Made by a program: the position numbers and the translations under genes. Below the pieces are notes generated by a model. The model was not told the origin of the DNA, made no database searches, and saw only the letters and a program-made list of their open reading frames with translations. From Martelella mediterranea (GTDB lineage Bacteria; Pseudomonadota; Alphaproteobacteria; Rhizobiales; Rhizobiaceae): DNA of 64,000 bases. The stretch spans positions 124,001-188,000 of the forward strand of contig NZ_JAINWJ010000007.1 of assembly GCF_021021415.1 (NCBI RefSeq). The letters run 5' to 3'. Each line of letters opens with the position of its first letter. The first letter of the stretch is position 1. This document shows positions 1 through 64,000 of this stretch, piece after piece.

Positions 1-68
1 TGGTCGGACCATAGGCCAGTGGGAAGCGAATGAAAACCTCGATCAGGGCGGGAAGCGGGCAAAGAAAA

Positions 69-116
69 AGCCGCCATGGCCTGGAGGGGGGGACTGACCA
101 TGGCGGCTGCTTTTTT
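69..116 (+). terminator. Rho-independent terminator 1
   Basis: An 11-bp perfect stem (69-79 pairing with 98-108, arm AGCCGCCATGG) with an 18-nt loop is followed by six T at 111-116. On the other strand the stem is followed by a run of T (the A run at 62-69), so it could act in both directions. It probably ends a gene lying to the left of the window. Confidence 0.75.
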
Positions 117-156
117 GGACAAAGGCCGGAGAGGGGGATGGAGCCTTTGTCCTTTT
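117..156 (+). terminator. Rho-independent terminator 2 (tandem)
   Basis: A 10-bp perfect stem (117-126 with 143-152, arm GGACAAAGGC) is followed by TTTT at 153-156. It lies directly after the first terminator, giving a tandem pair. Confidence 0.6.
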
Positions 157-313
157 GTCCGAAGAGGCGGGGGACGGGCCTTCTTCGAACAGCGGCGTGA
201 TCAAGCGCCGTTGGTTATTAGATGTACTTCGAAATGTGTCGATTCAAGGGAAGCAACGGCCCCGTTTTGTTACAAATCAGTAATCTGAGCCGATTTTTTC
301 GCGGATTGCCCGG

Positions 314-658
314 TCAATGCCCGGCGGCGTTGGAGAAAAGGTTCATCACCAGCACGCCGCCGACGATCATGGCGATGCCGACCCAGGCGGCAAGATCGAG
401 GTTCTGGCGCAGGACGATAACGCTGACAGCCGCCGTCAGCACGATGCCGAGCCCGGCCCAGATCGCATAGGCAACGCCGAGCGGTATCGTCTTCAGCGCC
501 TGCGACAGGCAGAAGAAGGCGATGATGTAGAACACCGCGACGCCGATTGTCGGCAACAGCCGGGTGAAGCCATAGGATTTCTGCAGAAGGGTCGAACCGA
601 TCACCTCGCAGACGATCGCGATACCGAGGGCGCCATAGGCCGCGAGCGCAGGGTTCAT
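314..658 (-). CDS. SMR family multidrug/quaternary ammonium exporter
   Basis: Small (114 residues) four-helix inner-membrane proton-coupled exporter of the small multidrug resistance family (EmrE/QacE/SugE type). Four hydrophobic segments fill the protein. The essential membrane glutamate of helix 1 is visible (E18 in AIVCEVIGSTLLQKS), and helix 3 has the AYAIWAGLGIV motif. The start at 658 is preferred over the longer frame to 718 because GGAGAAGGAAC lies just upstream and family members begin at this point. It lies 22 bp downstream of polA on the same strand and may be read through from it. EmrE-like versus SugE (guanidinium) specificity cannot be settled by eye. Confidence 0.88.
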   Translation of the reverse strand: MNPALAAYGALGIAIVCEVIGSTLLQKSYGFTRLLPTIGVAVFYIIAFFCLSQALKTIPLGVAYAIWAGLGIVLTAAVSVIVLRQNLDLAAWVGIAMIVGGVLVMNLFSNAAGH

Positions 659-680
659 TTCCGTTCCTTCTCCAAAAAAC

Positions 681-3632
681 TCAGTGCGCCTCGTCCCAGT
701 TGTGGGCGGCGCGGGCATCGACCTTGAGCGGAACCGCCATCGAAACAGCGGGCATGGCGGCGTTTTCCATGATGTCGACGATCACGGCGCGGGTCTTGTC
801 GACGGCGTCGTCCTCGACCTCGAAAATCAGTTCGTCATGGACCTGAAGCAGCATCTTCGCCCGCTCGGCAAGCCTTGCTTCGCCGAGCGCCGGCTCGATC
901 CGGGTCATGGCGCGGCGGATGATATCGGCGGCCGAGCCCTGGATCGGCGCGTTGATGGCGGCGCGCTCGTTGAAGCTTCTGACCTGATGGTTGGAGGATT
1001 TGATTTCCGGATAATGGATCTTGCGGCCGAAAATCGTCTCCACATAGCCGACATCCCGCGCCCGTTCCTTGGTGGCGTCCATATAGTCGCGGATGCCGGG
1101 GAAGCGTTCGAAATAGCGTTTGATGTAGTCGCTCGCCTCGGAGCGCTCGATGCCGAGCTGGTTGGAGAGCCCGAAGGCGGAGATGCCGTAGATGATGCCG
1201 AAATTGATCGCCTTGGCACGCCGGCGCACATCGCCCGGCATGCCTTCCACCGGCACGCCGAACATTTCCGAGGCCGTCATCGCGTGAATGTCGATGCCAT
1301 CGGCAAAGGCTTGGCGGAGCTGCGGAATATCGGCGACATGGGCGAGCACGCGAAGCTCGATCTGGCTGTAGTCGGCCGACAGCAGCTTGTGGCCCGGATT
1401 GGCGATGAAGGCGGTGCGGATCTTGCGGCCTTCCGCGGTGCGCACCGGAATGTTCTGCAGGTTCGGTTCCGACGAGGAAAGCCGCCCCGTCGTGGTCGAG
1501 GCCAGCGAATAGGAGGTGTGGACGCGCTTGGTCTGGGGATGGATATAGCCCGGCAGCGCATCGGTATAGGTCGATTTCAGCTTGGTCATCTGCCGCCAGT
1601 CGACGATCCGGCTTGGCAGCGGAAGCCCCTCTGCGGCGAGGTCATCCAGCACCTGCACGGCGGTGGACCACTGCCCGCTCTTGGTCTTCTTGCCGCCGGG
1701 CAGCCCCATCCTGCCGAACAGAATATCGCCAAGCTGCTTGGGCGAGCCGATGTTGAATTTCTCGCCCGCCAATTCGTAGATTTCGTCTTCGAGTGCCGCC
1801 GCCTTCTGCGCCAGTTCGCCGGAAAGCCGCGACAGGATCTGTCGGTCGACGGAAATGCCACGCTCCTCCATGCGGGCGAGAACCGGCAGCAGCGGCCGTT
1901 CGAGCCGCTCGTAGACGGTCATCACCCGCTCGGCGGCAAGCCGGGGCTTCAGCACCAGCCAGAGCCTGAGCGTCACATCGGCGTCTTCCGCCGCGTAAGC
2001 CGTGGCGCGGTCGATATCGACATAATCGAAGGTGACCATGTTGCGGCCCGAACCGGCAACCTCCTTGTAGGGGATCGGCTGATGGCCGAGCCATTTTTCC
2101 GACAGCGCGTCCATGCCATGCCCGCCCATGCCGGAATCGAGCACATAGGAAAGCAGCATGGTGTCGTCGAAATTCTTCACCGTGATGCCGTGGCGCAGCA
2201 TCACCAGATAATCATATTTGAGGTTCTGGGCGATCTTCAGAACCGCCTCGTCCTCAAGCAGGCCCTTCAGAGCGGCAAGTGCTGCGTCGAACGGTATCTG
2301 CCCTTCGGCAAGCCCGCCGCCGAGCAGATCGTCCTGGCCGGCCTTGTGGGTGAGCGGCACATAGGCCGCGCGGATCACCGCGCCATCATCGGCGGCATCC
2401 TCGTCGTAGAGCGCCAGCGAGAAGCCGACGAGTTCGGCCTGCATCGCGTCGAGCGAGGTGGTCTCGGTATCGAAGGCGACAAGGCCGCGTTCGCGCGCGG
2501 TCTCGATCCAGCCTTCGAGCGCGGTCAGATCGCGGATCGTCTCGTAATTCTCGTGCTTGATCGGCAGCGACGCAAAGCGCGCGGCCCTTGCCGCGGCAAG
2601 ATCGGCCGGGCGCTTGCCATCCGTCGCGCCGGGCGCGGTCGCTGCGGCCGACGCCTTGCCCTCTCTCGGATCAAGGTCGGGCCCGTGGGCGTCAGCGCCC
2701 CATTCGACGTCGACGGTCGCCGCCTCGATCGCCTGCGCCTCGGCGCCGGTCGCCTCGGCCACGCGACGTGTCAACGAGTTGAACTCCATCGCCTTCAGGA
2801 AGGAGACCAGCTTCGGCCCATCCTGCGGCTCCAGCGACAGCGCGTCGAGCGGCACGTCGACCGGGCAATCCTGCTTCAGCGTCACCAGTTGGCGCGACAC
2901 CAGCACCAGTTCGCGGCTGGCGATGATGTTTTCGCGACGCTTGTTCTGCTTGATCTGCTCGGCATTGGCGAGAAGATTGTCGAGATCGCCGAATTCCGAA
3001 AGCAGCGTCGCCGCCGTCTTCGGGCCGATGCCCGGAACGCCCGGCACATTGTCGACCGAATCGCCCGTCAGCGCCTGCAGGTCGATCATCTTTTCCGGCG
3101 GCACGCCCCATTTGTCGATCACTTCCGGCACGCCGATCTGGCGGTCCTTCATGCCGTCATACATGTGCACCTTGGGGCCGACGAGCTGCATCAGATCCTT
3201 GTCGGAGGAGATGATGGTGGCGTCGCCGCCCGCTTCCACCGCCATCCGCGCATAGGTGGCGATAATGTCGTCGGCCTCATAGCCCTCCATCTCGATGCAG
3301 GGCAGGTTGAAGGCGCGCGTCGCCTCGCGAATCAGCGCGAACTGCGGCACCAGATCCTCCGGCGGCGGCGGCCGATGGGCCTTGTAATCCGGGTAGATGT
3401 CCTTGCGGAAGGTCTTCGAGGAATAGTCGAAGATCACGGCCAGATGCGTCGGCGTGACGCCCACGGAGGTGTCGCGTGCCTGGGTCAAAAGCTTCCACAG
3501 CATGTTGCAGAAGCCGGAAACCGCGCCCACCGGCAGGCCATCGGATTTGCGCGTCAGCGGCGGCAGAGCGTGGAAGGCGCGGAAGATGAAGCCCGAGCCG
3601 TCAATCAGGAAAAGGTGATCGTCTTTTTTCAT
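681..3632 (-). CDS. polA: DNA polymerase I
   Basis: Full-length (983 residues) family A DNA polymerase for gap filling, Okazaki fragment processing and repair. Order of domains: 5'-3' nuclease (about 1-295), 3'-5' exonuclease (about 370-560) and polymerase (about 590-983). The exonuclease motif FDTETTSLD keeps D388 and E390, so proofreading should be active. Polymerase motif A has D754 (SADYSQIELR), motif B has K807 and Y815 (RRRAKAINFGIIYG), and motif C has H932-D933 (QVHDE). A linker of about 60 residues rich in A and P separates the nuclease from the rest. The start MKKDDHLFLIDG was chosen because the frame upstream is not family-like. The gene follows xylA on the same strand, 117 bp away, with a weak hairpin between. 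Confidence 0.98.
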   Translation of the reverse strand: MKKDDHLFLIDGSGFIFRAFHALPPLTRKSDGLPVGAVSGFCNMLWKLLTQARDTSVGVTPTHLAVIFDYSSKTFRKDIYPDYKAHRPPPPEDLVPQFALIREATRAFNLPCIEMEGYEADDIIATYARMAVEAGGDATIISSDKDLMQLVGPKVHMYDGMKDRQIGVPEVIDKWGVPPEKMIDLQALTGDSVDNVPGVPGIGPKTAATLLSEFGDLDNLLANAEQIKQNKRRENIIASRELVLVSRQLVTLKQDCPVDVPLDALSLEPQDGPKLVSFLKAMEFNSLTRRVAEATGAEAQAIEAATVDVEWGADAHGPDLDPREGKASAAATAPGATDGKRPADLAAARAARFASLPIKHENYETIRDLTALEGWIETARERGLVAFDTETTSLDAMQAELVGFSLALYDEDAADDGAVIRAAYVPLTHKAGQDDLLGGGLAEGQIPFDAALAALKGLLEDEAVLKIAQNLKYDYLVMLRHGITVKNFDDTMLLSYVLDSGMGGHGMDALSEKWLGHQPIPYKEVAGSGRNMVTFDYVDIDRATAYAAEDADVTLRLWLVLKPRLAAERVMTVYERLERPLLPVLARMEERGISVDRQILSRLSGELAQKAAALEDEIYELAGEKFNIGSPKQLGDILFGRMGLPGGKKTKSGQWSTAVQVLDDLAAEGLPLPSRIVDWRQMTKLKSTYTDALPGYIHPQTKRVHTSYSLASTTTGRLSSSEPNLQNIPVRTAEGRKIRTAFIANPGHKLLSADYSQIELRVLAHVADIPQLRQAFADGIDIHAMTASEMFGVPVEGMPGDVRRRAKAINFGIIYGISAFGLSNQLGIERSEASDYIKRYFERFPGIRDYMDATKERARDVGYVETIFGRKIHYPEIKSSNHQVRSFNERAAINAPIQGSAADIIRRAMTRIEPALGEARLAERAKMLLQVHDELIFEVEDDAVDKTRAVIVDIMENAAMPAVSMAVPLKVDARAAHNWDEAH

Positions 3633-3682
3633 GGCGAATCCATAGCCGCTCGGGCGGCAAAGGTCCATGGTCCGAAAACGCT

Positions 3683-3711
3683 GCAGGCCGAGCTTTCGAA
3701 ACCCGGCCTGC
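3683..3711 (-). terminator. Possible hairpin terminator between xylA and polA
   Basis: Inverted repeat GCAGGCCG (3683-3690) with CGGCCTGC (3704-3711). Reading on the minus strand it lies just after xylA and is followed by GTTTT, a short T run. It is a weak terminator candidate that could partly separate xyl and polA transcription. Confidence 0.4.
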
Positions 3712-3749
3712 GCATTCTTCGGTATTCGGCAACCGTCGGCGGTCAGCCG

Positions 3750-5060
3750 TCACACATATTTGTTGACGATATTTTCCAGATATTCCTGGCGGCCCGATTT
3801 CGGTTCGGGGTTGATATCGTCCTTCTCCACCATGGCGGCGATATCTTCCAGCGTCATTTCGCCGGAGAGCATCTTCTTTGCGGTATCGCCGTTCCAGCCG
3901 GCATAGCGCTCGTCGAGCGGCTTTGACAGCGCGCCGTCCTCGATCATTCGGGCGGCGGCCTTCAGCCCGCGCGCGCAGCAATCCATGCCGCCGATATGGC
4001 CGTAGAGCAGGTCCGCCGGATCGATCGACTGGCGGCGCAGCTTCGCGTCGAAATTGGTGCCGCCGGAGGTGAAGCCGCCGGCCAGCAGAACCTGATAATA
4101 GGCGAGCGCCATTTCCGGCACATTGTTGGGGAACTGGTCGGTATCCCAGCCGGACTGGTAGTCGTTGCGGTTCATGTCGATCGAACCGAGCACGCCGAGC
4201 GTGCGGGCAAGCGCAAGTTCATGCTCGAAGGTGTGGCCGGCGAGAATGGCATGGCCCTGCTCGATATTGAGCTTCACTTCCTTCTCAAGCCCGTATTTCT
4301 GCAGGAAACCGTAGACCGTGGCGACGTCGTAATCATACTGGTGCTTGGTCGGCTCCTGCGGCTTGGGCTCGACCAGGATCTGGCCCGTAAAGCCGATCTT
4401 GTGCTTGTACTCGATCACCATCGACAGCATGCGCGCCATCTGGTCGAATTCGCGGCTCATATCGGTGTTGAGCAGGGTCTCGTAACCCTCGCGGCCGCCC
4501 CACAGCACATAATTCTCGCCGCCGAGCTTCATGGTGGCGTCCATGCAGGTCTTGATGGTGGCGGCGGAGTAGGCGAACACGTCCGGATCGGGATTGGTCG
4601 AAGCGCCCGACATGAAGCGGCGGTGGGAGAACAGGTTGGCCGTGCCCCACAGAAGCTTGACACCGGTCTCTTCCTGCTTCTTGGCGAAATAATCGACGAT
4701 CTCGTTGAGGTTCTTCGTGCTCTCGGCGAAATTGCCGCCTTCCGGGCGCACATCGGCATCGTGGAAGCAGTAATAGGGCGCGCCGAGCAGCGAGAACAGT
4801 TCAAACGCGACGTCAGCCTTGAGTTTGGCCTTTTCCACGCCGCCATCATACCACGGCCGGTCGAAGGTGCGTCCGCCAAAGGGATCGCCGCCCTCCCATG
4901 CCAGCGAGTGCCAATAGGCAACCGCGAAGCGCAGATGCTCCTTCAGCGGCTTGCCGAGGACGACCTCGTCGGGATTGTAGTGGCGGAAGGCCAGCGGATT
5001 GTCGCTGTCCGGGCCTTCATATTTAATCTTGGCGATATCGCCGAAAAAACCGGTGCTCAT
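3750..5060 (-). CDS. xylA: Xylose isomerase
   Basis: Cytoplasmic enzyme converting D-xylose to D-xylulose, first step of the isomerase pathway. At 436 residues it is the usual length of the class II enzyme. Visible signatures: [10 protein letters not shown] with catalytic H100 and D103, [11 protein letters not shown] around 187-196, and [16 protein letters not shown] with metal ligand E231 and catalytic K233. The start at 5060 is ATG ([16 protein letters not shown]) with GGGAGAATTGAT upstream. It lies 78 bp after xylB and is probably co-transcribed with xylB and the LacI gene upstream. Confidence 0.97.
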
Positions 5061-5138
5061 ATCAATTCTCCCATTCGGTTATTCTCAAATCCGGCCGATT
5101 GCCGCGCGGGCATGCCGGGTTCATTTCAGTGTTTTGCG

Positions 5139-6596
5139 TCAGGCCTTCGTGACGGCGCGGATCGCCGGATAGAGCGCGCGGTAGCGCTGATAGGCCTCCT
5201 CGAAGGCGGCCTTGTGCGCGGTTTCCGGCTCCACCGTTTCCGCCGTCTTGGGCGGCGTGCAGACGGCAAGCGGATCGCCGCCGGTCGCCGCCAGCATGCC
5301 GAGCCGTGCCGCGCCAAAGGCCGCGCCGAAATCGCCATCGGCGGGAATGTCGATCGGCAGGTCGAGCGCGGTCGCCACCGCCTTCAGCCAGTAGCGCGAA
5401 CGCGAGCCGCCGCCGATCGCGGTGATCCTTGAAAGCTCGGTTCCGGCGGAGCGCAGCGCCTCGAGATTGTCACGCAGCGCAAAGGCCACCCCTTCCATCA
5501 CCGCGCGGGTCATGGCCGGGCGGTCGCTTTCATGGGCAAGGCCGATGAACGCGCCGCGGATCTCCGCGTCATTGTGCGGCGTGCGTTCGCCGGAAAGATA
5601 GGGCAGGAAGGTGACGTCGCCGGGTACCTGTAGCGTGTCGCCGACCTCGGTCGAAAGCTCCGCCGGGCTCTTGTCGGTGATCTTCGCGTACCAGTTCAGC
5701 GTGTCGGTGGCCGACAGGATAACGCCCATCTGGTGCCATGTGCCGGGCAGCGCGTGGCAGAAGGCGTGGACCGCGCTTTCGGGCTTTGGTCGGTAACGGT
5801 CATTGGCGGCAAACAGCACGCCGGAGGTGCCGAGCGAGACGAAAGCCGCGCCATCGGCAACCGTGCCCATGCCGCAGGCGGACGCCGCGTTGTCGCCCGC
5901 CCCGCCGGCCACCACGACCGGCCCGGTCATGCCCCATTCGGCGGCAAGCGCGGATCTCAGCGTGCCGCCGACCTCCGACCCCTCGACCAGCGCCGGCATC
6001 TGCGACCGGGACAGATCGGTGGCGGCAAGAAGCTCGTCCGACCAGTCGCGCTTTGCGGTGTCGAGCCAGGAGGTGCCGGCCGAATCCGACATTTCGGAGA
6101 TGTATTCGCCGGTCAGCCAGTAGCGCAGATAGTCCTTCGGCAGCAGCACCTTGCCGACCTTGGCGAAAATCTCGGGCTCGTTCTTCTTGACCCAAACCAG
6201 TTTCGGCGCGGTGAAGCCGGGAAACACGATATTGCCGGTAATCGCACGGAAGCGCGGATCGTCATCAAGCTGGGCAGCCTCGACATAGGACCGCGTGTCG
6301 TTCCACAGAATACAGGGGCGCAACACCGCGCCGTCGCCGTCAAGGATCGTGGCGCCGTGCATATGGCCGGACAGGCCGATGCCCCTGACCGCCGCAAGCT
6401 CGCCCGGATGGCGTTCGGCGAGACGGCCGACGGCGATCCGGCAGGCGGCGATCCAGTCCGCCGGGTCCTGCTCCGACCAGCCGTGATGCGGCCGCGCGAC
6501 CGACAAGGCCGCATCGGCGCTGGCGATCACGGTCTGGCCGTCATCGATCAGCATGGCCTTCAGGCTGGAGGTTCCGAGATCGAGCCCGAGATACAT
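5139..6596 (-). CDS. xylB: Xylulokinase
   Basis: FGGY-family carbohydrate kinase of 485 residues that phosphorylates D-xylulose to xylulose 5-phosphate for the pentose phosphate pathway. The N-terminal ATPase fold motif GLDLGTSSLKAMLIDDG begins at residue 4; GLSGHMHGATILD is the xylulokinase signature, and the C-terminal GGGSRSRYWLKAVATALDLPI is the second nucleotide/sugar-binding motif. The start ATG at 6596 has GGAAAGGGAAGAACGCC upstream. It sits between the LacI regulator (23-bp gap) and xylA, a typical alphaproteobacterial xyl arrangement. Confidence 0.96.
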   Translation of the reverse strand: MYLGLDLGTSSLKAMLIDDGQTVIASADAALSVARPHHGWSEQDPADWIAACRIAVGRLAERHPGELAAVRGIGLSGHMHGATILDGDGAVLRPCILWNDTRSYVEAAQLDDDPRFRAITGNIVFPGFTAPKLVWVKKNEPEIFAKVGKVLLPKDYLRYWLTGEYISEMSDSAGTSWLDTAKRDWSDELLAATDLSRSQMPALVEGSEVGGTLRSALAAEWGMTGPVVVAGGAGDNAASACGMGTVADGAAFVSLGTSGVLFAANDRYRPKPESAVHAFCHALPGTWHQMGVILSATDTLNWYAKITDKSPAELSTEVGDTLQVPGDVTFLPYLSGERTPHNDAEIRGAFIGLAHESDRPAMTRAVMEGVAFALRDNLEALRSAGTELSRITAIGGGSRSRYWLKAVATALDLPIDIPADGDFGAAFGAARLGMLAATGGDPLAVCTPPKTAETVEPETAHKAAFEEAYQRYRALYPAIRAVTKA

Positions 6597-6619
6597 GGCG
6601 TTCTTCCCTTTCCCGCCCC

Positions 6620-7648
6620 TCAGGGCAGATTGTCCTTGATGAAAATGTCGATGCGGATGCGTTCCTGCGCGGCGATCACCGGCACGCCGTCGGCCTCGGC
6701 CTTCAGCACCCGGATCGCGCTTCTGACCTCATGGCCGGCGTCCTGGTTCAACACCGCGTCGAAAAGGCCGTTTTCGAGCGCGGCGCGCGAATGATCGGAA
6801 AGCTCGTGCGCGATCGTGACGATTTCGCGGCCACTGGCGCGCGCCTTTTCCAGCGCCGCGATCAGGCCGCGATTGCCCGCGCCCAGGCTGTAAATGCCGA
6901 TGATATCGGGGTCGCGGGCCAGCGCCTCATCCACCAGCCGCTCCGCAAATGCAGCGTCGTCACGACCCTCCATGGGCGCGGTGAGCTGGAGGTGCGGAAA
7001 ATCGAGCGCCATACCCTCGGAAAAACCGGAAAGCCGGTTCTGGTGGTCGCGCACAGAAAGCGAACCGACGAGAATGGCGATGCGCCCGGCGCGCGGACCG
7101 ATGAACCGGCCAAGCAGGGTCGCGGCGGTGCGGCCGGCCGCCTGGTTGTCGACGCCTGCATAATGGTCACGGCCGCTATCCTCCAGATCGGAGACCAGGG
7201 TGACGACCGGAATGCCCTTCTTCTTCAGCGCGCCGACGGCCGCGCGCACGGGATCGGCATCGACCGCGACCAGCGCGATGCCGGCGGGCTCTTTCTCGCC
7301 CGCCGCGATCAGCGCTTTCGCCAGCGCATCGCCGTCAAAGGCCGGCACGTCGATGATGCTGATCTCGGTGCGCTCGATCCGCCCGCGTTCGCCGGCCTGT
7401 TCGACGGCCGCGCGCAGCGCCGCCATGAAGGCGTTGTCGTTGAGCGGCAGGATGAAGGTGAAGGGATAGACCCGGCCCTTGGCGAGATTGGCGGCGGCGA
7501 CATCGCGCACATAACCGAGCGAGCGGATCGCCTCCTCGACCTTTGCCTTCGTCTTTTCGCGCACGCCGGGCCGGCCGTTCATGACGCGGTCCACGGTCGC
7601 CAGACTGACGCCTGCCTTGATGGCTATGTCATGCACTGTCGGGCGCAT
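6620..7648 (-). CDS. LacI-family regulator of the xyl operon
   Basis: 342-residue repressor: an N-terminal LacI helix-turn-helix (residues about 3-25, TVHDIAIKAGVSLATVDRV) followed by a periplasmic-binding-protein-like sugar sensor domain. The sensor contains DNQAAGRTAATLLGRFIG and a long HELSDHSRAALENG stretch typical of the family. It is the first gene of the probable LacI-xylB-xylA transcript, so it likely autoregulates. Its presumed operator is the palindrome at 7721-7740. A role in xylose sensing is inferred from position only. Confidence 0.9.
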   Translation of the reverse strand: MRPTVHDIAIKAGVSLATVDRVMNGRPGVREKTKAKVEEAIRSLGYVRDVAAANLAKGRVYPFTFILPLNDNAFMAALRAAVEQAGERGRIERTEISIIDVPAFDGDALAKALIAAGEKEPAGIALVAVDADPVRAAVGALKKKGIPVVTLVSDLEDSGRDHYAGVDNQAAGRTAATLLGRFIGPRAGRIAILVGSLSVRDHQNRLSGFSEGMALDFPHLQLTAPMEGRDDAAFAERLVDEALARDPDIIGIYSLGAGNRGLIAALEKARASGREIVTIAHELSDHSRAALENGLFDAVLNQDAGHEVRSAIRVLKAEADGVPVIAAQERIRIDIFIKDNLP

Positions 7649-7720
7649 GTCTCCCCCGCCTGACGATTTCCTCCGCGGTCCGCGGTCCGGACCTTGTTAT
7701 GCCTCCCTTATAGCGCGCCG

Positions 7721-7740
7721 TTTGATGTACGTAAATCAAA
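7721..7740. promoter_or_regulatory. LacI-type operator upstream of lacI-xylB-xylA
   Basis: A 20-bp palindrome, TTTGATGTAC followed by GTAAATCAAA, with only one mismatched pair (7727/7734) and a central CG as in LacI-family operators. It lies 73 bp upstream of the LacI start. Nothing else in the gap shows comparable symmetry. Confidence 0.6.
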
Positions 7741-7776
7741 AATTCCCGCGGCAGTTTTCAGGCGCGGAAATTCACA

Positions 7777-8904
7777 TCAGAAACTGTCCTCGAACAGCTT
7801 GTTGAGCCGGCCGATGACGGCGATGGCGGGCGCATCGGTGCGCAATGCCTCGTTGAGCACATCCGAGGCTTCGCGCTGGAAACGGATATAGCCATTGTGG
7901 CGCGGACGCATATAGGCGTGGGCGGCTGTATCGGCGATATTGCGATAGAAGCCGTTGACGGCGCTGTTGACCTCAAGGCTTTTCCAGCCATCGGCATGGC
8001 CCGGCTGGCCGCCGGCTCCAGCGTAGAGCGTTGCCTGCACCGGGCCGCTTGCGATCCAGTAGGCATAGTCGATCGCCGCGTCGCGGTTTTCGCTGAAGGC
8101 AGAGACGGCGATGCCGGTTCCGCCGAGCACCGATCCCGCCGGGCCGCGCTCGCCCAGCCCCGGCATATTGGTAAAGCCGAGCCGGTGATGGCGAAACCCG
8201 TCGCGCGCATAGAGCGCGTAGCCGGCGACATAGGGCGAGATGCTGGCCTGGGTATCGGGCGCCGAAAGCGCCTCCAGAACCCCGACCGGGTCCATCGCCT
8301 GATTGTCCTCGGGAACGAGCCGCGCAAGCGCGACCAGGCGTTCATAGGCGGCAATGCCGTCATCTTCGGCGATCAGGTTCCCGGCGCCATCATTGCGGCA
8401 GGGCGTGCCGGCATTGGCGGCGAGCGTGAAGAATGTCAGCAGGTTATGCGGCGGCCTGAGCGGCAGCAGCACATGGCCGTCTTCGGCAAGTTCGACGAGG
8501 TCATCCCAGTTTTCCGGCAGGCTGGGGGCACGGTCGGGGCGGTAGGCCATGACCTGCGCGTCGACATCGATCGGAAACGCCCATTGATGCGCCTTGTAAT
8601 GAAAGGCCTCGAAGGCGCCGCCAACCGACCCCTCTTTCATCGCCTCGCGCTCATCCTCCCGACCCTCGACATCGAGAGGCGCGAGGCAATTGTCGGCCGT
8701 GATCTGCCCGAGATGGGGATGATCGATGACGATCAGGTCATAGTCGCGGGCGATATCGACCGGCGTCAGATCCTCCAGCTCCTCGAGGCCGGGCTTTTCC
8801 CACTTGACCTCGACGCCGGTCTTCTCCCGCCATTCATCCGCGCTCGCCGCCAGAGGCTCGAAGCCGCGCGGATGGGTCCAGGTCATGCCCTTCAAGGTCG
8901 TCAT
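7777..8904 (-). CDS. Extracellular-solute-binding-like protein lacking a signal peptide
   Basis: About 375 residues with the look of a type 1 carbohydrate solute-binding protein: MTWTHPRGFEPLAASADEWREKTGVEVKWE resembles the first strand-helix unit, YDLIVIDHPHLGQI the second, and GGTGIAVSAFSENRDAAIDYAYWIASG the hinge and C-lobe. The N terminus goes straight into the mature fold with no signal peptide or lipobox. The ATG at 8904 has GTGGAGCTTG upstream; a GTG at 8919 adds only five polar residues. No permease or ATPase adjoins. It could be a cytosolic ligand sensor, work with a remote transporter, or be a binding protein that has lost its export signal. Confidence 0.7.
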   Translation of the reverse strand: MTTLKGMTWTHPRGFEPLAASADEWREKTGVEVKWEKPGLEELEDLTPVDIARDYDLIVIDHPHLGQITADNCLAPLDVEGREDEREAMKEGSVGGAFEAFHYKAHQWAFPIDVDAQVMAYRPDRAPSLPENWDDLVELAEDGHVLLPLRPPHNLLTFFTLAANAGTPCRNDGAGNLIAEDDGIAAYERLVALARLVPEDNQAMDPVGVLEALSAPDTQASISPYVAGYALYARDGFRHHRLGFTNMPGLGERGPAGSVLGGTGIAVSAFSENRDAAIDYAYWIASGPVQATLYAGAGGQPGHADGWKSLEVNSAVNGFYRNIADTAAHAYMRPRHNGYIRFQREASDVLNEALRTDAPAIAVIGRLNKLFEDSF

Positions 8905-8946
8905 ACAGTCAAGCTCCACTCCAGCGCCGCACCGGCGAGCGCGATC

Positions 8947-9032
8947 CTGCTAAAAATAACGGTTTCAGAAATTTCGTTAACAGCAGAAGAAAGCCGCTCG
9001 CGGGCGGAATGTTCCAAAGCGCCGGTATTATA
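8947..9032 (-). promoter_or_regulatory. Promoter region of the orphan binding protein
   Basis: A perfect TATAAT (minus strand, 9027-9032) lies upstream of the binding-protein gene, but no good -35 box is visible. Between it and the gene is an imperfect inverted repeat, CTGCT/TAACG (8947-8961) against CGTTA/AGCAG (8975-8986), which could be an operator. Confidence 0.35.
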
Positions 9033-9054
9033 GGCCCTACCGATGTGGCGCGCG

Positions 9055-9612
9055 TCATGGAGCGGCAAGCAGCCGCCGCACGACGAAGCCGACATCGGCG
9101 GGCTCGATGCGGCTGCCGGCATAGGCCCCAAACAGACCGTCGACGCAGGCAAGCACCAGGTCCGCGCGGCGGCTGGCCTGATCGCGCGGCCACCCTTCGC
9201 CGGCGAGCAATTCGGCGAGCCTTGCGGAAAGCCAGGCATTGATTTCCGCCAGCGCCTGTTCGGCGAAGGCCTCGGTATTGTCGAGAAGCTCGCCGGCATG
9301 CGGGGAGTTGCTCAGCAGCGCCGCCATGCGGGAATACTTGTTCTCCAGCGCCGACGCCGCGCGCTCGACAGCGCTGCCGGGACCGTCCAGCGTTTTTTCG
9401 GCTTCCGCTTTCATGTCGTCCAGCACCGCGGCAAGCGTCGCCTGAAACACCGCCTCCTTGTCCGGGAAATAGGCGTAGAGCGTGGGTTTGGCGACGCCCG
9501 CGCGCTTGGCGATGCCCTGCATGGTGGTGGCGCGCAGGCCGTTTGCCAGAAACTCGGCCTGGGCCGCCGCCAGTATTTTTTTCGTTCGCGCTTCTGATTT
9601 TGGAGCCGGCAC
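9055..9612 (-). CDS. TetR-family transcriptional regulator
   Basis: 185-residue repressor. The N-terminal domain holds the TetR helix-turn-helix (about residues 27-48, TMQGIAKRAGVAKPTLYAYF), followed by an all-helical ligand/dimer domain with a TetR_C-like end (DLVLACVDGLFGAYAGSRIEPADVG). It is divergent from the NAD-epimerase gene, with a strong nested palindrome between the starts, so it very likely represses both itself and that gene. Confidence 0.9.
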   Translation of the reverse strand: MPAPKSEARTKKILAAAQAEFLANGLRATTMQGIAKRAGVAKPTLYAYFPDKEAVFQATLAAVLDDMKAEAEKTLDGPGSAVERAASALENKYSRMAALLSNSPHAGELLDNTEAFAEQALAEINAWLSARLAELLAGEGWPRDQASRRADLVLACVDGLFGAYAGSRIEPADVGFVVRRLLAAP

Positions 9613-9639
9613 TGTTTTTCCTCTTGCATATCGCCTAAA

Positions 9640-9676
9640 TTGAACGATATGAACATATATAGTTCAAAACGTTCAA
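9640..9676. promoter_or_regulatory. TetR operator in the divergent promoter
   Basis: Nested palindrome centred on 9658: outer arms TTGAACG (9640-9646) and CGTTCAA (9670-9676), inner arms GAAC (9651-9654) and GTTC (9662-9665), with further pairs between them. It overlaps the likely core promoter between the TetR start at 9612 and the SDR start at 9691. Confidence 0.7.
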
Positions 9677-9690
9677 TTGCGGAGTCCGAA

Positions 9691-10722
9691 ATGAACGATA
9701 TTGTCCTTCTGACCGGCATTACCGGCTTTCTTGGCGGCCATATCGCCGTCGAACTTCTCAATGCCGGTTATAGCGTGCGCGGAAGCCTGCGCAATCCGGG
9801 CGCAAACGGGGAGCGGGCGGAAGCGACCCGCAAGGCGCTGGAAGAGGCTGGCGCCGACACATCGCGACTTGAATTCGTGACGCTCGACCTGACCGAGGAC
9901 GAGGGCTGGCACGATGCCGCGCACGGCGCCCGTTTCGTGATCCACAGCGCCTCGCCCTTCGTGACCACGATGCCGAAAGACCCCGACGAACTGGTCTACC
10001 CCGCCGTGAGCGGAACCGAACGGGCCTTGGGCGCCGCTAGACGGGCGGGCGTCGAGCGGGCGGTGCTGACAAGTTCCTCCGTCGCGATTGTCAACGGCCG
10101 GGGTCCGACGAGCAGGAAAAATGCGCTCGGCCCCGACGACTGGCCGAACCCGGATGAGGGCCGGCTCAACGCCTATCAGCTTTCCAAAGTGCTGGCCGAG
10201 CGCAAGGCCTGGGAAATCGCCGAACATGATGGCCTTGCCCTTGCCGTCATCAATCCCGGCTTTATCCTGGGGCCGCTGCTGGACGACGACCCGGGCACAT
10301 CGGGCGCGCTGTTCGTCAGGCTGATGAAGGGCGATGTGCCGATGCTCCCGCGCCTTCACCTGCACATGGTCGACGTCCGCGACCTCGCCCGCATTCATGT
10401 CGCGGCGCTGACGGCGCCGGATGCGCTCGGCAAACGAAATCCCGCCGCCTTTTCCAATATGGATCTCGCCGCGCTCGCCGCGACGCTCGCCCGCGAAGTG
10501 CCCGAACGCGCCGGCAGGATCCCGAAACGCAAGGCGCCCGACTTTCTCGTGCGCTTGCTGGCGCTGTTCGATGGCGATATCAGAGCCAATATTAACGAAC
10601 TCGGCTACGCGCCCGCGCTCGATTCAAGCCGCGGCGCGGCACTTCTCGGCCGCCCGCCCCGTTCCGCCGAAACCATGATCGGCGATATGGGCCGTTCGCT
10701 GGTCGCCCGGGGACTAGCCTGA
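9691..10722 (+). CDS. NAD-dependent epimerase/dehydratase (dihydroflavonol-reductase-like extended SDR)
   Basis: 343-residue extended short-chain dehydrogenase. The Rossmann motif TGITGFLGG is at residues 8-16, and the catalytic pair Y162 and K166 sits in AYQLSKVLAER with serines at 128-130. Resemblance is to the dihydroflavonol-4-reductase/ketoreductase subgroup acting on aldehydes or ketones with NADP(H). The ATG at 9691 was chosen over 9640 because it has GGAG seven bases upstream and the operator would otherwise be coding. It is presumably induced when the divergent TetR regulator binds its ligand. The stop overlaps that of the convergent DeoR gene by 9 bp. Confidence 0.9.
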   Translation: MNDIVLLTGITGFLGGHIAVELLNAGYSVRGSLRNPGANGERAEATRKALEEAGADTSRLEFVTLDLTEDEGWHDAAHGARFVIHSASPFVTTMPKDPDELVYPAVSGTERALGAARRAGVERAVLTSSSVAIVNGRGPTSRKNALGPDDWPNPDEGRLNAYQLSKVLAERKAWEIAEHDGLALAVINPGFILGPLLDDDPGTSGALFVRLMKGDVPMLPRLHLHMVDVRDLARIHVAALTAPDALGKRNPAAFSNMDLAALAATLAREVPERAGRIPKRKAPDFLVRLLALFDGDIRANINELGYAPALDSSRGAALLGRPPRSAETMIGDMGRSLVARGLA

Positions 10723-11499
10723 AGCGGCCACCTGCCGCCCGCCCGACACCACGACTTCGGTCCCCCACTCCCGGCAGCGTTCGGCAAGCGGTGCGGAAAG
10801 GCGCTGATCGGTGAAGAATGTGGCGATATCGGCAAGGCTGGCGATCCGCGCCGGCGCGGTGCGGGCGAATTTGGAATGGTCGGCGACGAGCACGGTTTTG
10901 CGGGCGCGGCGGATCGCCGTCTGGCTGACGCCGACCTCCATTATGTCGAAATCCAGCAGGTCGCCATCGCCATCGATCGCCGAACAGCCGATTACGGCAA
11001 GATCGAACTTGAACTGCTCGACGATGCGGTTGGCGAGCGGACCGACCAGCCCGCCATCGGCGCGGCGCAACTGCCCGCCCGCCACCACGATCTCGCAGCC
11101 GGGATTGGCGACCAGGATATTGGCGACATTGATGTTGTTGGTGACGACGACAAGGTTCTTGTGGCCGAGCAGCCTCGCCGCCACCGCCTCCATCGTCGTG
11201 CCGATATTCATGAAGATCGCGGCGTTTTCCGGGATCGCCGCGGCGCAGGCCTCGGCAATCGCCGCCTTTTCGGCGGCATAGAGCGCCCGGCGGTCGTCAT
11301 AACCGATATTGGCAGTGCCAGACGGCAGCACCGCGCCGCCATGAACGCGGGTGAGCTTGCCTCGTTTGGCGAGTGTCAGCAGGTCGCGGCGGATGGTCTG
11401 CACGGTGACGCCGAGGCGTCTTGCGGCATCCTCGGCCACAATCCGGCCCTCTTCGCGGGCCATCTGCATCAGATCGTCAAGGCGGAACGTTTGCGACAC
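10714..11499 (-). CDS. DeoR-family sugar-phosphate-responsive repressor
   Basis: DeoR/GlpR-type regulator: N-terminal winged helix (SQTFRLDDLMQMAREEGRI, then AARRLGVTVQTIRRDL) and a C-terminal sugar-phosphate sensor domain (DYGKIE-like strands read as DLAVIGCSAIDGDGDLLDFD). A GTG start at 11499 is chosen, giving 261 residues, the family's usual length, with GGGGAAGG five bases upstream; the longer frame to 11637 adds a basic tail not seen in the family. No target sugar gene is adjacent, so the regulon is unknown. Confidence 0.88.
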   Translation of the reverse strand: MSQTFRLDDLMQMAREEGRIVAEDAARRLGVTVQTIRRDLLTLAKRGKLTRVHGGAVLPSGTANIGYDDRRALYAAEKAAIAEACAAAIPENAAIFMNIGTTMEAVAARLLGHKNLVVVTNNINVANILVANPGCEIVVAGGQLRRADGGLVGPLANRIVEQFKFDLAVIGCSAIDGDGDLLDFDIMEVGVSQTAIRRARKTVLVADHSKFARTAPARIASLADIATFFTDQRLSAPLAERCREWGTEVVVSGGRQVAASG

Positions 11500-11692
11500 G
11501 GCCTTCCCCGGTTTGGCCGTGACTTTCACGGCGCGTTCACTCTCTTCCGCAAAAGAGGCATTTTTCGCCGCGTTTTGCAACGGTTTGAACCGGTTATGCG
11601 TTGAACGGTGGCGCTGACGGTATTTTGCCTTGATCACGCGGCTGAAACACTGTCAAAAGCGATAAGCCAGCTTCAACGGACGGGAAGATAAA

Positions 11693-12949
11693 GTGAGCGG
11701 ACTTGAAACAGCCATCAGGACAGCGCTGGAAAACACCGACCGGCGGGACGCCAACCAGCGCGCCCGGGTCTATCAATCCGCACGGCAGGCGCTGGAAAAG
11801 GGCCTTGCCAACCAGAACATAACCGAGCCCGGCGCGGTTGCCCGCCAGCGCCGCAGGCTCGACGACATCATCACCGCGATCGAACAGGAAGAGGCAGCCG
11901 CCGCCCGCAAGGCGCGCGAGGCCCAGAAGGCCCCTGCCCGGCCCGTGTTCGATGATCCCTTCGCCGTCGGCCGCGCGCCGGAAAAGCCCGCCCCCTCGCT
12001 CGAAGACGAGATCGGCGCGATCACGCCCGGCGACAGCTTTACGGCCGAACCGGCTTTCGAAGCGGAACCGGACGCCCATTTCGCCTATCCCGAAAGCCCT
12101 GTGATTGCCTCGGAGGAGGCGGACAATGTCGATTTCACCGAGGCCGGCTTCACCATGGCGCCGCAGGTGGAAAGCGGTCATCTGGACCGCGAGGCGCTGT
12201 CGCCGATGGGCGATATCGCGGTGACGGACGAAGACCGCGCGCCGCTTGCCGGCAGCGTGAAGGCCGACCCGCGCCCGCGCCGCATATCGCGCAAACAGCG
12301 CAAGGCGGCGGCGAAGGCCGAGAGGCACCAGAAGCCGGTGCGGCGGCGACGGACGCTGACCGCCATGATGATCGGCGTGATCGTGATCGCCTTCCTGCTG
12401 CTCGGCGGATGGTGGGTGGTCGATTCCAATTTCGCGCTCAACCCCGAACGCCTCGATACCGCCGTTCCCAATCCCGCCCCGCGCATCGAGGCCGAGGATT
12501 TCGAAGGCGCTTCGGGTTGGACCACGATCTTCCAGCCGGGCACGGCGAATGTGCTGACGCCCGGTTCGCAGGCAAGTCTTGAGACCGTTACATTCGATGA
12601 TGCCCCCGCCGTTGAGATTGCCTCCAATGCGACCGGCGATGCCGGCGCGGTGGCAATCGCGCTGCCGGTCGCCGTGCGCGGCATGCTGGAAAGCGGGCCG
12701 GTGCTGATCGAGATCAGTTCGGTCGCGCCCGATGGCGGCGGTCAGCCGGTCGGCATCTATTGCGCCGATGGCACGATCGAGGGTTGCCAACGCCACCGCT
12801 TCACCGCGTCCGCCCATCGCGACAGCATGGTCATCCGCCTCGACCCGAGCCAGGGCGTGCTGCCGAGCCGGCTGTTGATTTCCAGTGACCTCGACGGCTC
12901 CGGCGCGCCGCTCAACATCTTCGCCATCCGCGCGCGCGAAGCCGAATAA
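11693..12949 (+). CDS. Conserved hypothetical single-span membrane protein
   Basis: 418 residues, GTG start with GGGAAG upstream. Residues 1-85 form a charged helical region (RQRRRLDDIITAIEQEEAAAARKAREAQ) that may be a short coiled coil. Residues 86-215 are low-complexity and acidic, ending in a very basic stretch (RKQRKAAAKAERHQKPVRRRR). One transmembrane helix follows (222-243), so the last 175 residues should be periplasmic, probably beta-rich. I do not recognise a function. The positive-inside rule puts the N terminus in the cytoplasm. It stands alone between a DeoR gene and a convergent oxidoreductase. Confidence 0.7.
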   Translation: MSGLETAIRTALENTDRRDANQRARVYQSARQALEKGLANQNITEPGAVARQRRRLDDIITAIEQEEAAAARKAREAQKAPARPVFDDPFAVGRAPEKPAPSLEDEIGAITPGDSFTAEPAFEAEPDAHFAYPESPVIASEEADNVDFTEAGFTMAPQVESGHLDREALSPMGDIAVTDEDRAPLAGSVKADPRPRRISRKQRKAAAKAERHQKPVRRRRTLTAMMIGVIVIAFLLLGGWWVVDSNFALNPERLDTAVPNPAPRIEAEDFEGASGWTTIFQPGTANVLTPGSQASLETVTFDDAPAVEIASNATGDAGAVAIALPVAVRGMLESGPVLIEISSVAPDGGGQPVGIYCADGTIEGCQRHRFTASAHRDSMVIRLDPSQGVLPSRLLISSDLDGSGAPLNIFAIRAREAE

Positions 12950-12980
12950 GCCACCGGCCTTTCCACCCCAGGTCCCAGCC

Positions 12981-13011
12981 GAGCCGCCATTCCGGCGGCT
13001 CATATGTTTTT
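12981..13011 (+). terminator. Rho-independent terminator
   Basis: Stem GAGCCGCC (12981-12988) with GGCGGCTC (12994-13001), loop ATTCC, then ATATGTTTTT ending at 13011. It terminates the 418-residue membrane protein gene ahead of the convergent FAD oxidoreductase. Confidence 0.75.
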
Positions 13012-13021
13012 CGCGACGCTC

Positions 13022-14602
13022 CTATCCGGCCAGCATCTTCGCCAGCATGAAGCCGGAGCCGGCGCCGGTTCCAGCACCCGGCCATGTCGCCGCGCCGCAC
13101 ATGTAGAGCGCGGGCACCGGCGTCTTGTAGCGGGAATAGCCGGTGGCGGGGCGAAACAGGAAATTCTGGTCGAGATGGTGCGAGCCGGACAGGCTGTCGC
13201 CGCCAATCAGGTTCGGGTTCGCCCGCTCCAGGTCGCGCGGTGAGAACACGGCGCTTGCGCGGATCTTCGCCCGTGTCCCCGGCGCATGGGTCTCGATGAT
13301 ATCGAGCACGCGCTCGGCATAGGCATGCTTGACCTCGTCCCAGTCGGTCTCGGTGATCTCGCCTGCCGCATCGCCCCTGATCTCGGCCGGCAGCACCCGC
13401 ACCTGCACCCACAGCACATGCTTGCCCTTTGGCGCGCGCGAGGGGTCGACCGCAGTTGGCTGGCCGACGACGAGTGCCGGTTCAGCGGGCAGCAACCCGT
13501 CCATCGCCTCGGCATAAAGCCGCGACATCATCCGCATGTCGGGCGCGATGTGGATATAGGCATAGTCGCTGAGTTCTGCGCCCGCAGACCAAGCCGGCAG
13601 CTCGTCCATCGCCAGATGGATCATCATCGTGCCGGGGCCAGCGCGGAAATCGTCAAACGTGTCGCCAAGGTCTCCAAGCCGGCTGTTTTTCGGCACGAGA
13701 TCGTCGAACAGCAGCTTCGGGTGCACATTGGCAATCACGGCCTTGCGGGCGGAAATCGTCCGGCCGTTGGCGAGAGACACGCCCGTCGCCTTGCCGGCCT
13801 CATCGAGTTCCACGCCCACGACCCGCTCGCCGAGCAGGATTTCGCTGCCGCGCTCCTCCACCACCTTGGTCATCGCGCGGATGATGGTATCGGCGCCGCC
13901 CTTGCCGATGACCATGCCGAAGGCCTGGTTGGCCATCGATTCCAGATAGGGAAACAGCGCGCCGCCGGCGACATCCGGCGCGAAATCGAGGTGCAGACCC
14001 CAGGTCGCCATCATCACCTTCAGCTTTTCATTTTCGAAATGCCCGTCGAGGAAATCGCGCGGGGTTGCCAGAAGCAGCCGGGCCAGCCGGTAAAGCCCTG
14101 CCGTGCCGAGCGCCCGCCAGGCCTTCCACACCGCCTTGGCCGTCTGAAAGGAAGGGATAGGCGCGCCCATCAGCGCGAAGATATGGGGCGCGTCGCGGGA
14201 GAAATCGGCAAGCATCCGCTCCCAGGCTTCGGCATCCTTTTGCGAAAGCGCCGCAATGCCGGCTTTGGTCTCGGCGACATCCGTGCCAACGCCGAGCGCG
14301 GTTGCGTCACGGAACACGCTGGCGAAACAATGCGGCGCCGGCACCAGTTCCAGCCCGGCCGCCGTCAACGCCTCGCGGTGGGCGGCGAAGAAGGCGGAGC
14401 CGGCGAACATTGAAAGGTTCATCGCGCCGAAATCATGCCGGAAGCCGGGCTCGGTGAACTCCTGCGTCTTGACCGCGCCGCCGGCCGCCTCGGCCGCTTC
14501 GACAACACAGACCTTCCAGCCTTTGGCGGTCAGATGAACGGCCGCCGCAAGGCCGTTGTGGCCCGCACCAATGATTACCGCGTCATAAACCGTCGTCGCC
14601 AT
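13022..14602 (-). CDS. FAD-dependent oxidoreductase, phytoene-desaturase-like (1)
   Basis: 526-residue flavoprotein of the CrtI/RetSat/amine-oxidase superfamily. The dinucleotide-binding motif is at the N terminus (DAVIIGAGHNGLAAAVHL), followed by VVEAAEAAGGAVKTQEF, and the C-terminal FAD motif reads PGAGTGAGSGFMLAKMLAG. No signal peptide. There is no other carotenoid gene nearby, so a carotenoid substrate is unlikely. A paralogue lies at 15779-17368 on the other side of the cyclase gene. I infer the two act on intermediates of one catabolic route, probably oxidising a ring or side chain; the substrate is unknown. Confidence 0.87.
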   Translation of the reverse strand: MATTVYDAVIIGAGHNGLAAAVHLTAKGWKVCVVEAAEAAGGAVKTQEFTEPGFRHDFGAMNLSMFAGSAFFAAHREALTAAGLELVPAPHCFASVFRDATALGVGTDVAETKAGIAALSQKDAEAWERMLADFSRDAPHIFALMGAPIPSFQTAKAVWKAWRALGTAGLYRLARLLLATPRDFLDGHFENEKLKVMMATWGLHLDFAPDVAGGALFPYLESMANQAFGMVIGKGGADTIIRAMTKVVEERGSEILLGERVVGVELDEAGKATGVSLANGRTISARKAVIANVHPKLLFDDLVPKNSRLGDLGDTFDDFRAGPGTMMIHLAMDELPAWSAGAELSDYAYIHIAPDMRMMSRLYAEAMDGLLPAEPALVVGQPTAVDPSRAPKGKHVLWVQVRVLPAEIRGDAAGEITETDWDEVKHAYAERVLDIIETHAPGTRAKIRASAVFSPRDLERANPNLIGGDSLSGSHHLDQNFLFRPATGYSRYKTPVPALYMCGAATWPGAGTGAGSGFMLAKMLAG

Positions 14603-14906
14603 CCGCGTCCCCTCGAACCAATATACCTATATGCATACATAATTCACGCGAGCCAGAAGAGCATTTTTTCAGGTTCGAGCGCAATAGTCAGTGTCAATAT
14701 TGCCGGTCTGACAATGATTTTGGCATTTTCCCCCGATTGCGACAGGCCGCGCCGCGCGCCCGCAAGAAATGCATCCGCGTCACCATGATCCTTGCATTAT
14801 CATATTTTCTTTCATAGGCTCTCCGGCAACGTCCGCAACAAGACCGGTCGATCAAGACCGCGCGACGCGCCGGCACCGGTTCCGGACGACAAAGGGGAAG
14901 ATTATC
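14603..14906. promoter_or_regulatory. Divergent promoter region of FAD oxidoreductase 1 and the cyclase
   Basis: About 300 bp without a gene between divergent starts. It contains TATATGCATACAT (from 14628), AATGCATCC (14768-14776) and TTGCATTATCATATTTTC (from 14792). These resemble ATGC-GCAT sites in front of the ior and dpp genes (21845 and 21942), so they may be binding sites for the MarR regulator. There is also an inverted pair TGTCA/TGACA around 14692-14714. Confidence 0.4.
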
Positions 14907-15692
14907 ATGAATGACTCATCCGTGCTTGGAAGCCTCGCCTCCGCCCTGTTGTCGGGGTCGGTCAAGGTTGTCGACATCACCGCGCCGCTCGGCCCGGAAA
15001 CGCCCGTCCTGTACCTCCCGCCCGAATTCGGCCAGAACACGCCGAATGTGAAGGTGCACAAGATTTCCGAGTATGACGAAAACGGGCCGTTCTGGGCATG
15101 GAACTGGATCGAGCTCGGCGAGCATACCGGCACCCATTTCGACGCGCCGTGTCACTGGATCACCGGCAAGGACAATCCCGACAACACCACGGACACGATC
15201 AAGCCGCAGAACTTCGTGGCCCCCGTCAACGTCATCGATCGCTCGAAGGAAGCCGAGGCCGATCACGATTACCTGCTGACCGTCGACAGCATCAAGGAAT
15301 GGGAAGCCGAGCACGGCGAGATCGAGGCCGGAAGCTGGGTGGTGATGCGCACCGACTGGTACAAGCGCAACGGCTCGACGGAAACCTTCCTCAACGCCGA
15401 TGAGAACGGCCCGCATTCCCCCGGCCCGACGGCGGAGGCGATCGAATATCTGCTTTCCAAGGGCATTATTGGCTGGGGTCAGGAAACCGTTGGCACCGAC
15501 GCCGGTTCCGCCGGCGGCATGGAGCCGCCCTTCCCGGCGCACAATCTGATGCACAAGCACAATAAATACGGCCTTGCGAGCCTCTCGAACCTCGACCAGC
15601 TTCCGGCCAAGGGCGCGATCCTGATCGCGGCGCCGCTGAAGTTCGTGAAGGGCACCGGCTCGCCGGTGCGCGCGCTGGCGCTGATCGCCTGA
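14907..15692 (+). CDS. Cyclase-family metal hydrolase, isatin-hydrolase/kynurenine-formamidase-like
   Basis: 261-residue metal-dependent amide hydrolase. The signature HTGTHFDAPCHW supplies metal ligands H73, H77 and D79 plus H83. From memory, blocks such as HKISEYDENGPFWAWNW, GTDAGSAGGMEPPFPAHNL and LPAKGAILIAAPLK closely match the manganese-dependent isatin hydrolase of Labrenzia, which opens isatin to isatinate; kynurenine formamidase (KynB) is the other relative. The ATG at 14907 has AGGGGAAG upstream. The MarR and ior neighbours fit an indole/isatin breakdown role. Confident of the fold and hydrolase class, moderately so of the isatin substrate. Confidence 0.85.
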   Translation: MNDSSVLGSLASALLSGSVKVVDITAPLGPETPVLYLPPEFGQNTPNVKVHKISEYDENGPFWAWNWIELGEHTGTHFDAPCHWITGKDNPDNTTDTIKPQNFVAPVNVIDRSKEAEADHDYLLTVDSIKEWEAEHGEIEAGSWVVMRTDWYKRNGSTETFLNADENGPHSPGPTAEAIEYLLSKGIIGWGQETVGTDAGSAGGMEPPFPAHNLMHKHNKYGLASLSNLDQLPAKGAILIAAPLKFVKGTGSPVRALALIA

Positions 15693-15778
15693 GGAGCGCT
15701 GACGCTCTGATATAAGCCCGACGCGACAATGTTTTGCCGCGTTGGGGCACTTATCGGCTTTTTGGAACGGAGATCGCA

Positions 15779-17368
15779 TTGGCGGATTTCGATCACATCA
15801 TCATCGGCAGCGGCATCAACGCGCTGGTCGCCGCCTCGCTCCTCGGCAAGGCCGGCAAGCGTGTGCTGGTGCTGGAGCGCAACGAGACCATCGGCGGCTG
15901 CCTGCTAACCGCGGAGGTGACTGCGCCCGGTTACCTGCACGATGTGATGGCGACCACCATGGTGCTGTTCCTCACCTCGCCGGCCTTCGCGGCACTCGGC
16001 GACGATCTTGCCGCACGCGGCGCGGAGTTCTGCCACACCGACACGCCGACCGGGGTGTTGCGCCCCGACGGCAGCCACCTGATCTACGCCATGGACCGCA
16101 AACGCAATATCGACGCGTTCAACGCCAAGGCCGCCGGCGACGGCCAGACCTTAGACGCCGAAATGGCGGCGATGGCGGGCGATGCCGATTTCGTGTTCTC
16201 GCTGCTTGGCGGCAATCTCTGGTCGGGCGCGACAGCGAAGAAACTGCTGAAGGAGACCTGGAAGCGCGGTTCGCGCGGCCTTGCCGCATGGTTCGGCGAT
16301 GCGCTGACGCCCGCGCGCGGCTATCTGGAAACAACCTATATTTCGGACGAGGCGAAGGCGCTCTGGGCCCCTTGGGTGCTGCATTGCGGCCTGTCGCCGG
16401 AGGCGAGCTATTCGGCCGAGATGCTGAAGGTGATCGGCTTTGCGATCGAGCTTGCCGGCTGCCCGATCGTCAAGGGCGGCGCTGTCAACCTGACGCGCGC
16501 CTTCGAGCGGCTGATTCGCGACCATGGCGGCGATATCCGCACCGGATGCGATGTCGCCGGCATCATCCTTGGGAAGGACGGCAAGGCCGCCGGCGTGCGG
16601 CTTGCCGACGGAACGGAAATCGAGGCCAGGCGCGGCGTCATCGCCTCCGTCACGCCCGACCAGCTTTACAGGCGCCTGCTCGGCGAGACCGGAAAACCCA
16701 TGCCGGCCGATGTCCAGAAAGGACTAAAATCCTATCGCTACGGCAAGGGCGACATGCAGATCCACTACGCGCTGAAAACGCCGCCGACATGGAAGGCGGG
16801 CGACGAACTCGGCAAGGTCGCGCTGATCCATCTCACCGACGGTCTCGACGCGGTGTCGCGCTCATCAAACGAGGCCGAGCGCGGGCTGCTGCCGGCCGAA
16901 CCCACCGTCTGTGTCGGCCAGCCGACGGCGCTGGATCCGAGCCGCGCACCCGACGGCGCTGCGATTCTGTGGCTTCAGCTTCCCGACACGCCGCGCCATA
17001 TCAAGGGCGATGCGGCGGGCCTTCTCGATTGCCCGCAAGACGGACGCTGGACGGAGACGCTGCGCGAGGCCTTCGCCGATCGCGTCGAGGCCATGCTGTC
17101 CGCCCATATCGAGGGTTTTAAGGACAATGTGATTGCCCGCAGCGTCTCATCGCCCGCCGATCTCGAGATCATGAACATGAACCTCGTCGGCGGCGATCCC
17201 TATGGCGGTTTTTGCGGGCTCGACCAGTTTTTCCTCTGGCGCCCGTTCAAGACGGCCATTAACCACAGGACCCACGTGCCCGGCCTTTACCATATCGGCG
17301 CCTCGACCCATCCGGGTCCGGGCCTTGGCGGCGGCTCGGGCTTTCTGCTGGCATCCTCGTTGACGTAA
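15779..17368 (+). CDS. FAD-dependent oxidoreductase, phytoene-desaturase-like (2)
   Basis: About 529 residues, paralogue of the enzyme at 13022-14602. N-terminal FAD motif FDHIIIGSGINALVAASLLGKAG, then LVLERNETIGGCLLTAEVT; C-terminal motif PGPGLGGGSGFLLASSLT. A TTG start at 15779 is chosen because ACGGAGATCGCA precedes it and the FAD motif should start within the first few residues; a longer frame from 15734 is possible. It follows the cyclase by 86 bp and precedes MarR by 12 bp, so cyclase-oxidoreductase-MarR form one operon. Confidence 0.86.
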   Translation: MADFDHIIIGSGINALVAASLLGKAGKRVLVLERNETIGGCLLTAEVTAPGYLHDVMATTMVLFLTSPAFAALGDDLAARGAEFCHTDTPTGVLRPDGSHLIYAMDRKRNIDAFNAKAAGDGQTLDAEMAAMAGDADFVFSLLGGNLWSGATAKKLLKETWKRGSRGLAAWFGDALTPARGYLETTYISDEAKALWAPWVLHCGLSPEASYSAEMLKVIGFAIELAGCPIVKGGAVNLTRAFERLIRDHGGDIRTGCDVAGIILGKDGKAAGVRLADGTEIEARRGVIASVTPDQLYRRLLGETGKPMPADVQKGLKSYRYGKGDMQIHYALKTPPTWKAGDELGKVALIHLTDGLDAVSRSSNEAERGLLPAEPTVCVGQPTALDPSRAPDGAAILWLQLPDTPRHIKGDAAGLLDCPQDGRWTETLREAFADRVEAMLSAHIEGFKDNVIARSVSSPADLEIMNMNLVGGDPYGGFCGLDQFFLWRPFKTAINHRTHVPGLYHIGASTHPGPGLGGGSGFLLASSLT

Positions 17369-17380
17369 TGGAGTGGGTTC

Positions 17381-17881
17381 ATGGGTGAGCGTTTCTCAGG
17401 CTCGAACGGTGACGGTGAGACGGGCGAAGCCGTCCGTAGCCTCGGCGAAATCGGGCTCAACGCGTTTTCGCCCTATCTGATGAATCGGGTGATGGCGCGC
17501 TACAACGCCAATCTCGCCGAGGAGCTGAAGCATCTCGGCATGTCCACCGCCAAGGTGCGCACCCTTGCCGTGCTCTCGGTCATTACCTCGGCCACGATCA
17601 ACGAGCTGTCGGTTCTCGCCGTGGTCGAGCAGTCGACCATGAGCCGCACGCTCGATTCGCTGGAGGAGCAGGGCTATATCCGCCGCCAGTCGCGCGACAA
17701 GGATATGCGGGTGCGCGACGTTTCGATCACCGAGGAAGGCCGCCTCGCCTTCGACGCCGCATGGCCGACCATGCACAGCTTCGTGCAGCAGATGTTCGAC
17801 GGCATCGACGAGGACGAACAGCGCGCCTTCGTGACCACGCTGCAGAAAATGCTGCGCAATGTACGGGTGAACGAGATTTAG
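17381..17881 (+). CDS. MarR-family transcriptional regulator
   Basis: 166 residues. Winged-helix core: STAKVRTLAVLSVITSATINELSVLAVVEQSTMSRTLDSLEEQGYIRRQ (about residues 48-95), then the wing KDMRVRDVSITEEGRLAF. MarR proteins usually sense small aromatic or phenolic ligands and repress adjacent catabolic genes. It is last in the cyclase-FAD oxidoreductase operon and next to convergent ior genes, so it is the natural regulator of this region. Confidence 0.92.
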   Translation: MGERFSGSNGDGETGEAVRSLGEIGLNAFSPYLMNRVMARYNANLAEELKHLGMSTAKVRTLAVLSVITSATINELSVLAVVEQSTMSRTLDSLEEQGYIRRQSRDKDMRVRDVSITEEGRLAFDAAWPTMHSFVQQMFDGIDEDEQRAFVTTLQKMLRNVRVNEI

Positions 17882-17935
17882 AGCGGCTGGCAGCAGCCAA
17901 GCTCAGGACGTCACCGCATAGCCCCCCAATCTTCT

Positions 17936-18070
17936 CGCCCCGGAGGGGAGAGATGTCGCGAAAGCGACAGTGAGGGGCGAGTCCATCCCCACGAACGCCC
18001 TCACGTTTTGAAATGCTGCATCACCCTCACTCCCCCCTTTCGGGGGTATCTCTCCCGCAAGCGGGAGAGA
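17936..18070. repeat. Rhizobial-type intergenic palindromic element
   Basis: Several stacked hairpins in the gap between convergent MarR and iorB genes: GTCGC-GAA-AGCGAC near 17955-17969, CCCCCC/GGGGG around 18032-18046, and a perfect 10-bp stem TCTCTCCCGC/GCGGGAGAGA at 18049-18070. The composition (CTCTCCCGCAAGCGGGAGAG, GTGAGGGG) matches the mosaic intergenic repeats common in rhizobial genomes. It probably also ends both transcripts. Confidence 0.65.
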
Positions 18071-18103
18071 ATAGTTGGAGCAAGCGTCAATTCCAGTAGC
18101 GAC

Positions 18104-19645
18104 TTACAGCGTCGCCACCGTCTTCAGCGCGCCGTCGAGCGCAATGCCGCTTTCGTCGATGAGGGCTGCCTGGCGGAGGCGGCGGAGCCAGTCGGCGCCG
18201 TCCTCACGCGGTTGCAGCATCGGCACGGCGGAGAGCACGCGGTCAAACTTCGACAGGCCGCGGGCATGGGTATCCGAATAGCCCTTGACCAGACGGCGGG
18301 TGGCGATCACTTCCACGGCGAGATCGTAGTTTGTGGGCAGCACGGCAAGCGCCTGCTTGAGCCAGGCCTCACGGTGCTCCGCCTCGCGGAAATGGCGCAG
18401 GCTGCCGCGCCGGATGCGGCGCATGGACGACAGGAAATAGAGCGAGGAGAACCAGAACAGCGTGCCGGTTTTCACCCGCCGGCCCTTGTTGACGCGCCGG
18501 TCGAGAAAGGCGAACAGTTTCGGCCGCGCCTCGATCCAGAGCCCCAGCCTCTTCGGCAGCGTGCCGCAGACCTCCTCCATGCGCGGATGCATGTATTCGG
18601 TCATGTAGAGGATTTGATCCTCCCCGACGCCAACCTCGTTATGGACGCGCTTGAAGCGGGTGCCGCGCACCTTCAGATCGGCGACCCGCACGACATCGTC
18701 ATAGGCCATGGCCACGGCAACATATTTGGCTGCCGCCACGGTAAAGGCAAAACCCTTCGCCTCCCCGCCATTGGCGCGGTCGGCGGCAAGGAGCGCGGCC
18801 ATGCGGGTCAGATATTCGTCGGCATAGGCCGGGTCCTGGAAATCGGTGAGCTTCTTCACCCCGGCGAAGAGCATGGCATGGGCGATATCCGGAAATTCGG
18901 CGCGGATGCGGTTCACGAGACTGTCGAGCGCGGGATGGCCGGCGGTTTCCGGAAGGGCGTCCAGCCGTTTGGCCGGCGTTGCCGAGACCTTGTCATTTTC
19001 GCCCTGAAGGGCGCGGGCATAGGCGGCATCGAAGGCCCTGAGGCTGGCGGCGACGCCGCGCCCGCCGGCCTTGATGGTTTCCTCATAGGCTTCCTTGGCG
19101 AAAGGCAGCGCCCTGGAGGCGGCGAATGCGCCGAACATGGATGAGGAGATCACGCTGCCGTTCTTCACCGCCAGCGTATCCATGTCGAAGGCGATGGTCT
19201 TGCGGGCGGCGAAATCGGTGGCATCGACCACGGTTTCGGGATTGCCGATGCCATCGCCCGGCTTTTCCTTCTCGCCCACGGCAAACGAGCGATGGGTGGA
19301 GGCGATCAGCAGCGTCTTTTCCGGCGTCACCAGGCCGCGCATCACCGAGCGGCCGGCCTCCATCAGCTCCGCCGCGATCACGACATCCACATCGCCGGGC
19401 GTCGGCATCAGCGACAGGATCGGCATCGCGCCCTCGCGCGGCTTGATCAGCTCGAGATAGTAGATCGTGGCACCCGTGCGCTGGGCAACGCCCGGCACGG
19501 AGGTGGTCTGGGCCACCCAGCCCTGGCTTTCGGCCAGATGCACGATCCAGTCGGCGAGAACGCCGCCGCCCTGTCCGCCCATGGCGAGGATCGCGATCGA
19601 AAGCGGCTTGTCGGCGGAAAGCACCGCGGTGTCGGTCATCATCAT
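18104..19645 (-). CDS. iorB: Indolepyruvate-type 2-oxoacid oxidoreductase, beta subunit with long extension
   Basis: 513 residues; classical IorB subunits are about 200. The first 200 residues are the pyruvate:ferredoxin oxidoreductase gamma-like domain (LSIAILAMGGQGGGVLADWIVHLAESQGW, then TTSVPGVAQRTGATIYYLEL), and the rest is the extra helical domain seen in the long proteobacterial form. The complex oxidatively decarboxylates aryl-2-oxoacids to acyl-CoA, passing electrons to ferredoxin. The start at 19645 lies 4 bp after the iorA stop; ATGs at 19642 and 19639 or an upstream TTG are alternatives. Confidence 0.88.
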   Translation of the reverse strand: MMMTDTAVLSADKPLSIAILAMGGQGGGVLADWIVHLAESQGWVAQTTSVPGVAQRTGATIYYLELIKPREGAMPILSLMPTPGDVDVVIAAELMEAGRSVMRGLVTPEKTLLIASTHRSFAVGEKEKPGDGIGNPETVVDATDFAARKTIAFDMDTLAVKNGSVISSSMFGAFAASRALPFAKEAYEETIKAGGRGVAASLRAFDAAYARALQGENDKVSATPAKRLDALPETAGHPALDSLVNRIRAEFPDIAHAMLFAGVKKLTDFQDPAYADEYLTRMAALLAADRANGGEAKGFAFTVAAAKYVAVAMAYDDVVRVADLKVRGTRFKRVHNEVGVGEDQILYMTEYMHPRMEEVCGTLPKRLGLWIEARPKLFAFLDRRVNKGRRVKTGTLFWFSSLYFLSSMRRIRRGSLRHFREAEHREAWLKQALAVLPTNYDLAVEVIATRRLVKGYSDTHARGLSKFDRVLSAVPMLQPREDGADWLRRLRQAALIDESGIALDGALKTVATL

Positions 19646-19649
19646 GGGT

Positions 19650-21803
19650 CTACTCGGCAAAAACGATGCGGCGGGCCTGACGGCGGCTCTGCAGCCAGCC
19701 GATCACGGCGGCGCGGATGCGATGGACGAAGCGGTCCCAGCCGGTCGGATTGTGGATCACATCGGCGCGGTAGAAGGAGGGACAGAGGACGGCCGCCTCC
19801 GAGACCTCGCCGCAATTGCCGCAGCCGACGCAGGAATTGTCGATCGCCGCCACCGGATCATCCTTCAGCGGATCGTCGGTGTGCTTGACCGAGAGCGAGG
19901 GACATCCCGACAGGCGGATGCAGGCGTGATCGCCGGTACAGACATCCTCGTCAACGCCGAAGCGTTCCTTGACCATGCGCTTGCCGTCCTTCACCGCCTT
20001 GGCGAATTGCGGCTTCACGCGACGCTGCTTGTTCAGCATGCATTCGGAAGAGGCGACGATGATCTTCGGACCTTCCTCCTTGGTCGTCAGCGCTTCGCGC
20101 AGCGTGTCGCGCATCTTTGCGACATCATAGGTGCGGTCGATCTGGCGCACCCATTTGGCGCCGACGCCCTTCACCGCGTCGACGATCGAATTGTTGGTCT
20201 TGCGGCGCGCATTGCTGGCGCGCGAGGAGAGAATGTCCTGCCCGCCGGTGGCCGCCGAATAATAGTTGTCGACCACCAGGATGACGCCGTCCTGCTTGTT
20301 GAACACGGCATTGCCGACGGAGGTGGCAAGGCCGTTGTGCCAGAACCCGCCATCGCCCATCACCGAGATCGAGCGCTTGTCGGATTCGACGTTGAAGGCG
20401 GAGGCCGAGGCCGGGCCGAGACCATAGCCCATGGTGGTGCCGCCGATATTGAAGGGCGGCAGGATCGAAAACAGGTGACAGCCGATATCGGCCGAGACGT
20501 GATGCTCGCCGAGTTCCTTCTCGACGAGTTTCATCGCCGCGAAGATCGGCCGTTCGGGACAGCCGGTGCAGAAACCGGCCGGGCGCGGCGGCACCACCTC
20601 GGCCAGCGCCTTGACCTTGGGATCGGCAAGCACGGGGCCGGCATCGGGCACCGGCGGGCGGTTGCCGAGGATCTGCGGGGCATACGCCTCGAAGAAGGCC
20701 GAGAGCCCGTTGACCAGCACGGGCGTGGTGTATTCGCCACCGAGCGGCAGGATATCCTTGCCCGAAACCTTGGTCTGGAGATCGCGGCGGCGCATCAGCG
20801 TGTGCAGCGCCTGCTCGATATATTCCGGCGCACCCTCTTCCAGCATGACCACCGCCTTCTTGCCGGCGCAGAAGTCGACGACCTCCTCGTCGATCATCGG
20901 ATAGGCGACATTCATGCAGTAGATCGGCACCCGGGAATTGCCATAGACATCGGCAAGGCCAAGCTGCTGCAGGGCGCGCATGGCATTGTTGTAAAGCCCG
21001 CCCTGCATGATGATTCCGACATCGCCCTCTTCCGGGCCGAAATACTCGTTGAGCCTGTTTTCCTTCACGAACTCGATCGCGGCCGGCCAGCGCTTCTCCA
21101 GCTTTTCCTTTTCATGGGCAAAGCTTGCCGGCGGGAGCACGATGCGGCTGACATCGCGCTTCGGGTTCTCCAGCGCCTCGCGCAGGGTGAAAGGCGGGCG
21201 CTTATTGTCCTTGGCGGCGAACTGGCCGTGGACATGGCAGGAGCGGATGCCGACCTGCAGCATGACCGGCGTGTTGGAGGCTTCGGAAAGCTCGAAACCC
21301 TTTTCGACCGCATCGACGATCGAGGGCAGGTTGGGGCGCGGCGTCAGCAGCCACATCTGCGATTTCATCGCGAAGGCGTGGCTGCGCTCCTGCATGATCG
21401 AGGAGCCCTCGCCGAAATCCTCGCCGATGATCACCAGCGCGCCGCCGGTGACGCCGCCGGAGGAAAGGTTCGAGAGCGCATCGGAGGCGACATTCGTGCC
21501 CGCCGTCGATTTCCACGTCACCGCGCCGCGCACCGGATACATCACCGACGCCGACAGCATGGCGGCAGCAGCCGCCTCCGAGGCCGAGGATTCGAAGTGG
21601 ACGCCGAGATCGGCCATCACGTCCTTGGCGTCGGCCAGCACATCCATCAGATGCGAGATCGGCGAGCCCTGATAGCCCCCGACATAGGAAACGCCGGACT
21701 GCAGCAGCGCCTTGGTGATGGCCAGAATTCCCTCGCCTCGGAAGGTATCGCCCTCGCCCAGTTTCAGGTCCTCGACCTCGCGTGCGAACGACCGTTCTGC
21801 CAT
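19650..21803 (-). CDS. iorA: Indolepyruvate-type 2-oxoacid:ferredoxin oxidoreductase, alpha subunit
   Basis: 717 residues. N-terminal pyrimidine-binding/transketolase-like domain (GVSYVGGYQGSPISHLMDVL), central thiamine diphosphate domain with GDGGFWHNGLATSVGNAVFN (GDG at 483-485) ending in VVDN, and a C-terminal ferredoxin-like region. The last cluster motif is a normal CxxCxxC...CP (C658, C661, C664, C674), but the first has only C622, C628 and C634 spaced by five. Forms a complex with IorB immediately downstream. In this setting the substrate could be an indole- or isatin-derived oxoacid rather than indolepyruvate; that is inference. Confidence 0.92.
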   Translation of the reverse strand: MAERSFAREVEDLKLGEGDTFRGEGILAITKALLQSGVSYVGGYQGSPISHLMDVLADAKDVMADLGVHFESSASEAAAAAMLSASVMYPVRGAVTWKSTAGTNVASDALSNLSSGGVTGGALVIIGEDFGEGSSIMQERSHAFAMKSQMWLLTPRPNLPSIVDAVEKGFELSEASNTPVMLQVGIRSCHVHGQFAAKDNKRPPFTLREALENPKRDVSRIVLPPASFAHEKEKLEKRWPAAIEFVKENRLNEYFGPEEGDVGIIMQGGLYNNAMRALQQLGLADVYGNSRVPIYCMNVAYPMIDEEVVDFCAGKKAVVMLEEGAPEYIEQALHTLMRRRDLQTKVSGKDILPLGGEYTTPVLVNGLSAFFEAYAPQILGNRPPVPDAGPVLADPKVKALAEVVPPRPAGFCTGCPERPIFAAMKLVEKELGEHHVSADIGCHLFSILPPFNIGGTTMGYGLGPASASAFNVESDKRSISVMGDGGFWHNGLATSVGNAVFNKQDGVILVVDNYYSAATGGQDILSSRASNARRKTNNSIVDAVKGVGAKWVRQIDRTYDVAKMRDTLREALTTKEEGPKIIVASSECMLNKQRRVKPQFAKAVKDGKRMVKERFGVDEDVCTGDHACIRLSGCPSLSVKHTDDPLKDDPVAAIDNSCVGCGNCGEVSEAAVLCPSFYRADVIHNPTGWDRFVHRIRAAVIGWLQSRRQARRIVFAE

Positions 21804-22111
21804 CTCGAATTCCCCTTTTCCGTTGACCGGAAATCTGAATTAACATGCATTAGCATATTTTTGGGTTTCTTGAAATGTCAACTGAATTAGCGATTTTCCG
21901 CGAAATTCAGCCGCAACACGGAAAACCCCGCGTCAAAAGGCATGCAATTGCATATTTAAGCATCACAGTTGCAAAAATCTGCCCTCAAAACTTTAAACCT
22001 CAAATATTTGCCTTGCCGCGCGGCCCGATTTGCTCTTAGACTTGGAACACACAACAAGCATGACCCCGCGGAAATCATCCGACGGGGGTGGGGAACAACT
22101 GGAGCATCACC
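21804..22111. promoter_or_regulatory. Divergent ior/dpp promoter region with ATGC-GCAT palindromes
   Basis: 308 bp, AT-rich for this genome. Holds ATGCATTAGCAT (21845-21856), the perfect palindrome ATGCAATTGCAT (21942-21953), each followed by ATATTT, and an inverted repeat CTGAATT/AATTCAG (21882-21888 and 21904-21910). Similar ATGCAT elements occur upstream of the cyclase gene. Best candidate ligand is the MarR protein. Confidence 0.45.
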
Positions 22112-23647
22112 ATGACGACATTCACCCGTCGCCAGACACTTGGCCTTGGCGCAGCCGCACTCGTCTCAGGCATTCTCGCGGGCCGCTTGCCGGTCAACGC
22201 GGCCGAGACCGATACGCTTACCATCGCATTCAACGTCAACCTGCCGTCCTTCGACCCGACGGTCGGCGCATCCGCCGTCAACCCGACGATCCAGGCGATC
22301 TACCGCTCGATCTTCAGCCAGTTCATCGGCCAGAAGACGGATCTTTCCTTCGAGCCCGGTATCCTGACCGACTGGGGCTGGAACGAGGACAAGACCAAGG
22401 TGTGGATGGACGTGCGCGAGGGCGTGACCTGGCACGACGGCTCGCCGCTGACGCCGGAAGACGTGGTCTGGTCGCTGGAACGCGCCGCCAATCCCGAGAC
22501 CGGCAACCCGATCCAGTTCGTCTGGTCGACCATCGGCAATTTCTCGGTAGACGGCAACAAGGTCACCGCCGACGTGCTGCGCTTCGAGCCGACGCTGTTC
22601 ATGTGGATGGCGTTCCTCACCGGCTATGTGATGCCCAAGGCCTACTATGAAAAGGTCGGGGCGGCGGGCTTCGAGGAAGCCCCGATCGGCTCCGGCCCCT
22701 ATATGGTCGAGGACTATGAGGGTAACGCCTTCCTCAAGCTCAAGGCCTATCCCGGCTATTACGGCGAGAAGCCCGCCTTCGACACCGTCATCTTCAAGTT
22801 CGTGCCCGACACGACAAGCCGCGTCGCCGAGATCGAATCCGGCTCCTCGGACGTCACGCTGGAAATTCCCTATGAGGAATATGACCGCCTGATCGCCAAG
22901 CCGGGCCTTTCGGGCGTGGCCGAGCCAGTCTCCGATATCGGCATGATCTTCCTCAACAATATCGACGTGATGAACGACAAGAATGTGCGCCTTGCCGCAA
23001 ATTACGCGATCAACAAGCAGGCGATTATCGACCGGCTGCTGTCGGGCTACGGCGTGCCGCTCGACACGCTGGAAGCGCCGGAATATTCGGCCTTCGATCC
23101 CGATATCAAGATACCCTACGACCCCGATCTCGCCGTCAAGCTGCTGGCGGAGTCCGGCTATTCCACCGACAATCCGGTGAAGTTCACGATCCAGACTACG
23201 CGCGGGCTGAAGCCCAAGGATTACGAGATGATCCAGGCGATCGTCGGCATGTGGCGCAAGGTCGGCATCGAGGCCGACATCGAAGTCTACGAGATCGCGA
23301 AGCATTACGAGTTGCGCGCCGCCGACCAGTTGGCGCCCGCCGCCTTCTATAACTGGGGCAATGCGATCGGCGATCCGACCACCTCCACCGGCTTCGCCAT
23401 GTTCGGCCCCTCGCCGCACTCGGTCTGGAACACCGACGACCTCGACGAGATGATCGGCCCGCTCTGGGGCGAGATGGACGAGGAAAAGCGGATCGAGGGC
23501 TGGAAGGCGGTCAGCAAGTACATTGCCGAACAGGGCTATGTCATTCCGCTGCTGCAATATGTCCAGCCGATCGTTTTCAAGGACACGCTGACGGTGGAGC
23601 CGAACCTTTCGGGCGCGCTGCAGCCGACGCTTATCGCGCCGAAGTAA
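22112..23647 (+). CDS. Dipeptide/oligopeptide-type ABC transporter, substrate-binding protein
   Basis: 511-residue family 5 binding protein (DppA/OppA-like). The N terminus FTRRQTLGLGAAALVSGILA is a twin-arginine-type export signal, cleaved near VNAAE. Mature signatures include SFDPTVGASAVNPTIQAIYRS, LTDWGWNEDKTKVWMDVREGVTWHDG and PLTPEDVVWSLERA. The ATG at 22112 has GGAG seven bases upstream. First gene of a complete Dpp-like importer transcribed away from iorAB; such importers also take up non-peptide solutes, so the ligand here could be the substrate of the neighbouring catabolic genes. Confidence 0.93.
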   Translation: MTTFTRRQTLGLGAAALVSGILAGRLPVNAAETDTLTIAFNVNLPSFDPTVGASAVNPTIQAIYRSIFSQFIGQKTDLSFEPGILTDWGWNEDKTKVWMDVREGVTWHDGSPLTPEDVVWSLERAANPETGNPIQFVWSTIGNFSVDGNKVTADVLRFEPTLFMWMAFLTGYVMPKAYYEKVGAAGFEEAPIGSGPYMVEDYEGNAFLKLKAYPGYYGEKPAFDTVIFKFVPDTTSRVAEIESGSSDVTLEIPYEEYDRLIAKPGLSGVAEPVSDIGMIFLNNIDVMNDKNVRLAANYAINKQAIIDRLLSGYGVPLDTLEAPEYSAFDPDIKIPYDPDLAVKLLAESGYSTDNPVKFTIQTTRGLKPKDYEMIQAIVGMWRKVGIEADIEVYEIAKHYELRAADQLAPAAFYNWGNAIGDPTTSTGFAMFGPSPHSVWNTDDLDEMIGPLWGEMDEEKRIEGWKAVSKYIAEQGYVIPLLQYVQPIVFKDTLTVEPNLSGALQPTLIAPK

Positions 23648-23703
23648 GGACGTGGAACAGGAGGACGGGCGAGCCCCTCCCCTGAGGTTACGGAAAAGCA
23701 CAC

Positions 23704-23802
23704 CCCTCTCGCGGTTCATGCTCGGACTTGATCCGAGCATCCAGGCGACACGAAAAACGCTGCCTGGACCCTCGGGTCAAGCCCGAGGGTGACCCGAGAG
23801 GG
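23704..23802. repeat. Nested hairpin repeat between binding-protein and permease genes
   Basis: Outer arms CCCTCTCG (23704-23711) and CGAGAGGG (23795-23802) enclose two hairpins: ATGCTCGGA/TCCGAGCAT (23718-23740) and CCCTCGGG/CCCGAGGG (23769-23789). It resembles alphaproteobacterial REP-like elements. Placed after the binding-protein gene it could protect that transcript and lower permease expression. Confidence 0.65.
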
Positions 23803-23880
23803 TGGAGACGCTTGCGGAAATCCATTGGAAGAGAGCACCGCTCTCCTCCTTTAAACTTGAAGAAATGCGGCGGAGTTTTG

Positions 23881-24888
23881 ATGTCTGTCACCGGAATTTT
23901 CAACCGGGCCGTGATGGCGGCCGTGACGCTTTTCGGCGTCGCGGTCATCGTCTTCTGTCTGCTCAGGATCGTTCCGGGCGATCCGATCGCGATGATGATC
24001 TCGCCGGGCGCCTCGGCTGACGATATCCTGGCGCTCCGGGTCAAATACGGGCTCGATTCCAGCATTCCGGTGCAGTTCGGCGTGTGGATACGGGAAATGC
24101 TGACGGGCGATTTCGGCACCTCGATCTCGCTCAAGCGCCCGGTGCTGTCGCTACTGATGGAGCGCCTGCCGGCAACGCTGGAACTGGCCTTTGCGGCTCT
24201 GGTCTTCGGCGTGATCGGCGGCGGGCTGATTGCCATATTGGCGACCCTTGCCCGCCGCACCGCGCTGGAATCGTTCATCGACGTGCTGAACGGGCTGTTT
24301 CTCGCCGTACCGGATTTCGTCTGGGCGCTGCTTCTGGTGCTGGTGCTCGGCGTCGCCTTTCCGGTGTTTCCGACATCGGGTCGCGTCGATCCTTCGCTCT
24401 CGGGCGATTTCGCCACCAATTTCTATCTGCTCGAAAGCCTCGTCACCCTGCGCTTTTCGCTGTTCACCAATGTGCTCTCCCACATGGTGATGCCAGTGCT
24501 GGCGCTCGGCCTGCCGCTTGCCGCCGTGATCATCCGCACGCTGAAAGAAGCGCTGAACGAGGCGATGCTGCAGGATTACGTTCTGCTGGCGCGGCTGAAG
24601 GGCATGTCCGAAACGCGGCTGGTCGTGCAGGAGACGCTCAGAAACGCGATCGGCCCGACGCTGACGCTGACCGGCGTCCAGTTCACCTTCATGATCGGCG
24701 GCACCGTGATCGTGGAGAGAATATTTTCCTATCCCGGCATCGGCAACATGGCGATCGACGCGGTCATCAACCGCGACCTGCCGCTGATCCAGGGGATCGT
24801 GCTGATGTTCGGCCTGATCTTTGTGCTGATCAACATCGCCATCGACCTTGCCGGTAATTTCTTCAATCCGAGGCTCAAACATGGCTGA
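23881..24888 (+). CDS. ABC transporter permease, DppB type
   Basis: 335 residues, six predicted membrane helices. Typical DppB N terminus (FNRAVMAAVTLFGVAVIVFCLLRIVPGDP) and C-terminal EAA loop around LARLKGMSETRLVVQETLRNAIGPTLT. The ATG at 23881 has GGAG upstream; the longer frame runs into the hairpin element. Forms the membrane channel with the DppC-type protein whose start it overlaps by 8 bp. Confidence 0.94.
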   Translation: MSVTGIFNRAVMAAVTLFGVAVIVFCLLRIVPGDPIAMMISPGASADDILALRVKYGLDSSIPVQFGVWIREMLTGDFGTSISLKRPVLSLLMERLPATLELAFAALVFGVIGGGLIAILATLARRTALESFIDVLNGLFLAVPDFVWALLLVLVLGVAFPVFPTSGRVDPSLSGDFATNFYLLESLVTLRFSLFTNVLSHMVMPVLALGLPLAAVIIRTLKEALNEAMLQDYVLLARLKGMSETRLVVQETLRNAIGPTLTLTGVQFTFMIGGTVIVERIFSYPGIGNMAIDAVINRDLPLIQGIVLMFGLIFVLINIAIDLAGNFFNPRLKHG

Positions 24889-25768
24889 CACCACGCTTGC
24901 CGGCGCCCCGCCCAAAAAACGGCACCCGATGCTGTCGGCGCTTCTCGGCGAACAGAGGGTCTTGTGGGGCGGCGGCATCATCTTTCTGCTGTTCCTGATC
25001 GCGCTCTTCGCGCCGCTGATCGCCCCGCACAACCCGCTGGAGCAGGACCTGATGCTGTCCCGCATCCCGCCAGTGACATCGCCCGGCGCGGAGCCAGGCT
25101 ACTATCTCGGCACCGATGATCTTGGCCGCGATGTGCTCTCGCGGCTGATCTACGGCACACGGATCGCGCTGACGGTCGCCGTCATCGCCGCCGGGCTTGC
25201 GGCGATCCTCGGTTCGCTGCTCGGCCTGTTGGCCGGCTGGTATGGCGGCTGGACCGACCGGGTGATCTCGCGCCTCGTCGATATCTGGATGGCGTTTCCG
25301 CCGGTGCTGCTCTCCGTTCTGCTAGTCGCGGTGCTTGGCGCCGGGCTGCATTCGGTGATCGCCGCGATCGTGATCATCGACTGGACCCGCTTCTGTCGGG
25401 TGGTGCGCGCCGAAACCATCGCGCAGGCCAGCATGGACTATGTGACCGCAGCGCGCACCGTCGGGTTTGCGCGCATGCAGATCCTCGTCAAGGAGATCGT
25501 TCCCAATATCATGCCGGTGTTCGTGGCGCTTCTGAGCCTCGAAATGGGCATTGCCGTTGTGGTCGAGGCGATCCTCTCCTTTGTCGGCCTTTCGGTCTCC
25601 TCCGACACGCCGACATGGGGCGGGATGATCGCGGCCGGCCGCCAGACCATCCATCATACGCCCTGGGTGCTGATCGCGCCGCTCGCGATGCTGCTGATCA
25701 CCGTGCTTTCTTTCAACCAGCTCGGCAACGGCCTGCGCCGGGCGCTGGATCCGGTGATGCGCCGATGA
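24881..25768 (+). CDS. ABC transporter permease, DppC type
   Basis: 295 residues. N-terminal DppC/OppC signature IALFAPLIAPHNPLEQD and GTDDLGRDVLSRLIYGTRIAL, then five more membrane helices and the EAA loop DYVTAARTVGFARMQILVKEIVPN. The ATG at 24881 overlaps the upstream permease by 8 bp, and its stop overlaps the next ATG, showing translational coupling across the operon. Confidence 0.95.
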   Translation: MADTTLAGAPPKKRHPMLSALLGEQRVLWGGGIIFLLFLIALFAPLIAPHNPLEQDLMLSRIPPVTSPGAEPGYYLGTDDLGRDVLSRLIYGTRIALTVAVIAAGLAAILGSLLGLLAGWYGGWTDRVISRLVDIWMAFPPVLLSVLLVAVLGAGLHSVIAAIVIIDWTRFCRVVRAETIAQASMDYVTAARTVGFARMQILVKEIVPNIMPVFVALLSLEMGIAVVVEAILSFVGLSVSSDTPTWGGMIAAGRQTIHHTPWVLIAPLAMLLITVLSFNQLGNGLRRALDPVMRR

Positions 25769-26625
25769 CCCTCTTGACCATAAAGGCGCTCAGCGCCGTA
25801 TCGCTGCGCGACAACAACCGCCCCGTGCTCTCCGACGTCTCGCTCACCCTTGAGGCCGGCGAGGTGCGCGGGCTGGTGGGCGAGAGCGGGGCCGGCAAAT
25901 CGACCATCGCCAAGGCGCTGCTCGCCATGCTGCCGGCGACGGTGAAGGTCACCGGCGGCCATATCCGCTTCGAGGGCCGTGACCTTTTGACGCTGCCCGG
26001 CCGCACGCTGCGGGAAATCATGGGCAACGAGATCACCCTGATCCCGCAGGACCCGCAGACCGCGCTCAATCCCGGACGGCGGATCGAGGCGCAGCTCACC
26101 GACGGGCTCAGGTTGAAACGCGGCATGAGCGGCAGGGAAGCGCGCAAGGTCGCGCTTGCCATGCTGGAGGAAGTCTATATCCGCGATCCGGAACGGGTGA
26201 TGCGCGCCTATCCGCACGAGCTTTCCGGCGGCATGCGCCAGCGCGTGCTGATCGCCGCGGCCTTCGCAATGCGGCCGAAACTGGTGGTCGCCGACGAGCC
26301 GACCACCGCGCTTGACGTGACCGTGCAAAAACAGATCCTCCGCCTGATCCGGCAAATGCAGAAAGCGCACGGCACCGCCGTGCTGTTCGTCACCCACGAT
26401 CTCGGCGTCGTCGCCCAGATCTGCGACAGCGTCACGCTGCTCTATGCCGGCCGGGTGATCGAACAGGGGCAGACGGCGCAGGTGCTCGCCCATCCCGGCC
26501 ACGCCTATACCCGTGCGCTGATGGCCGCAGGCCCGCGCTACGACCGGCCGGATGCCGGACTGGAGCCGGTGCCCGACGCCGTGTTCGCCGCGTTGCGCGC
26601 CGAGATCGGGGAGGCGTCACGATGA
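25765..26625 (+). CDS. ABC transporter ATP-binding protein, DppD type
   Basis: 286 residues. Walker A GESGAGKS, Q-loop in LIPQDPQTALNP (Dpp/Opp type), signature LSGGMRQRV, Walker B KLVVADEPTTALD and the switch histidine in FVTHDLG. It lacks the longer C-terminal tail of E. coli DppD. The ATG overlaps the previous stop (ATGA) and ends with the same overlap into the second ATPase; the two form a heterodimer. Confidence 0.95.
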   Translation: MTLLTIKALSAVSLRDNNRPVLSDVSLTLEAGEVRGLVGESGAGKSTIAKALLAMLPATVKVTGGHIRFEGRDLLTLPGRTLREIMGNEITLIPQDPQTALNPGRRIEAQLTDGLRLKRGMSGREARKVALAMLEEVYIRDPERVMRAYPHELSGGMRQRVLIAAAFAMRPKLVVADEPTTALDVTVQKQILRLIRQMQKAHGTAVLFVTHDLGVVAQICDSVTLLYAGRVIEQGQTAQVLAHPGHAYTRALMAAGPRYDRPDAGLEPVPDAVFAALRAEIGEASR

Positions 26626-27455
26626 CTGAACCACTGCTTGCCGCCACCGGCATAAAGGTCACCTATGGCGGCAGCGCGTCGCTGTTCGGCAAAAAGCCCG
26701 GCAACACCGTGCTCCATGGGGTCGATATCGAGGTTGGCGCCGGAGAGACCGTCGGCATTGTCGGCGAGAGCGGGTCGGGCAAGACCACGCTTGGTCGCGC
26801 GCTGCTGCGCCTTGTCGATGTCGCCGAAGGCGAAATCCGTTTCGACGGCAAGGACATCACCCGGCTGGATGACAATGCCATGCGCCCGCTTCGTCGGCGC
26901 ATGCAGATGATCTTCCAGGACCCGATGGCCTCGCTCAATCCGCGACATTCGATCGGCCGGATTCTCGGAGAACCGCTGATCCTCCACGGTCTTGCCGAAA
27001 ACCGGAAGGCGGCGCGGGATCAGGCGGCCGCCATGCTGGACCGCGTGTCGCTGCCGGAAGAGGTGCTGGCGCGCAGCCCGCACGAGCTTTCCGGCGGCCA
27101 GCGCCAGCGCATCGGTATTGCCCGGGCGGCCCTCCTCAAGCCCGATTTCGTGCTGGCCGACGAAATCGTCTCCGGCCTCGACGTTTCCACCCAGGCGCAG
27201 GTGCTGAACCTCCTGAAGGATCTCAGCCGCGAAATGGGGCTTGCCATGGCCTTCATCAGCCATGATCTGTCGGTGATCCGCGCGGTCTGCGACCGGGTCT
27301 ATGTCATGCAGTTCGGCAAGATCGTCGAGCACGGCCCGTGCGCGCAAGTGTTCGACAACCCGCAATCGGCCTATACCCGCACCCTGCTCGATGCCATTCC
27401 GCTGCCGGAAATCGATCCGCACTGGCTGGACCGGGTGGCCGTCGACGAGGCATAA
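26622..27455 (+). CDS. ABC transporter ATP-binding protein, DppF type
   Basis: 277 residues. Walker A GESGSGKTT, Q-loop MIFQDPMASLNPRHSIGRIL (classic DppF/OppF), signature LSGGQRQRI, and Walker B-like DFVLADEIVSGLD with E then I-V instead of the usual P-T. Partners the DppD-type ATPase. Last transporter gene; the aldolase gene follows after 30 bp and is probably in the same transcript. Confidence 0.94.
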   Translation: MTEPLLAATGIKVTYGGSASLFGKKPGNTVLHGVDIEVGAGETVGIVGESGSGKTTLGRALLRLVDVAEGEIRFDGKDITRLDDNAMRPLRRRMQMIFQDPMASLNPRHSIGRILGEPLILHGLAENRKAARDQAAAMLDRVSLPEEVLARSPHELSGGQRQRIGIARAALLKPDFVLADEIVSGLDVSTQAQVLNLLKDLSREMGLAMAFISHDLSVIRAVCDRVYVMQFGKIVEHGPCAQVFDNPQSAYTRTLLDAIPLPEIDPHWLDRVAVDEA

Positions 27456-27485
27456 GGCCTCAACAGAAAGAATTCCGGAGGACTC

Positions 27486-28241
27486 ATGAGCGGCTTTCGC
27501 CAGACCTGCACCGCGTTCGACCGCGTGATCGGAACCTTTTCGGCAATCCCGCATCCGGTGGCCGTCGAGATCACGGCTGCGGCCGCGCCGGATTTCATCT
27601 GCATCGATTGCGAGCATGCCCAGATCGGCCGCGAGCGGGTGGAGGAGATGATCCGCGCCGCCGACCTTCACCGCGTACCGGCGATGGTGCGGGTGCCGGG
27701 CCATGCGCCGGAGGCGATCGCCAGCGCGCTCGACGCCGGCGCGGCCGGCGTTCTGGTGCCCCGCGTTTCCAACGCCGACGAAGCGCGCGCCGCCGTTGCC
27801 GCGAGCCGGTTTCCACCGGCAGGTCGGCGCGGGGTCGGGCCGGGACGGGCGGCGGGCTATGGCTACCGCATTGCCGAAACCCTGAAATCCGCCAACAAGA
27901 CCATCGTGCTCGCGATCCAGATCGAGACCGCTGAAGGGCTGGCGAATATCGAGGAAATCGCGGCAGTCGAGGGCATCGACGTGATCTTCATAGGCCCCGG
28001 CGATCTGTCGGTTACGATCAATGCCATGGGCCCCGAAAGCGCCGGAAAGCTCGAAAGCGCAATCCGTCGCATCAGCGATGTCGCGCGGGCGGCGGGCAAG
28101 ACGGTCGGCCTGTTCCGTCCCGACGGGTCCGATGTCGCGGCGTGGGAGAAGTCCGGCATCAGCTTCTTTATCATCGGCTCGGACGCGATGATGCTTTCGT
28201 CCGGCATTGCCGCTGGACTTGGTGCGGCGCGCAAGGGCTGA
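27486..28241 (+). CDS. HpcH/HpaI-family class II aldolase
   Basis: 251-residue metal-dependent pyruvate aldolase or lyase of the HpcH/HpaI/CitE fold. Catalytic H44 lies in CIDCEHAQIG; GRRGVGPGRAAGYG (113-126) is the family's substrate loop; E147 (IQIETAEG) and D173 (GPGDLS) are the metal ligands. Family members retro-aldol cleave 4-hydroxy-2-oxoacids produced in aromatic ring breakdown, releasing pyruvate. The ATG has CCGGAGG upstream. Position directly behind the importer suggests it acts late in the catabolism of the imported compound. Confidence 0.92.
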   Translation: MSGFRQTCTAFDRVIGTFSAIPHPVAVEITAAAAPDFICIDCEHAQIGRERVEEMIRAADLHRVPAMVRVPGHAPEAIASALDAGAAGVLVPRVSNADEARAAVAASRFPPAGRRGVGPGRAAGYGYRIAETLKSANKTIVLAIQIETAEGLANIEEIAAVEGIDVIFIGPGDLSVTINAMGPESAGKLESAIRRISDVARAAGKTVGLFRPDGSDVAAWEKSGISFFIIGSDAMMLSSGIAAGLGAARKG

Positions 28242-28246
28242 CAGTA

Positions 28247-28717
28247 TCAAAGCAAGGCGTGGCGGTGGGCTTCGGCCATCGCGTTTTCCGACTTGATATC
28301 GCGGGTGATCATCGCCGTCACGGTGCGGGTCACGCCCGGCAGCTGGCTGATCTCCACACGTAGCAGCCGGTCAAGCGAGGCCATGTCGGCGGCCATGATA
28401 TGCAGCAGGTAATCGGCCTCGCCGGTGGTGGCATGCGCGCGGCGCACCAGCGGATGGGCGCGGACGGCGCGCTCGAACGGCTCGAATAGCTCCGGCCGGA
28501 TCGACACCTGCACCAGCGCCTCGAGGCCGAACCCCATGCCAGCCGGATCGATCGCCGCGCGATAACCACGGATCAGCCCCGCCTCCTCCAGCGCCTTGAC
28601 CCGGTTCCAGCATGGCGTCTTCGACAGCCCGACAGTTTCCGCAAGCGCGGCAAACGACATCCGCGCATCCCGCTCCAGAAGCCCGATGATCTTTCGATCG
28701 ATTTCACTGATGACCAT
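28247..28717 (-). CDS. Lrp/AsnC-family regulator
   Basis: 156 residues. N-terminal helix-turn-helix (SEIDRKIIGLLERDARMSFAALAETVGLS, then TPCWNRVKALEEAGLI) and the C-terminal RAM ligand domain (VRRAHATTGEADYLLHIMAADMASLDRLL). The ATG at 28717 has GGAAGAACGA upstream; the much longer frame continues through the divergent dioxygenase gene and is spurious. It faces the dioxygenase-family gene across 126 bp with a perfect palindrome, so it probably activates that gene in response to an amino acid. Confidence 0.93.
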   Translation of the reverse strand: MVISEIDRKIIGLLERDARMSFAALAETVGLSKTPCWNRVKALEEAGLIRGYRAAIDPAGMGFGLEALVQVSIRPELFEPFERAVRAHPLVRRAHATTGEADYLLHIMAADMASLDRLLRVEISQLPGVTRTVTAMITRDIKSENAMAEAHRHALL

Positions 28718-28753
28718 TCGTTCTTCCAATTTGACTTTATCAAGAACAACGTA

Positions 28754-28765
28754 CCGAATATTCGG
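28754..28765. promoter_or_regulatory. Candidate Lrp-family operator
   Basis: Perfect 12-bp palindrome CCGAATATTCGG midway between the divergent starts of the Lrp regulator and the dioxygenase-family gene. AT-centred palindromes of this type are usual Lrp/AsnC targets. Confidence 0.5.
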
Positions 28766-28843
28766 CTGAACTGGCAAGCTCAGAAACAATGTTTGCGGAA
28801 ACCGCGGTAGAATTGAGCAAAAGCAACCCGCGGGAACACGAAC

Positions 28844-29590
28844 ATGGACAAGCAGCCCTATCACGATCGCATCGAAAACCCTGTCATGCTCGACTACGGC
28901 GTCTATCTCAATGTCGAACAACTGCTCGCCTGCCAGAAACCTCTGAGGGAAATGACGAATGCCGACGAGTTGCAGTTCCAGATCGTCCATCAGGTCGAAG
29001 AGCTCTGGATGAAGCTGATCGCCTACACGCTTGTCGATGTGATGGACTATATCGAGAAGGAGGATACCAACCGGGTGGTCACACTTATGGGGCGGATCCA
29101 CCGGCTGATGAAGCTGATGACGGCGCAGCTCGATGTACTGGAGACCATGTCGCCCAAGGAATATCAGCAGATCCGGCTGCAGCTCGGCAATGGTTCGGGT
29201 CAGGAATCGCCCGGTTTCAAGCTGCTCCTGCGGCTGCCGCCCGATCTCTGGCAGATGTTCAAGACCCATTACCTGACCGGCCGCGACCTCACCGTCGCCG
29301 ATATCTATGACGGCAAATACGACCATGGCGACAGCTATGTCGTGGCCGAAGCGCTGGTGGAATTCGACGAGTTATTCCAGAAATTCCGCGCCCACCATGT
29401 CTATCTGATCCACCGTTCGATCGGGCTCGGCTCGAAATCGCTTAAAGGTCGGCCGGTGGACCTGTTGCAGGCCGGCGCCCGCTATCGCTTTTTCCCCGAA
29501 CTCTGGGAGATCCGTTGCGACATGACCGACGCCTGGGGTGCGAGCTACGGCGTGGTGCGCGAGGCAATCAGCGGAAAGGGCAACGAGTAG
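28844..29590 (+). CDS. Tryptophan 2,3-dioxygenase-family haem protein (atypical)
   Basis: 248 residues, shorter than ordinary bacterial TDO (about 270-300). Family marks: YGVYLNVEQLLACQ, DELQFQIVHQVEELWMKL with distal H49, and FRAHHVYLIHRSIG where H185 aligns with the proximal haem ligand; FPELWEIR closes the fold. Two canonical features are missing: the FQSxxYRxIEFxLGNK block is replaced by YQQIRLQLGNGSGQESPGF (107-125), and the GTGGSSG substrate loop by LGSKSLKGRP (195-204). It is therefore a haem dioxygenase-fold protein that may use another indole substrate or another oxygenation. Regulated by the divergent Lrp gene. Confidence 0.82.
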   Translation: MDKQPYHDRIENPVMLDYGVYLNVEQLLACQKPLREMTNADELQFQIVHQVEELWMKLIAYTLVDVMDYIEKEDTNRVVTLMGRIHRLMKLMTAQLDVLETMSPKEYQQIRLQLGNGSGQESPGFKLLLRLPPDLWQMFKTHYLTGRDLTVADIYDGKYDHGDSYVVAEALVEFDELFQKFRAHHVYLIHRSIGLGSKSLKGRPVDLLQAGARYRFFPELWEIRCDMTDAWGASYGVVREAISGKGNE

Positions 29591-29611
29591 CGAGGCCTCT
29601 CCTCACCCGAT

Positions 29612-29632
29612 CTCTCCCCTTGAGGAGGAGAG
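29612..29632. terminator. Hairpin between convergent genes
   Basis: CTCTCC (29612-29617) pairs with GGAGAG (29627-29632) in sequence resembling the rhizobial intergenic repeat at 17936-18070. It separates the dioxygenase-family gene from the end of the Liv operon. No long T run, so termination is only likely. Confidence 0.4.
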
Positions 29633-29680
29633 TGTGACTGCACCGCTTTCGCAAGCCTTGAAACGACTAAACTGCTGATC

Positions 29681-30637
29681 TTAAGCCGCTTCTGCCCTGG
29701 CCTTGCGGCGGCGCCTGATATGCGCGCCGAGAATGCCCTGCGGGCGCACCAGCAGGATGACGCAGAGCATGACGCCGATGGCAACGATCTGGAGCGAGGC
29801 CGCGCGGGCCTGCTGATCGGTCGGCACCAGCGCGGAGAGTGCTGCGCCGGAACCGGCCCAGATCGCCCAGACCAGAACGCTGCCGAGGACCGCGCCGCGA
29901 TTGCTGCCCGAACCGCCGACGATCAGCATGACCCAGACCTGGAAGGTCAGTGTCGGCAGATAGTTTTCCGGCGCGATGAAGCCGATGAAATGCGCCTGCA
30001 CCGCGCCCGCAAGCCCCATCACCGCGCCGCCAATGGCAAAGGCCTGAACGCGGTAGAAGCGCGCGCTCTTGCCAAGCGAGACCGCGGCGGTCTCGTCTTC
30101 CCTGAGCGCGCGCAGCACCCTGCCCCACGGGCTTTTCGACAGATGCTGGAGTGCCAGATAGGCAATGATCGTCACCAGCGCGACAACGCCCAGCATCGCA
30201 ACGTTGAACCGCAACGGCGTGGCCGCGAGTTCGCCGAAGGGGCGCGGGATGAAACCAACGCCGAAGGGGCCGCCGGTCAGCCCCTGGGTATTGAGCGCCA
30301 CGAGTTGGACCACCACCGCGACGCCGAATGTGGTGATCGCAAGATAGTCGGCCTTCAGCCGCAGCGTCGCGAACCCGGTGATCGCGGCAGCAATGCCGGC
30401 CGTGACCATGGCGGCGAGCCAGCCGGCGACGATCGGCCAGTCGAAGCCGCCGAAGCGCGATGGATCGGGCGGGGTGGTCAGGATCGCGGAGCTATAGGCG
30501 CCGATGGCGACGAAGCCCGCCACCCCGACATTGAACAGGCCAGTCAGCCCCCATTGCAGGTTCAGTCCGAGCGCGATCAGCGAGAAGATCAGCGCCGTGG
30601 TCAGGAAAAACGCCCCGTAGCCGAGAAGGTCGATCAT
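29681..30637 (-). CDS. livM: Branched-chain amino-acid-type ABC permease, LivM type
   Basis: 318 residues, eight to ten membrane helices. Start MIDLLGYGAFFLTTALIFSLIALGLNLQWGLTGLFN is the LivM signature, with the HAA domain around FSKSPWGRVLRALREDE-type sequence (HLSKSPWGRVLRALREDE). The ATG at 30637 overlaps the LivH stop (ATGA). A longer frame to 31729 is simply the shadow of the LivH gene. It is the last gene of livG-F-H-M. Confidence 0.94.
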   Translation of the reverse strand: MIDLLGYGAFFLTTALIFSLIALGLNLQWGLTGLFNVGVAGFVAIGAYSSAILTTPPDPSRFGGFDWPIVAGWLAAMVTAGIAAAITGFATLRLKADYLAITTFGVAVVVQLVALNTQGLTGGPFGVGFIPRPFGELAATPLRFNVAMLGVVALVTIIAYLALQHLSKSPWGRVLRALREDETAAVSLGKSARFYRVQAFAIGGAVMGLAGAVQAHFIGFIAPENYLPTLTFQVWVMLIVGGSGSNRGAVLGSVLVWAIWAGSGAALSALVPTDQQARAASLQIVAIGVMLCVILLVRPQGILGAHIRRRRKARAEAA

Positions 30638-31542
30638 CGTTCCTTCACTCCGAAAAGGCCGATCGGCCTGACAAAAAGCACCGCCATCAGGATCACGAAC
30701 GACACCGCCGCGCGCCATTCGGCGCCGACGAACTGCACGGCGGCGGCCTCGCTGAGCCCGATGATCAGGCCGCCGATAACCGCGCCGGGTACGCTGCCGA
30801 TGCCGCCCAGGATCGCGGCCGCGAACATCGGCAGCAGCATGTCGAAACCCATCAGCGGCCGGATTTGCACCAGAATGCCGATCATGACGCCGGCAACGCA
30901 GGCAAGCGCCCCACCAGTCATCCAGGTGAGCCGCACCACGTTGCGCACATCGATGCCGACGACCTTCGCAAGCGCCGGGTTCTGGCTGACGGCGCGCATC
31001 GACCGGCCGGCATGGGTGCGGGTCATCATCAGATGCACGGCGGTGACGAGGATGACGGTCAGCACCAGAAGCGCGATCTGGTCCGGCGTGATGCGGAGAC
31101 CAAAGCCGAGCGGCATGGCGATCTGGATCGCCCGGTTGAAATAGGCAGGCCTTGCGGTGAACAGGAATTCCAGCAGGTTGCGCAGCGCCATCGACGCGCC
31201 GAAGCTCGCCATGACGACGATGATCATCTGCCCCTTGGCTCGCAGCCGCGAGAACAGCATCTTGTCGAGCGCAATCGCCATCAGCCCGATCAGCGTCATG
31301 GAAATGATCAGCGCGACGATCAGCGGCCAGCCGAAGGAAAACGGCTTGATCGGCGCGACATTGCCGACAAGCGCCCCGATGATGCCGAGCACGGTGAGCG
31401 TGGCATAGGCGCCGCAGGCCATCAGGTCGCCGTGGGAGAAGTTGGAGAAGCGCAGGATCGAATAGGTGAGCGTGATGCCAATCGCGCCGAGCCCGATCAT
31501 GGCGCCGTTCAACGCGCCGTCGATGATGAATTGCGGGTTCAT
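30634..31542 (-). CDS. livH: Branched-chain amino-acid-type ABC permease, LivH type
   Basis: 302 residues, about eight helices. IDGALNGAMIGLGAIGITLTYSILRFSNFSHGDLMACGAY is the LivH start; the C-terminal part has FAAAILGGIGSVPGAVIGGLIIG. Overlaps livF upstream and livM downstream by four bases each. With LivM it forms the channel; ligands of such systems range from amino acids to aromatic acids and amides, so leucine transport should not be assumed. Confidence 0.94.
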   Translation of the reverse strand: MNPQFIIDGALNGAMIGLGAIGITLTYSILRFSNFSHGDLMACGAYATLTVLGIIGALVGNVAPIKPFSFGWPLIVALIISMTLIGLMAIALDKMLFSRLRAKGQMIIVVMASFGASMALRNLLEFLFTARPAYFNRAIQIAMPLGFGLRITPDQIALLVLTVILVTAVHLMMTRTHAGRSMRAVSQNPALAKVVGIDVRNVVRLTWMTGGALACVAGVMIGILVQIRPLMGFDMLLPMFAAAILGGIGSVPGAVIGGLIIGLSEAAAVQFVGAEWRAAVSFVILMAVLFVRPIGLFGVKER

Positions 31543-32288
31543 GCTGGGTTCCCGTCGGAATTGCGCTTGCCGCGCCGGCCGAGATAGAGCTCGGCGACCA
31601 CCGGATCGTTCCAGAGTTCGGAGGCGATGCCCTCGTGGCGATCCTGCCCCTCCACAAGCACATAGGCGCGATCGCCAATGGCGAGGGCGGCGCGGGCATT
31701 CTGCTCCACCAGCAGAATGGTGACGCCATGGGCGCGGATATCCGACAGCATGTCGAACACCATGGAGACGAATTTGGGCGAAAGACCCGCCGAGGGCTCG
31801 TCTAGAACCAGGAGCTTCGGCCGCACGACCAGCGCGCGGGCGACCGCCAGCATCTGCCGCTGACCGCCAGAGAGATTGCCGGCCGCAGTGCGCCGGCGTT
31901 GCGACAGATCGGGAAAGAGATCGTAGACTTCGCGGATGCCGGCGGCGATTTCAGTCTTGGGAAGAACGGCGGCGGCAACCTTCAGATTATCCTCGATGCT
32001 CATTAGCGGGAAGATGTTTTCGGTCTGTGGGACGAAGGCGAGGCCCCGGCGCACCATCTCATGGGCGGGAACGGCGGTGATGTCCTCGCCGACGAGATGC
32101 ACGCTGCCACCGCTTTTCGGCACCAGACCGGCGATCGCCTTGATGAAGCTCGATTTGCCTGCACCGTTTGGCCCGAGGACGACGACGATTTCGCCTTGAT
32201 CGACACGGATCGACGCGCCGCGCACGATCGGCACGCCGGGCTCGTAGCCCGCGACCAGTTCCTTGACTTCCAGCACGGGAGCGGTCAT
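31539..32288 (-). CDS. livF: Branched-chain amino-acid-type ABC ATPase, LivF type
   Basis: 249 residues. Walker A GPNGAGKSS, Q-loop FVPQTENIFPLMSIEDNLKV (LivF type), signature LSGGQRQML, Walker B LLVLDEPSAGLSP. The ATG at 32288 is chosen because the extension is arginine-rich and antiparallel to livG coding. Starts within the livG stop (ATGA). Confidence 0.95.
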   Translation of the reverse strand: MTAPVLEVKELVAGYEPGVPIVRGASIRVDQGEIVVVLGPNGAGKSSFIKAIAGLVPKSGGSVHLVGEDITAVPAHEMVRRGLAFVPQTENIFPLMSIEDNLKVAAAVLPKTEIAAGIREVYDLFPDLSQRRRTAAGNLSGGQRQMLAVARALVVRPKLLVLDEPSAGLSPKFVSMVFDMLSDIRAHGVTILLVEQNARAALAIGDRAYVLVEGQDRHEGIASELWNDPVVAELYLGRRGKRNSDGNPA

Positions 32289-33076
32289 GCGGCGCCTCCG
32301 AGATAGGCCTCGATGACGCGCGGATCGCGGGCGACCTCGTCGGGACGGCCCTCGCAAAGAAGCTCGCCGCTCGCCATGACCAGGACCCGCCCGCACAGCC
32401 GGCTCACCATATCGATATTGTGCTCGATCAGCAGGAAGGAGATGCCGCCCCGGTTGATCTCGCGGATGCGCTCGATGATGACCTCAAGCAGCGTGGCGTT
32501 GACGCCGGCCGCCGGCTCGTCCAGCAGCACGATCGAGGAGTCGGCCATCAGCACGCGGGCAAGCTCCAGCAGCTTGCGCTGGCCGCCGGAGAGGACCTTG
32601 GCAGGCTCGTCTTCCAGATGGGAAAGCGTGACGAAGGCGATCAGCTCACGGGCCTTTTCGCGCGCCCGACGCTCCTCGGCGGCGACCTTGCGCGGCGTCA
32701 GGAAATTGGCAATGACGCCCTCCCCCGCCTGGCCCTGACGGGCGAGCATGACATTGTCGATCAGGCTGAGTTCGGGAAACGGCTTCGGAATCTGAAAGGT
32801 GCGGCCAAGGCCGTGTCCGATCCTGCGCCAGGCGCTCTGCCCGGAAACTTCATGGCCGTGGATCGCGATGCTGCCGGAGGTCGGCTTCTGGCTGCCGGCC
32901 ACAAGGTCGAACATCGTGGTCTTGCCGGCGCCGTTGGGGCCGATCAGACCCAGGATTTCGCCTTTCTCGAGCGCGAACGAGACATCGTTCACCGCCATGA
33001 GCCCACCAAAATTCTTCGTTGCCCGGCTGACGGTCAGCACATGTTCCGGCCCGACCGGGCCGTCTGTTCCGTTCAT
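32285..33076 (-). CDS. livG: Branched-chain amino-acid-type ABC ATPase, LivG type
   Basis: 263 residues. Walker A GPNGAGKTT, LivG-type LGRTFQIPKPFPELSLIDNVML, signature LSGGQRKLL, Walker B SSIVLLDEPAAGVN, then the switch histidine in LLIEHNID. First gene of the minus-strand transporter operon; its start faces the GntR gene across 107 bp that contains two TGATCA sites. The matching binding protein is at 35909-37171 on the other strand. Confidence 0.95.
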   Translation of the reverse strand: MNGTDGPVGPEHVLTVSRATKNFGGLMAVNDVSFALEKGEILGLIGPNGAGKTTMFDLVAGSQKPTSGSIAIHGHEVSGQSAWRRIGHGLGRTFQIPKPFPELSLIDNVMLARQGQAGEGVIANFLTPRKVAAEERRAREKARELIAFVTLSHLEDEPAKVLSGGQRKLLELARVLMADSSIVLLDEPAAGVNATLLEVIIERIREINRGGISFLLIEHNIDMVSRLCGRVLVMASGELLCEGRPDEVARDPRVIEAYLGGAA

Positions 33077-33110
33077 CGTTCCCCTGCGCCCTTCTCGAGC
33101 TTATTTGATC

Positions 33111-33133
33111 TGTGATCACACTTGTTTTGATCA
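33111..33133. promoter_or_regulatory. Candidate GntR operator pair (TGATCA type)
   Basis: TGTGATCACA (33111-33120, perfect palindrome) and TTTTGATCAC, whose TGATCA core is at 33128-33133, 15 bp from the first core. They lie between divergent livG and the GntR gene. A third near-copy, TTTGATCT, starts at 33105. Similar sites precede the class-V PLP enzyme (38640) and the DadA-like gene (43796). Confidence 0.55.
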
Positions 33134-33183
33134 CGATATTCAGGTTTAAATATTCCCGCAACAAAAAATGCGTGCGGGGGACA

Positions 33184-33930
33184 ATGAAACAGAGCCGGGC
33201 AAAAACCGCAGCGGACGCGCAAGGCCTGCGTCTGGTGCCGGTCGAGCGGGAGACGGTGCAGGACCGCGTCTACAAGGAATTGCGGCGCGCGCTGATCGGC
33301 GGCCTGTTCGAGCCGGGACAGGTTCTCACCATACGCGGGCTTGCGGATGCGATGATGACCAGCACCATGCCGGTGCGCGAGGCGCTCGGCCGGCTGGTGA
33401 GCGAAAAAGCGCTGGAGGCGCTGCCGCAGCGTTCGGTGCGGGTTCCCCCGGTGACGCTCGAACGGGTCGAGGATCTGCTCAACACCCGCATCCTGATCGA
33501 GGGAGAGGCGATAGCGCTCGCCTGCGCTCGGATGGGCGAGCGCGATATCGCGGAGCTAAACCACATCCTCTCGGAATGGGGCGATGGGCACGATCTCAAC
33601 GCGCCGAGCGATTTCGACCGCGAGGCGACGCTCAACCAGAAATTCCATTTCGCGATCTACCGCTGCAGCGGTTCCTCGGTGTTGCTGCCGATGATCGAGA
33701 GCCTGTGGCTGCAATCCAGCCCCTGCACCCGCTTTGCCACCTATGCATTCTCGCGCGCGATCAAGGATCGGGTTAGTCCTGATGTGGATTACTACCACCG
33801 CGCCATGGTGAACGCGCTTGAACGGCGCGATCCGGACGCCGCGCGCGCCGCGCTGGTCACCGATATCAGCCGCCCCTTCACCTTCCTGCGCGAGCAGCTT
33901 CAGAAATCCGACACCACGAGTGAACCATGA
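33184..33930 (+). CDS. GntR-family regulator, FadR/FCD subfamily
   Basis: 248 residues. Winged helix YKELRRALIGGLFEPGQVLTIRGLADAMMTSTMPVREAL, then an all-helical FCD ligand domain with metal-site-like histidines (NQKFHFAIYRCSGS and YYHRAMVNAL). The ATG at 33184 follows GCGGGGG. It overlaps the next gene (ATGA) and faces the liv operon, so it probably controls both directions in response to an organic-acid ligand. Similar in layout to the second FCD regulator at 41741. Confidence 0.93.
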   Translation: MKQSRAKTAADAQGLRLVPVERETVQDRVYKELRRALIGGLFEPGQVLTIRGLADAMMTSTMPVREALGRLVSEKALEALPQRSVRVPPVTLERVEDLLNTRILIEGEAIALACARMGERDIAELNHILSEWGDGHDLNAPSDFDREATLNQKFHFAIYRCSGSSVLLPMIESLWLQSSPCTRFATYAFSRAIKDRVSPDVDYYHRAMVNALERRDPDAARAALVTDISRPFTFLREQLQKSDTTSEP

Positions 33931-34415
33931 CAGACCGCATGATCCATATAAGCGAGGCCGTTTCCGGCTTCGACATCAAGGCCCCTCTTCTGTTCGACAA
34001 GGCCCCGGCAAACGCCGCCTTCTTCTGGGACTATCTCTCCGAGGCGCGCAATGTTGGTGGCTTGCATGCGATGTGGACCGGGCCGGAGATTTCCTGCCCG
34101 ATCCCCGCCGGCCATCTGGAGGGTGCCGCCTACGCCAGGCCGCTGCCGCCGGAAAACGCGACGCTGAACCCGCAGCCGGGCGACATCGTGCTCAGCTATG
34201 TGCCGGAACGGATGTGGGGCGGCAATCCGAACCCGATCTTCGATATCGGCCTTTTCTATGGCCCCGGCGCGCGGCTGCTGTTTCCGATCGGCTGGCTTGC
34301 GGGCAGCGTGGTGGCGAAGGTGCCGGCGGACGCGCTCGAGGGCTTCGCCGCCGCATGCGGCACGATCCGCCGCAACGGCGCCTGCGAGGTGGTGTTTTCC
34401 AGGAGCGGCGGATGA
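33927..34415 (+). CDS. DUF3830-family protein
   Basis: 162 residues, no signal peptide or membrane helix. Recognised as DUF3830 from APANAAFFWDYLSEARNVGGLHAMWTGPEISCPI and GDIVLSYVPERMWGGNPNPIFDIGLFYG; these proteins have a small cyclophilin-like barrel. No reaction is firmly known to me. They recur beside ABC importers and amidohydrolases, so a catabolic role on the imported solute is likely. Overlaps the GntR gene and the next gene by four bases. Confidence 0.78.
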   Translation: MTDRMIHISEAVSGFDIKAPLLFDKAPANAAFFWDYLSEARNVGGLHAMWTGPEISCPIPAGHLEGAAYARPLPPENATLNPQPGDIVLSYVPERMWGGNPNPIFDIGLFYGPGARLLFPIGWLAGSVVAKVPADALEGFAAACGTIRRNGACEVVFSRSGG

Positions 34416-34759
34416 GCGACGACAGTTTCGAGCTCTACGATCTGAGAGTGGAGGCGGTGGTGCCGGAGGGCAAGCCGATCTATTGCGGCGCAAAACCGGG
34501 CGATCATTTCGAGCTGCGCGGCGAGATGCTGCATCTGCCGCCGGGCCAGGGCTTTTCGATCTATTCGATCGCTGCCGTGCTGCCGCTGCTCGCCGCCAAG
34601 CAGCGCAACACCCACCGCAATGACTGGATGACCTCGGATGCCGAGATCGCCTGCCCGGACCCCAATTGCGAAAGTCGCCTGAGGATCACCCGACTGAAAC
34701 GCCGACGCTTCAGCCATGCGGCCACCACCGCCGTACCGCTTCCAGAGGATGACGCATGA
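34412..34759 (+). CDS. TIGR04076-like small protein
   Basis: 115 residues, start ATG inside the previous stop (ATGA). YDLRVEAVVPEGKPIYCGAKPGDHFEL, a middle segment IYSIAAVLPLLAAKQR, and a near-C-terminal CPDPNCESRLRITRL match the layout of the TIGR04076 family (small proteins with a strand-rich N terminus and conserved CPDP). Function unknown; C-P-D-P plus the earlier C could bind a metal. Also overlaps the aldo/keto reductase start. Confidence 0.68.
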   Translation: MSDDSFELYDLRVEAVVPEGKPIYCGAKPGDHFELRGEMLHLPPGQGFSIYSIAAVLPLLAAKQRNTHRNDWMTSDAEIACPDPNCESRLRITRLKRRRFSHAATTAVPLPEDDA

Positions 34760-35811
34760 CCACCAGGACATTCGAGCTTGCGCCCGGCTACACCATTCCG
34801 CGCGTCATTCGCGGCGGCTGGCAGCTTGCCGGCGGCCACGGCGAAATTGATCGCGCCGCCGCCGTCGATGATCTCGTCGCCGCCTTCGATGTCGGCATCA
34901 CCACCTATGACTGCGCCGATATCTATACCGGCGTCGAAGACCTGATCGGCGCGGCGCGACTGAAGATCAGAAACGAACGCGGCGAGGCGGAAGCGGCGCG
35001 CATGCAGGTTCACACCAAGCTGGTGCCCGACCTTGATGTACTGCCGACAATTAGCCGCGACTATATCCGCGGCATTGTCGACCAGTCGCTCGGCCGGCTG
35101 AAGATCAACCGGCTGGACCTCGTCCAGTTCCACTGGTGGGATTATGCCCAGCCCCGCTATATCGACGTCATGCACTGGCTCAAGGAACTGCAGGGCGAAG
35201 GCAAGGTGCGCAATATCGGCACCACCAATTTCGACACCGAGAAGCTTTCCGCGATCATCGAAAGCGGCATTCCGCTTGTAAGCCAGCAATTGCAGTATTC
35301 GGTACTCGACCAGCGCCCGGCGGGACCGCTAACGAAGCTGGCCGAGGAAAAGGATTTTCGGTTCCTTTGCTATGGCTCGGTTGCCGGAGGGTTCCTGTCG
35401 GACCGTTGGCTGGGCGCGGCCGAACCCGAAATGCCGCTCGAAAACCGCTCCCTGGTCAAGTACAAACTGATCATCGACGATCTTGGCGGCTGGGACTATT
35501 TTCAGGCGCTGCTTCAAACGCTGCGCGCCATCGCCGACCGCCACGACAGCGATATCGCCACCATCGCCAGCGCCTTCACGCTGACGCGACCACGTGTCGC
35601 CGCCGTGATCGTCGGCGCCCGCAACCGCGTTCATGCGGAGGCCAATGCGAAGATCATGGAAATCGCGCTCGCCGAGCGGGATATCGCGGAGATCGAGGCG
35701 ATCATGGCGACGGCGACGGCGCTCGAAGGCGACGTCTACGCGCTGGAGCGCGACCGCACTGGCCGGCACGGCAATATCATGCACTACAACCTCAATGACG
35801 GCCGGGTTTAG
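34756..35811 (+). CDS. Aldo/keto reductase (1)
   Basis: 351-residue TIM-barrel NADPH-dependent oxidoreductase. The catalytic tetrad is intact: D52 and Y57 in TTYDCADIYTGVEDLIG, K88 in VHTKLVPD, and H126 in LVQFHWWDY. The cofactor end is AFTLTRPRVAAVIVGARNRVH. Translationally coupled to the two small proteins upstream. Acts in the cytoplasm on a carbonyl or alcohol derived, I infer, from the solute taken up by the Liv system. Confidence 0.92.
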   Translation: MTTRTFELAPGYTIPRVIRGGWQLAGGHGEIDRAAAVDDLVAAFDVGITTYDCADIYTGVEDLIGAARLKIRNERGEAEAARMQVHTKLVPDLDVLPTISRDYIRGIVDQSLGRLKINRLDLVQFHWWDYAQPRYIDVMHWLKELQGEGKVRNIGTTNFDTEKLSAIIESGIPLVSQQLQYSVLDQRPAGPLTKLAEEKDFRFLCYGSVAGGFLSDRWLGAAEPEMPLENRSLVKYKLIIDDLGGWDYFQALLQTLRAIADRHDSDIATIASAFTLTRPRVAAVIVGARNRVHAEANAKIMEIALAERDIAEIEAIMATATALEGDVYALERDRTGRHGNIMHYNLNDGRV

Positions 35812-35908
35812 CCGAACCAGAAATACCGGCGACCAGAGCCTGGCGGCCGCCGGAACCATACAGGCAGAACCGCATATCAAAAAGTCCATTCCACAAAGGG
35901 GAACGACA

Positions 35909-37171
35909 ATGAAAAGGACATTTGCATATCTGACCACCGCGCTCGGCCTCGTGCTCGCCGCAGGCCAAGCGCAGGCGGCCGACTGCGACATCACCGTCGG
36001 CCTGGTGATGGAACTGACCGGGCCGGCCGGCGAATACGGCCAGGCCGGCGCCAAGTCGGTTGAAATGGCGTTCGACGATATCAACGAGGCCGGCGGCGTG
36101 CGCGGCTGCGACCTCGTCACCGACACCCGCGACAGCCAGAGCCAGGGCAATATCGCGGTCGATGCGGCAACCCAGCTCGTGCAGGTCAAGAAGGTGCCGG
36201 TCGTGATCGGCGGCATCATCTCGTCGGTTTCGATCCCGATCCTGACCTCCGTGACCGGTCCAGCCAAGGTGGTGCAGGTATCGCCGGCCTCCTCCTCGCC
36301 GACGCTGACAGCGCTCGGCCGCGAGGGCAAGACCAACGGTGTGTTCTTCCGCACGATCACCTCGGATGCGCTTCAGGGCGTGGCGGCGGCCAAATATGCT
36401 ATGGATCAGGGCCTGACCAAACTCTCGATCATCTACGTCAACAATGATTTCGGCGTGAACATGTTCAAGGAATTCTCCCGCGCCTACGAGGCGCTCGGGG
36501 GCGAGATCGTCGCCGAGACGCCCTACAATGAAAAGCAGTCGAGCTATCAGTCGGAAGTCACCGCAGCCCTCGACGGCGATCCGGACGCGCTCTACCTGAT
36601 CAGCTATCCGATCGACGGCGCGACGATTGCCCGCTCCTGGATCTCGCAGGGCGGCCCGCAGAAATTCCTGCTCAATGACGGCATGAACAGCCCGGATTTC
36701 ATCGAATCCGTGGGCGCGGACTACCTGAACGAGGCCTATGGCACCTCATCGGGCACCAATCCGACCAAGTCGACCGAGTACTTCAACGCCAATTACGAGG
36801 CGTTCTCCGGCGGCATCGCGCCGACCAACCCGGCAGCCGACCGCTCCTATGATGCCGGCGCGATCGTGGGCCTTGCCATTGCCGCCGCAGGTTCCGAAGA
36901 CCCCGCCGCGATCCGCGATGCGATCTACAAGGTCACCGATCCCGATGGCGAGCCGATCTATGCCGGAAAGGAAGAGTTCGAGAAGGCGCTGGCGCTGATC
37001 GGAGAAGGCAAGCCGATCCGCTACGAAGGCGTCATCGGCCCGGTCAGCTTCGACAAGTATGGCGACATCACCGGCCCGTTCCGCCTCTGGAAGATCACCG
37101 ATGGCGAAGTCGAAACCGTCGGCGAAATGACCACCGACGACGTGATGAAGCTTCAGAGCGAGCTCGAATAG
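35909..37171 (+). CDS. Branched-chain amino-acid-type ABC substrate-binding protein
   Basis: 420 residues, LivJ/LivK class (family 4/6 binding protein). Signal peptide MKRTFAYLTTALGLVLAAGQAQA, then mature ADCDITVGLVMELTGPAGEYGQAGAKSVEMAFDDINEAGGV. The ATG at 35909 has AAAGGGGAACG upstream. It ends the GntR operon and is followed by a strong terminator. It is the periplasmic receptor for the divergent livGFHM genes. Contains VQVSPASSSPTL, the ligand carboxylate loop of the family. Confidence 0.93.
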   Translation: MKRTFAYLTTALGLVLAAGQAQAADCDITVGLVMELTGPAGEYGQAGAKSVEMAFDDINEAGGVRGCDLVTDTRDSQSQGNIAVDAATQLVQVKKVPVVIGGIISSVSIPILTSVTGPAKVVQVSPASSSPTLTALGREGKTNGVFFRTITSDALQGVAAAKYAMDQGLTKLSIIYVNNDFGVNMFKEFSRAYEALGGEIVAETPYNEKQSSYQSEVTAALDGDPDALYLISYPIDGATIARSWISQGGPQKFLLNDGMNSPDFIESVGADYLNEAYGTSSGTNPTKSTEYFNANYEAFSGGIAPTNPAADRSYDAGAIVGLAIAAAGSEDPAAIRDAIYKVTDPDGEPIYAGKEEFEKALALIGEGKPIRYEGVIGPVSFDKYGDITGPFRLWKITDGEVETVGEMTTDDVMKLQSELE

Positions 37172-37194
37172 GCCAAGCTTCCTATTGGGCAGTG

Positions 37195-37224
37195 AAGGGC
37201 GCCGGAAATCCGGTGCCCTTTTTT
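37195..37224 (+). terminator. Rho-independent terminator
   Basis: 11-bp stem (37195-37205 with 37210-37220, one G-T pair, loop AAAT) followed by six T ending at 37224, right after the binding-protein gene. Confidence 0.88.
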
Positions 37225-37235
37225 GTTATCCCAAA

Positions 37236-37280
37236 ATGCAGGTAAAAAACTGCGCTTTACACGCAGGCAAATACCTGCAT
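37236..37280. promoter_or_regulatory. Candidate ArsR-family operator
   Basis: ATGCAGGTA (37236-37244) and its exact inverse TACCTGCAT (37272-37280), with a closer palindrome GCAGG/CCTGC at 37263-37278. It sits just upstream of the ArsR gene, where autorepressors of this family bind. Confidence 0.55.
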
Positions 37281-37306
37281 AATGACAGACGTTGAAAGTG
37301 AGACCC

Positions 37307-37627
37307 ATGGATACCGATACCGTTTTCAAGGCGCTGGCCGATCCGACACGCCGCAAGCTGCTCGACCTTCTGTGCGAGCGGAACGGGCAGACCCTCGGCC
37401 AGCTCTGCGAAAACCTTGACATGACCCGCCAGTCGGCCACCCAGCATCTCGGCCTTCTGGAAAAGGCCAATCTCGTCACCAGCGTCCGGCGCGGGCGGGA
37501 GCGGCTGCATTTCATCAATCCGGTGCCGCTCTACGAAGTCTACGAGCGGTGGGTGCGCAAGTTCGAGCACCAGCGGCTCGGCCTGCTGCACGACCTCAAG
37601 AGAGAACTCGAAGGAGACAGCAAATGA
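37307..37627 (+). CDS. ArsR-family regulator
   Basis: 106 residues, winged helix FKALADPTRRKLLDLLCERNGQTLGQLCENLDMTRQSATQHLGLLEKANLV. The metal-binding CxC of the arsenic group is absent; this is the SRPBCC-associated subgroup. ATG at 37307 follows AAAGTGAGA; an in-frame TTG at 37292 adds five residues. Overlaps the next start (ATGA). Confidence 0.92.
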   Translation: MDTDTVFKALADPTRRKLLDLLCERNGQTLGQLCENLDMTRQSATQHLGLLEKANLVTSVRRGRERLHFINPVPLYEVYERWVRKFEHQRLGLLHDLKRELEGDSK

Positions 37628-38100
37628 CAGATGCAACGATCAGGGAAACGACCCAGTTCGTCTATGTGACCTATATCGCCGCCACGCCTGAAAAAGTATT
37701 CGAGGCCATCACAAGGCCCGATGTGGCGCGTCGCTACTGGGGCCACGAAAACGTGTCCGACTGGCGTCCGGGCTCGCGCTGGCAGCATGTCCGCGCCAAT
37801 GACGCCCGCACCGTCCAGCTCGTCGGCGAGATGATCGAGAGCAGCCCGCCCTCGCGGCTTGTCATAAGCTGGGCAAATGAATCGGAGGCCGCGGACCCGG
37901 CAGCCTACAGCCGCGTGAGTTTCGACATCGAGCCCTATGACGACATGGTGCGGCTCACCGTGACCCACGACGATCTGGTGGTCGGCAGCGGCATGGCGAA
38001 CGGCGTCACCAAGGGCTGGCCGATCGTGCTGTCCAGCATGAAATCCTATCTCGAAACCGGCTGCGGCCTCGATGTTTTCGCCAAGCCCAAGGCGGCTTGA
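37624..38100 (+). CDS. SRPBCC (AHSA1-like) domain protein
   Basis: 158 residues, START-like hydrophobic-pocket fold. FVYVTYIAATPEKVFEAITRPDVARRYWG and the helix-end GWPIVLSSMKSYLETG are typical of the AHSA1-type proteins regularly paired with ArsR regulators. Probably binds a small hydrophobic ligand; function otherwise unknown. Coupled to the ArsR gene by a four-base overlap. Confidence 0.88.
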   Translation: MTDATIRETTQFVYVTYIAATPEKVFEAITRPDVARRYWGHENVSDWRPGSRWQHVRANDARTVQLVGEMIESSPPSRLVISWANESEAADPAAYSRVSFDIEPYDDMVRLTVTHDDLVVGSGMANGVTKGWPIVLSSMKSYLETGCGLDVFAKPKAA

Positions 38101-38116
38101 AGTATGGAGGCCCGTG

Positions 38117-38527
38117 ATGACACGCTATAGCGGAGGATGCGCCTGCGGCGCCATACGCTACGAAACGGATACAAGCCCCGTCTTTGAGAACCACTGCCAG
38201 TGCACCCACTGCCAGAAACGCAGCGGCACCGGCCATGGGTCCTACCTGACCTTTCCCGAAAGGGCGCAGATGCGGATCACCGGAACCGCTTCCGAATGGA
38301 GCCTTGCCGGCGACAGCGGAACGCAGAAGACCCATGCCTTCTGCCCTGTCTGCGGAACGCCGGTCTTCCTGACCTTCGCCGCCATGCCGGACATCATCGC
38401 GGTCCATGCGGCAAGCCTTGACGATCCGGACCTGTTCCGGCCGAAAGTGGTGACCTATGCGGCAAGAGCGCCGGCCTGGGACATTGCCGGCCCGGGTCTC
38501 GCCCGTTTCGAGGGCATGCCGGGCTGA
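38117..38527 (+). CDS. GFA-family (CENP-V/GFA) zinc protein
   Basis: 136 residues. Zinc-binding cysteines in SGGCACGAIRY and HCQCTHCQKRSG, and a third site in HAFCPVCGTPVF. Named after glutathione-dependent formaldehyde-activating enzyme, but most members are uncharacterised, possibly acting on glutathione adducts. GGAGG precedes the ATG at 38117. Likely third gene of the ArsR operon (16-bp gap). Confidence 0.88.
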   Translation: MTRYSGGCACGAIRYETDTSPVFENHCQCTHCQKRSGTGHGSYLTFPERAQMRITGTASEWSLAGDSGTQKTHAFCPVCGTPVFLTFAAMPDIIAVHAASLDDPDLFRPKVVTYAARAPAWDIAGPGLARFEGMPG

Positions 38528-38639
38528 CCCGCGCCCCTTCTCCAGCGGCGGAGATCGGGAGCCGCATGGCAAAACAGCGAACAGGAAAGGACATAAACTG
38601 GCACAACATCGGAAGAGATAGTTGAAATCTGAAATATCT

Positions 38640-38649
38640 TGTGATCAAA
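38640..38649. promoter_or_regulatory. Candidate GntR operator (TGATCA type)
   Basis: TGTGATCAAA, nine of ten bases equal to the site at 33111, 68 bp upstream of the class-V PLP enzyme. The following ACAATATTCAGG also resembles GATATTCAGG near 33134. Confidence 0.45.
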
Positions 38650-38716
38650 TAATCAAAACAACAATATTCAGGCGGGCGGCGTTTGTTGCCTGCCGGGAAC
38701 GACACAGGATAACCCA

Positions 38717-39994
38717 ATGAATATGCAGACCGAATCCGCCCCGCTCAGCAACAGCTTCCCGGTTGACGAGATCCGGTCCCTGTTCCCGGCGATCGCCAGG
38801 GCCGGCGATTTCATCTTCCTCGAAAACGCCGGCGGCGCGCAGGTGCCGCAAAGCGTGGTGGACGCGGTCACCAATCACCTGATCGATGCCAACGTCCAGC
38901 GCATGGCGAGCTACGAGCATAGCGCCCGGGTTGATGCCGGCCTGGAGGCCGCGCGCGAAAGCGTCGCAGTGCTCATCAATGCCTATCGCCCGGAGGAGAT
39001 TTCCTTCGGCCTCAACGCCACCTCCTTCATCCGCCTCGTCAGCCTCGGCATCGCCAGAATGCTGGATGAGCGCAACGAGATCGTGGTCACCGACATGGAC
39101 CACGACGCCAATATCGCCACATGGCTGGCGCTCCAGGAAAATGGCGCGAAGATCGTCTGGTGGCGGATGCGCGAGGATGGAACGCTCAACCCGGAAGACC
39201 TGAAGCCGCTGGTCAATGAACAGACCCGGCTGGTCGCCTGCACGGCGACCTCGCATGCGATCGGCACGATCGTCGATGTGGCGGCGGTCGGCCGCATCGC
39301 CCATGCCGCAGGCGCGGAGGTTTTCCTCGACAGCGTCCATTTCGGCCCGCACGGGCTGATCGACGTGCAAGCCTGGGACTGCGACTATCTGGTCTGCTCC
39401 GGCTACAAGAATTTCTCGCCGCATATGGGTTTCCTGTGGGGGCGCTATGACGCGCTTTGCCGGCTGCCCACCTTCAAGGAGGACTTCATCCCCGACGTGC
39501 CGCCCTACAAGATCGAGGTCGGCACCTTTCCCTACGAGAATGTCGCCGGCATGGACGCCGCCGTGCGCTATCTCGAAAGCGTCGGGGAACGGTTCCTGCC
39601 GTCCGGCGAGCACAGCCGCCGCGCGGCGATTGTCTCGGCGATGGGCGCGATCCGCGACTACGAGATGATCCTGGCCAGGGAAATGCTTTCCGTGCTGAAG
39701 CGCCACGGCGCTGTGATCTACGGCATTTCCGACAATGACAGGCTCGAGCAGCGGGTGCCGACGATCTGCTTCAACATTCCGGGTCTCGCGCCGAAGACGC
39801 TTTCCGTCGAGATGGGCAAAAGGCGCATCGGCATTCGCGACGGGCACATGTTCGCGCCGCGCCTGATGGCCCGTCTCGGCCTTGCGATGGACAGTGGCGC
39901 GGTGCGCGTCTCGCTGCTGCATTACAACAAGCTTGAAGAAATCGAACGCTTCGACACAGTGCTTGGCGAGATCATCGCCGCACACAAAAGCTGA
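38717..39994 (+). CDS. Class-V PLP enzyme, cysteine-desulfurase-like but without catalytic Cys
   Basis: 425 residues, fold type I class V. PLP lysine K231 in [12 protein letters not shown], with D205 and H208 (FLDSVHFG) for the cofactor ring. In SufS-type enzymes the C-terminal loop carries the catalytic cysteine (xGHHCAQPLM); here the aligned loop reads [11 protein letters not shown], with Phe in that place. So simple desulfurase activity is unlikely; a C-S, C-N or epimerase/lyase reaction on an amino acid is more plausible. First gene of an operon with an amino-acid importer and a GntR regulator. Confidence 0.85.
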
Positions 39995-40070
39995 AGCGTC
40001 GCGATGCCGGCGGCGCGAAAACGCGTCACCACAAACCGCATGCGGTCACCACCAGAGGGAGAATGAAAAA

Positions 40071-40862
40071 ATGATGTTTACCCGCCGCCACGCCATCATG
40101 CTCGCAACGGCAATCGGACTTGCTGCCGGAAGCCTGTCGGCAGCCTCCGCCGAGCCTTTCCGCATCGGCGCCTATCCCAGCAATCCGCCGTTCGAATACA
40201 AGAACGCCAGCGGCACTTTCGAGGGCTTCGAGGTTGATATCGCCACCGAAGCCGTCAAGCGCGCCGGCCTTGAGCCGGAAATCGCCGATTACGGTTTCCA
40301 GGCGCTGTTCGCCGCCACCACATCGGGCCGTATCGACGGCGCGATTTCCTCGATCACGATCACCCCGGAACGCCTGGAATCGCAGTCCTTCACCCAATCC
40401 TATTACGATTCCGACATGGGCATCGCCGTCAAGGAAGGCGTCACGCTTTCCGGCACCGAGGAACTGAAGGACAAGACCGTCGGCGTGCTCTCCGGTTCCA
40501 CCGGCGCGAAATGGGTCGATGAAAACAAAGAGAGCCTCGGCATCAAGTCGGTCAAGGGCTACAACGCCCAGCAGGACATGTTCCTCGATCTCGGCGCGGG
40601 CCGCGTCGATGCCGTCGTCTCCGATATTCCGGGCATGGAATACCTGTTCACCAAGATGAAGGGCTTCGAGGTCGCAGCCCGGATCAAGACCGGCGAGCAG
40701 TACGGCATGATGATGGGCAAGGATCATCCACAGCTCGACGCCATCAACGAGGCGATCACCACGATGAAGGAAGACGGCACCATGGCCGAGATCCACGAAA
40801 AGTGGTTCGGCTCGGCGGCGCCGGCCAATTCCTCCACCGTCACGGTCTTTGCCATCCCGTGA
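40071..40862 (+). CDS. Polar amino-acid-type ABC substrate-binding protein
   Basis: 263 residues, family 3 binding protein. Signal peptide MMFTRRHAIMLATAIGLAAGSLSAASA (twin arginine present, but Sec use is equally possible). Mature EPFRIGAYPSNPPFEYKNASGTFEGFEVDIATEAV is the family signature, as is GAISSITITPERLES. AGAGGGAGA precedes the start. Partner of the permease at 40984. Confidence 0.93.
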   Translation: MMFTRRHAIMLATAIGLAAGSLSAASAEPFRIGAYPSNPPFEYKNASGTFEGFEVDIATEAVKRAGLEPEIADYGFQALFAATTSGRIDGAISSITITPERLESQSFTQSYYDSDMGIAVKEGVTLSGTEELKDKTVGVLSGSTGAKWVDENKESLGIKSVKGYNAQQDMFLDLGAGRVDAVVSDIPGMEYLFTKMKGFEVAARIKTGEQYGMMMGKDHPQLDAINEAITTMKEDGTMAEIHEKWFGSAAPANSSTVTVFAIP

Positions 40863-40870
40863 TCACGCAT

Positions 40871-40898
40871 GACGGAGGGCGTCGCGGCGCCCTCCGTC
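40871..40898 (+). other. Strong hairpin between binding-protein and permease genes
   Basis: Perfect 11-bp stem GACGGAGGGCG (40871-40881) with its inverse (40888-40898), loop TCGCGG, no T run. Likely stabilises the binding-protein transcript and reduces read-through into the permease. Confidence 0.6.
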
Positions 40899-40983
40899 GC
40901 TTCTCCGCATCAAAAGAATATCAGAATGCGTCGCGCCAAAGGCGCGGCAAAACGCGTGTCGCGATCACTGGAAGCTGCTGCCG

Positions 40984-41658
40984 ATGACCCTGGTCGAAAC
41001 CTTTTTCAATACCGACGTGCTCGTCGCGGCCATGCCGCTGCTCTTGCGCGGACTGATGAACACACTGATCCTCGGCGTGCTCGCCATCGTGATCGGCGTC
41101 AGCGCCGGCTTGCTGATCTGCGTATTCCGGCTCTACGCGCCGAAGCCGATCCGGTTTCTGACAGTCGCCTATATCGACGTGTTCCGCGCCATGCCGGTGC
41201 TGGTGGTGCTGATCCTGGTCTATTACGCCCTGCCCTTCATCGGCATCCGCTTTTCCGCCTGGACGTCCGCGATCCTGTCGTTTTCGATGGTGATGGCGGC
41301 CTATTCGGCGGAAGTCTTCCGCTCCGGCATCGAAAGCGTGCCGGACGGCCAGTTCGAGGCCGCCTCCGCCCTCGGCCTTTCCTTTCCCGTCACGCTGTGG
41401 AAGGTCATCCTGCCGCAGGCGATCCGGATCGTGATCCCGCCGACCACCAGCAATTGCGTATCGATGTTCAAGGACACCGCGCTTGCCTCCACCGTGGCGA
41501 TGCCCGAGCTTCTGAAGGAGGCGCAGGACGCCCAGGCATTCTACGCCAATCCGACGCCACTGATTGGCGCGGCGATCATCTATCTGGTGTTTCTGCTGCC
41601 GCTTGTGCGTCTCGTGGCCGTTCTGGAACAGCGCTTCCGCCGGGCGAAAACCCGCTAA
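40984..41658 (+). CDS. Polar amino-acid-type ABC permease (HisM/GlnP type)
   Basis: 224 residues, five membrane helices. TLILGVLAIVIGVSAGLLICVFR and the EAA loop PDGQFEAASALGLSFPVTLWKVILPQAIRIVIPPTTSN are typical. Only one permease gene is present and no ATPase lies anywhere in this cluster, so the channel is probably a homodimer using an ATPase encoded elsewhere. ATG at 40984; ribosome binding site is poor (GGAAGCTGCCG). Confidence 0.93.
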   Translation: MTLVETFFNTDVLVAAMPLLLRGLMNTLILGVLAIVIGVSAGLLICVFRLYAPKPIRFLTVAYIDVFRAMPVLVVLILVYYALPFIGIRFSAWTSAILSFSMVMAAYSAEVFRSGIESVPDGQFEAASALGLSFPVTLWKVILPQAIRIVIPPTTSNCVSMFKDTALASTVAMPELLKEAQDAQAFYANPTPLIGAAIIYLVFLLPLVRLVAVLEQRFRRAKTR

Positions 41659-41740
41659 GCGCGCTCGCACGCTTGACTTTGATGCCTCTTGCCCCGACAG
41701 ACGGTGACAGGCTCGCACCACCACCGGGGAGAGAGGCGCA

Positions 41741-42427
41741 ATGAACAATACGGGGCTTTCCAGGATTTCATCGCGGATGACCGTCCAGGACGGGGTGTAC
41801 GAGCAATTGCGCCAGGCCTTGATGTGGGGCCAGTTCGAACCCGAACAGGTCACGACGATCTCCTCGCTCGCCGCCGAATTCGGCACCAGCCATATGCCGG
41901 TGCGCGAGGCGCTGCGCCGGCTTGCCGCCGAAAAGGGTCTGGAAATCAGCCGCAACGGCTCGGCCCGGGTGCCCGCCGTCTCGCGCCAGCGGCTCGACGA
42001 TCTCTGCCGCGCACGGACCGCGCTGGAGGGTCTAGCCACCAAGCTTGCGACGCCGCGCATGAAGGAAGCCGAGATCGAGCATTGCCTGGCGCTGGCGCGC
42101 GAGCATGAGGCGCTCGGCCGCGATGGCCACGTCCACGAGATGCTGCGCAAGAACCAGGAGTTCCATTTCGCGATCTATGAGCTGTCCGGCTCGGAAATCC
42201 TGCCGCAGATGATCGAGACATTGTGGCTGCGCTTCGGCCCCTATATGCGCATGCTCTCCGATCTCGTGATCCACCAGATCAACGAGGGCACGATCCACCC
42301 CTATTCGACCTATCACTACGAGATGATCGAGGCGTTCCGGCGCGGCGATGCCGAGGCGGCGGCCGCGCTGATGGTCAAGGATATCGAGGCGACGCAGGCC
42401 CTGCTGCAGGACATGTGCCCGATCTGA
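41741..42427 (+). CDS. GntR-family regulator, FadR/FCD subfamily (2)
   Basis: 228 residues. Winged helix YEQLRQALMWGQFEPEQVTTISSLAAEFGTSHMPVREALRRLA; FCD domain with NQEFHFAIYELSGS and YHYEMIEAF. Looks like a close relative of the regulator at 33184 (same NQxFHFAIY and TSxMPVREAL phrases). Lies between the amino-acid importer and the convergent DadA-like gene and probably controls both. Confidence 0.93.
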   Translation: MNNTGLSRISSRMTVQDGVYEQLRQALMWGQFEPEQVTTISSLAAEFGTSHMPVREALRRLAAEKGLEISRNGSARVPAVSRQRLDDLCRARTALEGLATKLATPRMKEAEIEHCLALAREHEALGRDGHVHEMLRKNQEFHFAIYELSGSEILPQMIETLWLRFGPYMRMLSDLVIHQINEGTIHPYSTYHYEMIEAFRRGDAEAAAALMVKDIEATQALLQDMCPI

Positions 42428-42453
42428 ACGGCCGCGTGGCAATTGCTGCGTGC

Positions 42454-43779
42454 CTACGCTCCGCCGCGCCGCCAGTCGGCGAAACGGGCCTGGGCCAGCG
42501 CCGCCGAGGCCGCAAGCGGCTTCAGCGCATGGAACGGCAGCCGGCGGGCGGAAATCAGCGGCACAGGAAGGTTTTCGGCCGCTTCGCCAAGGGCCGCGCG
42601 CGCCAGGACCCGGCCAAGTTGGGCAGTCATGGCGATGCCGCGACCGTTGCAGCCTATGCCGGCGTAGAAGCCCGGTCCAAACTGATGGATGCGCGGCAGG
42701 AAATCCGGCGTCATCGCCGCGACCCCGGTCCACACCACTTCGACCTCCGGCGGCGTTTCAAGCCCGAGTTCAGCGACCAGCCGATCAACAACCGCATTGC
42801 CGACGCGGCGAAAGGCGCCGACGGGATTGATCGCCATGCCGCCGCTGATCAGCCGGTTGTCGCGGTCGAGCCGGTAGGTGAAGAGATTCATACGCGTGTC
42901 GCCGACCGGCAGCCGGTTCGGCGATATGCGGTTGACCACCGCCTCGGAAAGCGGCTTCGTCGCCACCTGATAGACGCGTAGCGGCACCGTGGTGCTGCCG
43001 AGCCTGCCCGCAACCCCGCTGGTGAATGCGTTTGTGGCGAGAATGACGACCGCGGCCGCGAGCTCGCCGCCAGTGAAGGCCACGCGCCAGCCATTTTCCG
43101 AGCGCGTCACTGCCGTCACCTCGGCCTGTTCGCGGATGACCCCGCCCCTTCGGGTCACCGCGTCGGCAAGCCCGGAGAGATATTTCAGCGGATGGATCGC
43201 GCCGCCCGAGGGATCGAAAAGACCGCCCTGATAGATCGCCATGCTGGTCTCATGTTGCACCGCGTTGGCGGAGAGAAACCGGACCGGCCGGCCAAGCGCG
43301 TTCCACGCCGCCGCCCGCCGGCGCAGCATGTTTGCCGCCTCCTTGCCATAGGCCGGCTGAAGCCAGCCGGTCTGGCGGGCATCGCAGTCGATGCCTTCCG
43401 CGCGGATGGTTTCGAACACCTGATCAGCGCCCTCGCCCACCAGCCGCAACAGACGCTCGGCCGCCGGATCCGGCAGCTTGCGGCGCACGGCATCCGGGTC
43501 AGCCTTGGCGAAGTTCGGGACCACGAAGCCGGCATTCGTGCCGCTTGCGCCATCGCCCAGACGGGAGCGCTCGAGCACGACAACCGATCGGCCTTTACGG
43601 ACGAGCGCAAGCGCCGCCGTCATTCCGGTAAATCCGCCGCCGATCACAACCACATCAGCCCTTTGAGGGAGGATAACAACAGTGCGGTCCGGCGCGGGAT
43701 CGGCGGTCAGTGTCCAAAGCGTCGGCGGCCGGCGTTCACCCATCATCATCGTCCATAAGGTTGTCGTCTTGTCCGGCAT
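42454..43779 (-). CDS. FAD-dependent amino-acid/amine oxidoreductase (DAO family)
   Basis: About 441 residues, PuuB/DadA-like. FAD motif ADVVVIGGGFTGMTAALALVRKG starts near residue 42, then VVLERSRLGDGASGTNAGFVVPNF; C-terminal GIGCNGRGIAMTAQLG. Oxidises the C-N bond of an amino acid or amine, presumably the solute of the nearby importer. The start is uncertain: 43779 is used, but ATGs at 43749-43743 are equally possible. Convergent with GntR, 26 bp apart. Confidence 0.9.
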   Translation of the reverse strand: MPDKTTTLWTMMMGERRPPTLWTLTADPAPDRTVVILPQRADVVVIGGGFTGMTAALALVRKGRSVVVLERSRLGDGASGTNAGFVVPNFAKADPDAVRRKLPDPAAERLLRLVGEGADQVFETIRAEGIDCDARQTGWLQPAYGKEAANMLRRRAAAWNALGRPVRFLSANAVQHETSMAIYQGGLFDPSGGAIHPLKYLSGLADAVTRRGGVIREQAEVTAVTRSENGWRVAFTGGELAAAVVILATNAFTSGVAGRLGSTTVPLRVYQVATKPLSEAVVNRISPNRLPVGDTRMNLFTYRLDRDNRLISGGMAINPVGAFRRVGNAVVDRLVAELGLETPPEVEVVWTGVAAMTPDFLPRIHQFGPGFYAGIGCNGRGIAMTAQLGRVLARAALGEAAENLPVPLISARRLPFHALKPLAASAALAQARFADWRRGGA

Positions 43780-43795
43780 AATCCCGAAGGATCAT

Positions 43796-43803
43796 TTGAT
43801 CAA
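43796..43803. promoter_or_regulatory. Candidate GntR operator (TGATCA type)
   Basis: TTGATCAA palindrome 17 bp upstream of the DadA-like start. Third location of the TGATCA core near genes expected to answer to the FCD regulators. Confidence 0.4.
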
Positions 43804-43855
43804 GTTTTTGAACCAAAAGCTCAAGCGCAAGTCGGGGCGTTCGGCGGCGGCCGCT

Positions 43856-43885
43856 CCTGACCGCGCTGGGTCCAGCGCGGTCAGG
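43856..43885. other. Very strong 14-bp hairpin in a divergent intergenic region
   Basis: CCTGACCGCGCTGG (43856-43869) pairs perfectly with its inverse (43872-43885) across a two-base gap; CTTTT follows. It lies between divergent DadA-like and GDPD genes, where a terminator is not expected; could be an insulator, leader hairpin or protein site. Confidence 0.6.
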
Positions 43886-43992
43886 CTTTTCAAGGACTGA
43901 AACTGTGCTATCAACTCTGCCGTCGGGTTTCCCGGATTCCAGGCAGTTGGACGATGGGTAAACGATATAGCAGATGAAAGCGAAGCCAGACC

Positions 43993-44862
43993 ATGTCGCA
44001 TAACAGTGGACTCCATCTTGAACTGAACGGCCGCAGGACGCGGTTGAAATGGCATCAGTTGCGCAAGCGCCTCGCCGATCCCGTCTTTTCCCTTGCCGTG
44101 ATGGCGGAAGGCTTCGAGCTCGGGGCCTCGATGGAGCTTGATCTCAGGGTGCGCGCCGATGGTGGTCTTGCCGTCGTGCACGACGACACGCTGGAAAGCG
44201 AGACCGATGGCCGGGGCCTCGTCTCCGCATCGCGCCGTGAGGACCTTGAGGACGTGCGCTATGCCGTCGGCGGCGAGCCGCTTGTCCTTTCCGAAGACCT
44301 CGCCCGGCTGCTCTCCGGCGCGCATCCCGACACGCTGGTGCAATTCGACATGAAATCGGATCTCGGGGTGATCGGCAATTCCGGGCTTGCGCATCTTCGC
44401 GAGATCATCGGCGCCAATGCCGGCAATATCATCGTCTCGGCGACCGACCTCGCGCTGATCGCCGCGATGCGCGAGATCATGCCCGAGGTCGCACGCGGCA
44501 TCGACCCGTCCGAGGACATCTGGGAAGCCTGGGAGAAGGACGGGCTTTCGGCCGCCTCCGATGTGCTCGCTGCGGCGCTTGCGGGACCGACCGCGGCCGG
44601 CACCATCTACCTCCACTACCCGCTGGTTCTGAAAGCGGCGGATAACGGGCTCGACATGATCGCTGCCAGCCATGATGCCGGCCTTCTGGTCGACGCCTGG
44701 ACCTTCAATCCCGCCCGGCCCGACGACGGGCTGACGGAGGCGGAGATTGAAACCGTAAGACGCCTGCTCGAACTCGGCGCCGACCAGATCACCACCGATG
44801 AAGCGCCGCTGCTCGAAGCCGCATGGCGCGCGGCAGGGCACACCGTTTCCGCGCCCGACTGA
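43993..44862 (+). CDS. Glycerophosphodiester-phosphodiesterase-family protein, diverged
   Basis: 289 residues, no signal peptide. The GDPD core ASMELDLRVRADGGLAVVHDDTL keeps E48, D50 and the H63-D64 pair, and the C-terminal half has IYLHYPLVLKAADNGLDMI and GADQITTDEAPLLEAA. But the N-terminal HRGA...ENT motif is absent: the region reads LKWHQLRKRLADPVFSL, with H21 possibly replacing it. So it is either a phosphodiesterase with altered chemistry or a related lyase/synthase. A complete GDPD lies at 49825. It directly precedes the twin operators. Confidence 0.78.
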   Translation: MSHNSGLHLELNGRRTRLKWHQLRKRLADPVFSLAVMAEGFELGASMELDLRVRADGGLAVVHDDTLESETDGRGLVSASRREDLEDVRYAVGGEPLVLSEDLARLLSGAHPDTLVQFDMKSDLGVIGNSGLAHLREIIGANAGNIIVSATDLALIAAMREIMPEVARGIDPSEDIWEAWEKDGLSAASDVLAAALAGPTAAGTIYLHYPLVLKAADNGLDMIAASHDAGLLVDAWTFNPARPDDGLTEAEIETVRRLLELGADQITTDEAPLLEAAWRAAGHTVSAPD

Positions 44863-45167
44863 GGCGGCTTCCGCTCCAGAAAGGTCCATACCGGTAATTT
44901 TTTTGTACACGTGTACATTTGTCATGTACACGTGTACAAAATGTCACGTGGGCGTCATGAGGAGGACATAGGTCATATCGTGCGTCCGATCAGCGAAGGC
45001 CAATTTCCGCGGTTTGGAGGACGTGCGCGGGTGGTTTCGCTTCACCGGCATCGTGCTGTTCCGGCAGGCCCGGAAACAAGAAACGGCCGATGCGATATGA
45101 CAACACGGGCAGGGCTTCCGTGACAATTTCGGGGGAGCCTCATGCTCAGGGACCTGGAGAGACCCGC
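44863..45167 (+). promoter_or_regulatory. Promoter/leader of the phosphodiester operon
   Basis: 305 bp without a supported gene. Contains the two operators (44904-44938). TTGTCA at 44919-44924, between them, could be the -35 box with operator 2 filling the spacer, but the -10 is poor. The remaining 230 bp would be an unusually long leader, with no clear riboswitch fold seen. Confidence 0.45.
44904..44938. promoter_or_regulatory. Twin perfect LacI-type operators
   Basis: Two identical perfect 14-bp palindromes, TGTACACGTGTACA, at 44904-44917 and 44925-44938, start-to-start distance 21 bp (two helical turns). The central CG is typical of LacI-family operators. The likely ligand is the LacI protein encoded in the same operon at 50589. 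Confidence 0.85.
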
Positions 45168-46517
45168 ATGAATATCAAGGCATTTATCGGCACGGCTGCC
45201 ATTGCGATCGCGGCCGCCACGTCAGGTGCGGCGCATGCCGAGGACTACACCATCACCGTATGGTCGGGCGGCACCGACGACAACTCGCTCTATCGCGTCG
45301 ACGCCATCGAAATGGCGGCCGACTATCTAGAGCGCCAGGCCGCCATTCGCGGCGACGACCTCAACATCACCGTCGAAAAGCAGGTCTGGTCGAGCTGGGA
45401 CGATTTCAAGCAGGCTGTGACGCTGGCCGCCGAATCCGGCACAGCCCCCAACATCATTGTCACCGGCCATGAAGACATCGGCCCGTGGTCGCAGGCGGGT
45501 ATTCTGCGCCCGATCGAGGACTATGTCGACTTCGACGCCTGGCCGCTCAACCAGCTCTATGACAACCTCATCGAGGTATCGAGCTATGACGGCATGATCT
45601 GGGGCATTCCGCAGGATGCCGAAGCCCGTCCGTTCTTCATGTCCAAGCCGGACCTGAAGGCGATCGGCTACAGCGATGCCGATATCGACGCGCTGCCCGG
45701 CAAGATCGAAAGCGGCGAATACACGCTTTACGACATGCTCGACGATGCCAAGAAGATGCAGGATGAAGGCGTCGTCGAACCCGGCTACGGCTTCGGTCCG
45801 CGCGTCAACAACGGCACCGATTACTGGCAGTTCTATCAGTCCTTCGGCGGCGAGATGGTCGACCCCGAGACCGGCAAGCTGGTGTTCGACAAGCAGGCGA
45901 TCACCGACATGTACCAGTTCTTCGTCGACGCGGTCGAAATGGGCGTGACGCCGAAGACCTATCTTGGCGGCGAGTGGGACACGTTCCACACCAATGTCGC
46001 CACCGGCAAATACGGCGCCTGGCACGGCGGCACCTGGCACAAGCTGCAGTGGGAAAACCAGTACGGCCTCGAGGATTTCTTCGACACCGTTTCATTCTCG
46101 CTGATCCCGGCCGGCAATGAAAACGGCAGGCCCAACACCATCACCCATCCGCTGGTCTACCTGATCTCGACCCAGGGCACCGACGACGACGCGGCGATCT
46201 CCGCCGAGCTTGTCGCCGTTGCGTCCGAGCCGCGCATCAACGCGCTACATGCGGTCCAGTCCGGCCATCTGGCGATCGGCGAGGCGGAGACGACCATTCC
46301 GTTCTACGCCAATGACCGTTGGGCCAGCGAAGCCACCGAAAAGCTGCTCCCCTATGCCAACTCGATCCCGAACAATGCCGATTTCGGCATCTACTGGGAA
46401 GCCATGTTCAAGGGCCTGGAATCGGCCTGGGCCGGCACGACCTCCGTCGAGGACGCCGTCAATCAGGCTCAGGCGACCGTCGAAAACGGCCTCGGCGACC
46501 AGATCATCATTCGCTGA
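45168..46517 (+). CDS. Carbohydrate (CUT1) ABC substrate-binding protein
   Basis: 449 residues, family 1 binding protein. Signal peptide MNIKAFIGTAAIAIAAATSGAAHA; mature start EDYTITVWSGGTDDNSLYRVDAIEMAADYLE. ITHPLVYLISTQGTDDDAAISAELVA resembles the C-lobe hinge. The ATG at 45168 follows TGGAGAGA. First gene under the twin operators. Rich in acidic and aromatic residues; ligand unknown, but the downstream phosphodiesterase and phosphatase point to a phosphorylated or diester glycoside. Confidence 0.92.
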   Translation: MNIKAFIGTAAIAIAAATSGAAHAEDYTITVWSGGTDDNSLYRVDAIEMAADYLERQAAIRGDDLNITVEKQVWSSWDDFKQAVTLAAESGTAPNIIVTGHEDIGPWSQAGILRPIEDYVDFDAWPLNQLYDNLIEVSSYDGMIWGIPQDAEARPFFMSKPDLKAIGYSDADIDALPGKIESGEYTLYDMLDDAKKMQDEGVVEPGYGFGPRVNNGTDYWQFYQSFGGEMVDPETGKLVFDKQAITDMYQFFVDAVEMGVTPKTYLGGEWDTFHTNVATGKYGAWHGGTWHKLQWENQYGLEDFFDTVSFSLIPAGNENGRPNTITHPLVYLISTQGTDDDAAISAELVAVASEPRINALHAVQSGHLAIGEAETTIPFYANDRWASEATEKLLPYANSIPNNADFGIYWEAMFKGLESAWAGTTSVEDAVNQAQATVENGLGDQIIIR

Positions 46518-46528
46518 ACGGAGCGAAG

Positions 46529-47932
46529 ATGACCGACAACACCTCCGTCGAAAGAGGTATCAACCCGGGCGTGGCCACGCGCCCGGGCGATGCCGAAACC
46601 GTTAAAGCCGCAGGCAAAGGCGGCCCCCGCATCAGTCCGTTCGGCATCCTGATGCTGTCGCCGGCGCTTCTTTTTCTGCTCGCCTTCTTCTTCGCACCCG
46701 TGGTGCTGACGGCGGTCTTTTCCTTCACCAACATGACCAGCGCGACCGGCATTACCGGCGGCGCCTATGTAATCAGCCCCAACGCGCTGCGTAATCTCGA
46801 ATGGCAGGGCATGGACAAGGCCGTGACCGAGAGCCTGAGCGGTACATCGATCACCGTCGACGAGGCGGCGCTTTCCCGCGCAGCCGAAGCCGGCGTCGAA
46901 CCGGATTTCCTTGAGGAGATCGAAAGCCGCCTGATGGGCGCCCATTTCGACGATGCCCGCAGCTTCGAACGCGAGTTGAAGACGCTCCCGAACCGGCCGC
47001 GCCGCATCCGCGATCTCAAGCTGGCCGCCGAGCCCTTCGGCCAGTCGATCCTCAACACCCGCTTTGCAACGCGCGACCAGGCGGTGACGGCGATCGATGC
47101 GGTCGCGCCGGACCTGACCGAAGCTCAGCGCGACGCGGTTCTGACTCAATCCTATACCGGCTGGGTCTGGACCACGGACAATTTCAAACGTCTGGCGACC
47201 ACGCCGGCGACCGGGCGACTGCTGACCAATACCGCGCTTTATGTCGGCCTGACGCTCTCGATCTTCAATGTCGGGCTCGGCCTGTTCCTGGCAATCGCGA
47301 TCTTCTACATGCCGAAGACCAGCGGTTCGGTGTTCAGCGTGCTCTGGCTGCTGCCGCGCATCACGCCGGTCGTGCTCTATGCGGTCATGTGGCGGTGGTT
47401 CACCTGGGATGACGGGTTTTTGCCGACAATCGCCGCCCATCTCGGCCTTCCCTCGTTCAACTACATGAAAGGCTCCGTGCCGACGGCCTGGGCGACGATC
47501 ATCACCCTCAACGGCTTCATCGGCGCATCCTTCGGCATGATCCTGTTCAGCGGCGCGCTGAGGGCAATCCCCGTCCAGCAGCTCTGGGCAAGCGAGGTCG
47601 ACGGCGCGAGCCGTTGGCAGCAGGTTCGCAAGATCATCCTGCCGCAGTTGAAATGGCCGATCCTGTTCGTGACCTGCTATCAGTCGCTGTCGCTGCTGTC
47701 GTCCTACCAGGAGATCTGGCTGACGACCAATGGCGGGCCGGGCAACACCACCAATGTGTGGGCGCTCGAAGCCTTCCGCATCGCGCTGTCCAACTTCACC
47801 GGCAATCTCGAATATGGCCTCGGCGCCGCGATGGCGCTGGTGCTGGTCGTCGTTGGCCTCGCGCTTTCCATCATCTTCCTCCGGCTCTTCAAGTTCGGGG
47901 AAATGCTGGAAAAGCCGAAGATCGAATTTTAA
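46529..47932 (+). CDS. CUT1 ABC permease with a large MalF-like insertion
   Basis: 467 residues against about 300 for most CUT1 permeases. After helix 1 (SPFGILMLSPALLFLLAFFFAPVVLTAVFSF, about 36-66) comes a charged, helix-rich segment of about 150 residues (70-225) before the next helices (TNTALYVGLTLSIFNVGLGLFLAIAIF). The segment would be periplasmic like the P2 loop of E. coli MalF, which contacts the binding protein. EAA loop: ASEVDGASRWQQVRKIILPQLK. Start ATG at 46529, 11 bp after the binding-protein gene. Confidence 0.92.
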   Translation: MTDNTSVERGINPGVATRPGDAETVKAAGKGGPRISPFGILMLSPALLFLLAFFFAPVVLTAVFSFTNMTSATGITGGAYVISPNALRNLEWQGMDKAVTESLSGTSITVDEAALSRAAEAGVEPDFLEEIESRLMGAHFDDARSFERELKTLPNRPRRIRDLKLAAEPFGQSILNTRFATRDQAVTAIDAVAPDLTEAQRDAVLTQSYTGWVWTTDNFKRLATTPATGRLLTNTALYVGLTLSIFNVGLGLFLAIAIFYMPKTSGSVFSVLWLLPRITPVVLYAVMWRWFTWDDGFLPTIAAHLGLPSFNYMKGSVPTAWATIITLNGFIGASFGMILFSGALRAIPVQQLWASEVDGASRWQQVRKIILPQLKWPILFVTCYQSLSLLSSYQEIWLTTNGGPGNTTNVWALEAFRIALSNFTGNLEYGLGAAMALVLVVVGLALSIIFLRLFKFGEMLEKPKIEF

Positions 47933-47945
47933 GGGAGGTCGGACA

Positions 47946-48770
47946 ATGTCACGCAATTTCGCCGCCTGGCCGCTCATTCTGGTGCTGGGGCTCCTCAGCC
48001 TGCCGCTGGTGATCATGTATGCCTTCGTGTTCATCGACAGCTTTACGAATTCGCCACCGGGCTCGATGATCCCCGACGAGTTCACCCTCGAACACTGGCA
48101 GTTCCTGATCGACCCGTCGATTGCCGGCAATGTCTGGTCGGCAACGCTCAACACGCTGATCTTCGCCTGCTCGATCGGGGCGATCGTGGTGTCGCTGTCC
48201 TCCATGGGCGGTTATGCGCTTTCGCGCCTCAACATGCCGTTCCGGCAGTTCTTTCTGGCCGGCATCATGGTGATGCACGCCTTTCCTTCGGTGACGCTGA
48301 TCATCGGGGTGTTTCTGGTGCTGCAGTTCATCGGCCTCTACGACACGCTGATCGGCGTGGTCTTCGTCAAGGCATCGCTGATGCTGCCCTTCGGCATCTG
48401 GATCATGAAGGGGTTTTACGACACCGTGCCCTGGGAAATCGAGATGGCGGGCGTTCAGGACGGGGCCTCGCGCTTCACCGTCTGGCGGCGGCTGATCCTG
48501 CCGCAGGTCAAGCCCGGCCTGATCGCCCTCGTCGTGTTCTCCTTCCTCGACGCCTGGGGCGAATATGTGCTGCCGCGCATTCTCGCCCCGACGGCGGATT
48601 ACCGGGTGCTCTCGGTCTATCTCGAGCGGGTCTCGCAGAAGGACTCGATCACCTATGACTTCAACCTCTTCAAGGCGGTGGGGCTCTATTACACCCTGCC
48701 CGTCATCATCCTGTTCATCATCTTCCAGAACCGGCTGATGAACATCTTCAGCGGAGGCACCAAAGGCTGA
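47946..48770 (+). CDS. CUT1 ABC permease, MalG type
   Basis: 274 residues, six helices. MSRNFAAWPLILVLGLLSLPLVIMYAFVFIDSF, and the EAA loop EIEMAGVQDGASRFTVWRRLILPQVKPGL. Ends with LPVIILFIIFQNRLMNIFSGGTKG, where the GGTKG tail is characteristic of this subclass. AGGGAGG precedes the ATG at 47946. Overlaps the ATPase start by one base. Confidence 0.94.
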   Translation: MSRNFAAWPLILVLGLLSLPLVIMYAFVFIDSFTNSPPGSMIPDEFTLEHWQFLIDPSIAGNVWSATLNTLIFACSIGAIVVSLSSMGGYALSRLNMPFRQFFLAGIMVMHAFPSVTLIIGVFLVLQFIGLYDTLIGVVFVKASLMLPFGIWIMKGFYDTVPWEIEMAGVQDGASRFTVWRRLILPQVKPGLIALVVFSFLDAWGEYVLPRILAPTADYRVLSVYLERVSQKDSITYDFNLFKAVGLYYTLPVIILFIIFQNRLMNIFSGGTKG

Positions 48771-49828
48771 TGCGTATCAAGCTTGAAAATTTCACCAAGA
48801 CCTTCGACCACACCACCGTCATCGACAAGATGAACCTTGAGGTGAACGACGGCGAAATGCTGGCGCTGCTCGGCCCTTCAGGCTGCGGCAAATCGACGAC
48901 GCTGCTTGCCATTTCCGGCATCCACCGCATCAATGGCGGGCGGATACTGTTCGGCGACAAGGACGTGTCGGGCGTGCCGAGCCAGAAGCGCAATGTCGGC
49001 GTGGTGTTCCAGAACTATGCGCTCTATCCGCATATGACGGCGTTCGAGAACATCGCCTTCCCGCTGGAAGTGCGCCATGCCAGCCGCGCCGAGATCGACC
49101 GCGAGGTCCGCCAGATCGCCGAACTCGTGCATATCGACCGCTATCTCGACCGCCGCCCCGGCCAGCTTTCCGGCGGCCAGCAGCAACGCGTGGCGCTGGC
49201 CCGTGCGCTGGTGCGCAAGCCCGCCGTGCTGCTGTTCGACGAGCCGCTCGCCAATCTCGACGCCAAGCTCCGCCTCGAAATGCGCTCGGAAATCCGCCGC
49301 ATCCAGATGGAGACCGGCATCACAGCCATTCTCGTCACCCATGACCAGGTGGAAGCGATGTCGATGTGCGACCGGATCGCGATTATGAACGAGGGGCAGA
49401 TCATCCAGATCGACACCCCGACCGACATGTACCGCAATCCGAAGACCCAGTTCGTCGCGGGCTTTCTCGGCAATCCGCCGATCGCCTTCGTCAACGGCCG
49501 GGCGGACGCAGGCGTCATCAAGCTTGACGAGGACGACGTCATCCTGCCGATGCCCTCCAATGCGAAAAAGGCCGAGGACGGCGCGCCGATCATCGTCGGC
49601 ATCCGCCCCGAAATCTTCGGCAGCAATGACGGCAGCCCGGTCGGCGGCCGCGTCAGCTTCGTGGAAACCCAGGGGCGCGAGAACCTCTACGACGTTGCCC
49701 TGCCGTCGGGCGCGGTGCTCCGCTCGATCCAGCCGGTGCGTCACGACATCGCGATTGGCGACGAGGTGCGCTGGGGCGTTCGCCCGGACGATCTGCTGGT
49801 GTTTCAGCAGGACGGGACGCGCCTATGA
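48770..49828 (+). CDS. CUT1 ABC ATPase (UgpC/MalK type)
   Basis: 352 residues. Walker [11 protein letters not shown]-loop [20 protein letters not shown], signature LSGGQQQRVALARALV, Walker B AVLLFDEPLANLD, and a C-terminal regulatory OB-fold domain (IIVGIRPEIFG, then GVRPDDLLVF). Stop overlaps the GDPD start (ATGA), so the phosphodiesterase is translationally tied to the importer. Confidence 0.96.
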   Translation: MRIKLENFTKTFDHTTVIDKMNLEVNDGEMLALLGPSGCGKSTTLLAISGIHRINGGRILFGDKDVSGVPSQKRNVGVVFQNYALYPHMTAFENIAFPLEVRHASRAEIDREVRQIAELVHIDRYLDRRPGQLSGGQQQRVALARALVRKPAVLLFDEPLANLDAKLRLEMRSEIRRIQMETGITAILVTHDQVEAMSMCDRIAIMNEGQIIQIDTPTDMYRNPKTQFVAGFLGNPPIAFVNGRADAGVIKLDEDDVILPMPSNAKKAEDGAPIIVGIRPEIFGSNDGSPVGGRVSFVETQGRENLYDVALPSGAVLRSIQPVRHDIAIGDEVRWGVRPDDLLVFQQDGTRL

Positions 49829-50592
49829 GCGGCGCGCCCGGACTTGCAGCTTTCATCGCGCGCTATGGCTGGCCGGCGGCATCCGCGCCGCTCTGCATCG
49901 CCCATCGCGGGGCGAGCGATCACGCCGTCGAAAACACCCTCGCGGCCTTTCGCCTCGCCTCCGAACTCGGGGCGGATATGTGGGAGCTCGACACCCAGTT
50001 GACCTGCGACGGCGTCGTGGTCGTCTCCCATGACGACCATCTCGAACGGGTGTTCGGCGTCGATGCCCGGATTTCCGCGATGACGGCGGCCGAGTTGGCC
50101 GCCCTCGATAGCGTCGATGTGCCGACCTTCGCCGAGGTCGCCGCGCTTGGGCGTGAACGCGGCACCGGCCTCTATGTCGAGCTGAAGGCACCGGGCACCG
50201 GGCTGAAATGCTGGCAGGAACTCGAGGACCACGACCAGCGCTATGCCGCGCTCGGCTCCTTCGACACCACGCAGGTGCGCGAATTGCGCGACGCCGGCTG
50301 CGACCTCCCGCTTGCCGTCCTGGTAGGCCAGGGCAAGGACCCGATGGCGCTGGCCGAAAAGGCAGGGGCCGATCTGGTGCATCTATGCTGGGAAAAAGAC
50401 GGGCCGCGCCCGCAGGACAAGGTGACAGCGGAGCTTTGCGACCGTATCTTCCGCTCGCAACGGCAGATCGTTCTCTGGCATGAGGAGCGGGCGGATATCC
50501 TGAAAGACATGATCGACCTTCCGGTTCTGGGTATCTGCACCAACCGGCCGGAGATGATGCAGACCGGCGAGGCATCCAGCGACATTACATGA
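49825..50592 (+). CDS. Cytoplasmic glycerophosphodiester phosphodiesterase-family enzyme
   Basis: 255 residues, no signal peptide, so it acts on imported substrate. All classical residues are present: H27-R28-G29-A30 (CIAHRGASDHAVENTLAAF), E36-N37, E54 and D56 (WELDTQLTCDG), H69-D70 (VVSHDDHL), and E119-x-K121 in LYVELKAP. Such enzymes cut a phosphodiester to an alcohol and a phosphomonoester. With the phosphatase three genes on, the operon could yield free sugar or polyol. Overlaps both neighbours by four bases. Confidence 0.93.
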   Translation: MSGAPGLAAFIARYGWPAASAPLCIAHRGASDHAVENTLAAFRLASELGADMWELDTQLTCDGVVVVSHDDHLERVFGVDARISAMTAAELAALDSVDVPTFAEVAALGRERGTGLYVELKAPGTGLKCWQELEDHDQRYAALGSFDTTQVRELRDAGCDLPLAVLVGQGKDPMALAEKAGADLVHLCWEKDGPRPQDKVTAELCDRIFRSQRQIVLWHEERADILKDMIDLPVLGICTNRPEMMQTGEASSDIT

Positions 50593-51596
50593 GCGATCCA
50601 GTATTTCCGAAACGGGCCGTGACGTCCCATGATGTCGCCCGGCACGCCGGCGTTTCCCGCGCCGCCGTGTCGCGCACCTTCACGCCCAATGCCTCCGTCT
50701 CCGAGGAAACCCGGCAGAAGGTCATCAAGGCCGCCAACGAGCTTGGCTACCGCGTCAATTATCTGGCCCGCAGCCTGATCAACAAGCGCTCCGATCTGGT
50801 CGGCGTGGTCGCCGCCGGCCTCGACAATCCGTTCCGGACGATGCAGATCGACCACCTGACGCGCGGCCTGCTGGCGCGCGACCTGCGGCCGATCCTGCTG
50901 CCCACCTCGCGTTCGGAGGATGTGACGACCTTCATCCGGCAATTGCTGCAATATTCGGTTTCCGGCGTCATCGTCACATCGGATGCCCCGCCGACGGAGC
51001 TGTGCGAGGAATGCGCCGGCAATGGCATACCGATCGTCCTGATCAATAAGGGCGAGAACATTCCCCTGGTGGACCGCGTGGTCAACGACGACGATGTCGC
51101 CGCCCGGGCGGCGGCCGACTATTTCTTCGATGCCGGCTGTCGGCGGCTGGCCGTCATGGCCTCGCCGCACCTGTCCTTCACCGGCCGCAGCCGCAGACAG
51201 GCCTTCATCGCGCGCGCCGAGGAGCTCGGCGCCGAACTCGAGGTGATCGGCGTGCCGGTCAACGACTACAAATCGGGCTTCGAACAGGGCGCCGCGCTGG
51301 CCGACAGCGCCGCCGAGGCGCTGTTTTGCGTCAACGACTACATGGCCTGCGGCGTCATCGATGCGCTGGCGCGCCTTGGACGCGACCGGGACCATCCCGG
51401 CCTCAGGATCATCGGCCATGATGATATTCCCCAGGCAGGCTGGGACGCCTACCGGTTGACAACCTTCCACCAGGCCTGCGACCTGCAGACCGAGGCGGCG
51501 ATCGATTTCCTCGAAAGCCGCATCGCCGATCCCGACCTTCCGGCGCGGCTGGAAACCACGCCCGTGCGGCTGGTGGAACGAAAGTCGGCTGCATGA
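50589..51596 (+). CDS. LacI-family regulator of the phosphodiester operon
   Basis: 335 residues. Helix-turn-helix TSHDVARHAGVSRAAVSRTF (13-32), hinge helix YLARSLINKRSD, then PurR-like sensor domain (LVGVVAAGLDNPFRTMQIDHLTRGL, FTGRSRRQAFIARAEELG, RIIGHDDIPQAGWDAYRLTTF). Encoded inside the operon between GDPD and phosphatase with ATGA overlaps, which allows feedback control through the twin operators at 44904-44938. Confidence 0.93.
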   Translation: MSDPVFPKRAVTSHDVARHAGVSRAAVSRTFTPNASVSEETRQKVIKAANELGYRVNYLARSLINKRSDLVGVVAAGLDNPFRTMQIDHLTRGLLARDLRPILLPTSRSEDVTTFIRQLLQYSVSGVIVTSDAPPTELCEECAGNGIPIVLINKGENIPLVDRVVNDDDVAARAAADYFFDAGCRRLAVMASPHLSFTGRSRRQAFIARAEELGAELEVIGVPVNDYKSGFEQGAALADSAAEALFCVNDYMACGVIDALARLGRDRDHPGLRIIGHDDIPQAGWDAYRLTTFHQACDLQTEAAIDFLESRIADPDLPARLETTPVRLVERKSAA

Positions 51597-52417
51597 CCAG
51601 CCTGTCCGAACATGACATTGACGCGCGCTATGCGTTCGCGCAGGCGCTCGCTCAAAGCGCCGGCGAACGGGCGCTTCAGCTTCAGCGAGACGACGCCGCG
51701 ATTTCGATCGCAAACAAGGGGCTTCAGGATTTCGTCACCAATGCCGACCGGGAATGCGAGGCGCTGATCCGCGCGGCGATCGCCCGCGACTTTCCCGAGG
51801 ACGGCTTTGTGGGCGAGGAGACCGGCCGGACGGGCGGCGACGGCCCGGTCTGGGTCATCGATCCGATCGACGGCACCAACAATTACATGCGCCGCCTGCC
51901 CGACTGGGGCGTTTCAATCGCACTGGTGGCCGATGGCGAGATCATGCTCGGCGCGATCTTCGACGCGACCACGCAGACCGTGTTCCACGCCCGCCGTGGC
52001 CATGGCGCATTTAACGGCGACAACCGGCTTTCCGCCTCGGGCAATGATGACCCGCAGGCCGCATTGGCGCTCACCGGCCATTCCCGCCGCACCGCGATCG
52101 GCCCATATCTCGATCTGCTCCTGAACCTCCACGAGCAAGGCTTCGATCACCGCCGCATCGGAGCCGCGGCTCTCGGACTCTTGCGCGTGGCTGAGGGCAA
52201 AGCCGAGCTCTATTACGAGGCTCACCTCAATTGCTGGGACGTCCTGGCGGGCATTCTGATCGCGGAAGAGGCTGGCGCCGTTGTCGAACGCTCCGCGCTT
52301 CCCGACCTGCTCCGCCAAGGCGGCCCGGTGCGCGCCTGCGGCCCCGAAATCGCGTCCGCCGTCAGCGCATTGTTCCACCCATCGCCGCAACGCCGCCAAA
52401 CGCAGGGGCAGGGCTGA
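51593..52417 (+). CDS. Inositol-monophosphatase-family phosphatase
   Basis: 274 residues. Metal site GEET (E75/E76), DPIDGTNNY with D90, D93 and T95 (motif A), and the C-terminal WDVLAGILIAEEAGAVV (motif B; the family consensus is WDxAAG). Removes phosphate from inositol, sugar or nucleotide monophosphates. In agrocinopine loci a relative (AccG) dephosphorylates the arabinose phosphate released by the phosphodiesterase; a similar two-step job is inferred here. Last gene of the operon. Confidence 0.93.
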   Translation: MTSLSEHDIDARYAFAQALAQSAGERALQLQRDDAAISIANKGLQDFVTNADRECEALIRAAIARDFPEDGFVGEETGRTGGDGPVWVIDPIDGTNNYMRRLPDWGVSIALVADGEIMLGAIFDATTQTVFHARRGHGAFNGDNRLSASGNDDPQAALALTGHSRRTAIGPYLDLLLNLHEQGFDHRRIGAAALGLLRVAEGKAELYYEAHLNCWDVLAGILIAEEAGAVVERSALPDLLRQGGPVRACGPEIASAVSALFHPSPQRRQTQGQG

Positions 52418-52461
52418 CCGCCCGCCGGCCCTCCCCATTCGCGCGCCCGTTTCCAGCCCGG

Positions 52462-53538
52462 CTACAGCGCCTCGCCGGTCTCGCTGTCGAAGATGTGGAC
52501 GCGTTCGGGGTCGATCTTGGCCTCGAAGGGCTGGCCGTGGTGGATTTCGCGTTCGCCGTCGACGATCGCCGTCACATGCTGGCCGCCGAGTTCGAACACG
52601 ACATGGCTCTGCGCGCCGGTCGGCTCCACCAGCAGCGCCGTGCCGTTGATCACCGAGCCGGTTCCGATATCGGGATTGAGGTGTTCGGGGCGCAGGCCGA
52701 CCGTAACCTTGCGGTCGGGCGTGAGGTCGGCATGGTCGCCGGAGATCGCCAGCACCGTGCCATCGGCAAAGCGCACCGCCGGCGCGCCGTCCGCGGCGAC
52801 GATCGTGCCGGGGAGAAGGTTCATCGCCGGCGAGCCGATGAAGGCGGCGACAAACAGGTTTGCCGGTTTCCTGTAAAGCTCGATCGGCGTGCCCTGCTGC
52901 TCGATCCGGCCCTGGTTGAGCACCACCACCCGGTCGGCCAGCGTCATCGCCTCGATCTGGTCATGGGTGACATAGACCGATGTGGTCTCCACGCGCTGAT
53001 GCAGCGTCTTGATCTCCGCGCGCATCTGGACCCTGAGCTTGGCGTCGAGGTTCGACAGCGGCTCGTCGAACAGGAACACCGCCGGATCGCGCACCACCGC
53101 CCGGCCCATCGCGACGCGCTGACGCTGGCCGCCGGAAAGCTGCGAGGGCTTGCGGTCGAGCAGCGCCGTCAGGTCCAGCATCCGCGCCGCCTCGCCGACG
53201 CGCTCCTCGATTTCCGCTTTCGGGCGCTTGGCGAGACGCAGGTTGAAGCCCATGTTTTCGGCCACCGTCATATGCGGATAGAGCGCGTAGGACTGGAACA
53301 CCATGGCGATGTTGCGCTCGCGCGGCGTCAGATCGTTGACGATCTCCCCGCCGATCGAAATATCGCCGCCGGTGATTTCCTCAAGGCCGGCGATCATGCG
53401 CAACAGCGTGGATTTCCCGCAGCCCGACGGTCCGACAAGGGCGACGAACTCGCCATCCTCGATCGAAAGCGAAACGCCGTGGATGACCTCGAGAGCGCCG
53501 TAGGACTTTCTGATATTGCTGAGTTCGACGGATGCCAT
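52462..53538 (-). CDS. CUT1 ABC ATPase (UgpC/MalK type) (2)
   Basis: 358 residues. Walker [30 protein letters not shown], signature [16 protein letters not shown], Walker [15 protein letters not shown]-terminal regulatory domain ([11 protein letters not shown]). The ATG at 53538 with GGGAG upstream is preferred to the TTG at 53547. Fourth gene of the minus-strand importer. Confidence 0.95.
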
Positions 53539-53560
53539 TTTCGACAAGCTCCCGGAGGGT

Positions 53561-54445
53561 TCACGATTTCACGGCGCCGGCTGTAAGCCCGGCGATGATG
53601 TGTTTCTGGGCGATAAAGAAGGCGATGATCGTCGGCAGGATGGTCAGCGTGATGAAGGCGAGCACAAGCTGCCATTCGGTCGCGAACTCGCCCTTGTAGA
53701 CCATGATGCCGAGCGGCCAGGGATAGCGGCTCTCCGTGTTCAGCATGATCAATGGAATGATGTAGCTGTTCCAGCTCTGCACGAAGGCGATGATGCCGAC
53801 CGTGGCGATGATCGGCCGCGACAGCGGCATGGTCACATGCCAGAAAAAGCCGATATAGCCGCAGCCGTCGACGAAGGCGGCGTCGAACAGCTCCTCCGGC
53901 AGGTTGCGGAAATAATTGCGAAACAGCAGGATGCTCATGCCGAGCCCGAAGGCCACCTGCGGCAGGATCACGCCCCAATAGGTATCGAGCAGGCCGAGAT
54001 CGCGGATGCGGATATAAAGCGGCAGGATGGCGGTGGCCGCCGGGAACATCAGCCCGATCAGGAAATAGTTGAGCAGATAATCCGAACCGAAGAAACGGAT
54101 ATGGGCGAAGCAGAAGGCGGCGCAGGCGGCGAACACGATGGTCAGAAACACGGTAAACACCGCGATCAGCAGCGAATTGCCCATCTGCAGCCAATAGCGC
54201 TTCGAGATCAGGATATCGGTGTAATTGCTCCACTGCCATTGATCGGGCAGGCCGAACGGACTGCCGCGCAGGTCCGGCAGCGTCTTGAAGCCGCCAAGCG
54301 CGGTGGTGATGAGCGGGATGATGACAATGCCGGCGACAAGCAGCAGCGAGACATAGAGATAGGTCTTGGTGCCGGCATTGAGCTTGCGGCCTTCCCCGCC
54401 GGATTTTGCCGCATCGATCGGCGCGCTTTCGGAAATCTCAGTCAT
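53561..54445 (-). CDS. CUT1 ABC permease, MalG type (2)
   Basis: 294 residues, six helices starting at [33 protein letters not shown] loop [33 protein letters not shown]; tail [18 protein letters not shown] is the usual CUT1 end. Overlaps the previous permease gene by 8 bp and precedes the ATPase by 22 bp. Confidence 0.95.
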
Positions 54446-55379
54446 TTTTCATGAATATCCGTTTGTAGCTGAAGGCCAGCGTGACGCAGATGATGAACAG
54501 AATGACGCCGACGGCGCTGCCGAAACCGACCTGCATGCGGGTAACGCCGAAATTGTAGAGGAAGGTCACCATGGTCTGGGTCGAGTTGGCCGGCCCGCCG
54601 CCGGTGAGCGGCATGATCAGATCGAAAAGCTGGAGCGAGCCGATGACGGCGAAGAACACCGAAAGCCGCACGGTGGAGCCGAGCATCGGCAGCGTCACCA
54701 GCCGGAATTTCTGCCAGCCGGTCGCCCCGTCGATATCGGCCGCTTCCAGAATCCTGCGATCGATCGCCTGCAGGCCGGCGATGAACAGCATCATGTGGAA
54801 GCCGAAATATTTCCAGACCACCACGGCGAGGATAGCCGACATGGCGGTATCGGGATTGGCCAGCACAAACGGCGGCTCCGCGCCGAAGAAATGCCAGATG
54901 CCGGCCACCAGCCCGAAATCGCCGTCATAGACGAAACGCCAGATCATGCCGGCAGCGACATCGGCCAGCACATAGGGCAGGAAGAAGATCAGCCGGAAGA
55001 ACAGCGCGCCCCTGATCTGCTTCGTCACCATGGAGGCGAGCCACAGCGCCAGCGGAAGCTGGATGACGATCGAGACGGCGATGATCAGGCCGTTATTGAT
55101 CAGCGCCTTGGTGAAGGCGCTATTGCGGAAGATAAGCTGGTAGTTGCGGAAATCGACCCACTTGCTCGGTTCGCCGTAGCCGTTCCAGCTGAAGAAGGAG
55201 TACCAGGCCGCCTCGCCGATCGGCAGGATGACGAGCAGCGTGAACAGCACCAGCGCCGGCGGCAGGAAGATGATCAGCACCGGCCATTTGGTATGGGCCA
55301 GCGAGCGCCGTCTTCTGGACCTGCCCGGAGCAGGCCCGACCGGCGCGGGCAGGATGGAGTCGGTGGTCGTCATTGGCAT
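54438..55379 (-). CDS. CUT1 ABC permease, UgpA/MalF type (2)
   Basis: 313 residues, standard length (unlike the permease at 46529). Helix 1 VLIIFLPPALVLFTLLVILPIGEAAWYSFFSW; EAA loop EAADIDGATGWQKFRLVTLPMLG. Basic N terminus GRSRRRRSLAHTKW is cytoplasmic. 159 bp downstream of the binding-protein gene. Confidence 0.95.
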   Translation of the reverse strand: MPMTTTDSILPAPVGPAPGRSRRRRSLAHTKWPVLIIFLPPALVLFTLLVILPIGEAAWYSFFSWNGYGEPSKWVDFRNYQLIFRNSAFTKALINNGLIIAVSIVIQLPLALWLASMVTKQIRGALFFRLIFFLPYVLADVAAGMIWRFVYDGDFGLVAGIWHFFGAEPPFVLANPDTAMSAILAVVVWKYFGFHMMLFIAGLQAIDRRILEAADIDGATGWQKFRLVTLPMLGSTVRLSVFFAVIGSLQLFDLIMPLTGGGPANSTQTMVTFLYNFGVTRMQVGFGSAVGVILFIICVTLAFSYKRIFMKND

Positions 55380-55503
55380 TTTCCCGCATGCAGTGCGGCG
55401 GCGGTATGCCGCCTGGCCCGTGCAGCCGGAGATCGCGCATTTAAACCGGGTTCAGTGAAAAAGGCCGGCCGAGCGCATCCCCGAACATCAGGAGCCTTGA
55501 ATG

Positions 55504-55529
55504 CCGGGCGCCGGCAAGCCGGCGCCCGG
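55504..55529 (-). other. Strong hairpin after the binding-protein gene
   Basis: Perfect 12-bp GC stem CCGGGCGCCGGC/GCCGGCGCCCGG with an AA loop, no T run, in the gap after the binding-protein gene on the minus strand. Likely protects the binding-protein mRNA against 3' decay. Confidence 0.6.
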
Positions 55530-55538
55530 AACAACGAA

Positions 55539-56831
55539 CTACATGTTTTCCAGTTCGTAGGTGTCCTGGATCTGCTGGGCGGCGTCTTCCGGCGAGGTCG
55601 CGCCGGAGACAATCGCGACGCTCATGTCGTTGACGACGGCGCCGACATTGGGCCCGAGATCCTGGTCGAGATAGTTCTGGTGCCAGGTTTCATCGGCCAG
55701 CGCCTCGGCGCTGCTCTTCAGAAGCGGATCGGTGATCGATTCAGCAACGCCGATCGTGACCGGAATGACCTTCTGGACCTCGGATATCCTGCGGGCGACA
55801 TCCGGGCTGGTGTAATATTCGAGGAATTTCTCGGTCTCGGGCGGCGCGTCCTTGGTCACGGCCCAGCCCGTCAGCCCGCCCATATTGTCGGTGACGACGC
55901 CCGGCGCGCCCTCGATCACGGGAAAGGCGAAACGGCCGATATTGTCTTCAGCCAGCCCCTTGCCGTCGGTGGAATTGCTGATCTGGGTCCGACCGGTGCT
56001 TTCAAACGACAGGATCATCGCCGCGCGACCGTCGCCGAAGGCTGCCAGCGCATCGTTCCAGGTCGCGCCGAGATAGCCGTTCTGGAAGGGTTCAAGCGCG
56101 CCAAGCGCTGCAAGCTTCTCGCCGGCCGCGACGAAGGGCTCACCCGCGAAACCGCCATTTTCGCCGGCCTTGGCCGCCATGAAGCCGTCATGACCCGCCT
56201 CGCGCATGGCGAGATAGCCCCAGTAGAAATGGATCGGCCACTTGTCGCCGCCGCCGCCGGCAATCGGGGTGATCCCGGCTTCCTTCAAGGTCTTGACCGC
56301 GCCCATGAAGTCATCCCAGGTTCCGATCGAGGTGCCGTCCACACCGGCCTTGTCGAACAGTTCCTTGTTGTAGAAGAACGAGACGACGCCGTTCAGCACC
56401 GGCGCGGCCCAGACTTGGTCGTCAAATGTCATCCCGGCAATCGACGACGGTTTCAGCGTGTCGCGCCATTTGTTGTTGTCGGCATCAAGCGCCGGCGTAA
56501 TGTCCCTGAGGACGCCGGTTTCGGCCTGCGCCTCCAGAACGCCGCCGCCCCAGGTGTAGAACAGGCTGGGAATCTCGGATGATTGCAGCAGGGTCGGCAG
56601 TTTCGCCTTGAAGGCCTGGTTTTCCAGGAACTGCATCTCGATCGTGACGCCCGGATTGGCCTCTTCGAACTCGTCGGCCACCTGGCGCCAGACTTCCACG
56701 ACCGGCTCCTGGTTTTCCAGATGGAGCCATTTGATGACGGTTTCAGCCGATGCCGTGTTCGCGGTCGTCGCAAGGGCTGTGAAACCTGCGGCGACGGCGC
56801 CGTAACGAAGCCATTTGGTAGTACTTGACAT
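55539..56831 (-). CDS. Carbohydrate (CUT1) ABC substrate-binding protein (2)
   Basis: 430 residues. Signal peptide MSSTTKWLRYGAVAAGFTALATTANTASA; mature ETVIKWLHLENQEPVVEVWRQVADEFEEANPGVTIEMQF is the family 1 signature; NGVVSFFYNKELFDKAGV is the conserved middle block. The ATG at 56831 has GGGAGGAG upstream; seven more residues are possible. First gene of the importer, divergent from the ROK regulator. Confidence 0.94.
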   Translation of the reverse strand: MSSTTKWLRYGAVAAGFTALATTANTASAETVIKWLHLENQEPVVEVWRQVADEFEEANPGVTIEMQFLENQAFKAKLPTLLQSSEIPSLFYTWGGGVLEAQAETGVLRDITPALDADNNKWRDTLKPSSIAGMTFDDQVWAAPVLNGVVSFFYNKELFDKAGVDGTSIGTWDDFMGAVKTLKEAGITPIAGGGGDKWPIHFYWGYLAMREAGHDGFMAAKAGENGGFAGEPFVAAGEKLAALGALEPFQNGYLGATWNDALAAFGDGRAAMILSFESTGRTQISNSTDGKGLAEDNIGRFAFPVIEGAPGVVTDNMGGLTGWAVTKDAPPETEKFLEYYTSPDVARRISEVQKVIPVTIGVAESITDPLLKSSAEALADETWHQNYLDQDLGPNVGAVVNDMSVAIVSGATSPEDAAQQIQDTYELENM

Positions 56832-56872
56832 ATCGCACTCCTCCCAAAGCACTTTTTGCAGTATCCGGATTA

Positions 56873-56901
56873 AATAAATGTCGAGACCTGTTTTTTGTCA
56901 A
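56873..56901 (-). promoter_or_regulatory. Sigma-70-type promoter of the second CUT1 operon
   Basis: On the minus strand TTGACA (56896-56901) and TTTATT (56873-56878) are separated by 17 bp, about 40 bp upstream of the binding-protein start. Best promoter match seen in the window. Near-palindromic AATACCGGTT overlaps its upstream edge and may bind the ROK regulator. Confidence 0.65.
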
Positions 56902-57059
56902 CCGGTATTTGCCCCGAGCGCGGCACAATGCCTTAAAAATAGCCATATCGCGCAGAAATCGCTTGCATGGCGCGCGGGACCGGGACTAAGAAAAGACATA
57001 AATTATTTCGTGATGCGGAAAAATTAAACCCCTGCCCTGAAGCTGCCCGACGAGCCTCC

Positions 57060-58259
57060 ATGAAGACCGCTGATCCTGAATTGATGCGAGCAATCAACCG
57101 GTTGAGCGTGCTGGACACGATCCGGCGCAACGGCCCGATCGCGCGCATCGAGATCAGCAAGCGCACCGAACTGTCGACCAGCACGGTTTCGGCGATCACG
57201 GGATCGCTGATCGATGACGGTCTTATTCTGTCGCGGCACGAGGGCGACCTGCGCAATGCCGCCGCACGCGGTCGCCCCCGGGTGATGCTCGAGCTCAACC
57301 CCGAGGCTTCCCGGGTTGTCGGAGCGAAGATCGCGGCAACGCGCATGACCTTCGTGGTGTCCGATTTCTGCGGCGAGGTGCTTTCTGAGTTTTCGCTCCC
57401 CGTGCGCATTGACCGGATGCCAATCGATGTCATCGCCGATCTGGTGGAAGACGGCGTGCGCGCCTGCGTGATGGATAGCGGGTTGACGCTTTCGGAAATC
57501 AACATGATCTGTCTCGGCATTCCCGGCGTGGTCGAGCACCGCACCGGCGTGGTGCGCTCCAGCCCGATCTTCCGCGACGAGAATGTGGATTTCGCCGCCG
57601 TCATGTCGCCGCGCTTCGGCATCCGGACGATCATCGAAAGCGATGTCCACGCCGTCACGCTCGCCCATCACTGGTTCGGCAAGGCGCGCCATCTCGAGGA
57701 CATGGTGCTGGTCTCGCTGGAGCGGACGCTGGGGCTCGGCGTGCTGCACAACAGCCAGCTCTTTCGCGGCGCGGGCGGGCTCAGCCACAATCTCGGCGAC
57801 CTCGTGCTCGGCAGCAGCGCCGACAGCATGTCGCGGCTGGCAAGCCTTGCCGGCGAAAGCGCGATCCTCGGCGACGGCCCGCGCGAAGGGCTTTATGCCG
57901 ATGCCGTGCGGCTGGGGCGCGGCATTTCGCATGCCCAGACGCTGATCAAGGCCAAGGACGCGCAGATCATGTCGGCGGCGGAGCGCGCCGGCGATGCCAT
58001 CGGCGTGACGGTCGCCAACATCGTCACCCTTTTCGCCCCGCCGCGCGTTATTCTCGTGGGGTCCAGCCTTGCGCTCGGCAAACCCTTCATCGACCGGCTG
58101 ACAAAGGCCTTCAACAGCGCGATCCCGCCATCGCTCGCCGATGTCAGCGAACTGGTCTTCGACGACGCCGAGGATTTTTTCTGGGCGCGGGGAGCGGCGG
58201 CCGTCGCGCTTTACGAACTGTATGAATCGCCATGGAGCACAACCGGCCCTGCGCTTTGA
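57060..58259 (+). CDS. ROK-family transcriptional regulator (NagC/XylR-type)
   Basis: 399 residues. N-terminal winged helix NRLSVLDTIRRNGPIARIEISKRTELSTSTVSAI, then a ROK sugar-kinase-like domain (RPRVMLELNPEASRVVGAKIA, ICLGIPGVVEHRTGVV). The ATP-binding and zinc-site residues are degenerate (GLSHNLGDLVLG in place of the usual GHxxxxxxG...CxCGxxGC), as expected for a regulator with no kinase activity. ATG at 57060 chosen; a longer frame from 56967 is possible. Faces the importer operon and leads the dehydrogenase genes. Confidence 0.9.
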   Translation: MKTADPELMRAINRLSVLDTIRRNGPIARIEISKRTELSTSTVSAITGSLIDDGLILSRHEGDLRNAAARGRPRVMLELNPEASRVVGAKIAATRMTFVVSDFCGEVLSEFSLPVRIDRMPIDVIADLVEDGVRACVMDSGLTLSEINMICLGIPGVVEHRTGVVRSSPIFRDENVDFAAVMSPRFGIRTIIESDVHAVTLAHHWFGKARHLEDMVLVSLERTLGLGVLHNSQLFRGAGGLSHNLGDLVLGSSADSMSRLASLAGESAILGDGPREGLYADAVRLGRGISHAQTLIKAKDAQIMSAAERAGDAIGVTVANIVTLFAPPRVILVGSSLALGKPFIDRLTKAFNSAIPPSLADVSELVFDDAEDFFWARGAAAVALYELYESPWSTTGPAL

Positions 58260-58292
58260 ACGCCGGGCTTCGCGCTTTGGGAGGAGTGAGAA

Positions 58293-59393
58293 ATGGAAAA
58301 AGTAGGTATCGGCATCATCGGATGCGGCAATATTTCGGGCGCCTATCTGAAGGCGATGGCCGGATTCGACATTCTCGACATTCGCGGCGTCGCCGACCTC
58401 AACCAGGCGGCAGCCGAGGCGAAGGCGGCCGAATTCAACGTGCCCGTCAGCACGATCGACGCGCTTCTGGCCGACCCCAAGGTCGAGATCATCCTCAACC
58501 TGACCATTCCGCGCGCCCATGTCGCGGTGGGCTTGAGAGCGCTTGAGGCCGGCAAGCATACCTATTCGGAAAAGCCGCTCGGCATCACCTTCGCCGAGGG
58601 CAAGACGCTCGCGGACGCCGCCGCCAGGGCAGGACTCAGGATCGGCGCGGCCCCCGATACGTTTCTCGGCGGCGGCCACCAGACGGCGCGCGCGCTGGTC
58701 GACAGCGGCGCGCTCGGCCTTGCCGTCGGCGGCACGGCGAGCTTCATGCGGCCGGGCCATGAATCCTGGCACCCCAATCCCGATTTCTACTACGATATCG
58801 GCGGCGGGCCGATGCTCGACATGGGCCCTTATTACATCACCGACTTGGTCAACCTGTTCGGCCCCGTGAAGAAGGTTGCCGGTTTTGCAACCATGCTGCG
58901 CCGGGAACGCGAGATCACCAGCGAACCGCGCCGGGGCGACATGATTTCCGTCAAGGTGCCGACCCATATCGCCGGCACGCTGATCTTCGAAAACGGCGCG
59001 GTCGTGCAGGTGACGATGAGCTTCGACGTGGCAGGCCACAAGCATCTGCCGATCGAGATCTACGGCACCGAGGGAACGCTCTTGGTTCCCGACCCCAATT
59101 TCTTCGCCGGGCCCGTCTCGCTGCTGAAGAAGGGCGGAGACTTCGAGGATCAGCCCGTCGACCAGCCCTATGCCGACGGCAATTACCGCTCGATCGGGCT
59201 TGCCGATATGGCCTATGCGATCCGCAATGACAGGCCGCACAGGGCGAACGGCGATCTGGCCCTGCATGTGCTGGAGGTGATGGAGGCCTTCACCACCGCC
59301 GCCGAAACCGAAAAGACCGTCGGGATCACCACCACCGTCGCGCGGCCGGCGCCGCTGTCGGATTCGCTGATCGACGGCGCGCTCGGCAAATAG
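58293..59393 (+). CDS. Gfo/Idh/MocA-family sugar dehydrogenase
   Basis: 366 residues. Rossmann motif VGIGIIGCGNISGAYLKAM, the EKP catalytic motif in YSEKPLGITFAEG, and the C-terminal beta-sheet domain (YDIGGGPMLDMGPYYI). NAD(P)-dependent oxidation or reduction of sugars, inositol or derivatives. GGGAGGAG precedes the ATG. Paired with a ThuA-like gene 65 bp later, a combination common in disaccharide or 3-keto-sugar catabolic loci. Confidence 0.93.
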   Translation: MEKVGIGIIGCGNISGAYLKAMAGFDILDIRGVADLNQAAAEAKAAEFNVPVSTIDALLADPKVEIILNLTIPRAHVAVGLRALEAGKHTYSEKPLGITFAEGKTLADAAARAGLRIGAAPDTFLGGGHQTARALVDSGALGLAVGGTASFMRPGHESWHPNPDFYYDIGGGPMLDMGPYYITDLVNLFGPVKKVAGFATMLRREREITSEPRRGDMISVKVPTHIAGTLIFENGAVVQVTMSFDVAGHKHLPIEIYGTEGTLLVPDPNFFAGPVSLLKKGGDFEDQPVDQPYADGNYRSIGLADMAYAIRNDRPHRANGDLALHVLEVMEAFTTAAETEKTVGITTTVARPAPLSDSLIDGALGK

Positions 59394-59458
59394 GCCGAAG
59401 GGCGAGAAACCATCAACCCGGCCGGCGGGATGCCGGCTGATGCGAGAGGAGAGATATC

Positions 59459-60100
59459 ATGCGCGAAGCACTCATTGTCTGGGGCGGCTGGAGCGGCCAC
59501 GAGCCGGAGGAATGCGCCCACATCATCCGCGACATGCTGCAGGAGGACGGGTTCAAGGTCTATCTCGAACATTCCACCGAGGCCTTCGCCGATCCACAGA
59601 TCAAGGATTTGAGCCTGATCGTTCCGATTATGACCATGTCGAAGATCGAGAAGGAGGAGGTCAAGAACCTCTCCGCGGCCGTGGAGAGCGGCGTCGGCAT
59701 TGCCGGCTATCACGGCGGTGCGGGCGATGCCTTCCGCGATTCGGTCGACTACCAGTTCATCATCGGCGGCCAGTGGGTCGCCCATCCCGGCAATATCATC
59801 GACTACACGGTCAATGTGACGAAGCCAGACGACCCGATCATGGAGGGGATTTCCGATTTCCCCTATCATTCGGAGCAGTATTACATGCATGTCGACCCCT
59901 CCAACGAGGTGCTGGCCACCACTACCTTCAGAGGCGACCATGCGGAATGGATCGACGGCGTGGTCATGCCGGTGGCCTGGAAGCGCCGCCACGGCAAGGG
60001 AAAGGTGTTCTATTCCTCGCTCGGCCACATCGCCAGCGAGTTCCAGGTTCCGGAAATGGCGACCATCTTCCGGCGCGGCGCCAACTGGGCGGCGCGCTGA
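59459..60100 (+). CDS. ThuA-like domain protein
   Basis: 213 residues, glutamine-amidotransferase-like fold. EALIVWGGWSGHEPEECAHIIRDML at the start, AGYHGGAGDAFRDSVDYQFIIGGQWVAHPG in the middle, VFYSSLGH near the end. ThuA acts in rhizobial trehalose use, probably on the 3-keto sugar path; the exact reaction is unsettled. AGAGGAGAG precedes the ATG. Confidence 0.92.
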   Translation: MREALIVWGGWSGHEPEECAHIIRDMLQEDGFKVYLEHSTEAFADPQIKDLSLIVPIMTMSKIEKEEVKNLSAAVESGVGIAGYHGGAGDAFRDSVDYQFIIGGQWVAHPGNIIDYTVNVTKPDDPIMEGISDFPYHSEQYYMHVDPSNEVLATTTFRGDHAEWIDGVVMPVAWKRRHGKGKVFYSSLGHIASEFQVPEMATIFRRGANWAAR

Positions 60101-60145
60101 GCCGCGCGACCGCCTCTGCCATCAGTCAACAGAAAGGAAACGCTC

Positions 60146-61177
60146 ATGGATTATCGCAGACTTGGAAACAGCGGCACCGTGGTGACCAGTCTCTGCCTCG
60201 GCACCATGACCTTCGGCGACGAGGCCGACGAGGCGACATCCTTCCGGCTGATGGACGCCTATGTCGAGGCCGGCGGCAACTTCATCGATACCGCCAACGT
60301 CTACTCGACCGGCCTCTCTGAGGAGATCGTCGGGCGCTGGCTGAAGCAGAAGCCCGGCATCACCAAGGAGCTGGTGATCGCCACCAAGGCCCGGTTTCCC
60401 ATGGGCAACGGGCCGAACCGCATCGGCCTCTCGCGCAAGAACCTGGCCGAAGCGCTCGATGCCTCGCTGGCCCGCCTCGGCGTCGAGCAGATCGACCTCT
60501 ACCAGCTTCATGCCTGGGACGCGCTGACGCCGCTGGAGGAATCGCTGCGCTTCCTCGATGATGCCATCGCCAGCGGCAAGATCGCCTATTACGGCTTCTC
60601 GAATTTTCTCGGCTGGCATCTGACCAAGGCGGTGTGGCTGGCGAAAGCGAACGGCTTTGCCGCCCCGGTGACGCTTCAGCCGCAATACAATCTCCTTGCC
60701 CGCGGCATCGAGCACGAGATCGTGCCGGCCTGCGCGGATGCCGGCATGGGGCTTTTGCCGTGGTCGCCGCTTGCCGGCGGCTGGCTTTCCGGCAAGTACA
60801 AGCGCGATCAGATGCCGACAGGCGCCACAAGGCTCGGCGAAAACCCCGCGCGTGGCATGGAAGCCTATGACAAGCACAATACCAAATCCGTGACCTGGGC
60901 GGTGCTGGACGCGCTGGAGGATATCGCCGGCGCGCACAATGCCAGCATGGCGCAGGTGGCGCTGGCCTGGCTCGCGGCGCAACCCGCCGTCACCTCCGTC
61001 ATTGTCGGTGCGCGCACCGAAGCACAGCTCGCCGACAATCTCGGCGCGGCGAAACTTCAGCTTTCCGCAGATGAGATCAAGCGCCTGTCGGAGGTCTCCG
61101 ACCAGCCCATGCCGGATTACCCCTATGGGATCGCCGGCGCGGCGCAGCGATTCCGCAAGATTGAAGGCGGTCGCTGA
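60146..61177 (+). CDS. Aldo/keto reductase (2)
   Basis: 343 residues with the complete tetrad: D48 and Y53 (NFIDTANVYSTGLSEE), K81 (VIATKARF), H122 (LYQLHAWD). Cofactor end LAAQPAVTSVIVGARTEAQL. Resembles the YajO/general stress type. GAAAGGAAACG precedes the ATG. Co-transcribed with the ThuA and Gfo/Idh genes and probably works on the same imported sugar. Confidence 0.94.
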   Translation: MDYRRLGNSGTVVTSLCLGTMTFGDEADEATSFRLMDAYVEAGGNFIDTANVYSTGLSEEIVGRWLKQKPGITKELVIATKARFPMGNGPNRIGLSRKNLAEALDASLARLGVEQIDLYQLHAWDALTPLEESLRFLDDAIASGKIAYYGFSNFLGWHLTKAVWLAKANGFAAPVTLQPQYNLLARGIEHEIVPACADAGMGLLPWSPLAGGWLSGKYKRDQMPTGATRLGENPARGMEAYDKHNTKSVTWAVLDALEDIAGAHNASMAQVALAWLAAQPAVTSVIVGARTEAQLADNLGAAKLQLSADEIKRLSEVSDQPMPDYPYGIAGAAQRFRKIEGGR

Positions 61178-61364
61178 CGACAACCTGCGCTCTCGGGACC
61201 GGCGGCCTTCAGCCGGTCTCCGCCGCTGCCACGCATCTATGCGGAGGGACAATCAGTTGTCGGCGCAGGCCTGCCCTGCCGCTTCCGTAAACGTTGAAAT
61301 TTGACCACGCCAAGAATCCTGATATGAACGTTTTCCCGGAAGCCTTCCAGCAGCGAACATATCC

Positions 61365-62291
61365 ATGTCACGTAAATTCCTTGTTGTAGATCCTGAAAAG
61401 GACATGCATGTCATCAAAGGGCTCGCCGCGCCTGCGCGCATTTCGGTGCTCAAGCTGCTTCGCCGCAAGGGCGCGCTCAACGTCAAGGAAATCGGAGAAA
61501 TCCTCGACCTGCCGCAGTCGACGGTTTCGCTCAGTGTGCAGTTGCTGGAAGATGCCGGGCTGATCCGGACCGAGAGCCAGCGGGCGCGCAAGGGCAATCA
61601 GAAGGTCTGCACCAGCATCTACGATGAGGTTGTCATCCTCTTCGGCGATGCCGCGGAGGAACGCCGCAATGACGCGATCGAGGTGGCGATGCCCGTCGGC
61701 CTTTATACGGCCTGCGACGTCAGCGCGCCCTGCGGACTGTGCACCGACGAAGGGATTATCGGGCTTCTGGATGTGCCCGATTCCTTCCTCGATCCGGCAC
61801 GGATGAAGGCGGGGCTGATCTGGTTCACGCGCGGCTCGGTGGAGTACCAGTTTCCCAACAACGCCCGGCTCGACAACCGCGACGTCGCCGAGCTTGAGTT
61901 CTCGCTGGAGCTTTCCTCCGAAATGCCGGGCACCAATCCGGACTGGCCGTCCGACATCACCATCACCGTCAATGGCGTCGATATCGGCCAGTGGACCTCG
62001 CCCGGCGATTTCGGTGACCGTCGCGGCGTGTTCACACCCGACTGGTGGAAGCTGAAGGGCTCGCAATACGGCATGCTGAAGCGTTTTCGCGTGACCGACG
62101 AAGGCTCCTTTGTCGACGGCATCAGGATGTCGGACATCTGCCTTGCCGATCTCGGGCTCGATCAGAAACATTCGATCCGCCTCTGTCTGAGCGTGCGCGA
62201 CGAGGCCCGCCACCCGGGCGGCATCAATATTTTCGGCAAAGGGTTCGGCAATTACGATCAGGATATCGTCCTGCGCATGACGACCCGATAG
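61365..62291 (+). CDS. ArsR-type winged-helix regulator with a large C-terminal domain
   Basis: 308 residues. Residues 15-75 are an ArsR-like winged helix (IKGLAAPARISVLKLLRRKGALNVKEIGEILDLPQSTVSLSVQLLEDAGLI). The remaining 220 residues are a beta-rich domain (SVEYQFPNNARLDNRDVAELEFSLELSSEMPG, then DITITVNGVDIGQWTSPGDFGDRRG) that looks like a carbohydrate-binding jelly roll. Cysteines in YTACDVSAPCGLCTDEG could hold a metal. Located just upstream of the arabinofuranosidase; a sugar-sensing role is inferred. Confidence 0.82.
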   Translation: MSRKFLVVDPEKDMHVIKGLAAPARISVLKLLRRKGALNVKEIGEILDLPQSTVSLSVQLLEDAGLIRTESQRARKGNQKVCTSIYDEVVILFGDAAEERRNDAIEVAMPVGLYTACDVSAPCGLCTDEGIIGLLDVPDSFLDPARMKAGLIWFTRGSVEYQFPNNARLDNRDVAELEFSLELSSEMPGTNPDWPSDITITVNGVDIGQWTSPGDFGDRRGVFTPDWWKLKGSQYGMLKRFRVTDEGSFVDGIRMSDICLADLGLDQKHSIRLCLSVRDEARHPGGINIFGKGFGNYDQDIVLRMTTR

Positions 62292-62335
62292 CCCTGCCGG
62301 GCGCAAAACGAACCGGCGCACACCCTGAAAACCGC

Positions 62336-62366
62336 TTGACGAACGGAACAATCGGGTCTTTATTAT
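62336..62366 (+). promoter_or_regulatory. Putative promoter of the arabinofuranosidase gene
   Basis: TTGACG (62336-62341) with TTTATT 17 bp later (62359-62364) or TATTAT 19 bp later (62361-62366). Confidence 0.5.
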
Positions 62367-62375
62367 CCATAAATA

Positions 62376-62389
62376 TTGGTTTGCACCAA
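62376..62389. promoter_or_regulatory. Candidate operator before the arabinofuranosidase gene
   Basis: Inverted repeat TTGGT-TTGC-ACCAA, immediately downstream of the putative -10 and 24 bp before the start codon; a good position for repression by the ArsR-type regulator next door. Confidence 0.45.
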
Positions 62390-62413
62390 AAAACAAAATA
62401 CCGGGGAGGAAGC

Positions 62414-63922
62414 ATGCAGGCCCGCGTCACAGCGCACAAGAACTTCACCATTTCCATGATCGATCCGAGGCTCTACGGCTCGTTTCTTGAGCATCTCGGA
62501 CGCGCAGTATACACCGGCATCTATGAGCCTGACCATCCCACCGCCGATGACAACGGCATGCGCCGTGACGTCATCGATCTCGTGCGTGAGCTGGATACCC
62601 CGATCTGCCGCTATCCCGGCGGCAATTTCGTATCGGCCTATAACTGGGAGGACGGCATCGGCCCGCAGAGCGAGCGCCCCACCCGTCTCGACCTAGCCTG
62701 GCGGACGGCGGAATCCAACCAGGTCGGCATCCACGAATTCGCCCGCTGGGCCGAAGCCGCCAATACCGAGATGATGCTGGCCGTCAATCTCGGCTCGCGC
62801 GGGCTCGATGCGGCGCGCAATTTCGTCGAATATGTCAATCATCCAGGCGGCAGCTACTGGTCCGACCTGCGCCGCAAGAACGGCCAGGCCGATCCGTGGA
62901 ACGTCAAGCTCTGGTGCCTCGGCAACGAGATGGATGGCCCCTGGCAGGTCGGTCACAAATCCGCCGCCGAATATGGCCATCTCGCCAACGAGACCGCCAA
63001 GGCGATCCGCGCCTTCGACGACAAGCTCGAACTGGTGGTCTGCGGCTCGTCCCATTCCGACATGCCGACCTTCCCGCAATGGGAAGCCACGGTGCTGGAC
63101 GAGACCTATGACCAGGTCGACTATATCTCGCTGCACATGTATTTCATGAACTACGAGAAGAACACGCGCGAATATCTGGCGCTGCCGGAAAAGCTCGACC
63201 GCTATATCGGCACGGTCAGCGGCGTGATCGACTACATCAAGGCCAAGAAGCGCTCGAAAAAGAACGTCAAGATCTCCTTCGATGAGTGGAATGTCTGGTA
63301 TCACGAGCGCGAGGCGGACGAAAAACGCATGAAGGAGTGGGACTGGCCGCACGCGCCGGTGCTTCTCGAAGACATCTACAATTTCGAGGATGTGCTCCAG
63401 GTTGGCTGCATCATCAACACCTTCATCCGCCGCTCGGATGTGGTGAGCATTGCCTGCATCGCCCAGCTCGTGAACGTCATCGCGCCGATCATGACGGCGC
63501 CCGGCGGCGCGGCCTGGAAGCAGACAATCTATCATCCCTTCCAGCTTGCCTCGCGCTATGGCCGCGGCACGGCGCTGGCGCTCGACGTCGATTGCGCCAC
63601 TTATAACGCCGATATCGCGGCCAATGTGTCCTATCTCGACATTTCCGGCGTCCACGACGCGGATGAGGGCACACTGACCTTCTTCGCCATCAACCGTCAC
63701 GGAGAGGAGCCGATGACGATTGATCTCGCGCTGGAGCGCTTCGGCGAAATCAGGTCGGTCGAGCACACGCTGATCAAGCATGACGACCTCGAAGCGGTGA
63801 ATACGCAGGAAAATCCGGAAAACGTGAAACCCGTGAAGCAGGACGGCGCAAGCGTGTCCGGCGGCAAGGTTTCGATTACGGTGCCTGCCTATTCCTACTC
63901 GATGATCCGGGTGACGCTCTAG
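62414..63922 (+). CDS. abfA: Intracellular alpha-N-arabinofuranosidase (GH51)
   Basis: 502 residues, no signal peptide. GH51 TIM barrel then a C-terminal beta domain. Acid/base E172 in WCLGNEMDGPWQ and nucleophile E291 in ISFDEWNVWY; PICRYPGGNFVSAYNWEDGIGP is the family's substrate loop. Releases L-arabinose from short arabino- or arabinoxylo-oligosaccharides after import. The ATG at 62414 has GGGGAGGA upstream. 122 bp after the ArsR-type regulator. Confidence 0.97.
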   Translation: MQARVTAHKNFTISMIDPRLYGSFLEHLGRAVYTGIYEPDHPTADDNGMRRDVIDLVRELDTPICRYPGGNFVSAYNWEDGIGPQSERPTRLDLAWRTAESNQVGIHEFARWAEAANTEMMLAVNLGSRGLDAARNFVEYVNHPGGSYWSDLRRKNGQADPWNVKLWCLGNEMDGPWQVGHKSAAEYGHLANETAKAIRAFDDKLELVVCGSSHSDMPTFPQWEATVLDETYDQVDYISLHMYFMNYEKNTREYLALPEKLDRYIGTVSGVIDYIKAKKRSKKNVKISFDEWNVWYHEREADEKRMKEWDWPHAPVLLEDIYNFEDVLQVGCIINTFIRRSDVVSIACIAQLVNVIAPIMTAPGGAAWKQTIYHPFQLASRYGRGTALALDVDCATYNADIAANVSYLDISGVHDADEGTLTFFAINRHGEEPMTIDLALERFGEIRSVEHTLIKHDDLEAVNTQENPENVKPVKQDGASVSGGKVSITVPAYSYSMIRVTL

Positions 63923-64000
63923 CGTCAGCCGGACCGCCGCTGCGCGCAATCAAGCAAGACGGCGCGCCGCATGCCTTCTGAAACGGGGCCGGCGCGGCGA

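Follow-up and report, generated by a model that had tools for sequence, protein, structure and literature searches.

The 64,000-nucleotide stretch of Martelella mediterranea DNA analyzed here (the window) encodes a candidate heme protein of the tryptophan 2,3-dioxygenase (TDO) type that is probably an alternative TDO, forming N-formylkynurenine (NFK) in the place of the classical enzyme KynA. This reading, drawn from sequence comparison, follows from three observations: the window type alternates with classical TDO, several genomes that carry it have kyn loci in which only kynA is missing, and a kynureninase-like gene, c87, can lie directly behind it. The fold is known and the reaction probably is too, while the active-site loop is otherwise familiar from MarE. 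No description of the clade was found in the open-licence literature. The gene is placed as follows.

28844..29590, + strand: TDO-type heme oxygenase candidate with an SLKGRP loop (ATG start, 248 amino acids)

The protein was assigned to the TDO family, within the HDAO superfamily, by PF03301 (105.2 bits against a Pfam cut-off of 34.9), and alignment placed the distal and proximal histidines of XcTDO at H49 and H185, both as the sequence-only reading had it. Residues Y18, Y21, L22, F45, Y107, R111, and L114 also fall at conserved TDO positions; the indole pocket (Y18, Y21, L22, F45) and the carboxylate pair (Y107/R111) are retained in the alignment. Both histidines, R111, and the tyrosine of the carboxylate pair were invariant in 30 aligned sequences. 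By contrast with the Pfam result, the NCBIfam equivalog model for classical TDO, TIGR03036, returned 125.5 bits, far under its cut-off of 390.7.

Several parts of the active site depart from classical TDO. Residues 199–204 read SLKGRP in ungapped register with the TDO GTGG(S/T) loop, residues 116–122 read NGSGQES at the position of xxSGFQS, F181 stands where TDO has a heme-side tryptophan, and the region of TDO that holds YRxIEFxLGNK aligns with a segment shortened as a whole. GTGG was present in 61/61 classical TDOs, a circular tally because these TDOs were chosen by the GTGG pattern. It had been claimed from the sequence that the GTGGSSG loop and the YRxIEFxLGNK block were both replaced and that the protein was without the loop. 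Replacement of the loop held, but a loop of the same length, of the MarE type, is there; the YRxIEFxLGNK block is indeed changed, but LGNGSGQESPGF, which had been named as its replacement, aligns instead with LxPxSGFQSxQF.

A scan of genome contigs found 204 encoded relatives, and the best 80 of these were fetched (76–94% identical to the window protein). These best 80 orthologues came from Mesorhizobium, Rhizobium, Martelella, Aurantimonadaceae, Rhodobacteraceae, and a few other records. Across the window protein and the best 80 of 204, SLKGRP and NGSGQES occurred in 81/81 sequences and LGNGSGQESPGF in 80/81, so the changes in the loop and at NGSGQES are not the product of chance or sequencing error. 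Among 398 genomes sampled across the phylum, the window type was found in four, all four of them in the window's class. For comparison of whole genomes, we used 33 carriers of the window type, comprising 29 genomes of the best-80 loci, the window genome, and three from the phylum sample. One genome of the window's class, G348 (L116), encodes a 63% identical relative that keeps NGSGQES and reads AISGRA in the loop position, which makes the G-R pair the firmest part of the loop. As a natural loop variant, this relative would be useful for structure-function tests.

The predicted model of the window protein (mean pLDDT 73, below 50 at residues 15–30, 116–121, and 236–248) has a TDO-type helical fold. 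In the model, the extra helical insert of TDO is absent and one helix, residues 123–147, stands instead. The top fold match was MarE (Z 19.9 over 209 residues, 3.2 A, 22% identity) and the second was XcTDO (Z 18.2), a small gap, and a common fold with MarE or TDO says nothing on the function of the window protein. MarE (9ca3/8vyy), a 2-oxindole-forming enzyme of maremycin biosynthesis, is distinguished from TDO by its SLGGR loop, by changes in the PASG loop, and by having one helix where TDO has αE–αH (PMC11904535). The window protein departs from TDO at these same three places. Like MarE, the window clade has an SLxGR loop, the single helix, the distal and proximal histidines, and the carboxylate arginine; unlike MarE, it has NGSG in place of DATG, and its gene is widespread, paired with an Lrp gene, and linked to kynureninase-type genes. 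Judged on these loop and helix features, the window loop is of the MarE type, with the length of the TDO loop. A 47-residue C-terminal piece of the window protein had MarE as its sole match in the PDB set (KSLKGRPVDLL against QSLGGRSLATL), with a non-significant E-value of 1.4.

The role of this loop has been studied in both enzymes. The threonine of GTGGS in human TDO touches the substrate amino group, and in MarE the SLGGR backbone binds the carboxylate while DATG binds the amino group (PMC11904535). GTGGS is thought to favor dioxygenation and SLGGR monooxygenation, a proposal probed by engineered loop swaps (PMC12312684). Human TDO carrying SLGGS made ~95% NFK and 5% of a C3-monooxygenated product from L-Trp, and MarE without ascorbate carried out mainly dioxygenation, which an SLGGR-to-GTGGS change lifted nearly 4-fold (PMC12312684). 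Because TDO with SLGGS still makes mostly NFK, a MarE-type loop alone does not forbid the TDO reaction. That the swaps yield some monooxygenation nonetheless counts against an enzyme in KynA's place (PMC12312684), as does MarE being the best fold match.

These same data could instead describe a catabolic monooxygenase of the MarE type, which would draw on cellular reductant and form 2-oxindole or C3-hydroxy (pyrroloindoline) products from tryptophan or a tryptophan derivative. The SLxGR loop, the single helix, and the fold match all agree with such an enzyme, as do the published swaps that move products towards monooxygenation (PMC12312684) and the 8/33 carriers without a kynureninase of either kind. 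We nevertheless consider it unlikely: MarE itself mainly dioxygenates when ascorbate is left out (PMC12312684), no biosynthetic cluster was noticed among the annotated neighbors, and the genomic patterns described below, namely alternation with classical TDO, kyn loci lacking kynA only, and the position of c87 immediately after the TDO-type gene in L005 and L062, all point away from it. The genomic evidence tips the balance towards dioxygenation for the window-type enzyme.

Alternation was examined in Mesorhizobium, where PF03301 matched in 136/146 genomes. These were divided by E-value alone into 68 classical (below 1e-30) and 68 window type (above), G893 (6e-7) being a weak member of the latter set. 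Both types together were shown in none of the 146 genomes, against ~32 expected under independence; G869 and G885 each have a third PF03301 match beyond those classified. Likewise, none of the 33 chosen carriers had a TDO above the equivalog cut-off. In a proxy tree built from four kyn-locus proteins of 9 Mesorhizobium genomes, the four classical-TDO genomes formed one clade (support 0.999) and no repeated independent swaps were visible. Judging from this tree, the alternation may stem from few evolutionary events. The classical bacterial enzyme, KynA (XcTDO, 2nw8; RmTDO, 2nox), has PF03301, the predicted fold, both histidines, the pocket, and the carboxylate Arg/Tyr in common with the window clade, and the metabolic place of the two is apparently the same. 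Unlike KynA, the window clade has SLKGRP for GTGG(S/T), NGSGQES for xxSGFQS, and F181, and is without the helical insert.

The kyn loci also speak for an enzyme in KynA's place. Kynureninase (KynU) was found above cut-off in 13/33 carriers and in 12/12 classical-TDO controls, and we compared the loci of all 13 KynU carriers with those of 7 of the 12 controls. By tblastn, kynA was present in 0/13 carrier loci versus 7/7 control loci. An alpha/beta hydrolase lay close to KynU in 7/13 carrier loci and 5/7 control loci. In carrier G305, the order of KynU, CoA ligase, and hydrolase is intact and kynA alone is missing: the KynU and CoA ligase alignments end 27 bp apart, at the place that kynA occupies in control G136. 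The hydrolase matched kynurenine formamidase 4e11 at 1e-16; however, its best PDB match was the esterase/lipase 2pbl and NCBIfam assigns it to hormone-sensitive lipase, so that a formamidase role for it is a guess. Genes were called from codon-position GC, and as some such calls are overlong or in the wrong frame, a gene claimed here needs a match by tblastn, Pfam, NCBIfam, or PDB.

Some carriers have c87, a pyridoxal phosphate (PLP) enzyme of ~370 aa with an Aminotran_5 match and a KYNU_C match, the latter just over its cut-off. Its best PDB match was kynureninase 1qz9 (4e-13), with the PLP lysine aligned (L005 only), and it is possibly a second kynureninase family. In L005 and L062, c87 lies directly behind the TDO-type gene and overlaps its end, in L025 it is convergent, and in G530 and G557 it is 12–15 kb away. 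At 50% identity or more, c87 was present in 16/33 carriers. Over 247 family genomes it occurred in 5/7 carriers versus 25/240 others (Fisher p 3e-4, uncorrected for kinship). All eight Mesorhizobium carriers among the 33 had either KynU or c87 and none had both. Against an enzyme in KynA's place stand the 25 family genomes that have c87 without the TDO-type gene and the 8/33 carriers, including the window strain and Martelella limonii, in which both KynU and c87 are absent. As a separate observation, c87 often adjoins a GntR gene and an amino-acid ABC transporter (in L005, c87 spans 10765-11874), and it is sometimes near genes of the salicylyl-CoA-hydroxylase type, IorA/B-like genes, and isatin hydrolase genes.

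A divergent kynureninase would also suit an enzyme that dioxygenates some other indole amino acid or a derivative such as hydroxylated, methylated, or N-methylated tryptophan, with uptake by the neighboring ABC transporters and further conversion by c87. In subsets of genomes, genes of the transporter and amino-acid-oxidase types are repeatedly found near the TDO-type gene or c87, and the clade has changed both the amino-group-contacting loop and the PASG-type stretch (loop roles from PMC11904535). Set against this are the alternation with classical TDO, the ordinary KynU of 13/33 carriers, and indole-pocket residues that are those of TDO, and we give this substrate shift only a small chance. 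The sequence-only reading had favored a different indole oxidation, as known from secondary metabolism. The alternation, the kynA-less kyn loci, and c87 behind the gene disfavor it, as does the ~95% NFK formed by TDO with SLGGS (PMC12312684), while leaving room for a different main product or substrate.

If the window-type enzyme does act as a TDO, heme would be bound through H185, and L-Trp would lie over the heme, where R111 and the backbone of the loop would grip the carboxylate and the indole NH would sit close to H49. Stepwise insertion of O2 at C2 and C3 would then give NFK, to be converted to anthranilate by a formamidase followed by either kynureninase or its divergent relative c87. 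The changed loop would be expected to alter the hold on the α-amino group, and some monooxygenated product may leak. The clade would offer a natural counterpart of the engineered loop swaps, making the loop question directly testable, and bears on whether the reaction outcome is set by the loop or by the remaining pocket and the redox conditions. In rhizobial pathway models, a kyn locus with kynA missing seems defective, though it is probably functional.

The wider surroundings of the window gene contain the following features.

13022-14602, 15734-17368, 17381-17881, and 18104-21803: two CrtI/CrtO-like FAD proteins, a MarR gene, and IorA/IorB-like genes, around isatin hydrolase
14769..15692, + strand: isatin hydrolase (4.8e-126 to 4j0n)
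18104..19660, − strand: IorB-like gene (POR and DUF6537 domains)
19650..21803, − strand: IorA-like gene (TPP_enzyme_C domain)
29681..33076, − strand: Liv-type branched-chain ABC transporter genes (assigned from similarity and from the ORFs; LivF frame putative)
38717..43779: class-V aminotransferase-like, SBP_bac_3, permease, and GntR genes (+ strand) and a DAO-type FAD oxidoreductase gene (− strand), a G530-like cluster

The isatin hydrolase, IorA/IorB-like, and MarR genes lie 7–16 kb upstream of the TDO-type gene, and the indole-type catabolic region that had been noticed beside it is borne out. The names IorA and IorB come from NCBIfam on the matching clusters c15 and c27 and, in the window, from length and Pfam domains; the two FAD proteins resemble CrtI/CrtO with scores under cut-off. 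Nearer than the isatin hydrolase region are an SBP_bac_5 gene, accompanied by oligopeptide-type transporter ORFs assigned from translation alone, and an HpcH/HpaI aldolase gene. Downstream are the Liv-type transporter ORFs, GntR, DUF3830, and aldo/keto reductase genes, a Liv-type binding protein gene, and the cluster at 38717-43779, in which no c87 separates the GntR and DAO genes; the G530 cluster, with the same order, has c87. Because many of these neighbors, including the isatin hydrolase region, have relatives that recur around c87 in other genomes, an island devoted to indolic compounds is a plausible reading of the window region.

A less likely possibility is a route independent of kynurenine, in which a catabolic oxygenase with the MarE-type loop converts tryptophan through oxindolyl or 3-hydroxy-oxindolyl alanine to dioxindole or isatin and on to anthranilate. 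The side chain would be cleaved, in some genomes by c87, and isatin hydrolase would then give anthranilate. Of the 33 carriers, the eight without KynU and c87, among them the window strain, all have an isatin hydrolase with 81% identity or more, yet the enzyme is common in classical-TDO genomes too, and we regard this route as improbable. Isatin hydrolase was discounted as evidence of a specific partner of the window type, given its presence at 60% identity or more in 31/33 carriers and at 50% or more in 9/12 classical-TDO controls.

A Liv cluster adjoins the TDO-type gene in L002, L003, L007, L051, L077, and L080 as well. In L077 and L080, the Lrp/TDO-type pair stands beside the same Liv cluster as in the window, flipped relative to the cluster, which hints at either a functional link within the lineage or an inversion.

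The neighbor found most regularly is a regulator gene, upstream of which the TDO-type gene diverges, with a palindrome in the spacer.

28247..28717, − strand: divergent Lrp/AsnC-type regulator gene (Pfam AsnC_trans_reg and HTH domains)
28783..28794, no strand: operator-like palindrome GAAACAATGTTT (two mismatches to the family sequence GGAACAATGTTC; putative operator)

The pairing with an Lrp regulator, also anticipated by the earlier reading, extends well beyond the window, since a divergent Lrp gene lay within 2 kb of the TDO-type gene in 80/80 fetched loci (best 80 of 204). These Lrp proteins are 51–90% identical to that of the window, and the median distance was 144 bp, exceeding 400 bp in 2 loci. 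The Lrp gene was the only neighbor common to all fetched loci. One large conserved operon was ruled out, with Lrp alone universal and opp-type, Liv, and c87-cluster genes present in subsets. In the KynR-kyn system of Pseudomonas aeruginosa (KynR paper cited in PMC4938989), a gene for a Trp-degrading oxygenase likewise goes with a regulator of the Lrp/AsnC type. Unlike in KynR-kyn, the partner of the window-type Lrp gene is the oxygenase gene only, and any KynU or hydrolase gene lies elsewhere. This constant pairing, often with no other linked metabolic gene, might indicate a heme sensor or a protein without oxygenase function, such as an auxiliary of the Lrp regulator; with both histidines, the arginine, and the tyrosine invariant in the 30 aligned sequences, and with alternation against a catabolic enzyme, we hold this to be very improbable.

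The palindrome GGAACAATGTTC lies between the Lrp and TDO-type genes at most of the loci. Allowing one mismatch or fewer, its core GAACAATGTTC was found in 72/81 upstream regions versus 5/1,620 shuffles, and the GGAACAATGTTC 12-mer occurred in only 4 copies away from the Lrp/TDO-type spacer in 1.49 Mb of fetched loci. At the same threshold, the kynU loci of the 13 carriers yielded no copies, and this lack of an operator copy near KynU counts against an enzyme in KynA's place. In carrier loci L177 (near 8157) and L179 (near 8070), a one-mismatch palindrome lies just 3′ of c87, a weak hint of a shared operator, as the non-carrier loci L200 and L201 have 2-mismatch copies in that position too.
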